Assembly: GCF_038719015.1 (NCBI RefSeq)
Contig: NZ_CP152276.1
Location: forward strand, 4,481,501 to 4,545,500
DNA: 64,000 nucleotides
Direction of reading: 5' to 3'
Source: Nguyenibacter vanlangensis
GTDB taxonomy: Bacteria; Pseudomonadota; Alphaproteobacteria; Acetobacterales; Acetobacteraceae
Shown here: piece by piece, positions 1 to 64,000 of the stretch
Layout: the number at the start of each line of letters is the position of its first letter
Numbering within the stretch: the stretch's first letter is position 1
Translations under genes and position numbers: made by a program
Notes under the pieces: generated by a model
The model's database searches: none
What the model was told of the DNA's origin: nothing
Seen by the model: the letters and a program-made list of their open reading frames with translations, nothing else

Positions 1-330
1 ATATCCGATGACATCTGGGATGCCGCGATCGAACAGGATATGTCCATTCCGTCTGGATGCCTCATGCCAGGAGCGTAGCTCCCAGCTTAGCATCAATTCA
101 GCGAAAGCGTGGCGGTTCCGCCATGGGAGCGCTGTGCCGCCGATTTCGATCTGATCTCTGATGATGGCGCGTCCCGCTTCCGGCATATGAGGAATGCCTT
201 GCCGAGCCAGAGCCTTGAGCAGCGTTGTCTTGCCGGAACCGGGGCCACCCGTCACGACATGGAAGCATGTGTCGAACGACGCACTCTTATGGCAGTGGGA
301 CTCAAGGTGCTGATTGACAAAAGCTGTCAT
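1..330 (-). CDS. P-loop ATPase, AAA_28-like (C-terminus cut by window edge)
   Basis: The first 110 codons of a leftward gene are visible and the rest lies outside the window. A Walker A motif, GGPGSGKTT, sits near residue 25. It is followed by a stretch reading MPEAGRAIIRDQ and later FDRGIPDVIGY, which resembles the small predicted nucleoside-kinase-like or AAA_28 ATPases. The start ATG overlaps the stop of the glutathione S-transferase gene in an ATGA quartet, so it is the last visible gene of a four-gene unit and probably translated by coupling. The substrate cannot be told. The Walker A reading is clear; the family name is a recollection of motif style. Confidence 0.75.
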   Translation of the reverse strand, partial: MTAFVNQHLESHCHKSASFDTCFHVVTGGPGSGKTTLLKALARQGIPHMPEAGRAIIRDQIEIGGTALPWRNRHAFAELMLSWELRSWHEASRRNGHILFDRGIPDVIGY

Positions 331-959
331 GCCTGCGCTCCTCGCCGTCCTACGACGCGCGCGAACCAGGCGTGCAGGGCAGCAGCTTCTTCCAGCAATG
401 CCAGCTTCAGGCGGTCGCGGGCAAAATTCAAGGTGACGAACGCCGTGATGTCGACGATCGAGAAGGCATCGCCGGCGACATAGGGTACGTCGCGCAACCG
501 AATGTTCAGGTCGGCCATGAAATCGGCCAGCCTCTGGCGTCCGCGGGCGGCAAGCTCCGGGATTTGCGCATAGCCATGCGGTCCAACGAGCGCACGCCCC
601 GCCAACCCTGGCAGGCTGTTTCGCACCGCTTCCATCGCGGCGAGATAGCCGTCGATTTCCATGCGCCGGTCCCACATGCCGATGACGGCGCGCTGTTCTG
701 CCGTGTCACCCATCAGAGGAGGATCGGGGTGCAATTCTTCCAGATACCGGCAAATGACGGTCACCTCGCTGATCGCGGTGCCGTCGTCCAGTTCCAGTAC
801 AGGCACGGTGCAGGAAGGGTTGAGGACACGGAATGTGGACGCGAACTGCTCGCGCTTGGCCAGATCGACCGTGACGGTCGGGATCGTCAGTCCCTTCTCG
901 GCGACGAAGAAGCGTACACGCCGTGGATTGGGGGCGGTGGGGTAATCGTAGAGCTTCAT
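327..959 (-). CDS. Glutathione S-transferase family protein
   Basis: A 210-residue protein starting MKLYDYPTAPNPRRVR has the usual GST thioredoxin-fold N-terminus. It includes the cis-proline segment NPSCTVPVLELDDG and the glutathione-contacting SEVTVICRYLEE near residues 65-75. An all-helical C-terminal domain follows. GSTs conjugate glutathione to electrophiles or act as peroxidases; the substrate is unknown. A longer reading frame exists upstream, but the domain begins at this ATG, which overlaps the previous stop as ATGA. Its neighbours are an uncharacterised protein upstream and an ATPase downstream, all overlapping. Confidence is high for the family and low for the reaction. Confidence 0.85.
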   Translation of the reverse strand: MKLYDYPTAPNPRRVRFFVAEKGLTIPTVTVDLAKREQFASTFRVLNPSCTVPVLELDDGTAISEVTVICRYLEELHPDPPLMGDTAEQRAVIGMWDRRMEIDGYLAAMEAVRNSLPGLAGRALVGPHGYAQIPELAARGRQRLADFMADLNIRLRDVPYVAGDAFSIVDITAFVTLNFARDRLKLALLEEAAALHAWFARVVGRRGAQA

Positions 960-1531
960 GGCAATGCCGCCCGTCGATGGTGACGGGACGGAGACTCTGA
1001 TCGATCCCGGATGGCCGTGAGCATACGGCGGCGGATCAGGCCACTGACCGGACGGATCAGATACCAGTAGGGCGCGAAATGGTGCCTGGCCCGGTCTGTG
1101 ACGCAAAGCACGCGGGTTTCCGTCACCAGTCGGTTGGTGCTCCCCGGACCCGACTGGATGGAGAAGCCAAGGGCAAGCTTGCAGACGTCGTCATCCCGAG
1201 AGGAGAGAAAGGCATCCGTCGAGGGGATGTCGCGCAGCCCGTAATCCGCCTGCCAGAACGAGCCGATGAGGCCATAGATCAGTGCCGTGTCGCCCCGCCG
1301 TTCCAGCACCGTGAAGTCGGCGAGGTCCAGATTCTGTTGCCGCGCGCGACCGAACAGCCGGGTGGGCGTCTCCCGCAGGCGGATGGCGGCGCGAACCAGC
1401 GGATCGTCCTCGTTCCGCCAGAGGGTCACCGCGTTCATGATTCGACTGGCCGGGGCACAGATATCCATGCAATGTCGCTCGCTGAAATCGAAGCGCGGCA
1501 GGAAATCGTCCAACGGGTTCAGTAGGATCAT
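956..1531 (-). CDS. Conserved hypothetical protein, SRPBCC-like
   Basis: A 191-residue protein of no firm family. The C-terminal half reads LVTETRVLCVTDRARHHF, then YWYLIRPVSGLIRRRMLTAIR. This pattern recurs in actinobacterial and proteobacterial proteins that look like SRPBCC (START-type) ligand-binding folds. There is no signal peptide and no clear membrane segment. The start ATG overlaps the stop of the upstream membrane protein gene, and its own stop overlaps the GST start, so it is the second member of a coupled four-gene unit. A role in handling a hydrophobic ligand together with the GST would fit, but that is a guess. Confidence 0.6.
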   Translation of the reverse strand: MILLNPLDDFLPRFDFSERHCMDICAPASRIMNAVTLWRNEDDPLVRAAIRLRETPTRLFGRARQQNLDLADFTVLERRGDTALIYGLIGSFWQADYGLRDIPSTDAFLSSRDDDVCKLALGFSIQSGPGSTNRLVTETRVLCVTDRARHHFAPYWYLIRPVSGLIRRRMLTAIRDRSESPSRHHRRAALP

Positions 1532-1953
1532 GAATTCTGTCTACCCAGAATGACGGAACGGTGAATTTCATCGGTCAATTCGTTGTTGATCTTGACGAGC
1601 TTGTGGATCTCGTCGGTGAGCCGAAGGACCGCCTCAGTATCCTGAAATGTTTGCAACGCCTGCTTGTCGGAGGCCTTCGTTAGGACCTGCTGCCCGACCA
1701 TAACAACCGAAAGCAGGACCAACTGCAAAAAGGTCTGCGATATCCAGGAAACAAGCGCGAACGCACCCTGGTGAATGGCCTCGGGCAAGCTGACCAGCGC
1801 CAACGCGGCAAATGCGTAGGCGCAACACATCGACCCGACGATCCTTGTTATGAAGGCCGCCAACTTCCCATTGAAACCCACGGACCCGTTGTCCACCACG
1901 GGGACTCCCTCAATGCGATTTCGCACACTTCGTGGATTAGGAAGATGTTCCAC
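1528..1953 (-). CDS. Small two-TM membrane protein
   Basis: A 141-residue protein with two hydrophobic segments, roughly residues 33-58 and 66-88, followed by a charged helical tail that looks coiled-coil (LTDEIHKLVKINNELTDEIH). The motif VGSMCCAYAFAALALVSLP followed by WISQTFLQLVLL is typical of small, widely distributed uncharacterised membrane proteins that usually read WCAYAF and QTFLQLVLLP. It is the first gene of the ATGA-linked leftward unit. No function is known to me for the family; the topology suggests an inner-membrane scaffold with a cytoplasmic tail. Confidence 0.65.
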   Translation of the reverse strand: MEHLPNPRSVRNRIEGVPVVDNGSVGFNGKLAAFITRIVGSMCCAYAFAALALVSLPEAIHQGAFALVSWISQTFLQLVLLSVVMVGQQVLTKASDKQALQTFQDTEAVLRLTDEIHKLVKINNELTDEIHRSVILGRQNS

Positions 1954-2047
1954 GCGGCACGCCTCTGTCAGCTTCTCTCAAAATCCATGCGGGACCTCGG
2001 CTGGTCCCACATGCTCTTCGTATTTGTCGCTCGTCATATGGATTGGG

Positions 2048-2656
2048 TCAGGCGGGCGCGGGCACCTCGAATAGCGCGAGCCCCGCGCAGACCGTCTGGT
2101 ACACGCCCATGACGGCAACGATGTCGAACAGGCCCGTTCTGCCAAAGACCTGCTCGGCGGACTGATACAGATCGTCATCGACACGGTGGCTGGTCGCAAG
2201 TTCGCGCGCGAGACGCGCGGCGATCGTTTCGTCGTCGCTCAAATCGTCAGGAATGCCGCCGGAGGCGATGACGGCGAGAGCCTTGTCGGACAGACCGGCT
2301 TCGCGCGCCACATGACCTCGGGCATAAAGCTCATACGTGGCGCCCCAGACCGCGCCGACCGTGATGATCACGATTTCTCGCACGCGCCTGGGAAGTGTCG
2401 TATTGGTTTCTTCGGCCTCCTGGAAAGCCGACAGCTTCGCCGTCACCTCGGGGTGCAGAAGGAAAAAGTTGAACGGGCCGATCAGGCTCCCGTCCTCCGT
2501 CGTCGCCTTGACTCCTATCTTGTCGGCAAAGACGATCCAGCTTTTCTGGAGCGTATCGTAAAGTTCCCGTTGCGCGTTGGTCATGGCCGCCGCGGGGACA
2601 AGCGGCAGCCGTCCGCCCAGTCCGTATTTTCCCGGGCCGTATTTTGTTTCGGTCAT
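2048..2656 (-). CDS. Carboxymuconolactone decarboxylase family protein
   Basis: The 202-residue protein starting MTETKYGPGKYG carries the CMD core RRVREIVIITVGAVWGATYE followed by LYARGHVAREAGLSDKALAVI. The conserved Glu and His are present but there is no AhpD-type CxxC, so a peroxidase role is unlikely. Members decarboxylate gamma-carboxymuconolactone or act on related cyclic compounds. The start was chosen at the ATG just before the conserved N-terminus; the open frame extends further up without similarity. It lies 64 bp downstream of the SMP-30-like gene in the same direction and is probably co-transcribed with it, which would couple lactone hydrolysis with decarboxylation. The exact substrate is unknown. 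Confidence 0.8.
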   Translation of the reverse strand: MTETKYGPGKYGLGGRLPLVPAAAMTNAQRELYDTLQKSWIVFADKIGVKATTEDGSLIGPFNFFLLHPEVTAKLSAFQEAEETNTTLPRRVREIVIITVGAVWGATYELYARGHVAREAGLSDKALAVIASGGIPDDLSDDETIAARLARELATSHRVDDDLYQSAEQVFGRTGLFDIVAVMGVYQTVCAGLALFEVPAPA

Positions 2657-2720
2657 CGAGACTGGTCCTGTTTCGATCGTGATCGTATGGTATGTGCAGC
2701 GCTCAGCGCGACGCACCGTC

Positions 2721-3692
2721 TCAGGCGAATTCGACTCGGATTAACCGGGCCGGGCGAAGAACCCCGTCCGACGGGAGCTTGATTACGCCACCGTCGGTCG
2801 GGACGTAGGCGACGCGGCCATAATCATCAGGCCCGCGGCCCCAATCGATGCTGGTCGGGCCGATCAGGGCATCGGTAAAGGGGCTGCCGGCAGCGGCCTC
2901 CGAACCAGACGCGCCGGGCTCGAGCGACGCGCGTTCGATAATGTGATCGGGATGCCGCGTGATATAGGCGACGCCGCGCTTCTCATCGAGGCAGAGGTCA
3001 TCCACGTTCGCGATATCCATGAGATGTTCAGGCTCGCCGACAGGTTCGAGCGTTACCGGATCGACCGCGACGCGCATGAATAGGCCCAGCGATGAGGTCG
3101 TATAATAAACATACCCGGTCTTGGGACCATACCGCAGGCCATTGATCCCGGGGAAAGGAACTTCCTGAGTCTCAGAAAACTTCACGGGCGGGTGTCCGCC
3201 GCCCGCGGCCATCGTGTCGTGCTTCAGCCAGACCCGCGCCGTGGCACCGGCGCCTCCATCCGTCAGATCAACGCGCCAGATCAGGCCCTCGACACAGTCG
3301 GCGACAAGCATCACGCCTGGGGCGAGCAGAGCGCTGCCGTTCGGACCGGCGGGCGGCTCGAATTGCAGAATCTTGGCGGGGGTCACCTTCTCACCCGGAG
3401 TCCAGCCGCGCAAGTCGAAACGGTGCAGGACCGCGTCGCCATAAGTGAAGACATAGAAAATGTCGGGCGCCGCCTCGACAAAGCTCTGCGCCAGTTGCGT
3501 CTTGTCGAAACTATGCAGCAGCAAGGGTTCGACGGGCAGGGGGCCGGTGGGGGCGGGCACATACCAAACTTCGCACTGGGGCGATGCGACGACCAGGATG
3601 GACCCATCGGCACGCACGACCAGATTCTCGGGCATGGTGTGCAACGGAAACTCGGCGATAGTCGTGATCTTCGCCGCAACGGAGCGCGTCAT
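2721..3692 (-). CDS. SMP-30/gluconolactonase-like beta-propeller protein
   Basis: A 323-residue protein whose beta-propeller-style repeats (ENLVVRADGSILVV, GINGLRYGPKTGYVYYT, VDDLCLDEKRGVAYITRHPDH) resemble SMP-30/gluconolactonase and NHL-repeat proteins, which hydrolyse lactones or related esters using a metal in the propeller centre. There is no signal peptide, so it is likely cytoplasmic. The ATG chosen (MTRSVAAK) leaves the upstream palindrome at 3722-3737 outside the gene, 30 bp ahead. That palindrome resembles one in front of the MarR gene at 5692. It heads a predicted operon with the decarboxylase-like gene. Confidence 0.7.
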   Translation of the reverse strand: MTRSVAAKITTIAEFPLHTMPENLVVRADGSILVVASPQCEVWYVPAPTGPLPVEPLLLHSFDKTQLAQSFVEAAPDIFYVFTYGDAVLHRFDLRGWTPGEKVTPAKILQFEPPAGPNGSALLAPGVMLVADCVEGLIWRVDLTDGGAGATARVWLKHDTMAAGGGHPPVKFSETQEVPFPGINGLRYGPKTGYVYYTTSSLGLFMRVAVDPVTLEPVGEPEHLMDIANVDDLCLDEKRGVAYITRHPDHIIERASLEPGASGSEAAAGSPFTDALIGPTSIDWGRGPDDYGRVAYVPTDGGVIKLPSDGVLRPARLIRVEFA

Positions 3693-3721
3693 GTTCGTTC
3701 TCCCGTGAGATGCGCCATAAC

Positions 3722-3737
3722 TGTAAGGCACCTTACA
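3722..3737. promoter_or_regulatory. Palindromic operator upstream of the SMP-30-like gene
   Basis: A perfect inverted repeat, TGTAAGG-CA-CCTTACA, lies 30 bp upstream of the leftward SMP-30-like gene. The same left half-site followed by a related right half-site occurs at 5662-5677, just ahead of the MarR gene. MarR proteins bind 14-20 bp palindromes of this kind, so both are proposed to bind that regulator. The repeats are seen directly; the binding is inference. Confidence 0.6.
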
Positions 3738-3968
3738 ATTATGACGCAATGGTCCTGTTTTTGCAAGGAGCGATCGCTCTCATTCGGCGCGATCCGTCCA
3801 ACCGTGAAATGCATGGCGGAACCTCATGGCGACAAGGCGCTATCATCGCGAGACGGAAGAACGATGACTATTCTTCATGGGGATGGGGTCGAGCTTTCCG
3901 ATTCGTGGTGCGTGCCTGTATGCGGGCGAAGTCCCGTCTCTCGTGATTGTATCGCCCTGAATTGTCCA

Positions 3969-5552
3969 TCAGTGGATAGAGGCGGGGGCGGCGCTCCGCC
4001 GCTTTCGATCGGGCGAAAGGAAGAAACAGAGCGGAACAACGCTGAAGGCGAGAAGCCCGATCATCATAAAGACCTCGTTATAGGCAAGGAGAGAGACCTG
4101 GCTCATAAAGGTCCGGTAAAGCCGATACGGAGCATATTGGCTTGCATTCGCGGGCGACATTCCGGCATCGAGCGCGGCTTGTTTCGCTACGGCCAGATAA
4201 TGCTGGTATTCCGGCCTGTACGGAGACATCCGATCCACCAGATAGGCCTGTTGTCGTTGCTGCGCCTGGATGACTGTCGCGGTAGCAAGAGATATGGAGA
4301 GTGAGCCCACATAGTTGCGGGCCATACTGAATATTGCCGACCCATCGGCGTTCAATTCGCGGGGTAATGTCGAATAGGCGGCTGTTGAAATCGGGACGAA
4401 AAGAAAGCCGAGCGATGCTGTCTGAAATATACGAAATAACACAAGATGAGAAAAATCTATGTCCGGTGTCAGACGAGCCGACGCAAACATGCTGGCTCCC
4501 ATCACCAGGAACCCTGTGGCTATGATCGCGCGAACCTGGACGACGCCCATCATGCGGCCGATGACAGGAATCATCAGGATCACGACAGTACCGCCGGGTG
4601 CCAGGAGAAGTCCGGACAGCGTGGCCGTGTAGCCAAGCACCTGCTGGGCAAATTGAGGCACGATCACCGCCGAAGCGTACAGCACGGCGCCCATCATACC
4701 CATCAGGAACGTCCCGGCCGCGAAATTCCGGTCTTTGAAGATGTCGAGATTGACCAGGGGATGCCGAGCGCGTCTGAGCCAGACAACGGCTCCGATGGTG
4801 CCGGCGACGCCACAGACGGCCATCGCGGTGACGAAAGACGAGCCGAACCAGTCTTCGTCCTCGCCGCGGTCGCACATGATCTCCAGGCCGCCGAGGCCGA
4901 GCGAGATCAAGGCAATCCCGATGACGTCCACCGGTTGACGCGCCGGCCGCTCCCACGGCGGGTCCTCCACGAGCAACGCCACCCCGATCATGGTGAGAAT
5001 GCCAAAGGGCACATTGACGTAGAAAATCCAACGCCATGAAAAATTATCGACGAGATAACCGCCGAGCAGCGGTCCCATGATCGGACCTACGATCGTCGCG
5101 ATCGCGGTCAGGCCGAACGCGGCACCGCGCTTGTCCGGTGGAAAGGTATCAAGAATGATGGATTGCTGGTTGGGCTGTAGGCCGCCACCGAAAAAGCCCT
5201 GCATCAGGCGGAACACGATCAGCATCGGCAACGATGTCGAAAGCCCGCACATGAATGAGCAGACCGTGAACATGGCGATACAAATCATGAAATATCGCTT
5301 CCGTCCCAAAACTTTGCCAAACCATGCCGAAATCGTCAGCACGATTCCGTTGGCGACGAGGTAGGAGGTGAGCGCCCACGTCGCATCGTCATAGGAACTG
5401 CCCAGGGCGCCGGAAATGTGTGGTAGCGCGACATTGATGATGGTGCCGTCCAGAATTTCCATGAACGCGGCCAACGTGACCGTCACCGCGATCAGCCACG
5501 GATTTGCCGAAGGGCGCCAGCTTCCGCTAGCCGCATTGGTGCCCTCGCTCAT
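3969..5552 (-). CDS. DHA2-family MFS multidrug efflux transporter (EmrB/QacA type)
   Basis: The 527-residue protein has about 14 hydrophobic segments. It shows the family motifs LDGTIINVALPHI in TM1, WALTSYLVANGI in TM2, GRKRYFMIC after TM2 and FRLMQGFFGGGLQPNQQ in TM4. Motif C, GPIMGPLLGGYLVDNFSWRWIF, marks drug:proton antiporters. EmrB relatives usually work with an EmrA membrane-fusion protein, which is absent here. The gene diverges from the MarR gene 139 bp away, a standard arrangement for a MarR-repressed efflux pump. Substrates are probably small amphiphilic or aromatic compounds; nothing more precise can be read. Confidence 0.9.
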   Translation of the reverse strand: MSEGTNAASGSWRPSANPWLIAVTVTLAAFMEILDGTIINVALPHISGALGSSYDDATWALTSYLVANGIVLTISAWFGKVLGRKRYFMICIAMFTVCSFMCGLSTSLPMLIVFRLMQGFFGGGLQPNQQSIILDTFPPDKRGAAFGLTAIATIVGPIMGPLLGGYLVDNFSWRWIFYVNVPFGILTMIGVALLVEDPPWERPARQPVDVIGIALISLGLGGLEIMCDRGEDEDWFGSSFVTAMAVCGVAGTIGAVVWLRRARHPLVNLDIFKDRNFAAGTFLMGMMGAVLYASAVIVPQFAQQVLGYTATLSGLLLAPGGTVVILMIPVIGRMMGVVQVRAIIATGFLVMGASMFASARLTPDIDFSHLVLFRIFQTASLGFLFVPISTAAYSTLPRELNADGSAIFSMARNYVGSLSISLATATVIQAQQRQQAYLVDRMSPYRPEYQHYLAVAKQAALDAGMSPANASQYAPYRLYRTFMSQVSLLAYNEVFMMIGLLAFSVVPLCFFLSPDRKRRSAAPASIH

Positions 5553-5661
5553 AGCGCGGCGCGTCTCGGGAAGAGGCTTAGTCCATTGATATGTTTATAG
5601 GGATCAAGATACTTTTCCATCGACGGATTACCCAGTAAGCCTATACGGCCTACAGACTATT

Positions 5662-5677
5662 TGTAAGGCAGCTAACA
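5662..5677. promoter_or_regulatory. Probable MarR operator in the divergent efflux/marR promoter
   Basis: TGTAAGG-CA-GCTAACA ends 14 bp before the marR ATG and shares its left half and centre exactly with the perfect palindrome at 3722-3737. A weaker inverted repeat, GTAAGCC and GGCCTAC, lies next to it at 5635-5653. The position between divergent pump and regulator genes suggests autorepression. Not proven by sequence. Confidence 0.55.
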
Positions 5678-5691
5678 GAGTCAAGGGCAAG

Positions 5692-6189
5692 ATGCAGATA
5701 CCTTCCGAAAGAACCGTCATATCGGCAGATATCCGGCAAAAAATGGCGACGGTTCTCGACGCCGATGCCATGTCTGCCATTGAGTTGATGTTCTCCCTCC
5801 GTTCTGTCGTGCAGGGATTGGATAATGTCTTCACGCGATGGCTGGAAAAAGACGCTCTGACGCCGGGGCGGTGGCAAGTCCTTGTTATTCTATGGGCGGC
5901 GGATGCTCCCATTCCGCACCGTGTGATCGTCCAGACGCTGAAGGTAAGCCGCGCCACCGTTTCCGGCCTGGTCGAGGCCCTTCTGGCCCAGGCTTATGTT
6001 GAGGTCGCGGAAGATCCGCAGGATCGACGTCAAGTTCTTGTTGCCCTGACCTCAAAAGGCGAGCAGACGACATTGCGCTTGCTGCACGAAAATACACATC
6101 TTTTGCAGCATATATTCCGGAACATAAGGGCAGAAATTCATGAACTTAAAAATATTTTATCAAGAATAGAGGGAAACCTGAGCCGCTGA
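5692..6189 (+). CDS. MarR-family transcriptional regulator
   Basis: The 165-residue protein has the MarR winged-helix core: LTPGRWQVLVILWAADAP, then TLKVSRATVSGLVEALLAQ as helix-turn-helix, and the wing EDPQDRRQVLVALTSKGE at about residues 115-132. DPQDRR is the usual wing signature. It should act as a dimeric repressor released by a small phenolic or drug-like ligand. It is divergent from a DHA2 efflux gene, and its promoter contains a palindrome also found in front of the SMP-30-like/decarboxylase operon. The proposed regulon is therefore the pump, the two catabolic genes and itself. Confidence 0.9.
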   Translation: MQIPSERTVISADIRQKMATVLDADAMSAIELMFSLRSVVQGLDNVFTRWLEKDALTPGRWQVLVILWAADAPIPHRVIVQTLKVSRATVSGLVEALLAQAYVEVAEDPQDRRQVLVALTSKGEQTTLRLLHENTHLLQHIFRNIRAEIHELKNILSRIEGNLSR

Positions 6190-6202
6190 CAGACGAGTTA
6201 TA

Positions 6203-6575
6203 ATGGAAGCAGTTGTCGGGGGTGGCCGACACAGTCCGGCGGGCGTTGAATGTGAGCGCATCCGCGACGCGTTGGAGGGGAGACATGCTCACCGGTTCTC
6301 GGTGCCGGATTTCGTCAACGCGCCGCTGCGGAGCAATATCCCGGAGGGTTGTCGTCGGGACATGTATGCGACGATCCGCGAGAGGCCGACTATACCACAA
6401 TCGGGAAGCAGGCTGATTCCGGCCACTGTCTAATGAACCGGTGTTCAGAGGGTCGGAAGTCCGTGCGGAATTCGGCGCGGACATGTGGACCTATGTCTGC
6501 CAGGCGGGGTTCTCCCGGCTGGCGATCAATACCGTCGATTACCCCGCCGGAATCGCAATGACGGCATACCGGTGA
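6203..6575 (+). pseudogene. Decayed gene fragment, possibly a class I methyltransferase
   Basis: No intact gene is seen between 6190 and 6657. A frame from 6203 to 6433 contains RFSVPDFVNAPLRSNIPEG and a later RDMYAT, and then stops. A second frame ending at 6575 reads VRAEFGADMWTYVCQAGFSR and ends with a tail reading YPAGIAMTAYR. Both stretches look like pieces of one protein, and the second resembles C-termini of small SAM-dependent methyltransferases attached to glycan genes. The middle is missing and the frames differ, so this is most likely a deletion remnant. The family guess is weak. Confidence 0.35.
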
Positions 6576-6657
6576 ATGATCTGTCGGCGGTCCGAACCCA
6601 GCCGGACCGCCGGGCAGCATCGCGTGACGGGACGGTTCCACCCCATCGCAGTCCGCC

Positions 6658-7521
6658 CTATATCTCCAAAAGCATTTTGGCCAATTCCGGCGCCACGCCG
6701 GCCTGGCGGAAATGCGCGTCCAGCCCGTCCCCGTCCACGCAGGCCAGCAGCCGCCGCATGGCGGCATGCGCGGCCGAATATTTTTTCACCGCCAGGCAGC
6801 AGGCCGCATATTCCAGAAATTCACGGCTCCTGACCAGGCCCACGGGCAGTGCCGCGGTGATCTCAAGCAGATCGTCATCGCCAAGATGGCGCCACAGATT
6901 GAAAAAACCATGAAATCCAAAGGTCCGTCCATCCGGCAGCGCGCGCTCGTACGCGAAACGGCGGGCCAGGGCCTCCGGCGCGAAAACGATGCCGAATTCG
7001 CTCTCCAGCCGGGCGGCCAGCACGCGACAGATCATCTCGTCCTCGCCCAGCCCGGCCGTCTGCTCAGGCGCGATCTCCGCCGCCGCCTTCAGCAGCTTGC
7101 GCGACCGAAGGGAGAAACCGCCATTCCCGACCCGGCGCTGCGCATGCCAGTCCCACACCGCGCCGATATAGTCATAGGCCGCGAACGCCCCGTCCCACGC
7201 CGTGCCATCCAGCACGAAACCATCCCATTGCACGATCAGCACATGGGTCGTGTCGATATGATGATGAAGATCGCGCAGGATGAAGCGCGAATACGCGTCC
7301 CGGCTGGCAAGGGCGGGAATGGCGACATGCTCGATCCCCGCCGCAAGCGTCGCAGGCCGCGCCGACGACAGAAGCACGGCCCTGTCGAACCGCATTTTCA
7401 GGCATGACCGCCGCAGCGCATCCGCCGCAAGCTGCGGCATGATGTCGTCCACCGCGCAGATCGTCAGACTCGGGGGCAGGTGGGAAACCTGCCGCGGCGG
7501 GCCCTGTGTGCCGGACGACAT
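6658..7521 (-). CDS. DUF5672 glycosyltransferase-like protein
   Basis: A 287-residue protein matching the DUF5672 pattern seen next to glycan genes. The core runs from LTICAVDDI through THVLIVQWDGFVLD and WDGAFAAYDYIGAVW to VGNGGFSLRSRKLL, and then LGEDEMICRV, which looks like a nucleotide-sugar transferase acidic motif. The C-terminal quarter is helical and TPR-like. The ATG at 7521 was preferred to an in-frame GTG 75 bp upstream because a purine-rich AGAGAGAGAGG stretch precedes it. It probably adds a sugar to a surface polymer; acceptor and donor are unknown. Confidence 0.7.
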   Translation of the reverse strand: MSSGTQGPPRQVSHLPPSLTICAVDDIMPQLAADALRRSCLKMRFDRAVLLSSARPATLAAGIEHVAIPALASRDAYSRFILRDLHHHIDTTHVLIVQWDGFVLDGTAWDGAFAAYDYIGAVWDWHAQRRVGNGGFSLRSRKLLKAAAEIAPEQTAGLGEDEMICRVLAARLESEFGIVFAPEALARRFAYERALPDGRTFGFHGFFNLWRHLGDDDLLEITAALPVGLVRSREFLEYAACCLAVKKYSAAHAAMRRLLACVDGDGLDAHFRQAGVAPELAKMLLEI

Positions 7522-7643
7522 GCGGGGAAGCCCTCTCTCTCTCTTTCCATCCGGCGCGGCGAAGCGACGGCCAAGGGCATCCCATAGGCCGCCCACCCCA
7601 CGCTGTCGAGAGCGCCCGCCCTCCGAGCGTCAGGACCTCCCGG

Positions 7644-7919
7644 TCACGTCTTGCCGTCTCGCATGAACAACCGTTCGAACAACGTGCGCGACCGGGCGAA
7701 GCCCTCGTCGGTCAGCACGACGGATTTCGCCTTGCCGACCGGGTTGCCGATCAGGCCCTTCTGGTAAAGACGGTCGAGCACGTCCCAGTCGAAACCTTTC
7801 CAGGCGCGGCCGTCACGATCCAGCGTCAGGGACAGCAGCGCGAGCACGGCATCGTCGATCGCGCCAATATCGATCGCGCCAATGTCGATCCGGCGCTCGG
7901 TTTCGTTCTTGCGCGGCAT
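7644..7919 (-). CDS. DUF6429 family protein
   Basis: The 91-residue protein reads IDDAVLALLSLTLDRDGRAW, KGFDWDVLDRLYQKGLI and GNPVGKAKSVVLTDEG, which is the signature of the small DUF6429 family. Members are often found as lone genes near mobile elements; no function is known. The start MPRKNETE is preceded by GGAAGGAC at good spacing. Residues 11-18 are a short tandem repeat, IDIGAIDIGAID, encoded by a 15-nt duplication at 7856-7885. The fold looks like a winged helix, but this is only an impression. Confidence 0.75.
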   Translation of the reverse strand: MPRKNETERRIDIGAIDIGAIDDAVLALLSLTLDRDGRAWKGFDWDVLDRLYQKGLIGNPVGKAKSVVLTDEGFARSRTLFERLFMRDGKT

Positions 7920-7961
7920 ATTCACGTCCTTCCCCAAGCCCGCCGCATGGCGGGATCGCCG

Positions 7962-8561
7962 CTACCGGGCCGGCCACCCGCGCTGCCGGGCGCGATCCAG
8001 CGAATCGCGCACCACCCTGCGATGAAACGGTAGGATAAGGGCAATATACGCGCGCCCCAGCAGACGATTATAGAAGACGAGCGTGGTCACCGTCAGCCGG
8101 CGGGGCTGCCCTTGAGAGGCCGGCTGCACGAGCAGCGACACGCGGAAATCGAGATGCGCATCGTCCTCGCCGATGATGATTTCGCCATCATGCCGCGCGT
8201 ACACCCGAAAGAAATTGATCCGATCGCCGCCACCGGCCCGAAGCCCGGCCGTGCTCCGAATGCCGAAGGGCCGTACAAGACCGTCCCGGACTCGCAGCAG
8301 CATCGCGACCCACGCGGCAGGCTGCGCGAAGACGTGCCGCGCGAGCACCTCCACGTCATGGGACGCGGCATCCGGCAGATCCACCGAAAACGCGTCGGCA
8401 AAATCGGCGCGGGCATAGGTCGAACGCAGCCGCGACGCCGACGGCAAGCCGACCTGCCGGACACGCGCACCGGCGGGTTCCCCGGCGGCCTCGATCGATG
8501 GACAGCGCGATGGAACGGGACAGAACCCCGGCATCGCACGATCCCCTGCAGCACGCGGCAT
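7962..8561 (-). CDS. DUF2867 domain protein
   Basis: A 199-residue protein with the DUF2867 pattern: YARADFADAFSVDLPDAASH, then LARHVFAQPAAWVAMLLRVRD, VRPFGIRST, IIGEDDAHLDFRVSLLV and a final hydrophobic YIALILPFHRRVVRDSLDRA. The C-terminal part often follows NAD(P)-binding domains in other proteins and has an SRPBCC-like look. The ATG at 8561 was chosen because GGAGGACG lies just ahead of it; two other ATGs lie upstream and downstream. It is in the same direction as the DUF6429 gene 42 bp away. Function unknown. Confidence 0.75.
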   Translation of the reverse strand: MPRAAGDRAMPGFCPVPSRCPSIEAAGEPAGARVRQVGLPSASRLRSTYARADFADAFSVDLPDAASHDVEVLARHVFAQPAAWVAMLLRVRDGLVRPFGIRSTAGLRAGGGDRINFFRVYARHDGEIIIGEDDAHLDFRVSLLVQPASQGQPRRLTVTTLVFYNRLLGRAYIALILPFHRRVVRDSLDRARQRGWPAR

Positions 8562-8681
8562 CTCGTCCTCCCTCGACCCGACCTCTCCTGACCAGCCGCG
8601 CCATCCAAGGCACGCGATCCGAAGGATTTCAGCCAATTCATCCTGACCGCAGCACGCGGGCCGATCAAGCGACGAAGATCG

Positions 8682-9251
8682 TCAATCCGCCGGGGCATCG
8701 GCCCGGCGCGCGGGCCAGACATACAGCGCCGCCGCGCCGAGAGGCCCGGCGGTGTCCCGGGACGCGGCCACCACCCTGTCGCGGAACCGGAAGGAGAGCG
8801 AGACCACCGGCGTGCCGGGCGCGAGCATGCGATCGAGGAACCCCGCCAGTTTCGGCATCGGCTGGATCATCAGATAGCACGTCACGCCCGCCGCATCCGT
8901 CAGGTCGCAATCGTAAAAATTCCCCCTCCGTAGCGATACGTTGGGCAGGTTGCGGGTCCGCAGGCGCGCAATCCAATAGGGAAGGGGCGATATTTCGATC
9001 CCCCGGATCCGGGCCGTGGGAAAAGCGCGCGCCAGTGCGATCACCAGCGCGCCCCAGCCGGAGCCCAGCTCATACACGATCGCGTGTTCGGCCAGGCCGG
9101 CCTCTTTCAACAGCGCGACGACATCGGCGGCCTCGACCGAACGCGACGACAGCGGCGGAACCCCGGTAATGCCCTGGCAGAGAAGCAGCGACAGGCAGAG
9201 CCCGAACACGATCAGCAGGGCGGCGATCGAAAAATATTCAAACCCGGACAT
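8682..9251 (-). CDS. Membrane-anchored class I SAM-dependent methyltransferase
   Basis: The 189-residue protein has one N-terminal membrane helix (YFSIAALLIVFGLCLSLLLC). A Rossmann methyltransferase core follows: AIVYELGSGWGALVIALARAF is motif I and ARIRGIEISPLPYWIARLR is motif II. A later VTCYLMIQPMPKLAGFLDRM is the motif IV-like strand. The SAM-binding GSGWG is intact. A single N-terminal anchor in front of a methyltransferase is typical of a poorly characterised group acting at the inner face of the cytoplasmic membrane. The start MSGFEYF is the last ATG before the helix; alternatives upstream would add up to 41 residues. Confidence 0.75.
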   Translation of the reverse strand: MSGFEYFSIAALLIVFGLCLSLLLCQGITGVPPLSSRSVEAADVVALLKEAGLAEHAIVYELGSGWGALVIALARAFPTARIRGIEISPLPYWIARLRTRNLPNVSLRRGNFYDCDLTDAAGVTCYLMIQPMPKLAGFLDRMLAPGTPVVSLSFRFRDRVVAASRDTAGPLGAAALYVWPARRADAPAD

Positions 9252-9434
9252 CTGGCGGCCGATCTCGCAGAAAGGGCTGGAGGAAGGAAGCCGGAACGGC
9301 CCTGGCATGCACATTACGGCGCGAAACATTTGTGAAAACCCCGCCCGGGGAAGAGGGAGCGGCCCGCTCGGCATTCATCGCTTGCCGCCGGATGTTCTCC
9401 CCAGCTCATCCATATCCGCGATGAGCCGGATCGC

Positions 9435-10394
9435 TCACCGCCCCCCGTTCTCCCGCCGCCCATCGGCATGCTGAGATGTCCAGGACTCCCAGAGGGGAGG
9501 GGACCCGATATGAGTCCGCAAGGCGTCGGTGAATAGCTTCAGCCGTGGAGAAGGGCGCGGCAGGGCGCGCAGCAGGTGGATTCCCGCGCGACGGGCATTC
9601 CAGGGCTCGCCATCGCACGATAGCCGGACGAGCGTACCCGCTCGCACGTCGGCCCAGACCACCCAGGCCGGGAGAAACCCGACCCCCATATGACCGAGGG
9701 CCGCCAGCCGAAGCGCCTCGAAATCGTCCGAACGGAAGGCGCATGCCGCGCCGTCGGCCCCGGGTCCGCCCAGCACATCGGCCCAGCCCAGCAGGTCGCC
9801 GCCATGCAACTTGTCGAGCAGGCGATGGACCGTCAGATCCGCAGCCCGTTCCGGCATGCCATGTGTCGCCAGATAGGAGGGGCTGGCGACAAGCAGGCGC
9901 GCCGTCTCGGCCAGCCGGGTTGCGATCAACGTGCTGTCGGCCAGGTCGCCGATACGGATCACGCCGTCCAGCCGGTCAAGCACCGGGTCCGCCATCCGCT
10001 CCGTCAGGTCGAGTTCCACCGCAAGGCCGGGATGGGCAATCATCAGCTCTTCCAGGACTGGAATAACGTAGCGCTTGCCGAAGGTCGGAAAGCAGGCCAG
10101 CCGCAGGATGCCTTCCACAGCGCCGTCGAATGCGGCGATCTCGGCGTGGATGTCGGTCAGGTCATCCAGCAGGCGCTGCCCGCGTTCGAACAGGTGCCGG
10201 CCCGCGTCGGTCGGGGTCAGGGCACGGGTCGAGCGCACCAGCAGGGTCACGCCCAGCCCATGCTCCATCGCGTCGATCTGGCGCACGATCGCAGAGGGTG
10301 TCATGCCCCGCCGGCGTGCGGCGGCCGAAAAACTGCCGCCGCGCACGACATCCACGAAGGCGGCCAGATGTTCGGCGAACCGTGGATCCTTCAC
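9435..10394 (-). CDS. LysR-family transcriptional regulator
   Basis: The 319-residue protein has the N-terminal helix-turn-helix of LysR proteins (FVDVVRGGSFSAAARRRGMT followed by PSAIVRQIDAMEHGLGVTLL) and the usual substrate-binding domain starting ILRLACFPTFGKRYVIPVLE. It is divergent from the two-gene operon starting at 10544, separated by about 150 bp, which is the classic arrangement for a LysR regulator and its target. The ligand is unknown; if the neighbour quinone oxidoreductase is the target, an electrophile or quinone is a reasonable candidate. Confidence 0.9.
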   Translation of the reverse strand: MKDPRFAEHLAAFVDVVRGGSFSAAARRRGMTPSAIVRQIDAMEHGLGVTLLVRSTRALTPTDAGRHLFERGQRLLDDLTDIHAEIAAFDGAVEGILRLACFPTFGKRYVIPVLEELMIAHPGLAVELDLTERMADPVLDRLDGVIRIGDLADSTLIATRLAETARLLVASPSYLATHGMPERAADLTVHRLLDKLHGGDLLGWADVLGGPGADGAACAFRSDDFEALRLAALGHMGVGFLPAWVVWADVRAGTLVRLSCDGEPWNARRAGIHLLRALPRPSPRLKLFTDALRTHIGSPPLWESWTSQHADGRRENGGR

Positions 10395-10543
10395 GCTGCA
10401 TCCCCTGTCTTTGCGTCCCGCGCAAAACCGTTTCAGATCCGCCGAGCGTTATCACGAACCGCCGCCAGGCGCATGGTCCGGCCACCGGATGAGGACGGCT
10501 CTCCCTCCCCGGCATGAACCGAAAAGAAAAGGAGTCTCGGATC

Positions 10544-11095
10544 ATGGTCGCCCTTACCGATCATATTCTGTCGCAGTCCGCCTACAGCGCCGAAATCGAT
10601 CTTCCCCTGGAACGGATCGACATCGCCGACTGGCTGTTCACCCTGCCGGAGACGGAATATCTACGCTGCTGCGCGCCCGACCATATCGCGGCAGGCATCA
10701 CGACCACCGAGGATGGCCGTCGCATGTCGATCAATGTCGAGATGATCGGCACCGGGCTGGTCGTTCAGCATTACGTGGCCGAGGAGGCGACTCCGAGCTA
10801 TTGCCGGATGAATTCGATCTCCGACGTGTTCACGCCCAACGGCCGCACGCAGGTCAATGTCGTCTGGGAACTGATCGCCGAGGCGATCGACGGCAAGCGC
10901 ACGCGATACATCAATCGCGTCACCGCGCATCCCACCGAGGATTTCATGCAGTTCATCACCGCGCACGGCTTGGCCTATGACGACGTCGCTGCCGCGCGTC
11001 AGGCGGCGGGCGGTGATCATAACCGCCGCGAGACGCCACTCTTTGCCGCGTCCATCGCGCGTCGCGCGCTGGCCCGCCAGGCGGAGACCGTGTGA
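10544..11095 (+). CDS. Conserved hypothetical protein in the LysR-divergent operon
   Basis: A 183-residue soluble protein starting MVALTDHILSQSAYSAEIDL, preceded by AAAGGAGT. It alternates strands and helices (MSINVEMIGTGLVVQHYVAE, RTQVNVVWELIAEAIDGK, THPTEDFMQFI-like) in a way that could be an SRPBCC or cystatin-like ligand-binding fold. I do not recognise the family with certainty. Its stop overlaps the start of the quinone oxidoreductase gene (TGATG), so the two are translationally linked, and both are divergent from a LysR regulator. It may bind or act on the substrate of that reductase. Confidence 0.65.
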   Translation: MVALTDHILSQSAYSAEIDLPLERIDIADWLFTLPETEYLRCCAPDHIAAGITTTEDGRRMSINVEMIGTGLVVQHYVAEEATPSYCRMNSISDVFTPNGRTQVNVVWELIAEAIDGKRTRYINRVTAHPTEDFMQFITAHGLAYDDVAAARQAAGGDHNRRETPLFAASIARRALARQAETV

Positions 11096-12081
11096 TGAAG
11101 GGCGTCGTTTATGATCGCTTCGGGGCGCCCGAAATGCTGCATCTGGCCGACGTGCCGATGCCGGAATTGCGTCCGGACGACCTGCTGGTCCGGGTCGCGG
11201 CGGCTGGGGTAAACCGCGCCGACCTGATGCAGCGCGAGGGCTTCTACGGCGATCGGCATTTCGGCGAGAGCGCTTTGCTTGGCCTGGAACTGGCCGGCGA
11301 GGTGGTCGCCACCGGCTGCGCGGTGACGGCGTTCCGTCCAGGCGAACGGGTTATGGCGATCGTCGGCGGCGGCGCCTATGCCGCGTTCGCGCGCGTCGAC
11401 CAGGGGATGGCGGCACGGGTGCCCGATGGGGTTTCGCTGGTTGATGCCGGCGCGATCATGGAATCCTTCGTCACCGCCTGGGAGGCGGCGTCCCATCTCG
11501 CGGCGCTGGCGCCCGGCGAAAGCGTGCTGGTTCATGCCGCAGCCGGCGGTGTCGGATCGGCGGTGGTGCAGGTGGCGCACGCCTTGGGCGCGCGGGTCTA
11601 TGCGACCGCTCCGGCATCGCGCCTCGACGCGGTCCGGGGGATTGGCGCCGCAATGGTGTTCGATTATCGGACGGAGGATTTCGAAGCCCGGATCAGGGAA
11701 GAGACGGACGGCCGAGGGGTGGATGCGGTGATCGACTTCGTGGGCGGCGCCTGGCTTGCGCGCAACCTGCGCAGCCTGCGTCCAGGCGGCCGGCTGGTGC
11801 AGGTCGGTATTCTGAGCGGGGAAGACGACGCGGTCATTCCGCTGAATCTCCTGCTGCACAACCATCTGCGGCTGATCGGCACGGTCATGAAGTCGCGCAC
11901 TGTGGATGAGAAGCGCGCGATGATCCGCCGCTTCGCCGAGGGCGCCCTGCCGCTGTTCGCGCAAGGCACGTTGCGGCCGTTGGTATACCGCGTCTTCCCG
12001 TTCGCACAGGCGGCGGCGGCCCATGCGGAAATGGAACGCGGCGGGGGATTCGGGAAGATCCTGCTGACTGCGCAGGCCTGA
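11095..12081 (+). CDS. NAD(P)H-quinone oxidoreductase, zinc-free MDR (PIG3-like)
   Basis: The 328-residue protein follows the medium-chain dehydrogenase/reductase plan. The N-terminal GroES-like domain reads VAAAGVNRADLMQREGFYG and LGLELAGEVVATG. The nucleotide-binding domain has VLVHAAAGGVGSAVVQVAHA (AAxGGVGxxxxQ motif) and DAVIDFVGG. There are no structural-zinc cysteines. ADLMQREG and GTVMKSRTVDEK are typical of the PIG3/TP53I3-like quinone oxidoreductases, which reduce quinones with NADPH in the cytoplasm. The ATG at 11095 overlaps the preceding stop; a GTG codon directly before it is a less likely start. Confidence 0.88.
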   Translation: MKGVVYDRFGAPEMLHLADVPMPELRPDDLLVRVAAAGVNRADLMQREGFYGDRHFGESALLGLELAGEVVATGCAVTAFRPGERVMAIVGGGAYAAFARVDQGMAARVPDGVSLVDAGAIMESFVTAWEAASHLAALAPGESVLVHAAAGGVGSAVVQVAHALGARVYATAPASRLDAVRGIGAAMVFDYRTEDFEARIREETDGRGVDAVIDFVGGAWLARNLRSLRPGGRLVQVGILSGEDDAVIPLNLLLHNHLRLIGTVMKSRTVDEKRAMIRRFAEGALPLFAQGTLRPLVYRVFPFAQAAAAHAEMERGGGFGKILLTAQA

Positions 12082-12197
12082 TGAAGGGGAAACAAGCAGC
12101 GGCCTGACATGCCGTTCGGAACATGGACCATCGGGGACAGGGTCGATGGAGATTTAAGCCCCTCAAGGCGAGGCGGCGGATTTCCCGGGCGGCGATA

Positions 12198-12839
12198 TCA
12201 CCGCCCCCCGCCGTCCCGCCGTCCGTACGCATCCATGTCCCGCGCCAGCCCCAGGCTGGCCAGGATCCATTTGTCATATTCCGTGGCGATCACCCGCAGC
12301 GACGACACATGGTAGGGATCGCGCAGAACCGGCGGCTGGATCGGATAGGGATACAGCGTCACGTCGGGCAGCGTCCGGCCGATCTCCATCATCGCGCGGC
12401 GGATATGGTACCCCGCCGTCACCACGATCAGCGACCGGATCGCATTGTCCCGCGCCCAGGCGGCGGTTTCGTCCGCATTGCCGATGGTCGACGTCGCATG
12501 GCGCCCCAGCGTGACGCGCGCCCACATGTCGGGCGGCGGCATGGCGCCGGGCGCCACGGGCTGCAGCCGCACCGCCACACTGGCCGGCGTGGCATGCGGC
12601 GCCACGCCCGAAATCAGCAATCGCCGCCCGCGCGCGTCGGCCAGCAGCCGCAGCGACGCCTCGATCCGCCCCTGACCCCCGGTCAGCACCACGATCCCGT
12701 CCGCCCGGGGCGGCATCACCGCCGGGCGCAACGCATCATGAACGAACCAGGCAAATCCCCCCGCCCAGATCCCGCCGAACAGCACCAGGCCGGCCAGCGC
12801 CCCGCCCAGAAAACGCACAGCCGCCGCCCGCCCGCTCAT
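12198..12839 (-). CDS. YdcF family (DUF218) envelope protein
   Basis: The 213-residue protein begins with a membrane helix (FLGGALAGLVLFGGIWAGGF). The DUF218/YdcF domain follows: GIVVLTGGQGRIEASLRLL, LLISGVAPHAT, GNADETAAWARDN and IVVTAGYHIRRAMMEIGR. The conserved glycine loop, NADETA acid residues and the TAGYHIRRA tail are all present. Family members (YdcF, ElyC, SanA) are anchored in the inner membrane and influence envelope or peptidoglycan precursor metabolism, but their reaction is unsettled. It follows ftsX by 85 bp in the same direction, which fits an envelope role. Confidence 0.85.
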   Translation of the reverse strand: MSGRAAAVRFLGGALAGLVLFGGIWAGGFAWFVHDALRPAVMPPRADGIVVLTGGQGRIEASLRLLADARGRRLLISGVAPHATPASVAVRLQPVAPGAMPPPDMWARVTLGRHATSTIGNADETAAWARDNAIRSLIVVTAGYHIRRAMMEIGRTLPDVTLYPYPIQPPVLRDPYHVSSLRVIATEYDKWILASLGLARDMDAYGRRDGGGR

Positions 12840-12924
12840 GCCGGCAAGCCCCCAAGGACAGACCGTGGACGGTCGGCTCCGCTGCTCGCTGCGATCATGG
12901 GCAGGCGGCTGATGGGCAGGCGGC

Positions 12925-13986
12925 TCATGGCAGCCGGCGCAGCCAGCCGCGCACCGTCACCTGCGTGGTCAGCCAGCCGATCAGCGCCGCCGCCGGCGCC
13001 AGCGCCAGCAGCGTCACCACCAGCGGCACCGGCAGCACGGACAGCATCCCCATCCAGCCGCCCCCCATCCAGCCACCTCCCGGCAGGCCCGCCGGGGCAG
13101 GGGGCATGGCGGCGGCCGGCCCGTCGGCGGCAAAGGGCGCCGCCACCCGCGACAGCAGCACCAGCACCGGCAGCGCCAGCACGCTGCCGATCAATCCGCC
13201 CAAACAGGCCAGCAGCGCCGTCCGCCGTGCGAAACGCCCGGCGATATAACCGTCGCTCGCCCCCATGGCATGGATCAGCTCGATCGGCTGGCGCCGCGCC
13301 CCCAGCCCGGCCCGGGTGGTGGCGGCAATCAGCACGATCGCGATCCCTGCCACGATCAGCACCGCCAGGATGGCGCACAGCCGCAAACTGTCCGCCAGCG
13401 CGCCCAGCCGGTCGCTCCACACCGCATTGCGCTCCACCAGCGTGCCGGGCGCAAGCACCTCCAGCCGCCGGGCCAGCGCGGCACTGTCGATCCCGCCGCC
13501 GCCCGGCGCCAGATGCAATTCGATCACCGCCGGCAGCGCCAGGGCGAAATCGCCGTCCCGGCCCAGCCACGGCGCCAGCAGCGCCGTCAGTTCCGCCTTG
13601 CCCAGCCGGTGCACGCCCGACGCGCCCGGCATGTCGGCCAGCGCCGCCAGCACCGCATCCACCCGCGCCGGCGCCCCCGCCGCCCCGACCGCCATCCCTC
13701 CGGCCGGGGCAGGATCAGCCGGGGCAGGGGCGGCGGCATCGTCCGGCTGCGGCACCTGGATGGTCACGATCGACGCCGCCCCGGCCGACCAGCGTTCCGC
13801 CAGCGCCTGCGCCCCGGTCGCCCCGGCCAGCGCCAGCGCCGCCAGCACGGCCATCGCCGCCACCATCAGCGGCAGCAGCCGGTCGGGAATCGCCTTGCGC
13901 AGCGCCAGCCCATCGGCGCGCCGGGCCCGGCTCCATCGCGCCAGCCGTCCGGATTCCGGCCGGTATTCCGACATCCGCTCAGCCAT
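12925..13986 (-). CDS. ftsX: Cell division ABC transporter permease FtsX
   Basis: The 353-residue protein has the FtsX layout: a cytoplasmic N-terminus, TM1 near residues 35-60, a periplasmic domain and three C-terminal TMs (LCAILAVLIVAGIAIVLIAA, LLACLGGLIGSVLALPVLVL, LPVPLVVTLLALAPAAALIG). It overlaps the FtsE ATPase gene by 8 bp. With FtsE it controls peptidoglycan hydrolases at the septum through the periplasmic domain. A proline/glycine-rich insertion with GGGWMGGGWMG, encoded by an 11-nt duplication near 13050-13075, sits in the loop before the last TM; it is unusual and probably recent. Confidence 0.88.
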   Translation of the reverse strand: MAERMSEYRPESGRLARWSRARRADGLALRKAIPDRLLPLMVAAMAVLAALALAGATGAQALAERWSAGAASIVTIQVPQPDDAAAPAPADPAPAGGMAVGAAGAPARVDAVLAALADMPGASGVHRLGKAELTALLAPWLGRDGDFALALPAVIELHLAPGGGGIDSAALARRLEVLAPGTLVERNAVWSDRLGALADSLRLCAILAVLIVAGIAIVLIAATTRAGLGARRQPIELIHAMGASDGYIAGRFARRTALLACLGGLIGSVLALPVLVLLSRVAAPFAADGPAAAMPPAPAGLPGGGWMGGGWMGMLSVLPVPLVVTLLALAPAAALIGWLTTQVTVRGWLRRLP

Positions 13987-14647
13987 CGCGCACCAGCCGG
14001 CCCTGGGCCAGTTCCAGCGCGTGCGCCGGATAGCGGCGGATCAGCGTATCGTTATGGGTGGCCACCACGATGGTGGTGCCCAAACCCGCCAGGTCGCGAA
14101 ACAATTCCATCAGCCGCCCGGCCTGGTACTCGTCCAGCGCATTGGTGGGCTCGTCGGCCAGAATCAGCGCCGGCCGGTGGATCACCGCCCGCGCGATGGC
14201 CACGCGCTGCTGCTCCCCGCCGGAAAGCTGCGGCGGGCGCGACGCCGCCCGCTCGCCCAGCCCCACCCAGTCCAGGATCGCCCGCACCTCGTCGCGGATC
14301 TCGTCCTCGGGCCGGCGCTGCAGGCGCAGCGGCAGCGCGATATTGTCGAAAACCGGCAAATCCGGCAGCAGGCGGAAATCCTGCTGCACGATGCCGATCC
14401 GCCGGCGCAGCCGCGCCAGCGCCGCCCGCCGCGCCCCGTCCACCGCCGCGCCCAGCACCTCCAGCCGCCCCGATGTCGGCCGCGCCCCCAGCGCCAGCAG
14501 CCGCAGCAGGCTGGATTTCCCGGCCCCCGAGGGGCCCAGCAGCCAGCGGAATCCCCCCTGCGGCACGTCGAACGACACCTGCCGCAGCGCCGCGCCGCCC
14601 GGGCCGGCCGTGTCATAGCGAAAACTGACGTCGCGCAGCCGGATCAC
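13979..14647 (-). CDS. ftsE: Cell division ATP-binding protein FtsE
   Basis: The 222-residue ABC ATPase starts at GTG ([12 protein letters not shown]). It has Walker A GPSGAGKS near residue 39, Q-loop [16 protein letters not shown], signature LSGGEQQR near 137, Walker B LILADEPT and the H-loop ATHN. The DNALDE-like stretch after Walker B reads [15 protein letters not shown], as in FtsE. It couples ATP hydrolysis to FtsX conformational change at the divisome. The stop overlaps the ftsX start, so synthesis of the pair is linked. Confidence 0.92.
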
Positions 14648-14668
14648 GCGGGCCGTCCGGACGGGCTC

Positions 14669-15079
14669 TTACATCTCGCGCGCGGCAATGGCGGCCAGGG
14701 TCGCGCAGACCGCGGCGGCGCCCATCATCAGCAGGCCGTCGGTCACCAGCGACCACGCGGTCAGCACATGCGACCCCACCACGATTTCCTGCGGAATGGT
14801 GCCGGCCACATGGGTCACGATGTCACGCGCCTGCGGGTCCGCGGCCGCCGCGCTGGCGCCGATCGCCCCGATCAGGCGCGGCAGCACGCTCCAGCCGACC
14901 CCCAGGATCAGCACCAGCGGCGCCAGCAATTCGGTGACCTGCTGCACGAAATAGAACAGGCAATAGAACACGGCGCACAGCGCCACGCGGACCAGGCGGC
15001 CGATGGCCAGGCGCGACGGCACGCGGCCCGCCGACGGAAGAAACCGCTCGGCGGCACGTCCCGGGTTGAAGCTGTCCAT
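14669..15079 (-). CDS. DUF4389-like small membrane protein
   Basis: A 136-residue protein with a basic N-terminus. One strong hydrophobic segment (LVRVALCAVFYCLFYFVQQV, continuing into LLAPLVLILGVGW) and a C-terminal segment (SLVTDGLLMMGAAAVCATLAAI) are visible. The short YFVQQVTELL style loosely recalls small DUF4389-type membrane proteins, but I do not claim membership. MDSFNPGR is taken as the start because GGAGACG lies ahead of it; an in-frame ATG 27 bp upstream (MHKLPET) is possible. It sits 21 bp upstream of ftsE in the same direction and may share its transcript. Confidence 0.55.
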   Translation of the reverse strand: MDSFNPGRAAERFLPSAGRVPSRLAIGRLVRVALCAVFYCLFYFVQQVTELLAPLVLILGVGWSVLPRLIGAIGASAAAADPQARDIVTHVAGTIPQEIVVGSHVLTAWSLVTDGLLMMGAAAVCATLAAIAAREM

Positions 15080-15217
15080 GACGATCGTCTCCGGCAACTT
15101 ATGCATGGCGTGCCCGCTCTGTCGGGAACGCATCCCTGCCCGAGGTAGCCGTCACTTGTGCTAAATGCAATCTTCGGTGAATACACGATCAGGGAAACCG
15201 CCACGCGTGACAGCATT

Positions 15218-15241
15218 ACAGCGCGCATCACAGCGCGCATC
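15218..15241. repeat. Tandem 12-nt duplication upstream of the che operon
   Basis: ACAGCGCGCATC is repeated twice head to tail about 40 bp ahead of the first cheW start. It lies in what must be the leader or promoter of the chemosensory operon. Similar 12-15-nt tandem copies occur inside several genes in this window. It may be a slippage product rather than a binding site. Confidence 0.6.
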
Positions 15242-15280
15242 GCCGTGGCGGTCATCCGTGTCGGAGGTCATGCAACCGGG

Positions 15281-15847
15281 GTGTCAGGGGCCGTCGTCAT
15301 CTTTCGTCTCGCAAGCACCTGCTATGCCCTGCCGGCGCCGCCGGTGCGGGAATGCATGCCTCTGCCCGCGCTCTTCCGTCCGCCCGGCACGCCGGCCCCC
15401 GTCCTGGGGCATTTCCGCCTGGGGGCCGAACGGGTGGTCGTGGTCGACCTCGCGGTCCTGCTCGGCCTGCGCGCGCCCCCGCCGGACGATGCGCCGCCCG
15501 GCGACACCGATGCCACGCTGCTCTACCGCCCTCTGCTGCTCTGCGACTCCCTTCCCTGCGCTCCCCTGGCACCGCACCGGACGGACCCCGCCGCCCGCGT
15601 GGCCTTCCTGGTCGACGGGGTGCAGGACGTCCGCCCCGCCGCCGCGCCCGCCACCCCCATCCCCGACGACATGGCCGCCGAATGGCTGACGGGGGAAATC
15701 GAACTGCCGGGCGGACGGTCCGCCCTGCTGATGGACCCGGCCCGCCTGCTGCTGGAACGCGAACGGCAGCATCTCGCGCAACTGGCCACGGCCGATTCGG
15801 TGCGCGCCGCCCTGTGGGGTGACGATATCTGGGGTGACGATGTCTGA
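15281..15847 (+). CDS. cheW: CheW-like coupling protein, first gene of the chemosensory operon
   Basis: The 188-residue protein resembles CheW with divergent sequence: VVIFRLASTCYALPAPPVREC is the first strand pair, and HFRLGAERVVVVDLAVLLGL with LLMDPARLL near the end are the hallmark CheW stretches. CheW links receptors to CheA. The start is set at a GTG preceded by GGAGGT about 12 nt upstream, because the upstream part of the open frame has no similarity. The C-terminus ends in a duplicated WGDDIWGDD. It overlaps cheR by 8 bp. In Wsp- and Che3-type systems two CheW proteins occur, as here. Confidence 0.7.
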   Translation: MSGAVVIFRLASTCYALPAPPVRECMPLPALFRPPGTPAPVLGHFRLGAERVVVVDLAVLLGLRAPPPDDAPPGDTDATLLYRPLLLCDSLPCAPLAPHRTDPAARVAFLVDGVQDVRPAAAPATPIPDDMAAEWLTGEIELPGGRSALLMDPARLLLERERQHLAQLATADSVRAALWGDDIWGDDV

Positions 15848-17276
15848 ACGCGGGCGCACCCTGGAACGGCTCGCGGCCCGCATCGTCGCGCGCACCGGCC
15901 TGCATTACTATGCCGACAAGATGGACCTGCTGGACATCATCCTGGCCCGCCGCATGGAAGCCTGCCATTGCGCCCGCCCGATGGATTATCTCTCGCTGCT
16001 CTCCGACCCCCATGGCGGCGAAACCGAATGGCGGGCGCTGGAATCCGCCGTGACGATCGGCGAGACCTTCTTCTTCCGCTACGCCGAGCAGTTCCACGCA
16101 CTCGAAGCCACCATCCTGCCCGACCTGATCCGGCGCCTGCACGGCCTGCGCACCCTGCGGATCTGGAGCGTCGGCTGCGCCAACGGGGCCGAGCCCTACT
16201 CGCTGGCCATCCTGCTGCGCCGCCTCCTCGCCGCGCGGGGCGAGACGGGCTGGCGGATCGAAATCCTCGGCACCGACATCAGCCTCCACGCGCTGGACCG
16301 CGCGCGCCGGGCCGAATACGGCGCCTGGTCCCTGCGCGACCTCTCCCCGGCCGAGCGCGCCCGCTGGTTCCGCCCCGCCGACCGCGACCGGCACTGGATC
16401 CTGCGCGACGAATACCGGCGCATGGTCCGGTTCGAATACGGCAACCTCATGGACCTGTCCGCGGGCGGCGGCCCGGCGGGCCCGTTCGACCTCGTCCTGT
16501 GCCGCAACGTGCTGCTTTATTTCGAGCCCGCCCGCGCGCTGGACCTGATCCGCCTCCTGGCCGGCCGCCTGTCGCCCCATGGCTGGCTGCTGCTGGGCCA
16601 TTCCGACCCGCTGTCGGAATGCGGCGCGTTCCTCGAAACCGTGACCTTCCCGGGCACGCAGGCCTTCCGCCTCCCGGGCACGCGCCTCGGCCCGCCGCCG
16701 CGTCCGCGTCCCGCCGCTTCCGCCTCGGCCCCCGCCCCCGTGCCCGTGCCCGTGCCTGTGCCCGTGCCCCGCCGCCGTCCTTCCGCCGCGCCCGTCATCG
16801 CATGCGCGTCCCTGCGCGACGCAACGGCCGCCGCCGCCGCGGTGCGCGACCTGGCCGAGGCCGGCGCGCTGGACCAGGCGCTCGCGTGCTGCGCCGCCGC
16901 CCTGGCCGACCATCCGCTGGATGCCGGGCTGCATTTCCTCTCCGGCATGCTGGCCGCCGGCGCGGGCGATCCGGCTTCGGCCGAACACGGGTTCCGCCGC
17001 GTAATCTATCTCCGCCGCGACCATGTCATGGCTCATGTCCACCTCGCCCACCTGCTGCACGATTCCGGCCAGGCGGGCGAGGGCAGGCGCCTGCTGCGCC
17101 AGGCCCGCATGCTGCTCGAACGCCTTCCGCCCGATGCCCCGGTCGCCGAAGCCGGCGGCCTGACGGCGGCCGGCCTGCTGCGCCTGATCCGCCCGGACGG
17201 CACCGATCACGATGACGAACTGCCGCAGGCCGACGCGGCGGCAGCACTCCCGGCCCTGCGCGGGACAGGGACATGA
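15840..17276 (+). CDS. cheR: CheR methyltransferase with C-terminal TPR region (WspC-like)
   Basis: The 478-residue protein has the CheR domain in residues 10-280: a helical N-subdomain, ESAVTIGETFFFRYAEQFHA, the SAM motif LRIWSVGCANGAEPYSLAIL, ILGTDISLHALDRAR and DLVLCRNVLLYFE. It methylates glutamates on the chemoreceptor. After a PVPVPVPVPVP linker (about residues 298-308) come helices of TPR type, ALDQALACCAAALADHPLD and AEHGFRRVIYLRRDHVMAHV. A TPR extension marks the WspC/Che3 group and not the flagellar CheR. Start ATG at 15840 overlaps cheW; its stop overlaps the next ATG (ATGA). Confidence 0.9.
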   Translation: MSERGRTLERLAARIVARTGLHYYADKMDLLDIILARRMEACHCARPMDYLSLLSDPHGGETEWRALESAVTIGETFFFRYAEQFHALEATILPDLIRRLHGLRTLRIWSVGCANGAEPYSLAILLRRLLAARGETGWRIEILGTDISLHALDRARRAEYGAWSLRDLSPAERARWFRPADRDRHWILRDEYRRMVRFEYGNLMDLSAGGGPAGPFDLVLCRNVLLYFEPARALDLIRLLAGRLSPHGWLLLGHSDPLSECGAFLETVTFPGTQAFRLPGTRLGPPPRPRPAASASAPAPVPVPVPVPVPRRRPSAAPVIACASLRDATAAAAAVRDLAEAGALDQALACCAAALADHPLDAGLHFLSGMLAAGAGDPASAEHGFRRVIYLRRDHVMAHVHLAHLLHDSGQAGEGRRLLRQARMLLERLPPDAPVAEAGGLTAAGLLRLIRPDGTDHDDELPQADAAAALPALRGTGT

Positions 17277-17851
17277 CCCAGGATACGCCCAGAGACACGC
17301 CCAGAGACACGCCCAGGGACACGCCCCAGGACACATCCCTTGGCCGCGCCACGCTCTACGCGCGCGCCACGATGCAGGAACGCGCCCGCCTGTTCGCCGC
17401 GCGCGGCGAACAGGCGGGCGTCCAGGACGGGCCCCGCCGCTCCGCCGTCATCCTCGACATCGACGGCCAGGGCTACGCCATCGACGTGCCCCATGTGCTG
17501 CGCGTGACCGACCCGGCCTGGTGCGCCATGCCCATGCGGCCCGACTGTCCAGCCGGGGTGCGGGGCGTCTATGGCTATGGCGGCAATCTCTATACAGTGT
17601 TCGACCTGTCGGTCCTGCTGGGCGGCGCGCCGATGCGCGCGGCCGGCACCATGGTGCTGCTGCGCCCGGCGTCCGGCCTGTCGGTCGCGCGTTTCGCCCT
17701 GCTGGCCGGCGCCACGACGGGCGTCGCGGACATCGCGGACGCGTCCGCCGGCCCGTCCACCCCGCACCCCCTGGCCGTCCTGCCGGACGGCCGGGTGGTC
17801 GCGGCGCTCGATCCCGCGCGCCTGTTCGCCGCACGCCATTTCGGAGTCTGA
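17273..17851 (+). CDS. cheW: Second CheW-like coupling protein with an RDTP repeat
   Basis: The 192-residue protein has a CheW domain in residues 58-190: SAVILDIDGQGYAIDVPHVL, GVRGVYGYGGNLYTVFDLSVLLG and a closing VVAALDPARLF. The N-terminus is a tandem array, MTQDTPRDTPRDTPRDTPQD, encoded by imperfect 12-nt repeats at 17282-17333. The rest of the N-terminal extension (ATMQERARLFAARGEQA) is helical and resembles the equivalent of WspD. Its ATG overlaps the cheR stop. It is expected to couple the receptor to CheA as an alternative adaptor. Confidence 0.85.
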   Translation: MTQDTPRDTPRDTPRDTPQDTSLGRATLYARATMQERARLFAARGEQAGVQDGPRRSAVILDIDGQGYAIDVPHVLRVTDPAWCAMPMRPDCPAGVRGVYGYGGNLYTVFDLSVLLGGAPMRAAGTMVLLRPASGLSVARFALLAGATTGVADIADASAGPSTPHPLAVLPDGRVVAALDPARLFAARHFGV

Positions 17852-17857
17852 CCCGCC

Positions 17858-19540
17858 GTGACAATCGCCAATCGCCTGCTGCTCGGATTCATGGTCGGCG
17901 TGATGCTGATGGTCTCCATCGGCGTCTACGCGCTGGGCCAGATCCGCAATGTCCGCGACGAAATGACGGTGATCGTCACCCGCGACCTGTCGGTCTACCG
18001 CCAGCTCAACCATCTGCGCGCGCTGGAAAACGACCTGGTCGCCCGCCGCCTGTCCATCCTCTCCCATTTCTATGCGCGCGATTACGACAAGGGCGGCGTC
18101 GCGCTCGATGCCGCCATCGCCGACTGGGGCGCCGAGGAACGACAGGCCGAGGACACGCTGGTCCAGGCGCTCAGCGACGCCGGCCAGGCGAATGACGAGG
18201 CCCCGGTCGGCGCCCGCCGCGCCATGTTCGCCGCGATTTCCGCGCTGCTCCGCCAGGCGCTGGGCCAGGTCCGCCAGAACGGCCAGTCCGCCGACGAATT
18301 GTTCGCCGCCATCCGCCGGGGGGACGACGCCGCCGTCCGGCTGCAATCGGCCCAGCTCGACGGCCGCGACCAGGCGATCGACCGCCTGGTGACCGAGGCC
18401 GCGACCACGCTGGACGGCGGCGTGCAGGCCGGCGAGGCGCAGAGCGGCGCGTTGTACGAATTCAGCCGCCGCTCGCTCACCCTCGGCCTGGCGGTCGCGG
18501 TCATCGTGGCGCTGATCGTCACTTTCTGGACCCGGCGCTCGATCCTGGCGCCGCTCGCGGCGCTGATGCGGGTGATGGAACTGGTGGGGCAGGGCGATCT
18601 CTCGACCCGCGTGACGGTCAACGGCTCCGGCGTCGGCCGCGACGAGTTCGAACGGCTGGGCCTGGGGCTCAACCGCATGATCGACGGCCTGCGCGAAATC
18701 GCGCAGCAAAGCCGCGAGGCCACGCGCAATCTCGACGCCGCGGTCGCCGACATCCGCGCCTCCGCCCAGCAGCAGGCCGCCAGCGTCGAGGAACAGTTCG
18801 CCGCGGTCCAGGAAACCGCCGCCACGGTCGACCAGATCACCCATTCCGGCGCCCAGATCAGCAAGCGCGCGCGTGAGGTCATCTCGTCGGCCGAAATCAT
18901 CGTCCACAGCTCGGCCAGCGGGCTGGAAGCGGTCGAGGAAACCGCCCGCGCCATGGCCCGCACCCAGGAAGGGGCCGAGGCCGTGGCCCAGAACATCGTG
19001 GCCCTCTCCGAACGCACCGATGCGATCAGCGAGATCATCACCGCCGTCAACGACCTGTCGGAACGCTCGCACCTGCTGGCGCTCAACGCGGCGATCGAGG
19101 CCGCTTCGGCCGGCGAGCACGGGCGCTCCTTCGCCGTGGTGGCCGCGGAAATGAAGATCCTGGCCGACCAGTCGCGCGACGCCACCCAGCATGTGCGCTC
19201 GATCCTCGGCGACATCCAGCGCGGCATCAACACCTCGGTGATGCTGACCGAAGAGGCCGTGAAACGCGTCTCGGCCGGCAAGGAACGCACCGACATCTCC
19301 TATCACACGATCGAGCGCATGACCGGCGGGATCGAGGAAGGCGTGCATGCCTTCCAGCAGATCGTCGCCTCGACCAACCAGCAGCAGATCGGCATCGAAC
19401 AGGTCATGACGGCCCTGCAGAGCATCCGCCAGGCCAGCCAGCAGACGGCCGCCGGCACCCGCAACCTGGAAGCCTCGGCCAGCAATCTCGGCAGCCTGTC
19501 GCACCAGCTCCTGGCCATCTCCGCCCGCTACCGCACCTGA
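17858..19540 (+). CDS. Methyl-accepting chemotaxis protein with 4-helix-bundle sensor
   Basis: The 560-residue receptor has TM1 at about residues 5-27, a periplasmic helical sensor of about 180 residues (4HB_MCP type) and TM2 at 207-225. A HAMP domain follows to about 280, then a long cytoplasmic coiled coil. The signalling tip reads NDLSERSHLLALNAAIEAAS followed by AGEHGRSFAVVAAE, the universal hairpin. There is no C-terminal CheR-binding pentapeptide; the TPR-CheR may dock otherwise. It starts at GTG. Being the only receptor in the operon, it should feed the adjacent CheA. Its ligand cannot be inferred; the sensor lacks a recognisable Cache or PAS domain. Confidence 0.92.
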   Translation: MTIANRLLLGFMVGVMLMVSIGVYALGQIRNVRDEMTVIVTRDLSVYRQLNHLRALENDLVARRLSILSHFYARDYDKGGVALDAAIADWGAEERQAEDTLVQALSDAGQANDEAPVGARRAMFAAISALLRQALGQVRQNGQSADELFAAIRRGDDAAVRLQSAQLDGRDQAIDRLVTEAATTLDGGVQAGEAQSGALYEFSRRSLTLGLAVAVIVALIVTFWTRRSILAPLAALMRVMELVGQGDLSTRVTVNGSGVGRDEFERLGLGLNRMIDGLREIAQQSREATRNLDAAVADIRASAQQQAASVEEQFAAVQETAATVDQITHSGAQISKRAREVISSAEIIVHSSASGLEAVEETARAMARTQEGAEAVAQNIVALSERTDAISEIITAVNDLSERSHLLALNAAIEAASAGEHGRSFAVVAAEMKILADQSRDATQHVRSILGDIQRGINTSVMLTEEAVKRVSAGKERTDISYHTIERMTGGIEEGVHAFQQIVASTNQQQIGIEQVMTALQSIRQASQQTAAGTRNLEASASNLGSLSHQLLAISARYRT

Positions 19541-19545
19541 CGGCC

Positions 19546-21735
19546 GTGGAAAGCCTGCAACAGGAATTGCTGGCGGTCTTTCAGGCCGAATATCGCGACC
19601 ATCTCCGCGTGGTGCGCGACATCCTGGCGGCCGGCCCGCCGGACGCGCACGGCGTGGGCGAAATCTTCCGCCGCGTCCATTCGCTCAAGGGCGCGGCCCG
19701 CGTCGTCGAGCGCGCCGACATCGAATCCATAGCCCATGCGCTGGAAAACCGCCTGTTCCGCCTGACGGACGGACACCAGCCGGCCCAGCCCGACGACATC
19801 GCCGCGATCGGCCGGGCCATGGACCGGATCGACGCCGCCATGCAGGGCGCCCCTCCCGCCCCGCCGCCCGTCTCGTCACCCGCCGTCCCGGGGGGCGAGG
19901 ACGCGGCGGAATCCTACGTGCAGGTCCCGCTCTCGCGCCTCGACGCGCTGTCCGGCGTCCTGCACGACGTCCTGGCCGCCGCCGGCCGGCAGGACCGGCT
20001 CTGGGCCGAACTCGACGACCTCGCCGCCCTGGCCCGCCGCCATGCCGACGCGCCGCCCGCCGACCCGGCGGCCGAACTGGCGCGGCTGACCCGCGCCCTG
20101 TCCGCCCTGTCGCGCGAACGCGGCCGCCTGGCCGGCCAGCTCGACCGCGCCATGCTGCGGATGGACGAGGACATCCGCGCCGTCACCCTGGTCCCCGCCG
20201 GCACGGTCTTCGGCTCCCTGGCCGGCATGGTGCGCCAGATCGCCCGCGAACATGCCCGCGAACACCCCTCCGAGGACGGCGACGGCGAGGTCACGGTCCG
20301 GCTGCTCGGCATGGATGTCCGCGCCGACCGCCGCGTCATGCAGGCCCTGCGCGACCCGGTGATCCACCTGCTGCGCAACGCCATCGTCCACGGGCGGGAA
20401 AGCGCGTCCCGCCGGCGGCAAGCCGGCAAGCCGCCCGTGCCGGTGCTCACATTGTCGGTCCGCATGGTCGGCGTGCGGCTCCTGGTCTCGGTCTCCGACG
20501 ACGGGCGCGGCCCCGACCTCGACGCGATCGCCGCCCGCGCGGCGCAGAAGGGCCTGATCCCCCCCGACACGCAGCCCGACCCCGACACGCTGCTGGCCCT
20601 GGTCTTCGATCCCGGCTTCTCCACCCGGCCCCAGGCCGATCACCTGGCCGGCCGGGGCATGGGCCTCTCGGTGGTGGCCGAGGCCGCGCGCGCCCTGCAC
20701 GGCGCGGTCCGCATGGAGGCCGGCCAACCCGACACCACCCAGCCCGACACCCAGTCCTGGGGCACGACCGTCACGATGTCCGTCCCGGTGTCCAGGCGCC
20801 AGCGCACCACCCTGCTGGTCGAGGCCGGGGGCATGACGGTCGGCCTGCCCGGGCGGGCCATCGAACGGCTGCTGCGCGTGCGCCAGGCCGACCTGCGCGT
20901 GATCGACGGCCGCACCTACATTCCCCTCGCCGACCGCAGCGATTCCGCCGCGCCGCCCGCCGAACCCGCCCTGGTGCCCGTGGTGCCGCTCGCCGCCTTC
21001 CTCGGCCGCCCCGATGCCGCCCCGCCAGTCTCCCTGCCGATCCATGACGGCGCCCTGTCGGTCGCCCTGGTCGCGGCCGAGGGCCTGCGCTGCGGCTTCG
21101 CCGTCGACCGGATGCGCGAGGTGCGGATCCTGCAGATCTCCGACGCCCAGGCGGCCGGGCTGGACAGCGAACTGGCGCCCGGCGTCGGCTGGCCGCGCGG
21201 CGACCGGCCCGTCTTCGTGCTCAGCCCCGACACCCTGCTCGGCCGCTGGAACAAGGGCGGCGCCCCCGGCCCGCGCATCGACGGTCCGCGCCTCGACGGC
21301 CTGCACATCGACGGCCCTCCCGCCGGCCACCGGCCCGCCGAACCCGCCGCCGCGCCACGCCGCCGCGCGCCGACGGTGCTGATCGTTGACGATTCGATTA
21401 CCACACGGACTCTCCAGAAGACGATCCTCCAGACCCACGGCTATGATGTCCTGCTGGCGACCGACGGGGTCGAGGCCCTGTCGACCCTGCGCCGCTCGGC
21501 CCACGGGATCGACGTGATCGTGACGGACGTGGAGATGCCCCGCATGGATGGATTCGCGCTGCTGGACGCCGTCAGGGCCGACCCGCGCCTCTCCTCCATC
21601 CCCGTCGTGCTCATGACCTCGCGGAACGAGGAAACCGACATTCGCCGCGGGCTCGAAGGCGGCGCGCGCGCCTACCTCACCAAACAGGGCTTCGAACAGG
21701 GCGAATTGCTGGACACGATCCGGGGGGTGCTGTGA
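19546..21735 (+). CDS. cheA: CheA-type histidine kinase with C-terminal receiver (WspE/CheA3-like)
   Basis: The 729-residue kinase has an HPt domain with H45 in VHSLKGAAR, a helical P3, and an HATPase. The HATPase boxes are HLLRNAIVHG (about 272), VSDDGRGPDLDAI and GRGMGLSVVAEAARALHG (about 368). A CheW-like P5 and a receiver domain from about 607 complete it. The receiver has the pair LIVDDS, the phospho-Asp in VTDVEMPRMDG, and Lys in YLTKQG. A fused receiver is typical of WspE and of CheA3 of Rhodospirillum centenum, and acts as a phosphate sink or internal switch. It starts at GTG. TQPDTQPD-like repeats lie before the CheW domain. The stop overlaps cheB. Confidence 0.92.
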   Translation: MESLQQELLAVFQAEYRDHLRVVRDILAAGPPDAHGVGEIFRRVHSLKGAARVVERADIESIAHALENRLFRLTDGHQPAQPDDIAAIGRAMDRIDAAMQGAPPAPPPVSSPAVPGGEDAAESYVQVPLSRLDALSGVLHDVLAAAGRQDRLWAELDDLAALARRHADAPPADPAAELARLTRALSALSRERGRLAGQLDRAMLRMDEDIRAVTLVPAGTVFGSLAGMVRQIAREHAREHPSEDGDGEVTVRLLGMDVRADRRVMQALRDPVIHLLRNAIVHGRESASRRRQAGKPPVPVLTLSVRMVGVRLLVSVSDDGRGPDLDAIAARAAQKGLIPPDTQPDPDTLLALVFDPGFSTRPQADHLAGRGMGLSVVAEAARALHGAVRMEAGQPDTTQPDTQSWGTTVTMSVPVSRRQRTTLLVEAGGMTVGLPGRAIERLLRVRQADLRVIDGRTYIPLADRSDSAAPPAEPALVPVVPLAAFLGRPDAAPPVSLPIHDGALSVALVAAEGLRCGFAVDRMREVRILQISDAQAAGLDSELAPGVGWPRGDRPVFVLSPDTLLGRWNKGGAPGPRIDGPRLDGLHIDGPPAGHRPAEPAAAPRRRAPTVLIVDDSITTRTLQKTILQTHGYDVLLATDGVEALSTLRRSAHGIDVIVTDVEMPRMDGFALLDAVRADPRLSSIPVVLMTSRNEETDIRRGLEGGARAYLTKQGFEQGELLDTIRGVL

Positions 21736-22907
21736 ACCACCTCCTCGTTGCGCCGCCCCGGGTCCGCGTGCTGGTGGTCGAGGACTCCGCCGTCATCCGC
21801 CAGGTCATGGTCCGGCTGGTCCGCGGCGACCCGCGCCTGGAACTGATCGAAGCCGTCGAAACGGCCGAGGAGGCGCTGCGCCTGGTCCCCCGCCTGCGGC
21901 CCGACGTGATCTCGATGGATGTGCGCCTGCCCGGCATGGACGGTCTTGCGGCGACCCGGCGCATCATGGCGGAATGCCCCACGCCGATCGTCATCGTCTG
22001 CGACGCCTCGACCGACCCGGCCCTGCGCATCTCGATGGACGCCCTGCGCTCGGGCGCGCTGTCGGTGGTCGAAAAGCCGGCCGGCTGGCCGTCCGGTGCA
22101 TCCGGCACCGCGATCGCGACGCAATTGTACATCATGAGCCAGGTGCCCGTGATCCGCCGCCGCGTGGCCCCGGTAACGATGGCCCCCGAGACAATGACAC
22201 CCGGGACGATGACGCCAGGGATGATGCCTCCAGAGGCCGCCCCTCCCGCCCTGCTCCCCGTGCCGCGCCGGCTGCGCCCGCGCCTCGTCGCCATGGCCGC
22301 CTCGACCGGCGGCCCGCAGGCATTCTCCCACATCGTGGGCGCGCTGCCCGCCGATTTCCCTTGGCCGATCCTCCTCGTCCAGCATATGGGCGCCGGCTTC
22401 ATGGAGGGATTCGCCGCCTGGCTGGCCACCCAGACCCCGCTTTCGGTCGGCCTCGCCCGGCAGGGCGAGGCCCTGCGTCCCGGCCACATCCATGTCGCCC
22501 CCGCCGAAACCCACCTGATGCTGGGCGGCCATGACGAAATCCGCCTGTCCGGCGCACCTCCCCTGGGCGGGCAGCGCCCGGCGGCGAACGCGCTCTTCTC
22601 GTCGCTGACCCGCATGGGGGGCGGGGCCATGGGCGTACTCCTCACCGGCATGGGCGAGGACGGGGCCACCGGCCTGCGCGACCTGCGCCGCGCCGGCGCC
22701 TACACGATCGTCGAGGACCGCAGCACCTCCATCGTCCACGGCATGCCCGGTGCCGCCGAACGCCTCGGCGCGGCCAGCGTCAGCCTGCCGCTCGGCCAGA
22801 TCGCCCCCCACCTCGTCGCCATCGCCGCCGCCTCGCGCGTCCCGCACGCCGTCTCCCATGTCGATTCCCATGCCGAGAGCGGCACGACCGGGGACGCGCC
22901 GGCATGA
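21732..22907 (+). CDS. cheB: CheB receiver-methylesterase
   Basis: The 391-residue protein has an N-terminal receiver (LVVEDSAVIRQVM, SMDVRLPGMDG) and a C-terminal methylesterase. The catalytic triad is visible: Ser in AASTGG (about 190), His in LVQHMG (about 217) and Asp in TGMGEDGA (about 308). It demethylates receptor glutamates. The linker carries a tandem MTPGTMTPG repeat. It begins at GTG overlapping the cheA stop, and its stop overlaps the next start. It corresponds to WspF/CheB3. Confidence 0.93.
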   Translation: MNHLLVAPPRVRVLVVEDSAVIRQVMVRLVRGDPRLELIEAVETAEEALRLVPRLRPDVISMDVRLPGMDGLAATRRIMAECPTPIVIVCDASTDPALRISMDALRSGALSVVEKPAGWPSGASGTAIATQLYIMSQVPVIRRRVAPVTMAPETMTPGTMTPGMMPPEAAPPALLPVPRRLRPRLVAMAASTGGPQAFSHIVGALPADFPWPILLVQHMGAGFMEGFAAWLATQTPLSVGLARQGEALRPGHIHVAPAETHLMLGGHDEIRLSGAPPLGGQRPAANALFSSLTRMGGGAMGVLLTGMGEDGATGLRDLRRAGAYTIVEDRSTSIVHGMPGAAERLGAASVSLPLGQIAPHLVAIAAASRVPHAVSHVDSHAESGTTGDAPA

Positions 22908-24901
22908 CCGCGCCCCCGCAACCGGCCCAGCAACAGGCCCCGCAGCCGACCCTGCTGCTGGTCGAGGATTCCGACACCCAGGCGCTGCGCATCCGCCGCA
23001 TGCTCGAAGGCCACGGCTTCACCGTCAGCCGCGTCGCCAGCGGCGAGGCCGCGCTGGACTCGCTCGATGCCCGCATCCCCGACCTGGTGGTGGCCGATTA
23101 CCACCTGCCGGGAATGAATGGCGGCCAGATGGCCCGCCAGCTCCGCATGAGCCCGGTCACCCGCATGATCCCCGTGCTGATGCTGACCGAGGGCGGCGAA
23201 CCAGGGCTCGAGCGCGAGGGCCTGGAAAGCGGCGCCGACGCCTACGTGCCCAAATCCGCCGATCCGGACCTGATCGTCTTCCGCATCCGCGCCCTGCTGC
23301 GCGAGGGCGCCGGGACCGGCCCGCGCGACGACAGCCCCCTGTTCCGCCGCGCGCGGATCCTGGTGGTCGGCGGCGACGGCGCGCCCGGCCGCGACGTCGC
23401 CTCCCTGGCCGCCCTGATGCGCTCCGACGGGCACGACGTCATGGTGGCGCCGCACCCCTCCGCCGTGGACCGGCAGAGCTGGCTGGACGCGGCGCGCGGC
23501 CCCGACTGCGTGGTGGTCGACCTGGTCTCCGGCCGGTTCGACGGCATCGCCTTCTGCCGCGAACTGGACGATCTGCGGCAGAAAATCGTGGTGGGCGGCG
23601 CCGTCCCGCCACGCATCCTCGGGCTCAGCGGCGGCCAGGCCGCGCGCGGCGCCCTCTCCGCCCGCGCGTTCGAGGCCGGGGTGGACGATCTGGTCTCCGA
23701 CGATGTCGAGCCCGAAATGCTCGCCCTGCGCATCCGCGCCCTGCTGCGCCGCAAGCTGCTGCAGGACGAGGCCAGGCGCATCGACCATGAACGCCAGGCG
23801 CGCGAGATCGCGGTCGAGACCGCCCGCGCCGAGGCCGCCGCCATCGCGTCCAAGGCGTCGCTGGCCGGCGCGCTGGAACAGGCCAACACCGAACTGGCCG
23901 CCGCCAACCGCAAGCTGATCGAAACCCAGAGCAAGCTGGTCCAGACCGCGAAGATGGCCTCGCTGGGCGAGCTGGTCGCCGGGATCGCGCACGAAATCAA
24001 CAATCCGCTCGCCTTCATCCTGGCGCACAAGGACACGGTCGCCCGCCTGCTGGCCCAGGTGATCGACGCCGAGAAGGACGCACCCGAGAACGACATGTCC
24101 GGGGACGGCGCATCCCCCGCTGCCGCCTCGGCCGCCGCCGAACGCCGCGCCGCGCTGGCGAAATGCCGCGACCGGGTGGAATCGATGAATCTCGGCCTGC
24201 GCCGCATCCAGAACCTGGTGGTGAACCTGCGCAAATTCTCCCGCCTGGACGAGGGCCAGTTCCAGGTCATCGACGTGCCCGAGGCGCTCGAGACCGTGCT
24301 CGCCCTGCTGACCCAGAAATTCGGCGGCCATATCGCGGTCGAACGGAACTATCGCGCGCCCGACCGGCTCTATTGCCAGTCCGCGCTGCTCAACCAGGTG
24401 ATCATGAACATCATCAGCAACGCGGCCGACGCCATCCTCTCCATGACCGACCAGTCCGCTGCCGCCCCCGGCGCCCCCATATCCGCCGCATCCATGCCCG
24501 CCGGCCTGATCAGCATCGGCACCGAACTGCGCGCCGCCAGCGATCGACCAAACGGCGATCGACAAAACGGCGATCGCCAGAACGGGGGCGATCGCCAGAC
24601 CTACGTCTTCACCATCCGCGACAACGGCCCCGGCATCCCCCCGGACATGAAGGAACGGGTCTTCGAGCCCTTCTTCACCACCAAGCCCGTCGGGGCCGGC
24701 ACCGGCCTGGGGCTCGCCATCGCCTATGGCGTGGTGCAGGCCCATCACGGCACGATCACCGCCACCGACGCGCCGGGCGGCGGCACCCTCTTCACCGTCG
24801 CGGTGCCCTGGCAGCCCGAACTGGCGGCGCTCCCCGATCCCGGGGCCCATCCCGAGGCCATGCCGCCCCCCAGCCCCGTCGGCGCGGGGGCCCCCGCATG
24901 A
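22904..24901 (+). CDS. Histidine kinase with two N-terminal receiver domains (CheS3-like)
   Basis: The 665-residue protein has a receiver at residues 17-135 ([33 protein letters not shown]). A second receiver-like domain at about 148-280 starts [11 protein letters not shown], so the acidic pair is lost although [12 protein letters not shown] keeps a possible Asp. Then follow a coiled coil, a HisKA with H in [18 protein letters not shown] (about 362) and an HATPase ending [20 protein letters not shown]. Two N-terminal receivers before a kinase match CheS3, the partner of CheA3 in Rhodospirillum centenum. [17 protein letters not shown] repeat lies in the ATP-binding domain. The next gene starts inside its stop (ATGA). 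Confidence 0.88.
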
Positions 24902-26910
24902 CGGCCCGCCCCGTCGTCCTCCTGGTCGATGACGAACCCGAAATCCTCGTGGCCCTCACCGACCTGCTCGAGGATTCGTTCACGATCCTCTCCACCACCT
25001 CGCCGGCCGAGGCCCTGGACATCCTGGCCCGCCGCCCGGATGTCGACGTCATCGTCTCCGACCAGCGCATGCCGGAAATGGGCGGCGACGTCATGCTGGC
25101 CCGCGCCCGCGCCTTCTGCGACGCCCAGGCGATCCTGCTGACCGGCTACGCCGACATCGGCGCCGTCGCCGCGGCGCTGAACCAGGGCCGCATCTCGTTC
25201 TATTCGCACAAGCCCTGGGACGGCGACGCCCTGCGCGCGATGATCGTCCAGGCCGCCCACCGCCACCGGCTGGAAGGCGAACTGCACACCGAACGCATGC
25301 TGCTGCACGGGCTGCTCCGGAACCTGCGCTCCGGCCTGGCCTTCAAGGACCCCCAGGGCCGCTTCATCCGCATCAACCGCCAGGCCGCCGCCTTCTACGG
25401 CCGGGACGAGGCCGCCTGCCTCGGCCAGCGCGAGGAAGACCTGACCGACCCCGCCCAGCTCCCCGCCCTGCGTGCCGCCGAGGCCCGGATGGCCGCCGAG
25501 GGCAAGGACGAGGACGTCATCGCCTTTCCCACGCCCGGCGGCGGCACGGTCTGGCGCGAATTCACCCGCGCGCGGCTCGACGCCAATCCGGGTGCCACTC
25601 CGGGCGCCAATCCGGGCGTCGGCTCCCACTCGGTGCTGATCAATCGCGACATCACCCGCCAGCGGGAAATGGAGGCCCGCCTCCGCCAAGCCGAGAAGAT
25701 GCAGGCCCTTGGCACCATGGCCGGCGGCATCGCCCATGATTTCAACAATCTGCTGACGGCGGTGATGGGCTCGCTGGAACTCGCCGCCGACACCGGCCCC
25801 CCGCTCGATTCCCGCACGGCCCGCCTGCTCGACAACGCGATGGCCGCGGCCCGGCGCGGCGCGGACCTGACCCGCCGGCTGCTGAATTTCAGCCGCCCGC
25901 GCGACCTCTCCCTGCAGCCGGTCGACGTCAACGCCCTGCTGCGGAACATGCGCGACCTGCTGATGCAGGCCGTCACCGCCCGCCGCCGCGACGGCGCCGC
26001 ACCGCGCATGCCCTTCGCCATCGACGTGGGCGGCCTGGCGCCCGACGGCACCCTGCCGCCCGCCCGGACCGACGCCGGACAGCTCGAACTCGCGCTGCTC
26101 AATCTGTGCATCAATGCCGGCGACGCCATGCCCGACGGCGGCACGATCGCGCTCTCGACCCGCCCCATACATATCGACGGCCCACATATCGACGGCCCGC
26201 CTGTCGACAACCCGCCTGTCGACACGCCGCACGGCGACGGCCCGCGCATCGGCGATTCGGCCAGGGGCGACCTCGCGCCCGGCCCCTACGTGGTCGTCTC
26301 GGTCGCCGACCAGGGCACCGGCATGTCCCCCGAAACCCTGGCCCGCATCTTCGAACCCTTCTTCACCACCAAGGATGTCGGCCGCGGCACCGGGCTGGGC
26401 CTGTCGATGATCTACGGCTTCATCCGCCATGTCGGTGGCGACGTCCGCGTCTCCAGCACCCTGGGGCAGGGGACGCGGGTCGATCTCTATCTGCCCGTCC
26501 AGCAGGACGCCGCCACCCCCGCGCCGCCGCCGCCCCCCGACCCCCCCGCGCCGCGCGGCCTGCTGGCGCTGGTGGTCGATGACGAGGACGCGGTCCGCGC
26601 GGTCACCGCCGGCTTCCTGCGCGGCATGGGCCACCGCACGATCGAGGCGACGGGCGGCGAGGCCGCCCTGTCCCGCCTCTCCGACATGGAACCCGACATC
26701 CCCGACCTCGTGGTGATGGACGTCATGATGCCCCGGATGGGCGGCGAGGAAGCCGCCCGCCGCATCCGCGCCCGCTATCCGGGCACCCCCATCCTGTTCC
26801 TGACCGGCTACGCCGACAATGCCGACCTGCCAGCCGACGCCCTGATCCTGCGCAAGCCGTTCACACAGGCCGAACTGTCCGAATACATAGCCCGCGCCAT
26901 AGGATCATAA
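24898..26910 (+). CDS. Hybrid histidine kinase, REC-PAS-HisKA-HATPase-REC
   Basis: The 670-residue protein opens with a receiver ([41 protein letters not shown]). A PAS domain ([20 protein letters not shown], then [16 protein letters not shown]) is at about 135-245, and HisKA follows with H in [16 protein letters not shown] (about 279). The HATPase contains an [19 protein letters not shown] repeat insert and ends [21 protein letters not shown] final receiver at about 557-670 has [12 protein letters not shown]. It probably ends the phosphorelay that starts at CheA. The start overlaps the preceding stop. No DNA-binding or GGDEF output is present in the operon. Confidence 0.9.
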
Positions 26911-26914
26911 ACGG

Positions 26915-27076
26915 CGGTGGGGTCGTAAACGCGGGCTGGTGGCGATCCGACGCGGCTTTGCTGCGCTTCGCTGCTCACGGCCCACAAGGCCGCTGCGCTG
27001 CGATGCTCGCAAACCCACGCCGGCCGTGCCGCTGCGCGGCACTCTCGCTCACCAGCCCACGTTTCCGACCCCACCG
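26915..27076. repeat. Long inverted repeat after the chemosensory operon
   Basis: A 27-bp arm at 26915-26941 and its inverted partner at 27050-27076 match at 25 of 27 positions and enclose about 108 bp of GC-rich sequence. The left arm starts CGGTGGGGTCGTAAACG. It sits between the last chemosensory gene and hslV and could end transcription, or it could be a copy of a dispersed non-coding element. No protein-coding signal was found inside. Confidence 0.7.
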
Positions 27077-27080
27077 CGGC

Positions 27081-27140
27081 CCGGGGCATGAAGCGCGCCG
27101 TTTGCGCCACTTCGTGACGCTCCGGCGCGGCATTCCCCGG
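27081..27140. repeat. Second inverted repeat ahead of hslV
   Basis: CCGGGGCATGAAGCGCGCCG at 27081-27100 pairs with CGGCGCGGCATTCCCCGG at 27123-27140, with a bulge. It lies 46 bp upstream of the hslV start. Together with the larger inverted repeat just before it, the whole 230-bp gap is built from paired arms, suggesting a mobile or structural element; a role in the hslVU leader is also possible. Confidence 0.6.
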
Positions 27141-27186
27141 CTGTCCACCCTTGTCCTGCGCGGCGGACGGCTTATCTGTTCCAGTC

Positions 27187-27780
27187 ATGCAGACCATACA
27201 CAGCACCCACCATGATCCCATCGGCTGGCACGGGACGACCATCCTGTGCGTGCGCCGCGGCCGCCAGGTGGCCATGGCCGGCGACGGCCAGGTGACGCTC
27301 GGCAACACCGTCATCAAGGGCAATGCCCGCAAGGTCCGGCGCATCGGCCCGGCGGGCGAGATCCTGGCCGGCTTCGCCGGCGCCACCGCCGACGCCTTCA
27401 CCCTGCTCGAACGGCTCGAGGCCAAGCTCGAACGTTTCCCCAACCAGCTCGAACGCGCCTGCGTCGAACTGGCCAAGGACTGGCGCACCGACCGCTATCT
27501 CCGCCGGCTCGAGGCGATGATGGCCGTGGCCGACCGCGAACGCGCCTTCACCCTCACCGGCAACGGCGATGTGCTGGAACCCGAGGACGGGATCATCGCT
27601 ATCGGCTCCGGCGGCAATTACGCGCTCTCCGCCGCCCGCGCCCTGGCCGAAATCGACGGGCTGTCGGCCGCCGACATCGCGCGCCGCGCCATGCGCATCG
27701 CCGGCGAGATCTGCGTCTTCACCAATCATTCCGTGATCCTGGAAACATTGGGCCAGGATACGGACGAGGCCAAAGCGTAA
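27187..27780 (+). CDS. hslV: ATP-dependent protease peptidase subunit HslV
   Basis: The 197-residue protein is the Ntn-hydrolase subunit of the HslUV protease. After a 16-residue propeptide it reads [20 protein letters not shown], so Thr17 should become the N-terminal nucleophile, and the conserved [16 protein letters not shown] and [14 protein letters not shown] follow. The ATG at 27187 was chosen over one 36 bp upstream because it gives the short leader usual in alphaproteobacteria. HslV forms a double hexamer that degrades unfolded proteins delivered by HslU. Its stop overlaps the hslU start (TAATG). Confidence 0.95.
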
Positions 27781-29096
27781 TGGACGTCCCCAACCATTCC
27801 CCCCGTGAAATCGTCTCGGAACTCGACCGCTTCATCATCGGCCAGGCCGACGCCAAGCGCGCCGTCGCGATCGCGCTGCGCAACCGCTGGCGCCGCGCGC
27901 AGCTCCCCGAGGGGATGCGCGACGAGGTCGTGCCGAAGAACATCCTGATGATCGGCCCCACCGGCTGCGGCAAGACCGAGATCGCCCGCCGCCTGGCCCG
28001 CCTGGCCCAGGCCCCGTTCCTCAAGGTCGAAGCCACCAAGTTCACCGAGGTCGGCTATGTCGGCCGCGACGTGGAAAGCATCATCCGCGACCTCGTCGAG
28101 GTCTCGCTGACCATGCTGCGCGACCTGCGCCGGCGCGACGTGCAGGCCCGCGCCGAGCACGCCGCCGAAAACCGCCTGGTCGACGCCCTGGTGGGCGAGG
28201 GCGCGTCGGCCGACACCAAGGGCAAGTTCCGCCGCATGCTCCGCCAGGGCGAGCTTGAGGACAAGGAGGTCGAGATCGCCGTCGCCGACACCCAGGGGGC
28301 GGCGGCGCTCGGCGACCTGCCGAACATGACCCCGGGCACGGTGATCAATTTCTCCGACATGATGAAGGGGCTGATGAACCGCGTGCCCCAGCGCCGCCGC
28401 ATGAGCGTCGCCGCCGCGCGCGAGGCCCTGACGCGTGAGGAAGCGGACAAGATGCTCGACAACGACGCGCTGACCCGCGAAGCCGTCGCGCACGCCCAGG
28501 ATCACGGCATCGTCTTCCTCGACGAGATCGACAAGGTCTGCGCCCGCTCCTCGGAAAGCGGATTCCGCGGCGGCGACGTCTCCCGAGAAGGCGTACAGCG
28601 CGACCTGCTGCCGCTGATCGAGGGCACGACGGTCTCGACCAAATACGGGCCGGTCAAGACCGACCATATCCTCTTCATCGCCTCGGGCGCGTTCCATATC
28701 GCCAAGCCCTCCGACCTGCTGCCCGAACTGCAGGGCCGCCTGCCGATCCGCGTCGAACTCGCGCCGCTGACCCGTGAGGATTTGCGCCGCATCCTGACCG
28801 AGCCCGAACATTCGCTGCTCAAGCAATATACCGCCCTGATGGAAACCGAGGGCGTCACCCTCGATTTCTCCGACGGCGCGGTGGACGCCCTGTCCGAACT
28901 CGCCGCCGACATCAACGAACGGATCGAGAATATCGGCGCGCGCCGCCTGGCCACGGTGCTCGAACGCATGCTCGAGGACGTGTCCTTCTCCGCCGCCGAC
29001 CGCTCCGGCCAGACCGTGCGCATCACCGCCGCCGACGTGCAGGACAAGGTCGCCCCCCTGGCCCGAAAGGGCGACCTCAGCCGCTTCATCCTCTAA
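27780..29096 (+). CDS. hslU: ATPase subunit HslU (ClpY)
   Basis: The 438-residue AAA+ protein starts [20 protein letters not shown]. It has Walker [18 protein letters not shown] near residue 58, the pore-loop region [10 protein letters not shown] and Walker [10 protein letters not shown] near 244. The sensor-2 [15 protein letters not shown] and the conserved C-terminal LSRFIL engage HslV. It unfolds substrates with ATP and feeds them to HslV. The length is close to the E. coli protein. The gene follows hslV with a one-base overlap. Confidence 0.95.
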
Positions 29097-29110
29097 ACCC
29101 GCCCGGGACC

Positions 29111-29135
29111 GCGCGCCGGCGGTGGTCCGGCGCGC
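29111..29135. terminator. GC-rich hairpin after hslU
   Basis: GCGCGCCGG at 29111-29119 and CCGGCGCGC at 29127-29135 form a perfect 9-bp stem with a 7-nt loop 15 bp after the hslU stop. There is no following T-run, so it is at best a weak or Rho-assisted terminator. Confidence 0.45.
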
Positions 29136-29189
29136 CGCCCACAGTCCCGAACGGCTCCAAGGCCGGGCGGGCGACGGGCCGGCGGGCAT

Positions 29190-29245
29190 GGCGCCACCGT
29201 CCCGTCCCGGCCCGTCCCGTCTTGACCGGACGGGCCGGTGGCGCC
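29190..29245. repeat. Long hairpin immediately ahead of the sufE ribosome-binding site
   Basis: GGCGCCACCGTCCCGTCC at 29190-29207 pairs with GGACGGGCCGGTGGCGCC at 29228-29245 at 17 of 18 positions around a 20-nt loop. The right arm ends just before the AGGA that serves the sufE start at 29259. In RNA it would be a very stable stem next to the translation start. Confidence 0.65.
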
Positions 29246-29258
29246 ACAGGATTGCTCC

Positions 29259-29723
29259 ATGACCGCCGTGACCGACCCCTTCGTCAGACCCGAGGACGAA
29301 ACCGCCGCCGCCGCGATCGCCGCGATCGGCGACGAGCTGGCGCTGTTCGATGACTGGATGCAGCGCTACCAGTACATCATCGAACTCGGGCGCAAGCTGC
29401 CGCCTTTCCCCGCCGAATGGACCAATGACGCGCATCGCGTCCCCGGCTGCCAGAGCCAGGTCTGGCTCGAATCCGCAACCCGCGACGGCGCGCTCTATTT
29501 CGCCGGCGCATCCGACGCCGCCATCGTCTCCGGCCTGGTCGCCCTGCTGCTGCGCGTCTATTCCGGCCGCACGCCCGACGAAATCCTCGCGACCGACCCG
29601 GGCTTCCTGCGCGACCTGGGCCTGGTCCAGGCCCTCTCGACCAATCGCGGCAACGGCGTCGAGGCCATGGCCCGCGCAATCCGCCATGCGGCAGCCCAGA
29701 CGGCGGCCCAGGAGAGGGGATAA
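29259..29723 (+). CDS. sufE: SufE family cysteine desulfurase activator
   Basis: The 154-residue protein matches SufE: LFDDWMQRYQYIIELGRKLP, then VPGCQSQVWLESATRDGALY with the sulfur-accepting Cys in PGCQSQVW, and LLLRVYSGRTPDEI. SufE takes persulfide sulfur from the SufS desulfurase for Fe-S cluster assembly. The ATG at 29259 (MTAVTD) is preceded by AGGA; the frame extends to 29238. It stands alone, without suf genes nearby, and is preceded by a strong hairpin. Confidence 0.88.
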   Translation: MTAVTDPFVRPEDETAAAAIAAIGDELALFDDWMQRYQYIIELGRKLPPFPAEWTNDAHRVPGCQSQVWLESATRDGALYFAGASDAAIVSGLVALLLRVYSGRTPDEILATDPGFLRDLGLVQALSTNRGNGVEAMARAIRHAAAQTAAQERG

Positions 29724-29820
29724 GCGTCTCTGCACGGTCCACCAATGCCAGGAGAGAGTTCGTGCAGGCGTACGGCAGGGTGATCGTTCTGCGCCATCAT
29801 CCAGCTTTGAACGTCCGGAA

Positions 29821-30399
29821 TTATTCCAAATCCGGAATGGGTTGTTCCGCCCAGGACAGGTAGAGCAGGCGGATACATTGGTAGACGACGGTCGTTGCCG
29901 TCAGGAGCACCGCTATTTCGATCGCAAGGTAGGGCAGCACGGAGTCCACCCGGAATCGCGCTGCCCGAAGGAGTTGGTACAACAACTCTATTAATCCGCT
30001 GTATGTCAGCAGCAGTGCTCCGATCAGTCCTTTCTCCCGTGCGGCAGCCGCCAGCGCCCTCTGGCGCTCGTCCTGCTCATAGACGGGCCCCGTGACCAAC
30101 ATGATCTTGTAGACGAGCCTGCTCGACCATAATGAGAGACCGAGTTCGACATAGAGGAACAGTGCCGGCGAAAGTCGCGGGCTGTTCGACAGCCAGGCCA
30201 GATCGACGAATGTCAGCAACAAGATCACGGCAGGCCGCCAGCGATAGCGGATAGACGCAGGATCGGGCTTCGTGTCCTGAATCTCGGCGAGGAACGGCCC
30301 TGCGATCCATTCCAGGCGCCGTGCAAAGGCTTTCGCCGGAACATCCAGAATGGCCCCAATCGAGCGATCGGGCTTCGACCATGGATTGACGGGTCCCAT
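29821..30399 (-). CDS. Membrane protein paired with an XRE regulator
   Basis: A 192-residue protein with four predicted membrane helices (WRPAVILLLTFVDLAWL, LFLYVELGLSLWSSRLVYKI, LIGALLLTYSGLIELLYQLL, VLPYLAIEIAVLLTATTVVY). A charged cytoplasmic stretch YEQDERQRALAAAAREKG sits between the second and third. I do not recognise the family. It lies downstream of a small XRE regulator gene (85-bp gap) in the same direction and probably shares its promoter. Small HTH/membrane-protein pairs of this type are common in bacteria, and many have unknown roles. The ATG at 30399 directly follows a TTG in frame. Confidence 0.65.
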   Translation of the reverse strand: MGPVNPWSKPDRSIGAILDVPAKAFARRLEWIAGPFLAEIQDTKPDPASIRYRWRPAVILLLTFVDLAWLSNSPRLSPALFLYVELGLSLWSSRLVYKIMLVTGPVYEQDERQRALAAAAREKGLIGALLLTYSGLIELLYQLLRAARFRVDSVLPYLAIEIAVLLTATTVVYQCIRLLYLSWAEQPIPDLE

Positions 30400-30484
30400 C
30401 AACTCTTATCCCCGGAATATTCCCCGTCCAGGGACGGGGCTTTACATCTGCGGTCGGCGTCGATCACAATATGCCCTCAATATA

Positions 30485-30727
30485 TCAGGCGCTGTTCCTC
30501 ATCGCGCGCCGCATCTGCGCCGCAACGGATTCGAACGGTTCGAGCGAGAATACCATTTCCACCTCGACGCCCAGGACGCGGCAAATCTTCAGGGCCAGTT
30601 CCAGGCTCGGCTTGTAATCGCCGCGCTCGAGATAGCCGATGGTCTGCGGATTGACGCCGACCGCCTCGGCCAGAGCACGTCGAGTCAGACCGCGCTCGGC
30701 ACGAAACATCGCAATCCGATTATGCAC
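30485..30727 (-). CDS. XRE-family helix-turn-helix regulator
   Basis: An 80-residue Cro/CI-type protein: RIAMFRAERGLTRRALAEAV, GVNPQTIGYLERGDYKPSLE, LALKICRVLGVEVEMVFSLE. The fold is the small YozG-like kind made almost only of the DNA-binding domain. It starts at GTG preceded by AAGGAG. A perfect 30-bp palindrome (30741-30770) lies 14 bp upstream and covers the likely -10 region, so it is almost surely autoregulated. The downstream partner is a membrane protein. Confidence 0.85.
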   Translation of the reverse strand: MHNRIAMFRAERGLTRRALAEAVGVNPQTIGYLERGDYKPSLELALKICRVLGVEVEMVFSLEPFESVAAQMRRAMRNSA

Positions 30728-30740
30728 GCGCTCTACTCCT

Positions 30741-30770
30741 TATATATGTTGTGTTTACACAACATATATA
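30741..30770. promoter_or_regulatory. Perfect 30-bp palindrome, likely operator for the XRE regulator
   Basis: The half-site TATATATGTTGTGT is repeated in inverse with only TT between. The sequence is AT-rich within GC-rich surroundings and contains a TATATA that may be the -10 hexamer. It ends 14 bp before the GTG start. The site is directly visible; binding by the neighbouring regulator is inference from position. Confidence 0.75.
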
Positions 30771-31000
30771 TCCTCGTCAGCAAAATTCCGTTGTTGCCAC
30801 GCCTTTCCAGGCCCTCGCTCTTCGAGCCGGCCAATGCGTCGGACCGTCCGCTCGCGCCGCAGCCAAGTCCGATGGAAACGACGACGCTGCTTGCGGGATG
30901 GCCGGCAGCAAGCCTCCGTTCGCAAGTGGCACGTCTATTTTGAGAGAGGCGACAACAGGACTTTGCGTTTACAGCGGCGAAGAAGACGAAAACCCCAACC

Positions 31001-31843
31001 TCACGCGCTCTCCTGCCGGTGCGCCTGGAAATGCTGGTATTCCCGCCGCACGATCGCCATCAGTTCCGGCACCGACGTCGCGCTTGCCGCGTTTTCATAG
31101 GTCACGCGCCCCCGCTGCATCAGCATGATCCGGTCGGCGATATCCAGCGTCTGCGCGTAATTATGCATGATCATGACGATCGAGATCGCATTCTCGCGCT
31201 TCAGCCGCAGGATCAGCTCGACGATCAGCGCGGCCTCGCGCGCCCCCATCGCCGCCAGCGGCTCGTCCAGCAGCAGGATGCGCGCCTTGCCGTATACCGC
31301 GCGGGCGATCGCGATCGCCTGGCGCTGCCCGCCCGACAGCGATCCCACCTCGGCCTCGACCGACGGCACGTATACGCCGATCTCCTCCAGGCACCGCGCC
31401 GCCTCGCGCCGCATCGCGCGGTTGTTCAGGACATGCAGCCCGGGATAGAGGATTTCCCGATTGAGAAAGATGTTGTGGTAGACCGACAGAGAATTGGCCA
31501 GCGCCAGGTCCTGGTAGACGCATTCGATGCCCAGCGTGCGCGCATGGTCCACCGACCGCAGGCGGGTCTCCACCCCTTCGACGAACAGCCTGCCCGAACT
31601 CGGCGGCTGATAGCCGGTCAGGATCTTCATCAGCGTCGACTTGCCGGCGCCGTTATCGCCCAGAATGCCCAGGACCTCACCCCGGCGCAGCGACATCGAC
31701 ACGCCGTCCAGCGCCGTGATCGGCCCGAAAACCTTGACGATGTTCTCCGCCCGCAGCATCTCCGGCCCGGCCGCCTCCATCCGGGCTCTCTCCGCAGGGG
31801 GGATGACGGGCGCCGCGGGCGTCGTCGCGATGGGCGTCGTCAT
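31001..31843 (-). CDS. Sugar ABC transporter ATP-binding protein (single NBD)
   Basis: The 280-residue protein has Walker A GILGDNGAGKSTLMKILTGY, Q-loop YQDLALANSLSVYHNIFL, signature LSGGQRQA, Walker B ILLLDEPLAAMG and H-loop MIMHNYAQTLDIADRI. Sugar transporters of the CUT2 family commonly carry two fused NBDs; this one has only one, like the fructose FrcA type. It energises the permease gene 61 bp upstream. A substrate-binding gene lies further upstream, beyond an insertion sequence. The N-terminal 30 residues are a low-complexity PIATTPAAPVIPP tail. Confidence 0.88.
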   Translation of the reverse strand: MTTPIATTPAAPVIPPAERARMEAAGPEMLRAENIVKVFGPITALDGVSMSLRRGEVLGILGDNGAGKSTLMKILTGYQPPSSGRLFVEGVETRLRSVDHARTLGIECVYQDLALANSLSVYHNIFLNREILYPGLHVLNNRAMRREAARCLEEIGVYVPSVEAEVGSLSGGQRQAIAIARAVYGKARILLLDEPLAAMGAREAALIVELILRLKRENAISIVMIMHNYAQTLDIADRIMLMQRGRVTYENAASATSVPELMAIVRREYQHFQAHRQESA

Positions 31844-31904
31844 GGCAGGCTCCGCATGGCGGTCTCCCTCCCGGCGTGACCCGCGCCAATGTCCCGGCCA
31901 TGCC

Positions 31905-32867
31905 TCATGACACGGACAGACGGCGCCGGAAACGGCCGATATGGATGTTGAACAGCATGGCCACCAGGATGGCCGCGCCCAGGATCAGGTCGAAGGTAAA
32001 GGCATTGATCCCGATCAGCGTGAACCCGTCATTCAGGATGCCCAGCACGATCGCCCCGACCATCGCGCCCGCGATCGTGCCCGACCCGCCGGCCAGCGGC
32101 GTGCCGCCGATCACCGCCGCCGCCACGGCCAGGAACATGATATGTGTCCCTCCCGCCGTCGGATCGATCGACGCAATGCGGAACGCCTCCAGAATGCCGG
32201 TCAGCCCGGACAGCGCGCCGCACAGGATGAAATTGCCGACCTTCAGCCGGCGCGTCCGGATTCCGGCCTCGCTGGCCCCGGTCGGGTTCGCCCCGGCGGC
32301 GATGGTGTGCAGCCCCCAGCGCGTGTTGCGCAGCATGAAATGCATCACCGCGACGATGGCCAGCGCCCAGGCGAACTCGGCATAGCCCGCCCGGCCCAGC
32401 AGCCAGGCCAGCCGCCGCCCGGCCTCCACCTCGACCGGCGTGCCGGCCGAAATCGTCAGCGTCAGCCCGTTCAGCAGGAACAGCGTGCCCAGCGTGGTGA
32501 CGAAGGACGGCACGTCCAGCATCACGGTCACGAAACCGTTCAACGCCCCCACCAGGGCCGCGCCGGCCAGCGCGCCCAGCACCGCCAGCGGATAGGGCAG
32601 TCCGGCCTGCGCCAGGAAATACATCAGGAACGGCGCCAGCGCGTACACCATCCCGGCCGACAGATCGATCTCGCCGCCGATCATCAGCATCACCTCGCCA
32701 CAGGCGATGATCGCAACGGGCGCCACGAACTGCGACAGGTTCTGCACCGAGTCATTGGAAAACAGGAAACTGGAATTGGCGATCTGGAAATACACCGCCA
32801 GCACCACGGCCACCACGATGACGCTCGCCTCACGCCATTTCAGCAGCCCACCAAGGATATGCGACAT
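31905..32867 (-). CDS. Sugar ABC transporter permease (CUT2 family)
   Basis: The 320-residue protein has about nine membrane segments and the CUT2 permease motifs GEVMLMIGGEIDLSAGMVYA, VPSFVTTLGTLFLLNGLTLT, and IAAGANPTGASEAGIRTRRL with the ATPase-contacting EAA-like loop. The start MSHILGG was chosen because the upstream extension is encoded by an AT-rich repeat. It pairs with the ATPase downstream. A periplasmic binding protein gene lies upstream in the same direction, but an IS element sits in between, 70 bp ahead of this start. Confidence 0.88.
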   Translation of the reverse strand: MSHILGGLLKWREASVIVVAVVLAVYFQIANSSFLFSNDSVQNLSQFVAPVAIIACGEVMLMIGGEIDLSAGMVYALAPFLMYFLAQAGLPYPLAVLGALAGAALVGALNGFVTVMLDVPSFVTTLGTLFLLNGLTLTISAGTPVEVEAGRRLAWLLGRAGYAEFAWALAIVAVMHFMLRNTRWGLHTIAAGANPTGASEAGIRTRRLKVGNFILCGALSGLTGILEAFRIASIDPTAGGTHIMFLAVAAAVIGGTPLAGGSGTIAGAMVGAIVLGILNDGFTLIGINAFTFDLILGAAILVAMLFNIHIGRFRRRLSVS

Positions 32868-32905
32868 CGTATTATGTTCCCCAACGCCGACCCGAAGGCG
32901 TTCTC

Positions 32906-32927
32906 GTTCTTTTTTGAAAAAAAGAAC
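32906..32927. repeat. AT-rich palindrome, one side of the IS-interrupted element
   Basis: GTTCTTTTTT and AAAAAAGAAC flank a GA centre, an almost perfect palindrome 11 bp left of the IS. Together with the palindrome at 34042-34065 on the other side of the IS it seems to have been one AT-rich intergenic element before the insertion. Confidence 0.6.
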
Positions 32928-32937
32928 CAAAAAACTT

Positions 32938-33968
32938 CCTGATTACGCACTAATTTCAGCCAATTTGAGCAGGCGATAGGGCATGGGCGGGGTTCTGACG
33001 GCGGCGTATCCGAGGCGAGGGATCATGGAGGCGAGGTCGAAGCGGCGATTGAAGCGATAAACGAACTCGGCGAGATAGCGCGGCGCATGCTTGTCACGGA
33101 TAGCACGGTAAGCTACCGGTCATGGCATTCTTGATGTTGGCGAGAGCGGTATTGACCCATTTGAAAGCAGGGTTGCGGCCTGCCTTTGGTCCCGAACCGG
33201 TCAGGATGGGATGATGGACGCACCCTGCTTCGGTGACGGCGGCGAAACAGCGTAGACCGTCACTGACCACGCTGCTGGCGGGGTCGAAGCTGTTTTTTGC
33301 CATCTTTGCGATCTCGGCCCTACTGAACCCGGCCACCCGGCGGAGTTTCAGGCGGATTGGCTTGCCTTGCGGTGTGGTTTCAACAGCGGCCACGATCGGC
33401 GTCTTGCCCGCTGATCCTCGCCCGCGCTTGCCGCCGCCGCGTTCTCCGCCGAGATAGGCGTCGTCCAGTTCGATCCGTCCCTTCAGTCGCTTGCCGGCCT
33501 CGCGTTCCATCATTACCTGCGCGAGTTTATGCTTGATCTTCCAGGCCGTGGTCTGCGTCACGCCGAGCCTGCGCCCCAGTTCGATGCTGGAGATGCCGCC
33601 TTTGCTCTGGGTCAGATGGTACAGGGCACGAAACCAGGTCCGTAACGGCACCTTGGTTGCCGCGAAGATCGTTCCGGCGATCAGCGACGTCTGCTTCCGA
33701 CAGGCGCTGCATTGATACTGCCCACGGCTCTGAATGACGCTGTGCTCACGCCCGCCGCAGGCCGGGCATTCAAAACCAGATGGCCAACGCCAGCCAAAGA
33801 TCACCGCTCGGCACTTCTCTTCGCTTCCGTAAAGTTCGTCAAATTGGGCTTCGCTTAGCCCTTTCTGAAACTGGACCTTGTTGCGAGCCATCGATCAAGC
33901 CTCTCGAAAACAACAAATGTTCTCGTTTTGTATCATAAATCCCTGGCTGAAAATAGTGCGTAATCAGG
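32938..33968 (-). mobile_element. IS1595-family insertion sequence, 1031 bp
   Basis: Terminal inverted repeats of 25 bp at 32938-32962 and 33944-33968 match at 24 positions and begin CCTGATTACGCACTA. The element is flanked by the 8-bp direct repeat AAAAACTT at 32930-32937 and 33969-33976, a target duplication of the length usual for IS1595. Both ends are intact, so the insertion is recent. It sits between a sugar-binding protein gene and its permease gene, in the same orientation, and may alter expression of the transporter. Confidence 0.92.
32943..33891 (-). pseudogene. IS1595 transposase, frameshifted
   Basis: The frame opens MARNKVQFQKGLSEAQFDEL with a zinc-ribbon CPACGGREHSVIQSRGQYQC, an HTH GISSIELGRRLGVTQTTAWK and the DDE-type (ISXO2-like) domain with RIELDDAYLGGERGGG and VVSDGLRCF. 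It stops early at 33094 after GSLPCYP. Downstream in the next frame the sequence reads YRAIRDKHAPRYLAEFVYRF, then RRFDLASMIPRLGYAAVRTP, the expected C-terminus, ending at 32943. One extra base near 33110 explains the break. The transposase is thus likely inactive, unless a sequencing error or programmed frameshift is involved. Confidence 0.85.
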
Positions 33969-34041
33969 AAAAACTTTTGATTTTTTCGGGAAAACCTTGC
34001 CAAAACAAGCAAACTCCCTAAAACGAATAAAAGTCTTTTTG

Positions 34042-34065
34042 CTTCTTTTTCTTCAGAAAAAGAAG
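34042..34065. terminator. AT-rich palindrome downstream of the sugar-binding gene
   Basis: CTTCTTTTTCT and AGAAAAAGAAG flank a TC centre, a perfect 11-bp stem about 57 bp after the binding-protein stop. On the leftward transcript it is followed by an A-rich stretch and then TTTTATTCGTTTT, so a weak termination or processing role is possible. It may equally be part of a dispersed AT-rich intergenic repeat. Confidence 0.5.
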
Positions 34066-34121
34066 AATTCTCCTATCCCGCGGCGCGCCGGACCGCCGCC
34101 AGCACGCATTCCCGGACAGGC

Positions 34122-35207
34122 CTACGACTGGATCGCTCCTGACCGCGCGATAAGCTGCGCGGCGCTGGAACTTCCCTCGTAGCGGGTCTTGGTCGCCAGA
34201 TAGGGCGCGACAGTCCCCTTGGTCACGAATTTCAGGCCGGTATTGATCTCCGCCGGCCCCACCAGCCCGCCCGAGACCAGATAGGCGTACATTTCCATCA
34301 CGGTGTAGAAACCCTGCAGATAGGGCTGCTGGTCGATGGTGAAATCCAGGTGCCCGGCATCGATCAGGTGCAATGTGCGCGGCAGCAGGTCGAACCCGCC
34401 GCCCCGCACGCCCTTCGCCGCCAGCCCGTACTGTTCCATCGTCTCGGCCACGCATTGCGTGGTACCGCCATCGACCGAAAACAGGCCTTTGACGTCCTGA
34501 TGGCCCAGGTAATAGGCTTTGACCTTGGACAATTCCTCGTTCACCGTCGCCCCGGTGGCGACGATGTCGATCTGATAGGACCGCCCGCTCTTGCGCAGCA
34601 CGTCCTGCGCGCCGTCGATGCGCGGCTGGATGTTCAACTGCCCCGGCGTCGCGATCAGCAGCGCGACCCGTCCCCCCGGCACCAGGTCCAGGATGCGCTG
34701 GCCCATCATCTGCCCGGCCTTGAACAGGTCCTGCCCGATATAGGCCAGCCGCTTGTTGCCCGACCCGGCCGGCGCGTCGGCATTATAGGCGAAGACCGGA
34801 ATCCCCGCCGCCAGCGCCCGCGCGACCGGCTCGTTGAAGGCATGCGGATCGACCAGGCTCACGGCGATGGCGCTGGCTTTCGCGGCGATCGCGGCATTGA
34901 TCGCGCTGATCATCTCCGCCGCGATGCTGTTCTCCGATCCCGTCCATTGCGTGTCCGCGCCCACCAGCTCGGCCGCGTCCTGGATGCCGTACTGCGTCGC
35001 GGTAAAGAACGGATTGGTCGTCACATGATTGACGAACACCAGCCGAAAACGCGGATGCGCCGGCAGCGCCGCCCGCGCGGGCCGCACGCCCAGCACCGCC
35101 TGCGACGCGGCCAGGGACGCGCCCAGGGATACGCCAAGCGCCGCCGCCTGCACGACGCCGCGCCGGCCGACGCCACCCGGCGCCGGTAGTTTGATCCTGT
35201 TTGCCAT
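34122..35207 (-). CDS. Sugar-binding protein of an ABC transporter, Tat signal
   Basis: The 361-residue periplasmic binding protein reads FRLVFVNHVTTNPFFTATQY, GIQDAAELVGADTQWTGSEN, VSLVDPHAFNEPVARALAAG and LAYIGQDLFKAGQMMGQRIL, the pattern of ribose/fructose-type (CUT2) receptors. The N-terminus has GRRGVVQAAALGVSLGASLA, a twin-arginine motif before the hydrophobic stretch and a cleavage site near ARAALP, so export through Tat is likely. GGGAGA precedes the chosen ATG. It should capture a sugar for the permease/ATPase pair at 31001-32867, from which an IS now separates it. Confidence 0.85.
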   Translation of the reverse strand: MANRIKLPAPGGVGRRGVVQAAALGVSLGASLAASQAVLGVRPARAALPAHPRFRLVFVNHVTTNPFFTATQYGIQDAAELVGADTQWTGSENSIAAEMISAINAAIAAKASAIAVSLVDPHAFNEPVARALAAGIPVFAYNADAPAGSGNKRLAYIGQDLFKAGQMMGQRILDLVPGGRVALLIATPGQLNIQPRIDGAQDVLRKSGRSYQIDIVATGATVNEELSKVKAYYLGHQDVKGLFSVDGGTTQCVAETMEQYGLAAKGVRGGGFDLLPRTLHLIDAGHLDFTIDQQPYLQGFYTVMEMYAYLVSGGLVGPAEINTGLKFVTKGTVAPYLATKTRYEGSSSAAQLIARSGAIQS

Positions 35208-35473
35208 CACGCTCTCCCGACAGGCCGCCTTGTCCGGCGATCTTGTTGCCCGGCGCTCTTGCTGTCTGACCTGGCGCCGGAATTCGTATCGGAACCCTTG
35301 AGACTCAAAGAGGAGCCCGCGCCTCCCAGGGCACGCGGCCTCAACATCCCACATCGTCCCGGGCCGAGACCATTGCGACGCCCGCGCCGATCAAGAACGC
35401 GCGACGGAACGCCCAACGGAACGCGTGACGGGGCAGGGGAGGGCCCCGCGGCCGGGCATCAAGACGCCGCGCG

Positions 35474-36886
35474 TCAGGACGCCGCGCGCAACGCCGCGCC
35501 GGCCGCACGGTCCATGCGCAGGTAACGCGGAATCGACAGCGCCAGCGGCACCGCCACGATCATGAACGCATAATGGAAATCCGCGGGCACGAAGGCCCCG
35601 TCCGTTGGTTGCCCTCCCCGCAGCGCCGCCGCCAGGCGCAGCATCAGCGCCCCGAACGCGACCGCCAGCCCGATGCAGGCCTGCTGGTTCACGCTCAGCA
35701 GCGTGCTGGCCGCCCCTTTCTCCGTGTCGCCGATATCGGCATAGCCCAGGGTCGCCAGCAGCGTGTACTGCATCGACCGCGTCACCCCGCAGCCCAGCAG
35801 CACCAGCAGCAGCACGGCCGCCGGCGTCGCCGGCACCATCGCCCCGGCCAGCAGCACGAACAGCACGCCCAGCGTCGCGTTCACCACCGCGGTGGCGCGA
35901 AAGCCGAACCGCTCCAGGATGCGCGTGGTAAAGGCCTTCATGCCCAGGTTGCCCAGCGCGAAGGCCAGCATCAGCGTCCCGGCATGAAACGCCGTCAGCC
36001 CGAATCCCACCTGCAGCATCAGCGGCACCAGATAGGGAACGGCGTCGATGGTCAGGCGGCTCAGGCTCCCGGCCAGCACCGTGACGGCAAAGGTCGGATG
36101 CCGCATCAGCCGGAAATCCAGCAGCGGATGCGCCTGCCGCGCCGCATGGCGCAGGCTGGCGGTCCCCAGCGCCAGCCCGCCCGCGACCAGCGCCCCGGCC
36201 AGCGCCAGGCCGGCATGGCTGTCGCTGGCCAGCTCGGTCCCCAGCAGGATCGCGGTCAGCGCCGCCCCACCCATCACGAACCCGCCCCAATCCATCGGCC
36301 GCCGCGCGCCGAACTGCTGCGGCACGATGGCGAAGATCACGCCCAGCACCGCCAGGCCCAGCGGCAGGTTGATCAGGAAGATCCAGTGCCAGCTCGCGAA
36401 GGTCACGATCATCCCGCCCACCGTCGGCCCCACCACGGGGGCGGCGACGGCGGGCCAGGTGATGGTCGAAATCGCCCTTATCATCCGGCCGGTCTCGGTA
36501 TTGCGCACCACGATAAAGCGCCCGACCGGCACCATCATCGCCCCGCCCAGCCCCTGCAGCACCCGGGCCGCGATAAACGCATCGACACTGCCCGCCACCC
36601 CGCACAGCACCGACGACGCGGTAAAGACCGTCACCGCGCCGGCGAACACGCTGCGCGAGCCGAACCGGTCCGCCGCCCAGCCGCTGATCGGAATAAACAC
36701 CGCCAGCGTCAGCATATAGGCCGTCATGCCCAGGCTCAGCGCGTTCGGCCCCACATGGAACGACCGCGCCATCGCCGGCAGCGCCGTCGCGATGATCGTC
36801 GAATCCAGATATTCCATGAAAAATGTGGCGGCGACGACATAGGGCAGCGCCCGCATCGCGCGGGCGGAGAGGGATCGGGCGGACAT
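35474..36886 (-). CDS. MFS transporter, DHA2 group
   Basis: A 470-residue protein of about 14 membrane segments: FFMEYLDSTIIATALPAMAR in TM1, LGMTAYMLTLAVFIPISGWA, DRFGSRSVFAGAVTVFTASS, RVLQGLGGAMMVPVGR and the motif-C stretch PAVAAPVVGPTVGGMIVTFA. The pattern resembles the MdtD/HsrA type. The MDWGGFVMGGAA loop and the C-terminal AAGAALRAAS are low in similarity. Substrate unknown. It is divergent from the Fic gene, with a 152-bp gap. Confidence 0.87.
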   Translation of the reverse strand: MSARSLSARAMRALPYVVAATFFMEYLDSTIIATALPAMARSFHVGPNALSLGMTAYMLTLAVFIPISGWAADRFGSRSVFAGAVTVFTASSVLCGVAGSVDAFIAARVLQGLGGAMMVPVGRFIVVRNTETGRMIRAISTITWPAVAAPVVGPTVGGMIVTFASWHWIFLINLPLGLAVLGVIFAIVPQQFGARRPMDWGGFVMGGAALTAILLGTELASDSHAGLALAGALVAGGLALGTASLRHAARQAHPLLDFRLMRHPTFAVTVLAGSLSRLTIDAVPYLVPLMLQVGFGLTAFHAGTLMLAFALGNLGMKAFTTRILERFGFRATAVVNATLGVLFVLLAGAMVPATPAAVLLLVLLGCGVTRSMQYTLLATLGYADIGDTEKGAASTLLSVNQQACIGLAVAFGALMLRLAAALRGGQPTDGAFVPADFHYAFMIVAVPLALSIPRYLRMDRAAGAALRAAS

Positions 36887-37038
36887 GCCCCATCATAACC
36901 ACCATGCGCCACCCCCGAAACATGCCGATCGACAGGCTTTGCGGTGATTGCGGCTCATAATCACCGCATTCCATGCGGAGTTTCTCTGGAGGGGCGCGGT
37001 GAATGGCTGCTACATTCCCCGCAAGGAGTGCGGGGAAT

Positions 37039-38190
37039 ATGGCGCGCTATATCTACCAACAGACGGGCTGGCCGGAATTCACATGGGACGTCGCGCGTCT
37101 CTCCCATCAACTGGCGGCCGTACGCCATCGTCAGGGGCGGCTCCTGGGGCGCATGGAATCGCTCGGTTTCGATTTCCGTGCCGAGGCGGTTCTCGGGACG
37201 CTGACGGAAGACGTCATCAAATCCAGCGAGATCGAGGGGGAGCGCCTGGATCGCGGCCAGGTGCGCTCCTCGATCGCCCGGCGGCTGGGCATGGATATCG
37301 GTGCCCTGGCCCCGATCGACCGGGACGTCGAAGGCGTCGTGGAGATGATGCTCGACGCGACCCGGCATTATGCCGAACCCCTGACGCAGGAGCGTCTGTT
37401 CGCCTGGCATGCGGCCCTGTTCCCGACGGGGCGCAGCTTCATGACGCGGATCGTCGTGGGGGCCTGGCGTCATGACGGCGCGGGAGCCATGGAGGTCGTC
37501 TCCGGCCCGATCGGGCGGGAGCGCGTGCATTACCAGGCACCCACCGCCGACAGAATAGAGGCCGAGATGGCGTCCTTCCTGGCCTGGTGCAATGGCGCGC
37601 AGGATCTCGACCCGGTGCTGAAGGCCGCGATCGCCCATCTGTGGTTCGTGACCATCCACCCGTTCGAGGACGGGAACGGGCGCATGGCCCGCGCGATCGG
37701 TGACCTCATGCTGGCCCGGTCGGAACAGACGTCCCAGCGTTTCTACAGCCTCTCGGCGCAGATCCGTCAGGAACGGAGGGCGTATTACGCGGTTCTGGAG
37801 GCGACGCAGAAAGGAACGCTCGATATCACCCCGTGGCTGCACTGGTTTCTCGGTTGCCTGGACCGGGCCTTCGGCCGCGCCGAACAGGCCCTGGGCAAGG
37901 TGCTGCAGAAGGCCCGCTTCTGGGAAGACATGGCCGGGCAAATCTTCAATGCCCGGCAGCATCTCATGCTGAACCGGCTGCTGGACGGCTTCGAGGGCAA
38001 GCTGAATTCCTCGAAATGGGCAAAGATGACGAAGACATCGCCGGATACCGCCCTGCGGGACATCAACGACCTCGTCTCTCGCGGTATCCTGGCCAAGGAC
38101 GCCGCCGGGGGGCGCAGCACGCATTACGCGCTGATCCTCCCGAGAGCACAGGAGGCCGAGGACGATTCCCGCGCGGAACCCGCGGCCTGA
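37039..38190 (+). CDS. Fic-domain protein with inhibitory helix, DUF4172 N-terminus
   Basis: The 383-residue protein has the Fic motif HPFEDGNGRMARAIGDL near residue 207, with the catalytic His and all anion-binding residues intact. The segment IKSSEIEGERLD near 61 is the class II inhibitory helix, S-x3-E-G, whose Glu blocks ATP. The N-terminus YIYQQTGWPEFTWDVARLSH is the DUF4172 type. A winged-helix-like C-terminal part (KMTKTSPDTALRDINDLVSR) completes it. Such proteins AMPylate targets and are normally silenced by their own helix. AAGGAG precedes the start at 37039. No antitoxin gene is needed or seen. Confidence 0.88.
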   Translation: MARYIYQQTGWPEFTWDVARLSHQLAAVRHRQGRLLGRMESLGFDFRAEAVLGTLTEDVIKSSEIEGERLDRGQVRSSIARRLGMDIGALAPIDRDVEGVVEMMLDATRHYAEPLTQERLFAWHAALFPTGRSFMTRIVVGAWRHDGAGAMEVVSGPIGRERVHYQAPTADRIEAEMASFLAWCNGAQDLDPVLKAAIAHLWFVTIHPFEDGNGRMARAIGDLMLARSEQTSQRFYSLSAQIRQERRAYYAVLEATQKGTLDITPWLHWFLGCLDRAFGRAEQALGKVLQKARFWEDMAGQIFNARQHLMLNRLLDGFEGKLNSSKWAKMTKTSPDTALRDINDLVSRGILAKDAAGGRSTHYALILPRAQEAEDDSRAEPAA

Positions 38191-38246
38191 TGGCGAACAT
38201 GCCGGACGGGGGCGAAAAAAGACTCCCTGAAATGCCTCCCTGAAAC

Positions 38247-38286
38247 AAAAAAGGGGGCGCGTGGCCGTCATCGGCCGCGCGCCCCC
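38247..38286 (-). terminator. Rho-independent terminator of gcd
   Basis: Read leftward, a GC-rich stem of about 15 bp (GGGGGCGCG and CGCGCCCCC form its core) is followed by six T. It lies about 50 bp after the gcd stop. Confidence 0.85.
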
Positions 38287-38334
38287 TGTCGGTCCGTCGC
38301 ATCCCCGGCCCGTCAGGGCCGGGGCGCGTGGGCC

Positions 38335-40722
38335 TCAGGGCGTCTCGGGCAGCGCGTAGGCCACCACATAGTCGCCCAGCTTGGTGCCGAACGAGCCGTG
38401 GCCGCCATCGGCCGTCACGATGAACTGCCGCCCGTTGACCGCATAGGACATCGGGGTCGACTGGCCGCCGGCCGGCAGGCGGTCCTGCCAGAGCTGCTTG
38501 CCGGTGGTCACGTCATAGGCGCGGATATAATAATCCGCGGTCGAGGTCAGGAAGGCCACACCGCCCGCCGTCGTCAGCGGACCGCCCAGGCTGGGCACGC
38601 CCAGCTTGAAGGGGATCGGCAGCGGCGCGCTGTCGCGGATCGTGCCGTTGCGATGCATCCACACGATCTTGCTGGTCTTCAGGTCGATCCCGGCCATGAA
38701 GCCCCAGCCCGGCTTCTTGCAGGGCAGGCCCAGCGGCGACAGGAACGGGTTCAGCGTCACGCCGTACGGCACGCCGAACTGCGGCTGCACCCCGGTTTCC
38801 GAACCCGAGGGCTGCGACTGGTCGGGGTTGGCCGGGTTGTTCGGCCCGCGCGGAATCAGGCGCGACACGAACGGGATGGCGATCGGGTTGGCAACGGCGA
38901 TCTGCCGCACCGGATCGACGGCCAGGCCGCCCCACTCGAACATGCCCAGATTGCCCGGGAAGACCAGCGTGCCCTGCAGCGACGGCGGGGTGAACGGCCC
39001 TTCATAGCGCAACTGATGGAACATGATCCGGCACATCAGCTGGTCGAACATCGTGCCGCCCCACATGTCCGCGCCGGTCAGGTTCTGCTTCGGACGGAAG
39101 GTCAGCTCCGAGAAAGGCTGCGTCGGCGACAGATGGTCGCCCGGCGCCGGGCCCTGCGGCACCTTGGTCTCCGGGGCCGGCACGATCAGCTTGCCGTCGC
39201 GGCGATCCAGCACGAAGATGTTGCCCGTCTTGGCCGGGGCATACAGCGCCGGCACGATCTCGCCGCCGGCGGTGCGGATGTCCACCAGGCTCGGCTGGGC
39301 CGGAATGTCCATGTCCCACAGATCGTGGTGCACGGTCTGGTACGACCAGGCCAGCTTGCCGGTATCGGCGTTCAGCGCCACGATCGCGCTGGCATAGCGC
39401 TCGGAATCCGCGCCGCGGTTGCCGCCCCAGATATCCGGCGTCTGCACGCCCATCGGGATATAGATCAGGTTCAGCTTCGGGTCATAGGACGACACGATCC
39501 ACGAATTCGGCGAGTTGGGGACGAATTTGTGGGTGTCCGACGGCATCTCGTTCGGGTCCGGATTGCCCGGATCGAACGCCCAGACCAGCTTGCCGGTATA
39601 GACGTCGAAGCCGCGCGTCACGCCCGACGGCTCGCGGGTCGAATAATTGTCCATCACCGCGCCGGAGACGATCACCATCTTGTCGGTCACGACCGGCGGC
39701 GACGTCGCTTCATAGAAGCCGGCCTGCTTGAACGGCATGCCTTCGGTCAGGTCGACCGCGCCGTTGGTGCCGAAGCCCGCGCAGCGTTCGCCGCTGTCGG
39801 CATCGATCGCATACAGATGGCCGTCATTGGTCGGCAGCAGGACGCGATGCGCGCAATCGGTCGGCGCGGGCTGGCCGTCGATCGTCTGCGCGTCCGCCTT
39901 CGTCTCATGGTACGACACCCCGCGGCACGTCATGTGCTGGAAGGTCGGGCCATAGCTGATCTTCGGATCGAACTTCCATTTCAGCTTGCCGGTCGCGGCA
40001 TCCAGCGCGAACAGGATCTGGTGCGGCGAGCACAGATACACGGTGTCGCGGATCTTGATCGGCGTCACCTCGTCGGTGATCTCGCCCGGATCGTGCGGCC
40101 CTTTCAGGTCGCCGGTCCGGAACACCCAGGCCACCTTCAGGTCCTGCACGTTCTGCGGCGTGATCTGCTTCAGCGGGCTGAAACGGTCGCCGAACTGGGT
40201 CCGGCCATAGGCCTGCCAGTCGGCATCGGCCATCTGGTCCGCGTCGCCCGGCGCCGGCGCGTCCTGCGCCACGGCGGGCAGGGCGCCCGCGATGTCCTGC
40301 GGGTCCTGGGTCAGGGCCATGCCCACCACGACCACCGCGGCGCCCACGCTCAGGCCCAGCGGCAGTTGCGCCGCCCGGGTGGCCGGGCCCAGGTTGCGGG
40401 TCACCGGCGGCAGCAGCAGCCAGATCCCCAGCGGCACCAGCACGTCGCCGCGCGGCGCCAGCGCCCAGAAGTCGAAACCGACTTCGCCCACGGCCCAGAC
40501 CATGGTGCCGATCAGCAGGGCGGCATAGACCCACAGGGCCTCCTGCCGCCGACGAAGCAACAATACCGCCGTCACCAGCAGCATGATGCCGGCGACGACG
40601 TAGTACAGCGAACCGCCCAGAGCGGTCAGCCAGACGCCGCCGGCCAGCAGGTAGAGCCCGATCAGGGCACAGACCGCCGCGGTGATTGCAAGCACTGGCC
40701 GCAATCCTTGTGACATGTTCAT
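38335..40722 (-). CDS. gcd: Membrane-bound PQQ-dependent glucose dehydrogenase
   Basis: The 795-residue enzyme has about five membrane helices in the first 145 residues, then a periplasmic quinoprotein propeller: WQAYGRTQFGDRFSPLKQIT, VAWVFRTGDLKGPHDPGEIT, NDGHLYAIDADSGERCAG, GVTRGFDVYTGKLVWAFDPG, SYQTVHHDLWDMDIPAQPSL. It oxidises glucose to gluconolactone in the periplasm and passes electrons to ubiquinone, the first step of acetic-acid-bacterial sugar oxidation. The length matches known Gcd. No clear Shine-Dalgarno is visible; a short upstream frame ends inside the start codon. A strong terminator follows. Confidence 0.95.
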   Translation of the reverse strand: MNMSQGLRPVLAITAAVCALIGLYLLAGGVWLTALGGSLYYVVAGIMLLVTAVLLLRRRQEALWVYAALLIGTMVWAVGEVGFDFWALAPRGDVLVPLGIWLLLPPVTRNLGPATRAAQLPLGLSVGAAVVVVGMALTQDPQDIAGALPAVAQDAPAPGDADQMADADWQAYGRTQFGDRFSPLKQITPQNVQDLKVAWVFRTGDLKGPHDPGEITDEVTPIKIRDTVYLCSPHQILFALDAATGKLKWKFDPKISYGPTFQHMTCRGVSYHETKADAQTIDGQPAPTDCAHRVLLPTNDGHLYAIDADSGERCAGFGTNGAVDLTEGMPFKQAGFYEATSPPVVTDKMVIVSGAVMDNYSTREPSGVTRGFDVYTGKLVWAFDPGNPDPNEMPSDTHKFVPNSPNSWIVSSYDPKLNLIYIPMGVQTPDIWGGNRGADSERYASAIVALNADTGKLAWSYQTVHHDLWDMDIPAQPSLVDIRTAGGEIVPALYAPAKTGNIFVLDRRDGKLIVPAPETKVPQGPAPGDHLSPTQPFSELTFRPKQNLTGADMWGGTMFDQLMCRIMFHQLRYEGPFTPPSLQGTLVFPGNLGMFEWGGLAVDPVRQIAVANPIAIPFVSRLIPRGPNNPANPDQSQPSGSETGVQPQFGVPYGVTLNPFLSPLGLPCKKPGWGFMAGIDLKTSKIVWMHRNGTIRDSAPLPIPFKLGVPSLGGPLTTAGGVAFLTSTADYYIRAYDVTTGKQLWQDRLPAGGQSTPMSYAVNGRQFIVTADGGHGSFGTKLGDYVVAYALPETP

Positions 40723-40856
40723 CGAAAACCCAGTTTGCAGTGGAGGATCAGATCCGAACGGCGTGACAAGACCATATCGCTTTCGCGGGTCAAGATTGAC
40801 AGGGCGGCGCAGATCTGACGCGCTGCGCGCACCATGCCGGCGGCTGCACGCTTCAT
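40719..40856 (-). CDS. Possible 45-residue leader peptide ahead of gcd
   Basis: An ATG at 40856, preceded by AAGGAT, opens MKRAAAGMVRAARQICAALS and runs to a stop that overlaps the gcd start (ATGA). The peptide is arginine-rich (8 of 45) and resembles nothing I know. Because gcd has no own ribosome-binding site, coupling to this frame would explain its translation. Alternatively the frame is chance and the gcd promoter lies inside it (TTGACC and TATGGT are present, though not at ideal spacing). Confidence 0.35.
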   Translation of the reverse strand: MKRAAAGMVRAARQICAALSILTRESDMVLSRRSDLILHCKLGFR

Positions 40857-40893
40857 ATTGTTATCCTTGCCGTTCAGGGCTGCCGGAACGACG

Positions 40894-40932
40894 AAAAAAC
40901 CCTGCCCCGATTTAGTACAGAACGGGGGCGGG
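40894..40932 (-). terminator. Rho-independent terminator after the mannitol dehydrogenase gene
   Basis: Read leftward, CCCGCCCCCG and CGGGGCAGGG form a bulged stem around a 13-nt loop, followed by TTTTTT. It lies 162 bp after the stop of the polyol dehydrogenase gene and just before the gcd leader. The remainder of 40857-41093 shows only an 11-nt direct repeat, CGTTCAAGCGC, near 41050-41070, and no gene. Confidence 0.65.
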
Positions 40933-41093
40933 ATTTCTGTTCACGTTTTTGTGATAACCTTGTCCGGCCGTAATGCCGCCGCAATATCCCGGCCACGTTC
41001 CGCCGTCTCCCGGTGCCCGCGTCCCGTCCAGGCCCCTTGGCCAAACGCTCGTTCAAGCGCCCCGTTCAAGCGCACGTCCCAGCGCCGCGTCCG

Positions 41094-42575
41094 TCAGCCT
41101 TCCCCGGCGACGATCCCATGCAGCGTCGCCCGCACACCCTGGTCGCGGATGGCGGTGCGCAGCCGCGTGAACAGCGCCACGAAGGCCGCGTTCTCCCCCA
41201 GCCCCCACCCGGCGAACACCGACATGTCCAGCGCCCGCGCCGGATCGGCCTCGGCGGCCAGCGCCCGGTCCTCCGCGCCCAGATGCGGCTCGACCACCTC
41301 ATAGGCCGCGCCGCCATCGTCCCGGCCGCGCAGATATTCGGCAAAACAGGCCAGCAGAAAGGCGATCCGCGTGGCGTCCGCGCCCCGCGCCAGCGTGCCC
41401 TCGGCGGTATCGCGCACGAAGACCGGCAATTTCGACGCGCTGTCCGACGCGATGCGCAGCAACTGGTCGCTGATCGCCGGATTGCGGAACCGGCGCAGCA
41501 GCAATGCGCCATATTCATGCAGTTCCATGCCCGGCGGCGCCTGCAGCAGCGGCTCGGCATCCAGGCCCAGATAGCGTTCCAGCAACGCGACGACATCCGC
41601 GTCGCGCATGATCTCGCCGACGATGCGGTACCCCATCAGCACGCCCGGCAGGCCCAGCATGGAATGCGACGCATTCAGCATGCGCAGCTTCACCCGCTCA
41701 TAGGGCGCCACATCGTCGGTGAACAGCACGCCCACCTCTTCCAGCCGCGGCCGTCCGGCGCAGAACGAATCCTCGACCACCCACTGGATGAAATCCTCGC
41801 AGAAGACCGGCGCCCGGTCCTCCACCCCGCTCGCGGCGTTCAGCCGCGCCGCGTCGGCCTCGCGCACCGCCGGGGTAATACGGTCCACCATGGTGCAGGG
41901 AAAGGTCACATGGGCGGCGATCCAGTCCGCCAGCCCCGCATCGCGCGCTTGCGCCCAGCCCAGGAAGGCGGTGCGCGCCACATGCCCGTTATGCGGCAGG
42001 TTGTCGCAGGTCAGCACGGTAAAGGGCCCCGCCCCGCTGTCGCGGCGCAGCCGCAGCGCCTCGGTCACCAGGCCGAACACGCTGTGCGGCACATCCCTGG
42101 CCAGATCCTCGGCGATCGCCGGATGCTCCAGTTGGAACCGCCCGGCCTCGTCCGTGTAATACCCGCCCTCCGTCACCGTCAGGCTGACGATGCGGATCGC
42201 CGGATCGGCCAGGCGCCGGATCGCCGCCATCCGGTCGTCCGGCGCGTGGACATACTCCACGATCGACCCCACCACCCGCACCACGTCCGGCGCGTCGGCC
42301 GGACATTCGGTCAGGGTATACAGCCCGTCCTGGGCCCGCAGCGCCTCGGCCTTGGCCCGCTCGCGCGGATCGTCCATCACGCCGATGCCCACGATGCCCC
42401 ACTCCGCCTGGCCCGGCCGGGCCAGCACCCGGTCCAGATAGACCGCCTGGTGCGCGCGGTGGAAATTCCCCACGCTCAGATGCGCGATCCCCGGACGCAC
42501 CGCCTTGCGGTCATAGGCGGGGATGATGATCGCGGGCGGCAGCCGCTCCAGCGTCGCAGTCTCAAGAACCGGCAT
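41094..42575 (-). CDS. Mannitol dehydrogenase family oxidoreductase
   Basis: The 493-residue protein is a long-chain polyol dehydrogenase: IAHLSVGNFHRAHQAVYLDR is the NAD-binding N-terminus and FTVLTCDNLPHNGHVARTAF follows. ERVKLRMLNASHSMLG holds the catalytic Lys-x4-Asn-x2-His set. Members interconvert mannitol and fructose, or other sugar alcohols and uronates, using NAD(P) in the cytoplasm. Substrate specificity cannot be fixed from sequence. A strong terminator and gcd follow downstream. Its own promoter region (42576-42660) contains an AT-rich direct repeat, TAACATAT. Confidence 0.88.
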   Translation of the reverse strand: MPVLETATLERLPPAIIIPAYDRKAVRPGIAHLSVGNFHRAHQAVYLDRVLARPGQAEWGIVGIGVMDDPRERAKAEALRAQDGLYTLTECPADAPDVVRVVGSIVEYVHAPDDRMAAIRRLADPAIRIVSLTVTEGGYYTDEAGRFQLEHPAIAEDLARDVPHSVFGLVTEALRLRRDSGAGPFTVLTCDNLPHNGHVARTAFLGWAQARDAGLADWIAAHVTFPCTMVDRITPAVREADAARLNAASGVEDRAPVFCEDFIQWVVEDSFCAGRPRLEEVGVLFTDDVAPYERVKLRMLNASHSMLGLPGVLMGYRIVGEIMRDADVVALLERYLGLDAEPLLQAPPGMELHEYGALLLRRFRNPAISDQLLRIASDSASKLPVFVRDTAEGTLARGADATRIAFLLACFAEYLRGRDDGGAAYEVVEPHLGAEDRALAAEADPARALDMSVFAGWGLGENAAFVALFTRLRTAIRDQGVRATLHGIVAGEG

Positions 42576-42714
42576 TCACGTCATGTCCAGGCAACAGAGG
42601 GGTTTCGGACTGCTCTAACGCGTTCCCGCCCCGGCATTCGAGGGGGGCACCGGTAACATATATATCATTAACATATCATGTGGCTTTTTCGCCCGGCGCG
42701 GCCGGACGGCCCGC

Positions 42715-43023
42715 CTATGCGCCGGCCGCCAGGAACCGGCGCAGCAGCAGGTCGCGCTCCACGTCCAGCGGCCCGCGATCGGCCGGGACGCGGGCGCGCC
42801 AGTACCAGTAATCCGCGTTCGCCAGGTCGCCCTCCCGCCGGTGCAGATAGGCATGGACCCGGCATTCCGCCGGGCTGCCGCCCTCGTTCACCAGGTCGTG
42901 CGCCGCCTGCCATTCGCCGCGCGCGTCGTGCCACAGCGCCCGCAGATGCGCGGGCCAGTCGGCCGGCGGCGCGTCGGCCACCAGCGAACGGCGGAATTCG
43001 GTCTCGTCGATCGGTGCGCTCAT
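42715..43023 (-). CDS. Conserved hypothetical protein
   Basis: A 102-residue soluble helical protein: RRSLVADAPPADWPAHLRAL, WHDARGEWQAAHDLVNEGGS, RVHAYLHRREGDLANADYWY. The ALWHDARGEWQAAH and YLHRxEGDLxNAxYWYxRA patterns mark a family found widely in proteobacteria; it looks like a short TPR-like pair of hairpins. No function is known. The start MSAPIDETEFRRS was chosen from the conserved beginning; the frame extends 99 bp further up. Confidence 0.7.
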   Translation of the reverse strand: MSAPIDETEFRRSLVADAPPADWPAHLRALWHDARGEWQAAHDLVNEGGSPAECRVHAYLHRREGDLANADYWYWRARVPADRGPLDVERDLLLRRFLAAGA

Positions 43024-43185
43024 CTCCGGCAGATGGGCCCGCCCGGCCGCGCCGTCCAGCCCCCCCTGTGCCAGCCCCCCCCTGTGAACGCCGCAGCGCA
43101 GGGAACGAACCAGAGGGGCCATTCTCTCATGCCGGCTTCTCGCGCGCTGCCATCTGCGCCGTGCGCGCGAGGCCGGCCCGGATAC

Positions 43186-43491
43186 TCACGCCTTCCGTAA
43201 CGCCTCATTGATGCGCGTCTGCCAGCCGGGACCGCCTGAACGGAACTTCTCGAGCACATCCGGGTCAAGGCGCAGCGAAACCGATACCTTCTTCCCGGGA
43301 TCACGCGGCCGGCCGACAGGCCGTTGAACCATGCCGGATTTCATCCTGACCGCCAGGGCCGGATGGGAATCGGTGAAACGGCGCGCCTGGGCGAGTTGCT
43401 CGTCCGTGGCCTCGGGCGCGTCCGGGTCGGCGGCAATCATGACCTGGACCTGATCTTCCGTCATGTTCCTAAGAGATTTCAGCTTCTTCAT
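43186..43491 (-). CDS. brnA: BrnA-type antitoxin
   Basis: The 101-residue protein reads MTEDQVQVMIAADPDAPEAT, then RPVGRPRDPGKKVSVSLRLD and PDVLEKFRSGGPGWQTRINE, the ribbon-helix-helix DNA-binding end typical of BrnA. It neutralises BrnT and, with it, represses the brnTA promoter. The start ATG lies inside the old 3' end of brnT, so the two genes once overlapped and were coupled. With brnT now split, its translation may depend on the residual reading frame. Confidence 0.85.
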   Translation of the reverse strand: MKKLKSLRNMTEDQVQVMIAADPDAPEATDEQLAQARRFTDSHPALAVRMKSGMVQRPVGRPRDPGKKVSVSLRLDPDVLEKFRSGGPGWQTRINEALRKA

Positions 43492-43852
43492 AACGCTTCC
43501 GCTCCTTCCGGCTCGCGGGCCGCATCGAAATGATCGATATCGCCTAGTGTCCTGCCCGAGAAATTCTTATGAGAATTTCTCGGATCAGCAGGCCACTAAA
43601 ATATTGATTCCAGTGTCCTTTCGATTCCAAAATTCGCTTGCGAATTTTGGAATCGGGACGCTGGGTGCCCAATTCCGCGAACACAACGGCAATCGTCCCG
43701 TCGAGAAATGGACCGATGGCCATCAGGCGATCATTCTTGGCTGGGACCACGATCGACGACAGGAAGAACGAGGCTTTCAGGTCGGCGAAATCCAGACCGC
43801 GTTCATTCAGGGTCTTCAGACGTTTCGGCTCGTCCCACGTGATCGCCAGCAT
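43469..43852 (-). pseudogene. brnT: BrnT toxin gene, split by an insertion
   Basis: The frame starts MLAITWDEPKRLKTLNERGL, DFADLKASFFLSSIVVPAKN and DGTIAVVFAELGT, clear BrnT. It then runs into about 120 bp of foreign palindromic sequence and stops at 43544. Beyond the insertion the missing C-terminus continues as AISIISMRPASRKERKRYEE and ends at 43469. BrnT is an RNase-fold toxin of about 90 residues whose last strands carry the conserved SMRxAsrkE segment, so the truncated product should be inactive. The start has no Shine-Dalgarno and directly abuts a 22-bp palindrome. Confidence 0.8.
43544..43663. mobile_element. Small palindromic (MITE-like) insertion in brnT
   Basis: The 120-bp insert has near-matching ends (CCTAGTGTCCTG and, inverted, CCCAGCGTCCCG). 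It contains two strong hairpins: 12-bp arms at 43556-43567/43572-43583, and perfect 15-bp arms at 43623-43637/43640-43654. No protein is coded. A further GTGTCC-type motif lies at 43612-43618. Its exact borders are uncertain by a few bases. No clear target duplication was found. The two-hairpin design resembles mobile palindromic units. Confidence 0.65.
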
Positions 43853-43874
43853 GGTTTCTGTATATACAGAAACC
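43853..43874. promoter_or_regulatory. 22-bp perfect palindrome at the brnT start codon, probable BrnA operator
   Basis: GGTTTCTGTAT is followed by its exact inverse and directly touches the brnT ATG. The centre TATATA could be the -10 element, which leaves no room for a ribosome-binding site, so the transcript would be leaderless or nearly so. The position fits autoregulation by the BrnTA complex. Confidence 0.7.
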
Positions 43875-43960
43875 GGGTGCCGAGCAAGGGCTGTCCCAGG
43901 CTTTCGGGTGGGGGCTTGAGCCTCCCCGCGCCTTTTCCCGCGCCGCCCCCGCATCGGGGC

Positions 43961-43989
43961 TTGATCCGCCGCCCGCCCTTGTCTATAGC
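43961..43989 (+). promoter_or_regulatory. Putative promoter of rpmI-rplT
   Basis: TTGATC and TATAGC are spaced by 17 bp, close to a standard -35/-10 pair, about 100 bp ahead of rpmI. Confidence 0.5.
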
Positions 43990-44090
43990 CAGCCCCCTGT
44001 TCGCGCGTCCGGGCCTGGAATGGGCATGCCCGGCCGTGACCGCCGCCTGGCCGCCGAGCGCGGCCGCGGCTTCAAGCCAAGGAGATGAAA

Positions 44091-44294
44091 ATGCCCAAGA
44101 TGAAGACCAAGTCGTCGGTCAAGAAGCGGTTCAAGATCACCGCGACCGGCAAGGTGCTGGCGGGCCCGGGCAACAAGCGCCACGGCCTGATCAACCGCTC
44201 GCAGAAGATGAAGCGCACCAACCGCGGTTCGCAGACTCTGACCGAGATGGACGGCCGCACTGTCAAGCAGTGGGCCCCCTACGGGCTGGCATAA
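44091..44294 (+). CDS. rpmI: Ribosomal protein bL35
   Basis: The 67-residue basic protein reads [20 protein letters not shown] and [20 protein letters not shown], the L35 sequence. It is part of the large ribosomal subunit. The ATG at 44091 follows AAGGAGATGAAA; an ATG two codons upstream is less likely. It forms an operon with rplT, whose start is 14 bp after its stop. Confidence 0.96.
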
Positions 44295-44308
44295 GGAGCA
44301 CCTGAGAC

Positions 44309-44668
44309 ATGGCACGTGTTAAGCGGGGCGTGACCACCCACGCCCGTCACAAGAAGGTCCTCGATCAGTCCAAGGGCTATCGCGGCCGCTCCTCCACGAA
44401 CTACCGCATCGCGCTGGAACGCCTCGAAAAGGCGCTGCGCTACGCCTATCGCGACCGCCGGAACAAGAAGCGCGAATTCCGCGCCCTGTGGATCCAGCGC
44501 ATCAACGCGGCCGTCCGCGAGCATGGGCTGACCTACAGCAAGTTCATCAACGGCCTGGACAAGGCCGGGATCGAGATCGACCGCAAGGTCCTGGCCGCGA
44601 TCGCCTTCGACGACGCCGCCACCTTCGCCGAGATCGTGAAGAAGGCCCAGGCCGCGCTCGCCGCCTGA
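44309..44668 (+). CDS. rplT: Ribosomal protein bL20
   Basis: The 119-residue protein [20 protein letters not shown], with [20 protein letters not shown] and [20 protein letters not shown], is L20. It binds 23S rRNA early in assembly and, in many bacteria, represses its own operon. rpmI precedes it, and a GC-rich terminator follows before pheS. Confidence 0.97.
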
Positions 44669-44693
44669 TCTTTCCTCGCCGTCCTACGGTTCG

Positions 44694-44726
44694 GAACGGG
44701 CCGCCCCATATCGGGGCGGCCCGTTC
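44694..44726 (+). terminator. Terminator after rplT
   Basis: GAACGGGCCGCCCC at 44694-44707 and GGGGCGGCCCGTTC at 44713-44726 form a perfect 14-bp stem. The following sequence TGCATTT is only moderately T-rich. Confidence 0.75.
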
Positions 44727-44834
44727 TGCATTTCGGGGGTTTATTCCGCGGGGCGGACCCTGTATCCGGCCTGATCGGTAACCCACGCCCGCGTTTCGCG
44801 CCGGTTCCTTTCGTCCCCGTTCCAGCGAGGTGCC

Positions 44835-45905
44835 ATGAACGACGATCTCGAAACCCTGCGGCAAGAGACGCTGGCCGCGCTCGCCGCCGCCGCCGACCGG
44901 CGGCAATGGGACGATGTGCGCGTCGGCACCCTGGGCAAGTCCGGCCGGCTGACCGCGCTGCTCAAGGAACTCGGCCGCATGTCGCCCGATCAGCGCAAGC
45001 TGCGCGGCGCCGCCGTCAACCGCCTGCGCGACGAACTCACCCGCGCGGTCGAGGCCCGCGGCGCCGAGATCGAATCCGCCCTGCTCAATGCCCGTCTCGC
45101 CGCCGAACGGGTCGACGTCACCCTGCCCACCCGTCCCGAGCAGCGCGGCACCCTGCACCCGATCAGCCGCACGATGGAGGAAATGGCCGCCATCTTCGGC
45201 GCCATGGGCTTCAAGGTCGCCGAAGGCCCGGACATCGAAACCGACTGGCATAATTTCTCGGCGCTCAACACGCCCGACCACCACCCGGCCCGCACCGACC
45301 AGGATACGTTCTACCTGCCCGCGCAGGCGGGCTCCGGGCGCGAGCGCGTGCTGCGCACCCAGACCTCGGGCGTGCAGATCCGCACCATGCTGGGCCAGGA
45401 ACCGCCGATCCGCATCATCGCGCCGGGCCGCACCTACCGCGCCGACCACGACGCCACCCATTCGCCGATGTTCCATCAGTGCGAAGGGCTGGTGATCGAC
45501 CGCGGCATCACGCTCGCCCATCTCAAGGGCTGCCTGACCGACTTCCTGCGCGCCTATTTCGGCCAGCCCGACCTGCCGGTGCGCTTCCGCGCCTCCTATT
45601 TCCCCTTCACCGAACCCTCGATGGAGGTCGATATCGCCTGGTCGCGCCAAAGCGGCGAGATCGGCGCCGGCAGCGACTGGCTCGAAGTCCTCGGCTCGGG
45701 CATGGTCCATCCGCGCGTGCTGGCCAATTGCGGCCTGGACCCGCGCGAATGGCAGGGCTTCGCCTTCGGGATGGGGATCGAACGCCTGACCATGCTGCGC
45801 CACGGCATCCCGGACCTCCGCTCGTTCTACGAAAGCGACGTGCGCTGGCTGCGCCATTACGGCACCAGCCCGCTCTCGCCGGCCCTGCTGCATGAAGGTC
45901 TGTGA
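44835..45905 (+). CDS. pheS: Phenylalanyl-tRNA synthetase alpha subunit
   Basis: The 356-residue class II synthetase subunit has an N-terminal coiled coil. The catalytic core has HPISRTMEEMAAIFGAMGFK, FSALNTPDHHPARTDQDTFY, the motif 2 region RIIAPGRTYRADHDATHSPM and motif 3 GFAFGMGIERLTML. It charges tRNA-Phe together with PheT, which follows after 3 bp. GCGAGGTG precedes the ATG. Confidence 0.97.
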   Translation: MNDDLETLRQETLAALAAAADRRQWDDVRVGTLGKSGRLTALLKELGRMSPDQRKLRGAAVNRLRDELTRAVEARGAEIESALLNARLAAERVDVTLPTRPEQRGTLHPISRTMEEMAAIFGAMGFKVAEGPDIETDWHNFSALNTPDHHPARTDQDTFYLPAQAGSGRERVLRTQTSGVQIRTMLGQEPPIRIIAPGRTYRADHDATHSPMFHQCEGLVIDRGITLAHLKGCLTDFLRAYFGQPDLPVRFRASYFPFTEPSMEVDIAWSRQSGEIGAGSDWLEVLGSGMVHPRVLANCGLDPREWQGFAFGMGIERLTMLRHGIPDLRSFYESDVRWLRHYGTSPLSPALLHEGL

Positions 45906-45908
45906 CCG

Positions 45909-48410
45909 ATGAAGTTCACCCTGTCCTGGCTGCGCGACCACCTCGACACCACCGCGTCGGTCGAGGAAATCTGCGCCAAGCTGAACACGATCGGGCTCGA
46001 GGTCGAATCCGTCGCCGATCCCGGCGCCGCCCTGGTCCCCTTTCGCACCGCCCGCATCATCGAGGCCGCGCAGCACCCCAACGCCGACCGGCTGCGGGTC
46101 TGCCGGGTCGATGCCGGCCCGGGCTTCGACCCGGTGCAGGTCGTCTGCGGCGCGCCCAATGCCCGCACCGGGCTCGCGGTCATCTTCGCCCCGCCCGGCA
46201 CCTACATCCCGGGCCTCGACACCACCATCAAGGCCGGCGCCATCCGGGGCGAGACCAGCGGCGGCATGCTCTGCTCGCTGCGCGAACTCGGGCTGGGCGA
46301 CGCGCATGACGGCATCGCCGAACTGCCCGACGACACCCTGCCCGGCCAGTCCTACGCCGCCTTCGCCGGCCTGGACGACCCGGTGATCGAAATCGCCGTC
46401 ACCCCCAATCGCGGCGACGCGCTGGCGGTGCGCGGCATCGCGCGCGACCTCGCGGCGGCCGGCCTCGGCCATCTGCGCCCCTGGCTGGCCGAAACGGTCG
46501 AAGGCACCTTCGACTCGCCGATCGCCTGGGCCAACACGTACCCCGAGGCCTGCCCCTGGGTGCTGGGCCGCACCATTCGCGGCCTGCGCAACGGGCCCAG
46601 CCCGGACTGGCTGCAGAACCGGCTGCGGGCGATCGGCCTCCGCCCGATCTCGGCCCTGGTCGACATCACCAATTTCTTCACCTTCGATCTCGGCCGCCCG
46701 CTGCATGTCTTCGACGCCGACCGCCTCACCGGCGACCGGCTGACCGTCTGCCGCGGCGCGGGCGAAAGCTTCCGCACGCTCGACGGGCGCGACCTCGTCG
46801 TCTCGCCCGACGATTGCGTCATCGCCGACGCGGCGGGCGTGCAGTCGCTCGCCGGCATCATGGGCGGCGAAGGGACCGGCGTCACCGACGGCACCACGAC
46901 GGTCTTCCTCGAATGCGCCCTGTTCGATCCGGTGCGCATCGCGCTGACCGGCCGTCGCCTCGGCCTGCATTCCGACGCCCGCCACCGGTTCGAACGCGGC
47001 GTCGACCAGGCGCTGCCCGTCGCCGCCCTCCAGGCCGCCACCCGCATGATCATCGATCTGTGCGGCGGCGGCCAGGCCAGCGAGGTCGTCTCCGCCGGCC
47101 AGCCCCCCGACTGGCGCCGCCGCGCCAGCCTGCGTTTCGCGCGCATCGCCGGCCTGGGCGGCATCGACATCCCGGCCGACGAGGCCGTCGCCTCGCTCGA
47201 GGCCCTGGGCTTCGAAATCCATCGGCGCGACGCCCAGGGCGTGGTGGTCGACGTGCCGTCCTGGCGCAACGACGTCGCCACCCCGATGGCGCTCGACCAG
47301 GGGCCGGACCTGCCGCCCGACCAGGCGCGCGCCGCCGCCGAAGGCGCCGCCGCCGTCGATTCTGAATGCGACCTGATCGAGGAAGTGCTGCGCCTGCGCG
47401 GGCTGGATTCCATCCCGCCGGTCTCGCTGCCCGCGCTGGGCGCGGTGCCGCGGCCTGCGCTCACCCCGCGCCAGGTCCGCGCGGCCACCGCCCGCCGCGT
47501 GCTGGCCGCGCGCGGCATGGCCGAGACGGTGGGCTATTCCTTCGTGTCGCAGGACGCCGCCGCCCGGTTCGGCGCGGTGCCCGACACGCTGCGCCTGCTC
47601 AACCCCATCGCCGCCGACCTCGACCAGATGCGCCCGACCCCGCTGGTCAATCTGCTCGCGGCGGTCGAACGCAACGCGGCGCGCGGCTATCCCGACCTCG
47701 CGCTGTTCGAGGTCGGCCCCGGCTTCTTCGATGCCGCACCGGGCGCCGCATCTGGCGCCGCACCGGGTGCCGAACAGGGGTTGATCGCCGCCGGCCTGCG
47801 CAGCGGCCACGCCCCGCGCTTCCCCGGCCAGGCCGCCGATCCCGTCACCCTGTGGGATGCCAAGGCCGACGCCTTCGCGGCGCTGGCCGCCCTCGGCGCG
47901 CCGGTGGACGGGCTCGGCATCACCGCCGACGCGCCGGGCCATTACCATCCGGGCCGCTCGGGCGTCATCCGCCAGGGGCCGCGCATCGTGCTCGGCCATT
48001 TCGGCCAGATCCATCCCGGCCTGCTGGCCGGGCGCGATCTCGACCGCCCGGTGGTCGGCTTCGAACTGTTCCTCGACGCGATCGCCGATCCCAAGCGCCG
48101 GCGCCGCGCCCCGCCCGACCTGCCGCCCTTCCAGCCGGTACAGCGCGACTTCGCCTTCCTGGTGGCGCGCGACGTCACGGCCGAATCCGTGCTGCGCGCC
48201 GCGCGCGGCGCCGACCGCGCGCTGGTCTCGGGCGTGCGCCTGTTCGATCTGTACGAAGGCGACAAGCTGCCCGAAGGCCAGAAATCCCTGGGCATCGAGG
48301 TCACGCTCCAGCCCACCGAACGCAGCCTGACCGACGCCGAGATCGACGCCGTGTCCGACAAGGTCGTGGCGGCGGTGTCGCGCGCCTGCGGCGCCACCCT
48401 GCGCGCCTGA
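45909..48410 (+). CDS. pheT: Phenylalanyl-tRNA synthetase beta subunit
   Basis: The 833-residue subunit begins MKFTLSWLRDHLDTTASVEE. It has the tRNA-binding (EMAP-like) domain in residues 40-150 (EAAQHPNADRLRVCRVDAGP) and the B3/B4 editing region. B5 follows with SLEALGFEIHRR, and the ferredoxin-fold anticodon-binding domain is at the end (FQPVQRDFAFLVARDVTAES). Small repeats (AAPGAASGAAPGA at about 615-627) and an acid-rich spacer (GPDLPPDQARAAAEGAAAVD) in B5 are unusual inserts. The gene is coupled to pheS. Confidence 0.96.
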   Translation: MKFTLSWLRDHLDTTASVEEICAKLNTIGLEVESVADPGAALVPFRTARIIEAAQHPNADRLRVCRVDAGPGFDPVQVVCGAPNARTGLAVIFAPPGTYIPGLDTTIKAGAIRGETSGGMLCSLRELGLGDAHDGIAELPDDTLPGQSYAAFAGLDDPVIEIAVTPNRGDALAVRGIARDLAAAGLGHLRPWLAETVEGTFDSPIAWANTYPEACPWVLGRTIRGLRNGPSPDWLQNRLRAIGLRPISALVDITNFFTFDLGRPLHVFDADRLTGDRLTVCRGAGESFRTLDGRDLVVSPDDCVIADAAGVQSLAGIMGGEGTGVTDGTTTVFLECALFDPVRIALTGRRLGLHSDARHRFERGVDQALPVAALQAATRMIIDLCGGGQASEVVSAGQPPDWRRRASLRFARIAGLGGIDIPADEAVASLEALGFEIHRRDAQGVVVDVPSWRNDVATPMALDQGPDLPPDQARAAAEGAAAVDSECDLIEEVLRLRGLDSIPPVSLPALGAVPRPALTPRQVRAATARRVLAARGMAETVGYSFVSQDAAARFGAVPDTLRLLNPIAADLDQMRPTPLVNLLAAVERNAARGYPDLALFEVGPGFFDAAPGAASGAAPGAEQGLIAAGLRSGHAPRFPGQAADPVTLWDAKADAFAALAALGAPVDGLGITADAPGHYHPGRSGVIRQGPRIVLGHFGQIHPGLLAGRDLDRPVVGFELFLDAIADPKRRRRAPPDLPPFQPVQRDFAFLVARDVTAESVLRAARGADRALVSGVRLFDLYEGDKLPEGQKSLGIEVTLQPTERSLTDAEIDAVSDKVVAAVSRACGATLRA

Positions 48411-48418
48411 TCCGCTCC

Positions 48419-49675
48419 ATGACGGATCTGGATGGGACGGATCGGCACGGGACGGACCCGCATGGTGCGGACCCGCATGGTGCGGACCGGCAGGGTGCGG
48501 ACCGGCAGGGTGCGGGCCCCGTTCGCCCCCGCACCATCTGGCTCCTCGCCGGCGAGGCCAGCGGCGACGTGCTGGGCGCGCGCCTCATGGCCGCCCTCCG
48601 CCGCCGCGACCCCGCGCTGCGCTTCGCGGGCGTCGGCGGCGCGCGGATGCAGGACGCCGGCCTGGACAGCCTCTTCCCGCTGCGCGACCTGGCGGTGATG
48701 GGGCTGGTCGAGATCCTGCCGCGCCTCCGCCATCTCTCCCGCCGCCTGGACCAGGCGGCGGCCGACATCCTGGCCACCCGGCCCGACCTGGTGGTGACGA
48801 TCGACAGCCCCGGCTTCTCGCTCCGCCTGCTGCGCCGGCTGCAGGGGCAGGGGATTCCGCGCATCCATTACGTCGCCCCCCAGGTCTGGGCCTGGCGCGA
48901 ACACCGGGTACGCGAATTTCCCGGCCTGTGGGACCGGCTGCTCTGCCTGCTGCCGTTCGAACCCGCCTTCTTCGGCCGCCACGGGCTCGAAGCCCGCTTC
49001 GTCGGCCATCCGGTCCTGCAATCGGGCGCCGACCGGGGCGACGGCGCGGCCTTCCGCGCCCGCCATCACATCGCGCCCGGCACGCCCATCCTCATCCTCA
49101 TGCCCGGCAGCCGCCGGTCCGAGGCCCCGCGCCTGCTGCCGGTGCTGGGCCGCACCCTGCGCATCCTCGCCGCCATCTGCCCGGGCATCGTCCCGGTGGT
49201 CCCGGTCTCCGCCGTGGTGGCCGATACGGTGCGGCGCGGGGTGGCCGACTGGCCCGTCCGCCCCATCATCGTCACCGACCTCGACGACAAGCACGACGCC
49301 TTCGCCGCCGCCGGCGCGGCGCTGACCAAATCCGGCACCTCCACGCTCGAACTGGCGCTGGCCGGCGTACCCATGGCCGTCACCTACCGGGTCAACCCGC
49401 TCACCGCCGCCATGGCGCGGCGGCTGATCCGCGTGCCCTACGTCGCCATGGTCAATCTGCTGGCGGGCCACCGGCTGGTGCCCGAATTGCTGCAGGACCG
49501 CTGCCGGCCCGACCTGCTGGCCGCCACCGTGCACCGCCTGCTCACCGACGGGCGCAGCGCCGCGCTGCAACGCGCCGGATTCCACGCCGTCACCGCCGCG
49601 CTCGCCGCCCCCGCCGGCCAGCCGGACGATGCCGCCGCCGCCGAAATCCTGGCCCTACTGGACGCCCCGGCCTGA
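48419..49675 (+). CDS. lpxB: Lipid-A-disaccharide synthase
   Basis: The 418-residue GT19 enzyme has IWLLAGEASGDVLGARLMAA, SPGFSLRLLRRLQGQGIPRI, HYVAPQVWAWREHRV, the LLPFEPAFFGRHGL loop, LILMPGSRRSEAPRLLPVL and ALTKSGTSTLELALAGVPMA. It joins UDP-diacylglucosamine and lipid X in lipid A synthesis at the inner membrane. The N-terminus has a tandem pentapeptide GADRQ/GADPH-like array (about residues 5-35) from 15-nt repeats at 48440-48510, not part of the enzyme core. The gene follows pheT by 8 bp. Confidence 0.95.
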   Translation: MTDLDGTDRHGTDPHGADPHGADRQGADRQGAGPVRPRTIWLLAGEASGDVLGARLMAALRRRDPALRFAGVGGARMQDAGLDSLFPLRDLAVMGLVEILPRLRHLSRRLDQAAADILATRPDLVVTIDSPGFSLRLLRRLQGQGIPRIHYVAPQVWAWREHRVREFPGLWDRLLCLLPFEPAFFGRHGLEARFVGHPVLQSGADRGDGAAFRARHHIAPGTPILILMPGSRRSEAPRLLPVLGRTLRILAAICPGIVPVVPVSAVVADTVRRGVADWPVRPIIVTDLDDKHDAFAAAGAALTKSGTSTLELALAGVPMAVTYRVNPLTAAMARRLIRVPYVAMVNLLAGHRLVPELLQDRCRPDLLAATVHRLLTDGRSAALQRAGFHAVTAALAAPAGQPDDAAAAEILALLDAPA

Positions 49676-49858
49676 TCCGGCCTTGCCGGCCCCGCCTGAA
49701 TCCGCTCCACCTGGACCCGCCACGGCCGCTCCCGCGCCCGCATGGCGCAGCGCCTCGAACTCGCTGCGCACCACATACACCCCGACACCGACCGTCATCG
49801 CCACCAGCACCGCCAGCCAGGCCAGCTTGCCGGCCTGCGCCTTCCCGGGCGCCGTCAT
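49655..49858 (-). CDS. Possible small membrane protein downstream of hisI
   Basis: A 67-residue frame starting MTAPGKAQAGKLAWLAVLVA has one hydrophobic segment (LAWLAVLVAMTVGVGVYVV) and a glycine-alanine tail. Its ATG lies 5 bp after the hisI stop in the same direction, and it ends inside the 3' end of lpxB. Coding likelihood is moderate; the single-TM topology and tight spacing support it, the low-complexity tail does not. Confidence 0.45.
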   Translation of the reverse strand: MTAPGKAQAGKLAWLAVLVAMTVGVGVYVVRSEFEALRHAGAGAAVAGPGGADSGGAGKAGSGRGVQ

Positions 49859-49863
49859 CGCGC

Positions 49864-50295
49864 TCAACCCCGCCCGTACAGCGCGTCGGCCGCGACCAGC
49901 GGCGCGCTGGTCTCCGCCAGCCCGCCGGGCCGCATGGCGTTGAAGAAACAGCTCCGCCGCCCGGTATGGCAGGCCACCCCGGTCTGCTCGACCAGCAGCA
50001 GCACCGCGTCGCGGTCGCAATCCAGCCGGGCCTCCACCAGGCGCTGCACCTGGCCGGACGTCTCGCCCTTGCGCCACAGCGCCGCGCGGCTGCGCGAATA
50101 ATAGCAGACCTGCCCGGTCCGCAGCGTCTCGTCCAGCGCCTCGCGGGTCATCCAGGCCAGCATCAGCACCTCGCCGGTATCGTGCTGCTGCGCCACGGCG
50201 GCGATCAGCCCGTCGGCGTCGAAACGCACGCCGTCCAGCATCCGCGCCCGGTCCGCGTCGTCGATCACGGGGGCAGGCGAGGGAGGGGTCATCAT
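49864..50295 (-). CDS. hisI: Phosphoribosyl-AMP cyclohydrolase
   Basis: The 143-residue HisI reads [60 protein letters not shown], and [20 protein letters not shown] with [10 protein letters not shown]. The metal-binding DCDRD and the cysteine pair are present. It opens the phosphoribosyl-AMP ring in histidine synthesis. The start is the first of two consecutive ATG codons and GGAG precedes it. It is alone, away from other his genes. Confidence 0.95.
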
Positions 50296-50393
50296 GGGCG
50301 AAACTCCTGATACCGGACGATTGCCGACGCACGGGCGGTTGCCGGACGCAACAGACAGGACCCGCCCGCCCTTGTCCAGCCGGAACCCGGCCG

Positions 50394-51212
50394 CTATTGC
50401 CCCTCCGGCAGGCTCAGCCATGGCGGCAGGTGCGCACGCACCGCCTGGCCGCCGGCCTCCAGCACCGCGTCGCGATGCTCCAGCCGCAGCATCGCCAGCC
50501 CCTGGCCGTCGCGGGACGACGCCATCACGCCCGCCTCCCTGCCGTCATGGGTCAGCACCGTGCCCGGCGGCGGCAGGGCCGCCCCCGTGACCGGCAGCAG
50601 CTTGCGCTTGACCAGCCCGCGATAGTGCGTGCGCGCCGTCAGCTCCTGGCCCATGTAACAGCCCTTGGTCCAGGAAATCCCGTTCAGCGCCTCGAAATTC
50701 GCCTCCAGCAGCAGCGTCTTGCCTTCCTCGCAATCGCGCGCCCCGTCCGGCAGGCCCAGGCCCAGCCGATGCGAATCATAGGCCGCGTGATCGGCCGCCC
50801 CCGGCGCGGGATGGGGCAGGACCAGCCGCCAGCCCGCGTCCGCCAGGCGCGGATCGGGCGCGCCGATCGCCGAATCGATCATCGGCGGCACCGCGTCCCA
50901 TGCCGCATGCACGGCAAATCCCGTCGGGTCGATCGACACGTCCGACCGCAGGCGATAGCGCGCCAGCTTCTGGCGCAGCATGTCGGCCTGCGCCGCCGCG
51001 CAATCCATCAGCAGCCGCTGCCCCTCGGCCTCCTCATACAGAAAGAAATCCGCCAGCCACCGTCCCTGCGGCGTCAGCAGCGCGGCCCAGACGGCACGCC
51101 CCGGCGCCACCTCGGCCACGTCGTTGGAAACCAGCCCCTGCAGGAACGTCACCCGGTCGGCGCCGGAAATGGCCAGCACCGCGCGGTCTGGCAGATGGGC
51201 AAGATGCGTCAT
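50394..51212 (-). CDS. ygfZ: Folate-binding protein YgfZ
   Basis: The 272-residue protein follows the GcvT-like YgfZ pattern: [40 protein letters not shown] and the diagnostic [20 protein letters not shown] with KGCYxGQE. YgfZ uses tetrahydrofolate to help repair or assemble certain Fe-S proteins. The start [11 protein letters not shown] was chosen at the conserved N-terminus; the open frame extends far upstream as an overlap with the glycosyltransferase gene. Confidence 0.93.
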
Positions 51213-51318
51213 GTCCGGATTCTGGGTCCGCCCGTCTCTCAAGGCAAGGGGGACCGGGGCAGGGGGGCAAGGGGGCGCCATATTGGTGCCGCCCCAAAAG
51301 GCGGCTAGCGTGCCCGGC

Positions 51319-52212
51319 ATGCGGATCCTGTTCATCTCCTCCACCCGGCTGGGCGACGCCGTCCTGTCGACCGGCCTGCTGGACCATCTCCTCCATGCCT
51401 TCCCCCAGGCCCGTTTCACCATCGTCTGCGGCCCCGTTGCCCGCGACCTGTTCGCCCGCATGCCCCGGCGCGACCGCACCATCGTGCTGACCAAGCGGAA
51501 ATGGGACCTGCACTGGCTGGCGCTGTGGCGCGACTGCGTGGCCACGACATGGGATCTGTGCGTCGACGTACGGGGCTCGGGCGTCAGCTTCTTCCTGCGC
51601 ACGCGCCGCCGGGCGATCATGCGCGGCGGCCGCCGGCCGGGGCCGCGCGTCGCCCATCTCGGCCGCCTGCTCGGCCTGGCACCACCCCCCATGCCCGTCG
51701 CCTGGACCGACGCCGCCGACCGCGCCCGCGCCGCCGCCCTGCTGCCGGGGCAGGGCTGGCTCGCGCTGGCGCCCACCGCCAACTGGTCCGGCAAGGTCTG
51801 GCCGGCCGACCGCTTCGTGGCGCTCGCCCACGCGCTGGGGGCCGAATACGGGCTGCGTCCGGTCGTCGTCTACGGGCCCGGCCCGGCGGAACGCGCGATG
51901 GCCGCCCCGGTCCTCGCGGCACTCCCCGGCGCGATCGACAGCGGCGGCACCCTCGCTTTGCCGCAGGTCTCAGCCCTGCTGGCCCGCTGCGCCCTGTTCG
52001 TCGGCAACGATTCGGGGCTGATGCATCTCTCGGCGGCGTCCGGCACGCCCACGCTGGGCCTGTTCGGCCCCAGCCGGGTGTCCGAATACGCGCCCGCCGG
52101 CCCGCGCGCCGCCCACATCGTCGCGCCGGGGCCCGAAGGCCGCGCCCCGATCGACGGGCTCGCCGTCGCCGACGCCCTGCAGGCGGCACGCGACCTGCTG
52201 CGCCGAACGTGA
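51319..52212 (+). CDS. Glycosyltransferase family 9 (heptosyltransferase-like)
   Basis: The 297-residue protein reads MRILFISSTRLGDAVLSTGL, FTIVCGPVARDLFARMP, LALAPTANWSGKVWPADRFV and the GT9 signature FVGNDSGLMHLSAASGTPTL. It resembles ADP-heptose transferases for the lipopolysaccharide inner core, a GT-B fold enzyme. The specificity is not certain. It is divergent from ygfZ and directly upstream of another glycosyltransferase, so both may build surface polysaccharide. Confidence 0.9.
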   Translation: MRILFISSTRLGDAVLSTGLLDHLLHAFPQARFTIVCGPVARDLFARMPRRDRTIVLTKRKWDLHWLALWRDCVATTWDLCVDVRGSGVSFFLRTRRRAIMRGGRRPGPRVAHLGRLLGLAPPPMPVAWTDAADRARAAALLPGQGWLALAPTANWSGKVWPADRFVALAHALGAEYGLRPVVVYGPGPAERAMAAPVLAALPGAIDSGGTLALPQVSALLARCALFVGNDSGLMHLSAASGTPTLGLFGPSRVSEYAPAGPRAAHIVAPGPEGRAPIDGLAVADALQAARDLLRRT

Positions 52213-52225
52213 TAAGGCGGCCTGG

Positions 52226-53335
52226 ATGACCCCGATCAGCGACATATCGTCCAATGACATATCGCCCAACGACGGATCGCCCGCCGGCATATCGCTTGCC
52301 GGGGCGCCCCCCTCGCGGGTCGCCCATCTGATGGCCGGCGCGGCGATGGGCGGCGCCGAGCTGTTTTTCGAACGCCTGTGCATCGCCCAGGCGGGCGACG
52401 GGCTGGACGTGCTGCCGGTGATCCGCCGCAATGCGGGCCGCGCCGCCCGCCTGCGCGCCGGCGGGGTCGAAGCGCACGAACTCGCCTTCGGCGGCCGCGC
52501 CGACCTCGCCACCGGCCTGCGGCTGCGCCGCCTGCTCAAGCGGTTCCGGCCCCGCGTCGTCGTCGCGTGGATGAATCGCGCGGCCCGCCTGGCGCCGCGC
52601 GGCGACTGGGTGCTGGCCGGCCGGCTCGGCGGGTTCTACGACCTGTCCTATTACCGGCGCTGCGACCATCTCATCGGCAATACGCGCGGCATCGTGCGCT
52701 GGCTGGTCGAACAGGGCTGGCCCGCGGCGCGCGCCCATTATCTGCCGAATTTCGCGGTCGATATCCACGGCGCCGCGCCGCGCCGCCCGGCCTGCCTGCC
52801 GCCGGGCGTGCCCTTCGTGCTGGCGCTGGGCCGCCTGCACCGCAACAAGGCGTTCGACGTGCTGATCCGCGCCATGGTCCATGTGCGCGGCGCCCACCTG
52901 GTCATCGCCGGCGAGGGGCCGGAACGCCCGGCGCTGGAAAGATTGGCGCGCGATCTCGGCGTCGCGGACCGGGTGCACCTGCCCGGCTGGTTCGACGGCA
53001 CGGCCGGCATCGTCTCGGCCTGCGACCTGCTGGTCTGCCCCTCGCGGCACGAACCGCTGGGCAACGTGATCATCGAGGCCTTCTCGGCCGTCCGCCCGGT
53101 GGTCGCGGCGGCGGCGCAGGGGCCGGTCGAACTCATCACCGACGGCGGCAACGGCCTGCTGGCCCCGATCGAGGACGACCGCGCCCTGGCCGACGCCATC
53201 TCCGCGGTGCTCGCCGACCCCGCCCTGGCCGCCCGGCTGGGCCAGGCCGGCCGCGACGCGTTCGACCGGCATTACGCCCAGGCCCCGGTTCTCGCGTCGT
53301 GGCGGCGCTTCCTCGCGGACGTGGAAAAAGTCTAA
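52226..53335 (+). CDS. Glycosyltransferase family 4
   Basis: A 369-residue GT-B protein: VAHLMAGAAMGGAELFFERL, VVAWMNRAARLAP, CDHLIGNTRGIVRWLV, LALGRLHRNKAFDVLIRAMV, HLVIAGEGPERPALERLARD, PSRHEPLGNVIIEAFSAVRP. The EPLGNVIIEA box is the donor-site acid motif. The first 25 residues contain an ISSNDISPND repeat, encoded by a 15-18-nt duplication, and may not be conserved. It starts 14 bp after the GT9 gene. Confidence 0.9.
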   Translation: MTPISDISSNDISPNDGSPAGISLAGAPPSRVAHLMAGAAMGGAELFFERLCIAQAGDGLDVLPVIRRNAGRAARLRAGGVEAHELAFGGRADLATGLRLRRLLKRFRPRVVVAWMNRAARLAPRGDWVLAGRLGGFYDLSYYRRCDHLIGNTRGIVRWLVEQGWPAARAHYLPNFAVDIHGAAPRRPACLPPGVPFVLALGRLHRNKAFDVLIRAMVHVRGAHLVIAGEGPERPALERLARDLGVADRVHLPGWFDGTAGIVSACDLLVCPSRHEPLGNVIIEAFSAVRPVVAAAAQGPVELITDGGNGLLAPIEDDRALADAISAVLADPALAARLGQAGRDAFDRHYAQAPVLASWRRFLADVEKV

Positions 53336-53366
53336 GGGGGAAAAGGCTTGAGGGGAGACATCTGAC

Positions 53367-55124
53367 ATGTGCGGCATCGCCGGTATCGTGTGCGCCCGCG
53401 CGGCCACCCCGCCCGATCCGGCCATCCTCGGCCGCATGGTCGATGCGCTGCGCCATCGCGGCCCCGACGGCAGCGGCGTCGTCGCCGCCGGCCGCGCCAG
53501 CCTGGGCCATGCCAGGCTGGCCATCATCGACCTCGCGGGCGGCGACCAGCCGCTGCGCGCCGGCGCCGCCACCCTGGTCGCCAACGGCGAAATCTACAAC
53601 GATCCGGCCATCCGCGCCCGGCTGGGCCCGGCCGGCTACCGCACCGGCAGCGATTGCGAATCGGCGCTCCAGCTCTGGCTGCGCGACGGGCAGGGCTACA
53701 CGGCCGGCCTGCGCGGCATGTACGCCATCGCGATCACCGAACCCGGCAACCAGGATTTGGTCCTGTCGCGCGACCCGTTCGGCATCAAGCCGCTCTACGT
53801 GGCCGAGGCCGGCGGCCGCGTCCTCTTCGCCTCCGAACCGCGCGCCATCCTGGCCTCCGGGCTCGTTGCGCGCGGTCTCAGCCCCGCCGCGCGCAACGAA
53901 CTGCTCCAGCTCCATTTCACCACCGGGCGCGACACCATCTTCCCCGGGATCTCCCGCGTCCTGCCGGGCGAGACGGTGCGCGTCGCCGACGGCCGCATCC
54001 TCGACCGCCGGCGCCAGCCCGCGCTGCCCGACGGCCCGGTCGAACAGCTCGGCGAGGACGCGGCCCTGGCCCGTCTCGACGCCGCCCTGACCGACAGCGT
54101 CGCCGTCCACGAACGCGCCGACGTGCCCTTCGGCATGTTTCTCTCCGGCGGCATCGACAGCACCGCCGTGCTGGTCGCCATGGCCCGGCTCGGCGGCCCG
54201 CCGGTCCAGGCCTGGACCGCCGCCTTCGACGCGCCGGGCGCCGCCGACGAAACCGAACACGCCGCCGCCCTGGCCCAGGCCACCGGGGCGCGGCACCGCG
54301 TGCTGCGCATCGATCGCGACATGGTCTGGCGCGACCTGCCCGCCATCGTCGACGCGATGGACGACCCCGTCGCCGACTACGCCATCATCCCGACCTGGCT
54401 GCTCGCCCGCGCCGCCCGCCAGGACGTCAAGGTCGTGCTGTCCGGCGAGGGCGGCGACGAGCTGATGGCCGGCTATGGCCGCTATCGCCGCGCCATGCGC
54501 CCCTGGTGGCGCGGCGGCCGCCGGATGCGCCCGCGCGGCACGTTCGACGGGCTCGACGTGCTCGGCGAGACGATGCGCGGCTGGCGCGACGGCATCGCCG
54601 CCGCCGAACGCGCGACGCTCGCCGCCCCCACCCGGCTCGCGGCCGCCCAGGCCGCCGACATCGCCGAATGGCTGCCCAACGACCTGCTGCTCAAGCTCGA
54701 TCGCTGCCTGATGGCTCACGGGGTCGAAGGCCGCACCCCGCTGCTGGACCCGGCGGTGGCCGGCGCGGTCTACCGCCTGCCCGACAGCATGAAGGTCCGC
54801 GGCCGCATGGGCAAATGGCTGCTGCGCCGCTGGGTGGAGCAGGCACTTCCCGCCGCCCGGCCCTTCGCCCCCAAGCAGGGCTTCACCGTCCCGGTCGGGG
54901 CCTGGATCGAACAGGACGCGGACAGGCTCGGTCCCCTGGTCGCCCGCCAGCCCGGCATCGCCGAGATCGCGTCCGAATCCCGCGTCCGCGCCCTGTTCGC
55001 CCGCGCCTCGGAACGCCGCGCCCGCCACGCGGCGTGGACCTTGCTGTTCTACGCGCTCTGGCACCAGATCCATTTGCGCGGCATATCGTCCGACGGGGAC
55101 GTGTTCTCGGTGCTCGCCGCCTGA
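53367..55124 (+). CDS. asnB: Asparagine synthetase (glutamine-hydrolysing)
   Basis: The 585-residue protein starts MCGIAGIV with Cys2 as the glutaminase nucleophile. It has ALRHRGPDGSG, GEIYND, RDPFGIKPLYVAEAGGRVLF and the ATP-pyrophosphatase motif FGMFLSGGIDSTAVLVAMAR, then VVLSGEGGDELMAGYGRYRR. It amidates aspartate. Its neighbours are two glycosyltransferases, so a role in modifying a surface glycan or peptide is possible; AsnB homologues are common in such clusters. Confidence 0.92.
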   Translation: MCGIAGIVCARAATPPDPAILGRMVDALRHRGPDGSGVVAAGRASLGHARLAIIDLAGGDQPLRAGAATLVANGEIYNDPAIRARLGPAGYRTGSDCESALQLWLRDGQGYTAGLRGMYAIAITEPGNQDLVLSRDPFGIKPLYVAEAGGRVLFASEPRAILASGLVARGLSPAARNELLQLHFTTGRDTIFPGISRVLPGETVRVADGRILDRRRQPALPDGPVEQLGEDAALARLDAALTDSVAVHERADVPFGMFLSGGIDSTAVLVAMARLGGPPVQAWTAAFDAPGAADETEHAAALAQATGARHRVLRIDRDMVWRDLPAIVDAMDDPVADYAIIPTWLLARAARQDVKVVLSGEGGDELMAGYGRYRRAMRPWWRGGRRMRPRGTFDGLDVLGETMRGWRDGIAAAERATLAAPTRLAAAQAADIAEWLPNDLLLKLDRCLMAHGVEGRTPLLDPAVAGAVYRLPDSMKVRGRMGKWLLRRWVEQALPAARPFAPKQGFTVPVGAWIEQDADRLGPLVARQPGIAEIASESRVRALFARASERRARHAAWTLLFYALWHQIHLRGISSDGDVFSVLAA

Positions 55125-55170
55125 CGGCGCCGGGCAGCGGCGCGCCCGCCGGCATTCTGGAGGCAGCCTC

Positions 55171-56490
55171 ATGCATTTCGACCTGATCATCCGCAACGGC
55201 GTCTGCGTGCTCCCCTGGGGCGAGGCGCGGACCGACATCGGTGTCACGGACGGCCGCATCGCCAGCCTGTCCGCCGGGATCGCCGACGACGCCGACCAGG
55301 TGATCGACGCTGCCGGCCTGCACGTCCTGCCCGGCCTGATCGACCCGCACGTGCACCTGCGCGATCCGGGCGACGCCACGGTCGAATCCATCCCCACCGG
55401 CACCCGCGCCGCGGCCCTGGGCGGGGTGACCACCGTCTTCGACATGCCCAACACCCAGCCCGCGATCACCGACGCCGACATGCTGCGCTGGAAGCAGGAC
55501 TACGCCGCGCGCGAAAGCTGGGTCGATCTCGGCCTCTATGTCGGCGCGACGCGCGACAACACGCCCAGGCTGGGCGAATACGAGACATTCGCCGGCGTCT
55601 GCGCGATCAAGGTCTTCGCCGGCTCCTCGACCGGCAACCTGATGATCGAGGACGACGCGGGCATCCGCCGCGTGCTCGAACACGGCCACCGCCGCGTCGC
55701 CTTCCATTCCGAGGACGAATATCGCCTCCAGGACCGCAAGGCGATGTTCTCCGAGGGCATGCCCTATCGCATGCACCCCGCCTGGCGGGACGAGGAATGC
55801 GCCTTCCTCGGCACCAGGCGCATCGTCGCCCTGGCCCGCAGCACCGGCCGCCCGGTCCACATCCTGCATACCTCGACCGCCGAGGAACTGGCCTGGCTGC
55901 CGGCGCACCGCGACATCGCCACGATCGAGGTCCTGGTCAACCACCTGACCCAGATCGCCCCCGAATGCTACGACGCGCTGGGCCCGCTCGCGATCATGAA
56001 CCCCCCCATCCGCGACCGCCGCCATTACGACGCGGCGTGGGAGGCCGTGCGCAACGGCACGGTCGACACGATCGGCTCGGACCACGCGCCGCACTCCCTG
56101 GCCGCCAAGGCCCGTCCCTGGCCCGCCACCCCCGCCGGCCTGACCGGGGTGCAGACCCTGGTGCCCGTCATGCTGGACCATGTCGGCGCCGGACGCCTCT
56201 CCCTCGGCCGCATGGTCGACCTCATGGCCGCCGGCCCCGCCCGGGTCTACGGCCTGCAGGCCAAGGGCCGCATCGCCCTGGGCTACGACGCCGATTTCAC
56301 CCTGGTGGACCTCAAGGCCCGCCGCCGCATCACCAACGACTGGATCGCCACCCCCGCCGGCTGGACCCCCTTCGACGGCATGCAGGTCACCGGCTGGCCC
56401 CTCGCCACCATCGTCCGCGGCCACCCCGTGATGCGCGAAGACACGATTCTGGGCACCCCGGTCGGCAAGCTCGCCCGCTTCGCGCCCTGA
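55171..56490 (+). CDS. pyrC: Dihydroorotase
   Basis: The 439-residue amidohydrolase has LPGLIDPHVHLRDPGDATVE with the metal-binding HxH and the carbamylated-Lys region CAIKVFAGSSTGNLMIEDD. VHILHTSTAEELAWL and TIGSDHAPHSLAAKARPWPA with the fourth metal ligand follow. The layout is the class I (PyrC-like allantoinase/DHOase) group. It forms dihydroorotate in pyrimidine synthesis; allantoinase is the main alternative. GGAGGCAGCCTC precedes the ATG. Confidence 0.85.
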   Translation: MHFDLIIRNGVCVLPWGEARTDIGVTDGRIASLSAGIADDADQVIDAAGLHVLPGLIDPHVHLRDPGDATVESIPTGTRAAALGGVTTVFDMPNTQPAITDADMLRWKQDYAARESWVDLGLYVGATRDNTPRLGEYETFAGVCAIKVFAGSSTGNLMIEDDAGIRRVLEHGHRRVAFHSEDEYRLQDRKAMFSEGMPYRMHPAWRDEECAFLGTRRIVALARSTGRPVHILHTSTAEELAWLPAHRDIATIEVLVNHLTQIAPECYDALGPLAIMNPPIRDRRHYDAAWEAVRNGTVDTIGSDHAPHSLAAKARPWPATPAGLTGVQTLVPVMLDHVGAGRLSLGRMVDLMAAGPARVYGLQAKGRIALGYDADFTLVDLKARRRITNDWIATPAGWTPFDGMQVTGWPLATIVRGHPVMREDTILGTPVGKLARFAP

Positions 56491-56584
56491 ACACCATGAT
56501 ATCCCATAATCCCGGCGCGTCGTTGCCGCCACGCCACATCCCGGCTATGGTCCCGGCTTGATCGGGCGGCCGGGAACCGCCCAC

Positions 56585-57295
56585 ATGGCGGAGAACGAGC
56601 AAGACGTGGCTGACGACATCTTCAGGGAAGTCGATGAGGGTTTGCGCGCGGACCGACTGCGCGCCCTGGCGCGCCGCTACGCCCTCGCGGCCGCGGCCGT
56701 CATCGGCGTGGCAGCCGCCGGCGCCGGCATATGGCAATACCAGGCCTGGCAGCAGCGCCAAGCGGATCGCGCAGCCGCCGCGACCTACTTCGCCGCCCTG
56801 CGCACGGCTGACAGCAGCCACATCATGCCGGGCGAGACGACGTCCCTGACCCCCCAGCAGCATGATGCCCTGGCCCGTCTCGCTACACTCGACGGCGCCC
56901 CGGCCGGCCTGCGCACGATGGCACGGTTCCAGCGGGCAACCCTGCTGGTCTCCAGCGGCGACGCGGCCGGTGCCCTGAGGCTGTGGAACGCGATCGCCGA
57001 GGATTCTGCCGCGGATCCGCTCCTGCGTTCCCTGGCCAGCCTGTTCTGGGTTCAGCACCAGATCGACCATGGCGACCCGGCCACCCTCCGCTCGCGCCTT
57101 GCGACGCTGGACGCCGAGGGCATGCCCTGGCGAGATTTCGCCATGGAAGCCGAGGCATTGCTGGACCTGCGCCAGGGGCACGCCGCCGATGCCCGCCGGC
57201 GCCTCGCGCAACTCAGCGCGGAAGCGGACATCCCCGAAGGGATGCGTAGCCGCGCGGGTGGATTGTTGCAGACGCTGAACGCCAATCCATTATAA
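56585..57295 (+). CDS. YfgM-like tetratricopeptide protein, inner membrane
   Basis: The 236-residue protein has a cytoplasmic helix (DDIFREVDEGLRADRLRALA) and one TM (YALAAAAVIGVAAAGAGIWQ). A periplasmic TPR-type region follows: WQQRQADRAAAATYFAALRT, RFQRATLLVSSGDAAGALRL, LRSRLATLDAEGMPWRDFAM. This matches the UPF0070/YfgM family, often found upstream of bamB, as here. YfgM assists periplasmic chaperones in E. coli. Overall GC content is lower from here on than in the preceding part of the window. Confidence 0.85.
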   Translation: MAENEQDVADDIFREVDEGLRADRLRALARRYALAAAAVIGVAAAGAGIWQYQAWQQRQADRAAAATYFAALRTADSSHIMPGETTSLTPQQHDALARLATLDGAPAGLRTMARFQRATLLVSSGDAAGALRLWNAIAEDSAADPLLRSLASLFWVQHQIDHGDPATLRSRLATLDAEGMPWRDFAMEAEALLDLRQGHAADARRRLAQLSAEADIPEGMRSRAGGLLQTLNANPL

Positions 57296-57413
57296 TCCGC
57301 CGCCTTCCCAAGCCCACGCAAGGGCGCCTTTGCAGCGCCCGTATAGAATTGGAATTGGATGCGCAGGCGCCGAGAACCGCCTTCGCTCCGCTCCCTCGCA
57401 GTGCAGGATAGAC

Positions 57414-58784
57414 ATGAACAAAGTTCTGACCCGCCGTCATGCGCTTCTGGGCGGATCGATATTGCCGTTTCTGGCGGGATGCAGCCTGTTCGAGGATGAC
57501 GAGAAGCCTCTGTTGGCGGGCAAACGCATAGACGTGCTGAGCACGGGTGCCGGACTGATGGTCGACCCCGACGACCACACGCCGATCGCCGTTCCCGCCC
57601 AGACAATGGTGGCCGAGTGGCCGCAACCCGGGCGTCTTCCCACCCATGAAGGCGTCAACCTGGGGTGGAGCGGCCATATGCGCCGCGAATGGTCACGGGA
57701 TATCGGCGCCGGAGTGTCCGAGCCCGACTTCATGGCCTGGGCAGCTCTTGGTTCAAACGGGCGCGGCGTCTTGCAGGCGACGCCCATCGTCTCGAACGGC
57801 CGGATTTTCGTCGGCGACGCCCAGGGGGTCATTCGCGCGTATGAATGGCCGCGCATGCGTCAATTATGGAGTTTCACCCCCAAGCCCAAGAAAATGCAGT
57901 CCAGCAATCTTGGGGGCGGGTTCGGTGTCGCGGGCGATACCTTATATATCGTAGATGGCGTCGCGCAGACCCTGGCGGTGGACGTCGCGACCGGTCACGT
58001 CAAATGGCGTATCGATACCGGGACGCCGGGACGCTCGGCACCGACCATCGCCGATGGGCGCGTGTTTTTCGGAACGATCGATGAGCGACTGTTCGCCGTC
58101 GAGGCCGCGACGGGCAAAGTTCTATGGACATATACGGCGACGCCCGCCGATACCGTCATCTTCGGTCAGCCCGCGCCGGCCGTGGTGGGAGACGTGGTCA
58201 TCGCGGGTTTCGGTTCGGGCGACCTTGTCGCCCTGCGGGCCGAAAGCGGCGAGACGGTCTGGAGCGATACGCTCGGCAGCACCAACGGCCAGGAATCGAC
58301 GGTTGATTTTTCTTGCGTCCGCGGCATGCCGGTGGTCGTTGACGGTACGGTCTACGCGATCAGCGCGGGTTCCATCCTTGTTGCGATGGATCTGCGTTCG
58401 GGCCGGCGACTCTGGGAACGCGCCATCGCCGGGCAGAACAGCTTGCTGGTTGTCGATAACTGGCTCTATGTGCTGTCGCTCGATCAGCAACTGGCCTGTA
58501 TCGACCGGGTGAATGGTCATGTTCGCTGGATCACCCAGTTGCGTCGTTATCGCCGTGTGGCGGCGCAGAAGGATGCCATAACATGGACCGGTCCGATCCT
58601 GGCGGGCGGCAAGTTGCTGTGTGTCAGCACCCTGCCGGAAACGGGTTATGTGACCGTGGATCCGACGACCGGTGCCATCGGGGCCATCGGCAGCCTGCCG
58701 GGGATTGTCACGGTGGCGCCGATTGTTGTTGATGGCCGGCTTCTGCTGATGACCGATGACGGCCATCTGCTTGCGTATAGTTAG
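57414..58784 (+). CDS. bamB: Outer membrane assembly lipoprotein BamB
   Basis: The 456-residue protein starts MNKVLTRRHALLGGSILPFL and has a lipobox LAGC, so it is a lipoprotein. The TRRHALLGG just before the hydrophobic stretch is a twin-arginine-like motif, unusual for BamB. The rest is a PQQ-type beta-propeller: TPIVSNGRIFVGDAQGVIRA, SAPTIADGRVFFGTIDERLF, KLLCVSTLPETGYVTVDPTT. It belongs to the BAM complex that inserts outer-membrane proteins. It lies upstream of der, as in many proteobacteria. An upstream in-frame ATG is ignored because the signal begins at this one. Confidence 0.9.
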   Translation: MNKVLTRRHALLGGSILPFLAGCSLFEDDEKPLLAGKRIDVLSTGAGLMVDPDDHTPIAVPAQTMVAEWPQPGRLPTHEGVNLGWSGHMRREWSRDIGAGVSEPDFMAWAALGSNGRGVLQATPIVSNGRIFVGDAQGVIRAYEWPRMRQLWSFTPKPKKMQSSNLGGGFGVAGDTLYIVDGVAQTLAVDVATGHVKWRIDTGTPGRSAPTIADGRVFFGTIDERLFAVEAATGKVLWTYTATPADTVIFGQPAPAVVGDVVIAGFGSGDLVALRAESGETVWSDTLGSTNGQESTVDFSCVRGMPVVVDGTVYAISAGSILVAMDLRSGRRLWERAIAGQNSLLVVDNWLYVLSLDQQLACIDRVNGHVRWITQLRRYRRVAAQKDAITWTGPILAGGKLLCVSTLPETGYVTVDPTTGAIGAIGSLPGIVTVAPIVVDGRLLLMTDDGHLLAYS

Positions 58785-58799
58785 GAGTTGCTGAGAACG

Positions 58800-60209
58800 G
58801 TGGCTAAGTCTCTTTCCACGTCGGCTGGGAACGATTTGCCGGTGGTGGTGATCGCTGGCCGCCCGAATGTCGGCAAATCGACCCTCTTCAACCGGTTGGT
58901 CGGGCGGCGCCAGGCCCTGGTCGCCGACACCCCGGGCGTGACGCGTGACCGCAAGGAAGCCCAGGCTACGCTGCGGGGGCGTCGTGTGCGGCTGATCGAT
59001 ACGGCGGGGTTGGAAGAAGCCGCGGCCGAAAGCCTGGCGGGGCGCATGCGGGCTTCGTCCGAACTGGCCGTCGCTCATGCCGACCTGGTCCTGTTCTGCG
59101 TGGATGCACGGGCCGGGATCACACCCGCCGATGAACATTTTGCGGCGTGGCTGCGCCGGCAGGGGCGTCCCGTCCTGCTGATCGCCAACAAGGCGGAAGG
59201 GCGCGGCGGCGCTGCGACGGCCCTCGAAGCCTACGCCCTGGGACTGGGCTCCCCCCTCGCTGTTTCCGCCGAGCATGGTGAGGGCCTGGCAGATCTCATG
59301 GGGGAAATCGCGGACCGCCTGCCGCCCAAGGAAGAAGACGCGCCGGCCCCTGCGGCATCGGATGCTGCCGAACCGGACGAGGAAGATGAGCGGCCGCAAG
59401 GTCCTCTGCGCATGGCGATCGTCGGTCGTCCGAATGCCGGCAAATCGACCTTGCTGAATCGCCTTTTGGGCGAGGAACGGATGATCACCGGGCCCGAACC
59501 CGGACTCACACGGGATTCGATCTCGGTCCTGCTCCATGACGAACACGGGCCAATCCAGTTGGTCGACACAGCCGGTCTGCGCCGACGCGCCAGAATTGAC
59601 GAGGCATTGGAAAAAATGTCCGTCTCGGCGTCGATCGAGGCGCTGAAAATGGCCGAAATCGTTGTCCTGGTGCTTGATGCCACGCTGGGCGTGCAGGAGC
59701 AGGATCTGCAGATCGCCCGTCTGATCGAACGCGAGGGGCGCTGCTGTGTCCTGGCGCTCAACAAATGGGATGCCGTCGATGATCGGGCTGCCGCCCGTCA
59801 GGCGATCGTTGACAGGATCGAGGCATCGCTCGCCCAGATGCGGGGCATTCCCGTCGTGTCCTTTTCGGCGCTGACCGGGGCGGGTGTGCAAAAGCTTCTG
59901 CCGGTCGTGCGGCGCGCCTATGCGATCTGGAACAAGCGCATCTCGACCGGCGAATTGAATCGCTGGTTTGAAATGATGCTCGAACGGCATAATCCGCCAT
60001 TGGTGAATGGCCGGCGGCTGAAGCTGCGCTACATGACGCAGGCGAAGGCGCGGCCACCGACTTTCGTTCTCTTCGGCACACGGGCCGAACAATTGCCCGA
60101 AGATTATCAACGCTATCTGGTCAATGGTCTTCGCGAGACATTCGACCTGCCGGGAACGCCAATTCGGCTGCAACTCCGCGGAACACGCAATCCCTATACC
60201 GAGGGATAG
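58800..60209 (+). CDS. der: Ribosome-associated GTPase Der (EngA)
   Basis: The 469-residue protein has two GTPase domains: VVIAGRPNVGKSTLFNRLVG with DTPGVTRDR and later VIDTAG-like LIDTAGLEE, and MAIVGRPNAGKSTLLNRLLG with GPEPGLTRDSISVLL and LVDTAGLRRRARI. A KH domain closes it (LKLRYMTQAKARPPTFVLFG). It is essential for 50S subunit assembly. GTG at 58800 (VAKSLSTS) is taken as start; TTG at 58788 would overlap the AGGAG of the previous stop. The acid-rich linker EEDAPAPAASDAAEPDEEDE sits between the two GTPases. Confidence 0.95.
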   Translation: MAKSLSTSAGNDLPVVVIAGRPNVGKSTLFNRLVGRRQALVADTPGVTRDRKEAQATLRGRRVRLIDTAGLEEAAAESLAGRMRASSELAVAHADLVLFCVDARAGITPADEHFAAWLRRQGRPVLLIANKAEGRGGAATALEAYALGLGSPLAVSAEHGEGLADLMGEIADRLPPKEEDAPAPAASDAAEPDEEDERPQGPLRMAIVGRPNAGKSTLLNRLLGEERMITGPEPGLTRDSISVLLHDEHGPIQLVDTAGLRRRARIDEALEKMSVSASIEALKMAEIVVLVLDATLGVQEQDLQIARLIEREGRCCVLALNKWDAVDDRAAARQAIVDRIEASLAQMRGIPVVSFSALTGAGVQKLLPVVRRAYAIWNKRISTGELNRWFEMMLERHNPPLVNGRRLKLRYMTQAKARPPTFVLFGTRAEQLPEDYQRYLVNGLRETFDLPGTPIRLQLRGTRNPYTEG

Positions 60210-60232
60210 GGCAGCACGCCGATATCGGTCGG

Positions 60233-60271
60233 ACGACGAAAGGTTTGTCCAAAGGATAAGCCTTTCGTCGT
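60233..60271. terminator. Bidirectional terminator between der and the gluconate permease
   Basis: ACGACGAAAGG and CCTTTCGTCGT form an 11-bp stem with a further TTGTCC/GGATAA pairing and an AAA loop. It lies between the convergent ends of der and the permease gene. Confidence 0.7.
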
Positions 60272-60281
60272 TGACGTCAGC

Positions 60282-61625
60282 TCAGTGGATGAACTGGGAC
60301 AGCAACAGGCAAAAGACCAGTCCCAGCACGGCGATCAGCGTTTCGATGACGGACCAGGTCTTCATCGTCTGCCCAACGGACAGACCAAGATATTCCTTGA
60401 TCTGCCAGAAGCCGGCATCGTTCATCGGGCCCAGGGCGACCGATCCCGCACCGGTGACCAGCACCATCAGTTCCGGCGACGTGCCATGGCTCTGCAGCAG
60501 GATCGGTCCGACGATGCCCGACGCGGTGCTCATGGCCACGGTGGCGGATCCTGCGGCAACCCGAACGACGACAGCAAGCATCCACGCCAGCACAAGCAGG
60601 GGAACATGTGCGCCCAGGGCGAGATCGGTAATGGCCTTGGAAATCCCGCTATCGACCAGTTCACGGCCGAAGCCGCCGCCCGCACCGACCAGCAGCATGA
60701 TCAGGGCTGTCGGGCCCAGACTTTCATTGGTAAAGCGCAAGATTGTCTCGCGAGAAAAACCACGCGCCAATCCAAGAACATAGAAGGACAGGATCGTTGC
60801 CAGGACCAGTGCGATGTCGGTATTGCCGACAAAATGCAGGATCGTATTCGGCAGGCTGCCGGGCGAGGCCACCACGTCGGCAACCGATCCGATCAGCATC
60901 AGCAGCACCGGCGAAAGGATGGTGAACACCGTAATCCCGAATGGCGGCATGTTTGCCGGAACATCTTTATTGGAAAATTGTTCGGCGAGAGGCGGCGGGC
61001 CCTCCAGACGCACACGTGGCGTAATATATTTCGCATAGATGGGGCCGGCGAGCGCGGCGATTGGCGTGCCGACGATGACGCCCCAGAAGATCGTCCGGCC
61101 CGTGTCGGCATGATAGGCCGCAAGGGCCAGCAATGTCGCCGGATGAGGCGGCACCATGGCATGCGTGACCGACAAGGCGGCGCCCATCGGCAACGCCAGG
61201 AGCAGCATGGGCGTTGATGTGCGGCGCGCCAGGGTAAAGACAAGAGGGATCAGCAGGACGAAGCCGACTTCGAAGAATACGGGCAATCCGATCAGCAGTC
61301 CGATGATCATCATCGCCCAACTCATTCGGCCCTTGCCGGCAACGCGCGTGATGGTCAACGCGATCTGGTCCGCCCCGCCGGATTCGGCCAGCATCTTGCC
61401 CAGCATGGTGCCCAGCGCGATGACGGTGGCAATGTGTCCCAACACGTGACCGGCCCCGGCCTCGAATGAGGCAACGGCCTTCTGTGGCGGCATGCCGGCG
61501 CCCAGTGCCAGAAGCAGGGACACCGTAAACAGCACGATGAACGGGTTGAATTTGTAGCGGCCGATCAGAAGAACGACGGCCACGATCGCCGTGGTGGCGA
61601 GCACAACTGCAAGGACTGATGACAT
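60282..61625 (-). CDS. Gluconate:H+ symporter (GntP family)
   Basis: The 447-residue transporter has about 12 membrane segments: FNPFIVLFTVSLLLALGAGM, GHIATVIALGTMLGKMLAES, GLPVFFEVGFVLLIPLVFTL with the family's VFFEVGF motif, THAMVPPHPATLLALAAYHA and AGSATVAMSTASGIVGPIL. GntP members import gluconate with a proton, matching the periplasmic gluconate made by Gcd. Its promoter faces the sugar transporter gene at 61929. The 303-bp gap 61626-61928 holds both promoters; I see no conserved operator in it. Confidence 0.9.
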   Translation of the reverse strand: MSSVLAVVLATTAIVAVVLLIGRYKFNPFIVLFTVSLLLALGAGMPPQKAVASFEAGAGHVLGHIATVIALGTMLGKMLAESGGADQIALTITRVAGKGRMSWAMMIIGLLIGLPVFFEVGFVLLIPLVFTLARRTSTPMLLLALPMGAALSVTHAMVPPHPATLLALAAYHADTGRTIFWGVIVGTPIAALAGPIYAKYITPRVRLEGPPPLAEQFSNKDVPANMPPFGITVFTILSPVLLMLIGSVADVVASPGSLPNTILHFVGNTDIALVLATILSFYVLGLARGFSRETILRFTNESLGPTALIMLLVGAGGGFGRELVDSGISKAITDLALGAHVPLLVLAWMLAVVVRVAAGSATVAMSTASGIVGPILLQSHGTSPELMVLVTGAGSVALGPMNDAGFWQIKEYLGLSVGQTMKTWSVIETLIAVLGLVFCLLLSQFIH

Positions 61626-61928
61626 GGAACCACGTCTGTAAAGATGAGAACACGCATCACTGCGTCATGTTCGCAGGTTGTCAATCGGGCCGCCGGTCAC
61701 ATCTCCGGTGAGATGAACGGTTCCTGACATTCGATATTTTTTGGCCACGGTATGACCGCGCACCCCCATATGCCTAGTCAGGCGCGGCGGTTTCGTTTCA
61801 TAAGAAATTTCCCGGGCATCCGTGGCAGCGCCGCCTGGTCGCCCCCTGGGACGAAAACGGTCTGAAATAAACAGCGGCGCCAGGTTTGCGCCGTAAGAAT
61901 GTGAGAACACCGGAGGAACGTCGTTATC

Positions 61929-63344
61929 ATGTCTCTAGACCAGTCAGCCGGGCTTGTGCGGTCGGATGACGGCGTCGGCGCGGCGTCGTCGGCGCGCGCA
62001 ATCGTCGTGGGCATTCTTGCGGCTCTGGCGGGGTTGATGTTCGGCCTGGACACTGGTGTCATCGCGGGTGCGCTGGGTTTCATCGGTGATGAATTCCATG
62101 CCGGCGCCCGTATGCAGGAATGGATCGTGTCGTCCATGATGGCGGCGGCGGCGCTCGGCTCCATGGCGGCCGGCCGCATCTCCTTCCATTTCGGCCGCCG
62201 GCGCGCCCTGTTGGGCGCATCCTTGCTGTTCCTCGCCGGATCCGTCGCCTGCGCGCTCGCGCCGTCGATTTCCGTGCTGATCGCCGGCCGCGTACTGCTG
62301 GGGCTGGCGGTCGGGATCGCCGCCTTCGCCGCGCCTCTCTACATTTCCGAGATCACGGTCGAGGCCGTGCGTGGCGCGATGGTGTCCTTCTACCAGTTGA
62401 TGGTCACGCTGGGGATCTTCCTCGCCTATGTGACGGACAGCTTGCTGTCCTACGGGGCGCATTGGCGTTGGATGCTGGGTCTGATGGCCGTGCCGGCTGC
62501 GCTCTTCTGCCTTGGCTGCGCTGTCCTTCCCGATAGTCCCCGTTGGCTGATGATGCGCGGCGATTCGAAGCGCGCCCGCCAGGTCATGTTGCACCTGCGG
62601 CGCGACCCGACCGAAGCTGATGCCGAAATCCGCGATATCGCCCAGGAACTCCGCAAGCCTGGTGGCAATGGGGGCGCCCTGTTCTGGACGAACGCGAATT
62701 TTCGCCGGTCCGTCATGCTGGGCGTGGCGCTGCAGATCATGCAGCAACTGACCGGTATCAATGTTCTGATGTATTACGCGCCGAAGATCTTCCAGGCGGC
62801 ACATTTCGGCGTTTCCGCCTCGACATGGGCGACGGCCCTGCTCGGCCTGATCAACATGGCCTCGACCGGCTTCGCCATTGCGTTTATCGACCGGTGGGGA
62901 CGGCGTCCTCTGCTTATCCTCAGTTGCGCGATCATGACCGCCGCGATGCTGGGCGCCGGGGGGCTGATGATGTTGGGCGGCGATTCGCTCGCGCAGCAGA
63001 TCGGAATGGTCGCGGCCCTGCTGACCTTCGTGGCGGGATTCGCGATTGGTGCCGGGCCGCTGGTGTGGACGCTCTGTGCCGAAATTCAGCCGCTGCGTGG
63101 GCGCGATTTCGGCATTGCCTGCTCGACTTTCACCAACTGGGCGGCGAACTGGCTGATCAGCAACGTGTTCCTGACCATGATGGCGGCACTGGGCGAGGCG
63201 GTGACGTTCGGGCTGTTCGCCCTGATGAACGGTCTCTTCGTCGTCATCACCCTTCTTTACGTACCCGAGACCCGTGGGGTCTCGCTCGAGGAAATCGAGG
63301 CCCGCCTGATGTCAGGCCGGCGATTGCGTGATCTGGGGCGGTGA
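61929..63344 (+). CDS. Sugar:H+ symporter of the MFS (GalP/XylE-like)
   Basis: The 471-residue protein has 12 TMs and the sugar porter motifs: LAGLMFGLDTGVIAGALGFI, AGRISFHFGRRRALLG, VLLGLAVGIAAFAAPLYISE, VLPDSPRWLMMRGD, LQIMQQLTGINVLMYYAPKI, FIDRWGRRPLLI and the C-terminal YVPETRGVSLEEIEARL. It imports a hexose or pentose with a proton in the inner membrane. GGAGGAACG precedes the ATG by 11 bases. It is divergent from gntP. Confidence 0.93.
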   Translation: MSLDQSAGLVRSDDGVGAASSARAIVVGILAALAGLMFGLDTGVIAGALGFIGDEFHAGARMQEWIVSSMMAAAALGSMAAGRISFHFGRRRALLGASLLFLAGSVACALAPSISVLIAGRVLLGLAVGIAAFAAPLYISEITVEAVRGAMVSFYQLMVTLGIFLAYVTDSLLSYGAHWRWMLGLMAVPAALFCLGCAVLPDSPRWLMMRGDSKRARQVMLHLRRDPTEADAEIRDIAQELRKPGGNGGALFWTNANFRRSVMLGVALQIMQQLTGINVLMYYAPKIFQAAHFGVSASTWATALLGLINMASTGFAIAFIDRWGRRPLLILSCAIMTAAMLGAGGLMMLGGDSLAQQIGMVAALLTFVAGFAIGAGPLVWTLCAEIQPLRGRDFGIACSTFTNWAANWLISNVFLTMMAALGEAVTFGLFALMNGLFVVITLLYVPETRGVSLEEIEARLMSGRRLRDLGR

Positions 63345-63444
63345 CGATGTGCCGTCTGTGAAATGCGACATCAAATGTCGTCAATCAACATGCATCCATC
63401 TTTATTGTTTCTAGTCTCCCAGCTCGGATAAAGGAGAAAGCGTC

Positions 63445-64000
63445 ATGATCCTGAGGGAACATGAAATGATCGATATCCCGACCGGGTCCGGCCCGATGCG
63501 GCTGCATGTGCTGCGCCCGGCGGCGACGGGTCGCTTCCCGGGTGTCGTGCTGTTTTCCGAAATCTATCAGGTCACTGCGCCGATCCGCAGGCTCGCGGCA
63601 ATGATCGCCGGCCTTGGCTACGTCGTGGCCGTGCCGGAAGTCTATCACGAGTACGAAGCCGCTGGCACCGTTCTCGCCTACGACCAGCCCGGGACGGATC
63701 GTGGCAACGCGCTCAAATACACCAAGCCGATCACGGCTTACGATGACGATGCCAGGGCGGCGATTGCGTGGCTGGCAGACCACCCGGCCTGTACCGGCCG
63801 GATCGGGACGATGGGGGTCTGTCTGGGTGGTCATCTGGCGTTGCGGGCCGCGATGAACGGCGCCGTGTCGGCTGCAGCCTGTTTCTATGCCACCGACATC
63901 CACTCTTCGACGCTGGGCGAGGGGCAGCAGGATGACACGCTGCGGCGGATCGGCGAAATTTCGGGCGAACTCCTGATGGTATGGGGGCGCCAGGATCCGC
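63445..64000 (+). CDS. Dienelactone hydrolase family protein (C-terminus cut by window edge)
   Basis: The visible 185 codons start MILREHEMIDIPTGSGPMRL, preceded by [31 protein letters not shown] and VAVPEVYHEYEAAG are the usual dienelactone hydrolase beginnings. GTMGVCLGGHLALRAAMN carries the nucleophile Cys in GxCxGG, in place of the Ser of typical esterases. The rest, including the Asp and His of the triad, lies outside. It probably hydrolyses lactones; substrate unknown. It follows the sugar transporter by 100 bp. Confidence 0.88.
   Translation, partial: MILREHEMIDIPTGSGPMRLHVLRPAATGRFPGVVLFSEIYQVTAPIRRLAAMIAGLGYVVAVPEVYHEYEAAGTVLAYDQPGTDRGNALKYTKPITAYDDDARAAIAWLADHPACTGRIGTMGVCLGGHLALRAAMNGAVSAAACFYATDIHSSTLGEGQQDDTLRRIGEISGELLMVWGRQDP

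Follow-up and report, generated by a model that had tools for sequence, protein, structure and literature searches.

The window (the whole 64,000-nucleotide stretch of DNA that was analysed) carries eight tightly packed genes in the order cheW-cheR-cheW-mcp-cheA(REC)-cheB-HK1-HK2, on the plus strand at positions 15281-26910. Judged from their sequence, these genes probably encode a non-flagellar chemosensory array of the Che3 type, in which the output of CheA would be the first receiver (REC1) of the kinase HK1, HK1 would act on the kinase HK2, and HK2 on a regulator encoded elsewhere. The architecture of the locus, its conserved gene order, the co-occurrence of its genes and the decay of REC1 where the array is absent were observed directly. 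To our knowledge, the link from CheA to the cell is unknown for many non-flagellar chemosensory systems. Here natural loss of the array, compared across 128 genomes, would mark the output of CheA as one receiver of a partner kinase, carry what was found for CheA3-CheS3 in a single species over to a broader alphaproteobacterial layout, and give residue-level predictions for non-pathogenic bacteria such as cellulose and vinegar makers.

The features of the locus are the following:

15281..15847, plus strand: cheW1, array coupling protein (Pfam CheW, 53 bits)
15819..17276, plus strand: cheR, receptor methyltransferase whose C-terminal region is repeat-like (Pfam CheR, 157 bits)
17273..17851, plus strand: cheW2 (Pfam CheW, 28 bits)
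17858..19540, plus strand: mcp, chemoreceptor (Pfam HAMP and MCPsignal, weak 4HB_MCP_1 sensor match)
19546..21735, plus strand: cheA (Pfam Hpt with H45, HATPase, CheW, C-terminal REC with D661)
21732..22907, plus strand: cheB, receptor methylesterase (Pfam REC and CheB_methylest)
22904..24901, plus strand: HK1, CheS-like kinase with REC1 (D65), a degenerate REC2, HisKA (H363) and HATPase
24898..26910, plus strand: HK2, with REC (D55), PAS, CckA-like HisKA (H280), HATPase and C-terminal REC (D608)
27151..27780, plus strand: hslV-like gene (Pfam Proteasome-type peptidase), with an hslU-like gene next to it

All eight frames of the operon are open on the plus strand as stop-free translations, and neighbours overlap or lie at most 6 bases apart; the start of cheW1 is uncertain (15281 or upstream, the frame being open from 15158). 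The same gene order was found in Komagataeibacter and Microvirga, and a similar one at the Acidisoma and Sphingomonas loci, but there the second CheW was not matched. Since the order is kept in other genera, a chance assembly of the operon is excluded. The reading frames, their Pfam domains and this conservation bear out the run from cheW to HK2 described in an earlier note on this DNA. The acetic-acid-type host that it supposed agrees with the nearest named CheA, that of Komagataeibacter intermedius, whose MCP counterpart is 74% identical to the one encoded here. A sigma-70 scan of positions 14600-27300 returned 0 promoter-like sites, and 4 terminator-like sites were found where 2.6 were expected. 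The hslV-like gene is a conserved downstream neighbour (hslV/hslU-like genes also stand beside the K. intermedius locus and several array-less loci), and is not proposed as a member of the pathway.

Several residues of the array proteins were compared across aligned rows. The Hpt histidine of CheA (H45) is present in 65 of 68 rows, the other three being gaps, and its receiver aspartate (D661) in 68/68. The putative catalytic Ser, His and Asp of CheB are found in 69/69 rows and its receiver Asp in 67/69 (one Glu, one gap). In CheR, two residues of what we take to be the SAM motif are present in all 61 aligned rows; the C-terminal repeats look TPR-like by eye, and no Pfam TPR was matched there at E 0.001.

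The earlier note held that the usual CheY or GGDEF output is missing and that two hybrid kinases stand in its place. A cheY immediately downstream, which it had named as evidence against its reading, was looked for: HK2 is followed by the hslV-like gene, and no cheY lies within the cluster or directly 3' of it. No GGDEF domain was found at the array locus, and the 13 GGDEF matches of the genome all lie elsewhere. Two kinases do occupy the output position; to be corrected is the layout of HK1, which has N-terminal receivers only. HK1 scores 26.8 bits with HisKA, just below the Pfam cut-off of 26.9, and HATPase was also matched; neither a PAS nor an HWE kinase domain was found in the Pfam scan. 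Its degenerate REC2 matches REC1 by profile comparison (hhalign, 97.8% probability). The best NCBIfam match of HK2 is CckA, with 309 bits against a cut-off of 1000, which no protein in the 80 genomes tested reached; a six-frame CckA search of these genomes at 1e-50 gave no match even in G000.

A relation to both Che3 and Wsp arrays had been suggested, and these two parts fared differently. According to PMC3868531, the Che3 system of Rhodospirillum centenum consists of CheA3-CheS3-CheY3 and controls cyst formation, and CheA3 phosphorylates REC1 of CheS3. As described there, Che3 and the operon analysed here share a receptor, two CheW, CheR, a CheA with a receiver, and CheB, and CheS3 and HK1 are both kinases bearing a REC1 and a degenerate REC2 (PMC3868531). 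The resemblance to Che3 therefore stands for this REC1-REC2 layout. Two differences were noted: CheS3, in that account, is of the HWE type with PAS, whereas HK1 is of the HisKA type and has no PAS, and a REC-PAS-kinase-REC gene (HK2) stands where cheY3 could be.

The Wsp part of the suggestion did not hold. A true Wsp system with its diguanylate cyclase encoded elsewhere, through which the array would govern c-di-GMP and cellulose, could account for the CheA with a C-terminal receiver, the two CheW and the CheB, which the Wsp gene set, as we take it, shares, and for the 13 GGDEF matches in the genome. The Wsp gene order, however, differs from that of the operon, and the WspR-type REC-GGDEF gene is not present in the cluster; a Pfam scan of the proteins in the kinase slot likewise showed no GGDEF at the alphaproteobacterial loci that it covered. 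In the CheA tree, the array CheA falls within a 13-row alphaproteobacterial set that includes the CheAs of Azospirillum, Geminicoccus and Microvirga; two pseudomonad CheAs, one of them preceding a REC-GGDEF-EAL protein, lie outside it. HK1-HK2, moreover, are present in all 72 genomes that have the array MCP. We consider a Wsp identity very improbable and rejected it.

The distribution of the genes was analysed in 397 genomes of the family. HK1 was found in 128 of them (E 1e-80), in each case with an HK2 match beside it, and the array MCP in 72 (E 1e-100), all of them within the HK1-HK2 set. The pair thus persists in 56 MCP-less genomes: it is more conserved than the array and survives its absence, so that the kinases, not the array, form the conserved core. 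In one further arrangement (G021), HK1-HK2 have no che genes in the 11 kb upstream, the MCP lies on another contig, and REC1 is intact.

These data also bear on swimming. The array could be a second swimming or chemotaxis system: a CheY whose gene lies elsewhere would link its CheA to the flagellar motor, and HK1-HK2 would be mere neighbours. The genome does have flagellar genes: besides the operon, CheR and CheW-domain matches occur at 3.503-3.505 Mb and nowhere else, next to ORFs identified by inspection as flhB, fliR, flagellin and fliG, and FliG was found in 50 of the 72 MCP-bearing genomes. That che cluster is, however, a separate one among flagellar genes, distinct from the eight-gene operon, and FliG was not matched in 22/72 MCP-bearing genomes, including 11/13 of genus g60 and 4/4 of g73 (FliG-negatives being the HK1-bearing genomes missing from a list of 310 FliG-positives, read by hand). 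Furthermore, REC1 intactness tracks the array rather than FliG, because 39 of the 56 MCP-less genomes have FliG and only 2/56 an intact REC1. A flagellar role is therefore disfavoured, and we regard it as improbable.

The evidence for REC1 as the output of CheA came from the genomes in which the array is absent. The five key REC1 residues E21, D22, D65, T95 and K117 are all kept by 71 of the 72 genomes with the MCP, against 2 of the 56 that lack it. The sole MCP-bearing exception is L226, where HK1 is in two pieces, and the two array-less cases are genera g23 and g79 (one genome each). On an HK2 tree of 63 rows (at most four genomes per genus, four named loci included), the 25 array-less rows account for 25 changes at the five REC1 sites and the 34 array-bearing family rows for none. 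At the five sites of the HK2 N-receiver the corresponding numbers are 0 and 2, and HK1 H363 and HK2 H280 never changed. Rows with broken or split frames (L148, L226, L210, L123) do not enter the tree, the step counts or the identity comparison, but are included in the 71/72 and 2/56 counts.

Pairwise identities were also compared (at most two genomes per genus). At a kinase-core identity of 0.6-0.7, REC1 identity was 0.68 with the array and 0.54 without it, and that of the HK2 receiver 0.62 and 0.65; at 0.5-0.6, REC1 identity was 0.66 (9 pairs) and 0.42 (73 pairs). Between close relatives (0.7-0.8) REC1 hardly differed, at 0.79 and 0.77. A paired sign test was unpowered (median p 0.5), and the tree requires just two changes of array state, both losses. 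REC1 decay shows relaxed constraint and does not in itself imply phosphotransfer. Taken as a natural knock-out, array loss points to a route from CheA to HK1-REC1, and then from HK1 to HK2.

We propose that: i) the receptor, the two CheWs and CheA would build the array, and CheR and CheB, going by their families, would adapt it; ii) CheA would signal to D65 of HK1 rather than to a CheY, the CheA and CheB receivers serving as sink and feedback; iii) HK1 would act on HK2, most simply by phosphorylation of D55 in its N-terminal receiver; and iv) HK2 would signal to a regulator whose gene lies elsewhere. The C-terminal receiver of HK2 is absent from 10 of the 68 rows whose locus includes the array and from 13 of the 55 whose locus does not (some of these are broken frames), and is therefore no obligatory relay step.

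Alternatively, HK1 and HK2 could work in parallel as modulators, each responding to cytosolic signals of its own, the array only tuning HK1, with no phosphorylation of HK2 by HK1. We consider this possible, though unlikely. The persistence of the pair without an MCP, the PAS domain of HK2 and the better conservation of HK1 REC2 without the array (0.59 vs 0.38 at core identity 0.6-0.7) would fit such a scheme. HK2 D55, however, is conserved in every row without a gap there, so that a phosphodonor is needed, and HK1 is the constant neighbour of HK2. In a Hyphomonadaceae MAG, HK1-type receivers are fused to an HK2-type PAS-kinase-receiver part in a single protein.

Parts of the gene content are already in print. 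For Gluconacetobacter diazotrophicus Pal5, two adjacent hybrid kinases were reported in 2009 that apparently share an operon with chemotaxis genes and hslUV (PMC2765452), and the 2015 paper on Komagataeibacter xylinus E25 lists cheW, MCP, cheA, cheB and two kinases, and raised the che operon in connection with the ethylene response (PMC4686702). The passages of these reports on the locus give gene content only, with no mechanism, distribution or receiver analysis (PMC2765452, PMC4686702); relative to them, the genome distribution and the association of REC1 with the array are new.

As the target of HK2, CtrA via ChpT was rejected, although CckA models, named after the kinase of the CckA-ChpT-CtrA relay, are the best match of the kinase part of HK2; its score is far under the cut-off and it has an N-terminal receiver. 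At E 0.001 the ChpT profile (PF10090) matched 28 of the 80 genomes, and 26 of these matches scored over the cut-off; G000 was without a match. None of the 37 acetic-acid-type genomes among the 80 (those of genera in a 39-row clade of the HK2 tree) scored over the cut-off; the sub-cut-off matches of G390 (20.4 bits) and G009 (20.6 bits) are located at their HK2 gene. The phospho-Asp position of CtrA is Glu (7) or Ala (1) in the 8/8 acetic-acid-type genomes recovered, the window's genome not being among them; a ninth candidate region (G149) is another regulator, and G102, with a ChpT match, keeps Asp. This lineage thus appears to have lost the CtrA phosphorylation site, and ChpT was not detected in it.

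In G334, a 1.9-Mb relative and a single genome, elimination left an OmpR-type orphan regulator (L308), which we take to be CenR-like; NCBIfam, PDB and the best 120 of 7994 protein-search matches gave it no CenR label. The resemblance to the CenK-CenR envelope regulators lies in this protein, and its tie to HK2 is by elimination only. In that genome it is the likeliest candidate for the HK2 target. All 14 HK1-bearing genomes tested, the query's own among them, have the CenR-like regulator, as do 5 of 8 HK1-less genomes; three (G066, G029, G210) have neither HK1 nor the regulator. Of 19 loci, one has the box TGA-N8-TGA, given for CenR of Rhodobacter in PMC9275681, upstream of the CenR-like gene; the array operon is not preceded by such a box. 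We suggest, tentatively and as a rather unlikely reading in full, that the signal might run from the array through HK1 and HK2 to CenR, the HK1-HK2 pair being the CenR kinase of acetic-acid-type bacteria, which the array could join and from which it could be shed. If so, chemoreceptors would gain control of cell-wall and envelope genes.

Eight plus-strand genes, which overlap or are separated by no more than 6 bases, run from position 15281 (start uncertain) to 26910. Their Pfam matches are as follows:

Genes 1-3, plus strand: CheW, CheR and CheW
Gene 4, plus strand: chemoreceptor (MCP) with HAMP and MCP signalling domains and a weak 4HB match
Gene 5, plus strand: CheA with Hpt, HATPase, CheW and receiver domains
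Gene 6, plus strand: CheB with a receiver
22904-24901, plus strand: HK1, with a receiver (REC1), a HisKA slightly below the cut-off, and a HATPase
Last gene, plus strand: HK2, with receiver, PAS, HisKA, HATPase and receiver domains

HK1 carries a degenerate second receiver (REC2) that gave no Pfam match, but profile-profile comparison matched it to REC1 (97.8% probability, E 7.6e-13). An hslV-like gene comes next after HK2, and therefore no cheY lies directly 3′ of it, in agreement with the earlier note; the note's absence of a GGDEF output gene was likewise borne out, with 13 GGDEF matches genome-wide and none at this locus. Other CheR plus CheW-domain matches of the genome were found only near 3.50 Mb, where the adjoining ORFs read as flagellar. 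The phospho-accepting Asp is kept in the CheA receiver in 68 of 68 rows and in the CheB receiver in 67 of 69 (the remainder being one Glu and one gap). The array and kinase pair are flanked by ftsE/ftsX-like genes upstream (12925-14647) and hslV/hslU-like genes downstream (27151-29096), and several Acetobacteraceae genomes have such flanks around HK1-HK2, whether the array is present or absent.

A CheA scan of genome contigs returned at least 558 relatives, and the best 80 were kept for comparison. All eight genes were matched in order in Komagataeibacter intermedius, followed by hslV- and hslU-like genes, and in two Microvirga. A third Microvirga, Acidisoma and Sphingomonas sp. Leaf32 have seven genes in order, with no match to the second CheW at 1e-5; the Acidisoma HK2 is without the final receiver. 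After cheB, Crenalkalicoccus has a GTPase rather than HK1. In a Hyphomonadaceae MAG, a single 793-aa protein (L008:13140-15521) combines receivers of the HK1 type with a PAS-kinase-receiver part of the HK2 type; in Geminicoccus this place is taken by a protein that contains receivers, HisKA, HATPase and Hpt (L011:3243-6503). In the Azospirillum loci a HisKA-HATPase-REC kinase is next, preceded in one (L013) by a separate receiver protein. No gene common to all compared genera was seen directly after HK2. In a CheA tree of 34 rows (quick method), the window fell with Azospirillum within a 13-row alphaproteobacterial set (support 100), apart from two pseudomonad CheAs. Across the wider class, HK1 was matched at E 1e-80 in 8 of 385 genomes, two from the window's family and six outside it, three of these being strong. 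Two earlier papers had noted the gene content, one on the Pal5 genome of G. diazotrophicus (PMC2765452) and one on K. xylinus E25 (PMC4686702).

Within the family, 397 sampled genomes were scored for HK1 (E 1e-80) and for MCP (E 1e-100), the latter being the criterion for array presence. HK1 was found in 128 genomes, and an HK2 match adjoins it in 128 of 128 (127 regions from other genomes, plus the window). MCP was found in 72, every one HK1-bearing; one of these loci, in g48, matched mcp and cheA only. The remaining 56 carry HK1-HK2 without MCP, several with the same ftsE/ftsX-like and hslV/hslU-like neighbours as the window; in three of them, from genus g31, a weak divergent cheB match lies upstream of HK1 (L128:9859-10992, L153 and L231; one checked by Pfam).

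REC1 residues E21, D22, D65, T95 and K117 are all retained in 71 of the 72 genomes with MCP versus 2 of the 56 without it; one broken row (L148) is among the 56. The sole MCP-bearing exception (L226) has HK1 in two pieces. In G021, REC1 is intact and MCP lies on a different contig, with no che match within 11 kb upstream of HK1; in G009, HK1 is at a contig end. Mapped on the HK2 tree, these five REC1 positions underwent 25 changes in 25 array-less rows and 0 in 34 array-bearing family rows, whereas HK1 H363 and HK2 H280, D11, D12, D55 and K105 underwent none in either set. At a core identity of 0.6-0.7, REC1 identity was 0.68 with the array (153 pairs) versus 0.54 without (35 pairs), and HK2 receiver identity was 0.62 and 0.65; at 0.7-0.8, REC1 was nearly alike (0.79 and 0.77). 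REC2 showed the opposite trend at 0.6-0.7 (0.38 with the array, 0.59 without). The REC1 pattern, together with the presence of HK1-HK2 in MCP-less genomes, suggests that: i) the array imposes constraint on REC1, and ii) the HK1-HK2 pair is not dependent on the array. However, two genera (g23 and g79) are MCP-less yet have REC1 intact, and only two array-state changes occur on the tree, so that paired tests are without power. Among the papers listed from a literature largely without subscription journals, no title or abstract opening described the HK1-HK2 module or its receiver decay.

Swimming is disfavoured as the purpose of the array. A FliG match is absent in 22 of the 72 MCP-bearing genomes (11 of 13 in g60, 4 of 4 in g73, and seven more in g53, g17, g1 and g4), and present in 39 of the 56 MCP-less ones.

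According to a report on Rhodospirillum centenum (PMC3868531), CheS3 has a degenerate REC2 and is phosphorylated by CheA3 on its REC1, and CheY3 is phosphorylated by CheS3~P only. HK1 shares the receiver layout of CheS3 but has neither PAS nor an HWE kinase, and HK2 occupies the position that a CheY could take. From this precedent, the shared layout and the place of HK2, we propose that the array would signal to CheA, CheA to HK1 REC1, and REC1 through the HK1 kinase to HK2, which would act on a regulator encoded elsewhere in the genome. The CheA and CheB receivers may serve as sink and feedback.

A candidate for this regulator came from G334, a 1.9-Mb MCP-less genome with HK1-HK2. Of its 12 receiver matches, two fall within HK1 and HK2; of its 12 HATPase matches, four were read as GyrB, ParE, MutL and HtpG. 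By adjacency and reading, its kinases presumably pair with PhoB-, NtrX- and ChvI-type regulators, two OmpR-type regulators and a flagellar CheY/CheB set. The remainder is HK1, HK2, a CtrA homologue (272 bits versus a curated cut-off of 350, with Ala at the phospho-Asp) and one intact OmpR-type regulator, which we take to be CenR-like. By elimination in this one genome, the CenR-like regulator may be the target of HK2. In the window's own genome its gene is:

G000:C1:476944-477624: CenR-like regulator gene

An orthologue (at least 57% identity) was found in 14 of 14 HK1-bearing genomes, among them that of the window, and in 5 of the 8 genomes without HK1 that were tested. No kinase was seen among the ORFs adjoining the gene, and a search for the CenR box TGA-N8-TGA was negative, the box turning up ahead of the gene in 1 of 19 loci and not ahead of the che operon. 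None of the best 120 of 7994 relatives (8000 scored, protein search) is labelled CenR; their names are generic or, for example, mtrA, many being from Acetobacter and Asaia, and the best solved-structure match is MtrA. CenR is described, in the accessible parts of two papers, as an envelope regulator with the kinase CenK in several alphaproteobacteria, Brucella being without an evident CenK (PMC9275681, PMC10746171). A short YkuD L,D-transpeptidase gene adjoins the regulator (L301, L308, L309 and G000:C1:476944-477624), as Pfam showed in three loci, and its product is similar in size to an enzyme of 171 residues that PMC10727944 reports from Gluconobacter oxydans.

One reduced g31 genome (G210, 1.7 Mb) is without both HK1-HK2 and the CenR-like regulator; 12 other sampled g31 genomes carry HK1-HK2. 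No ChpT match above the cut-off was obtained in 37 acetic-acid-type genomes. The CtrA homologues recovered from such genomes (L259, L328-L331 and L333-L335) have the phospho-Asp replaced in 8 of 8, by Glu in seven and Ala in one, in contrast to a relative with a ChpT match (L336), in which it is kept.
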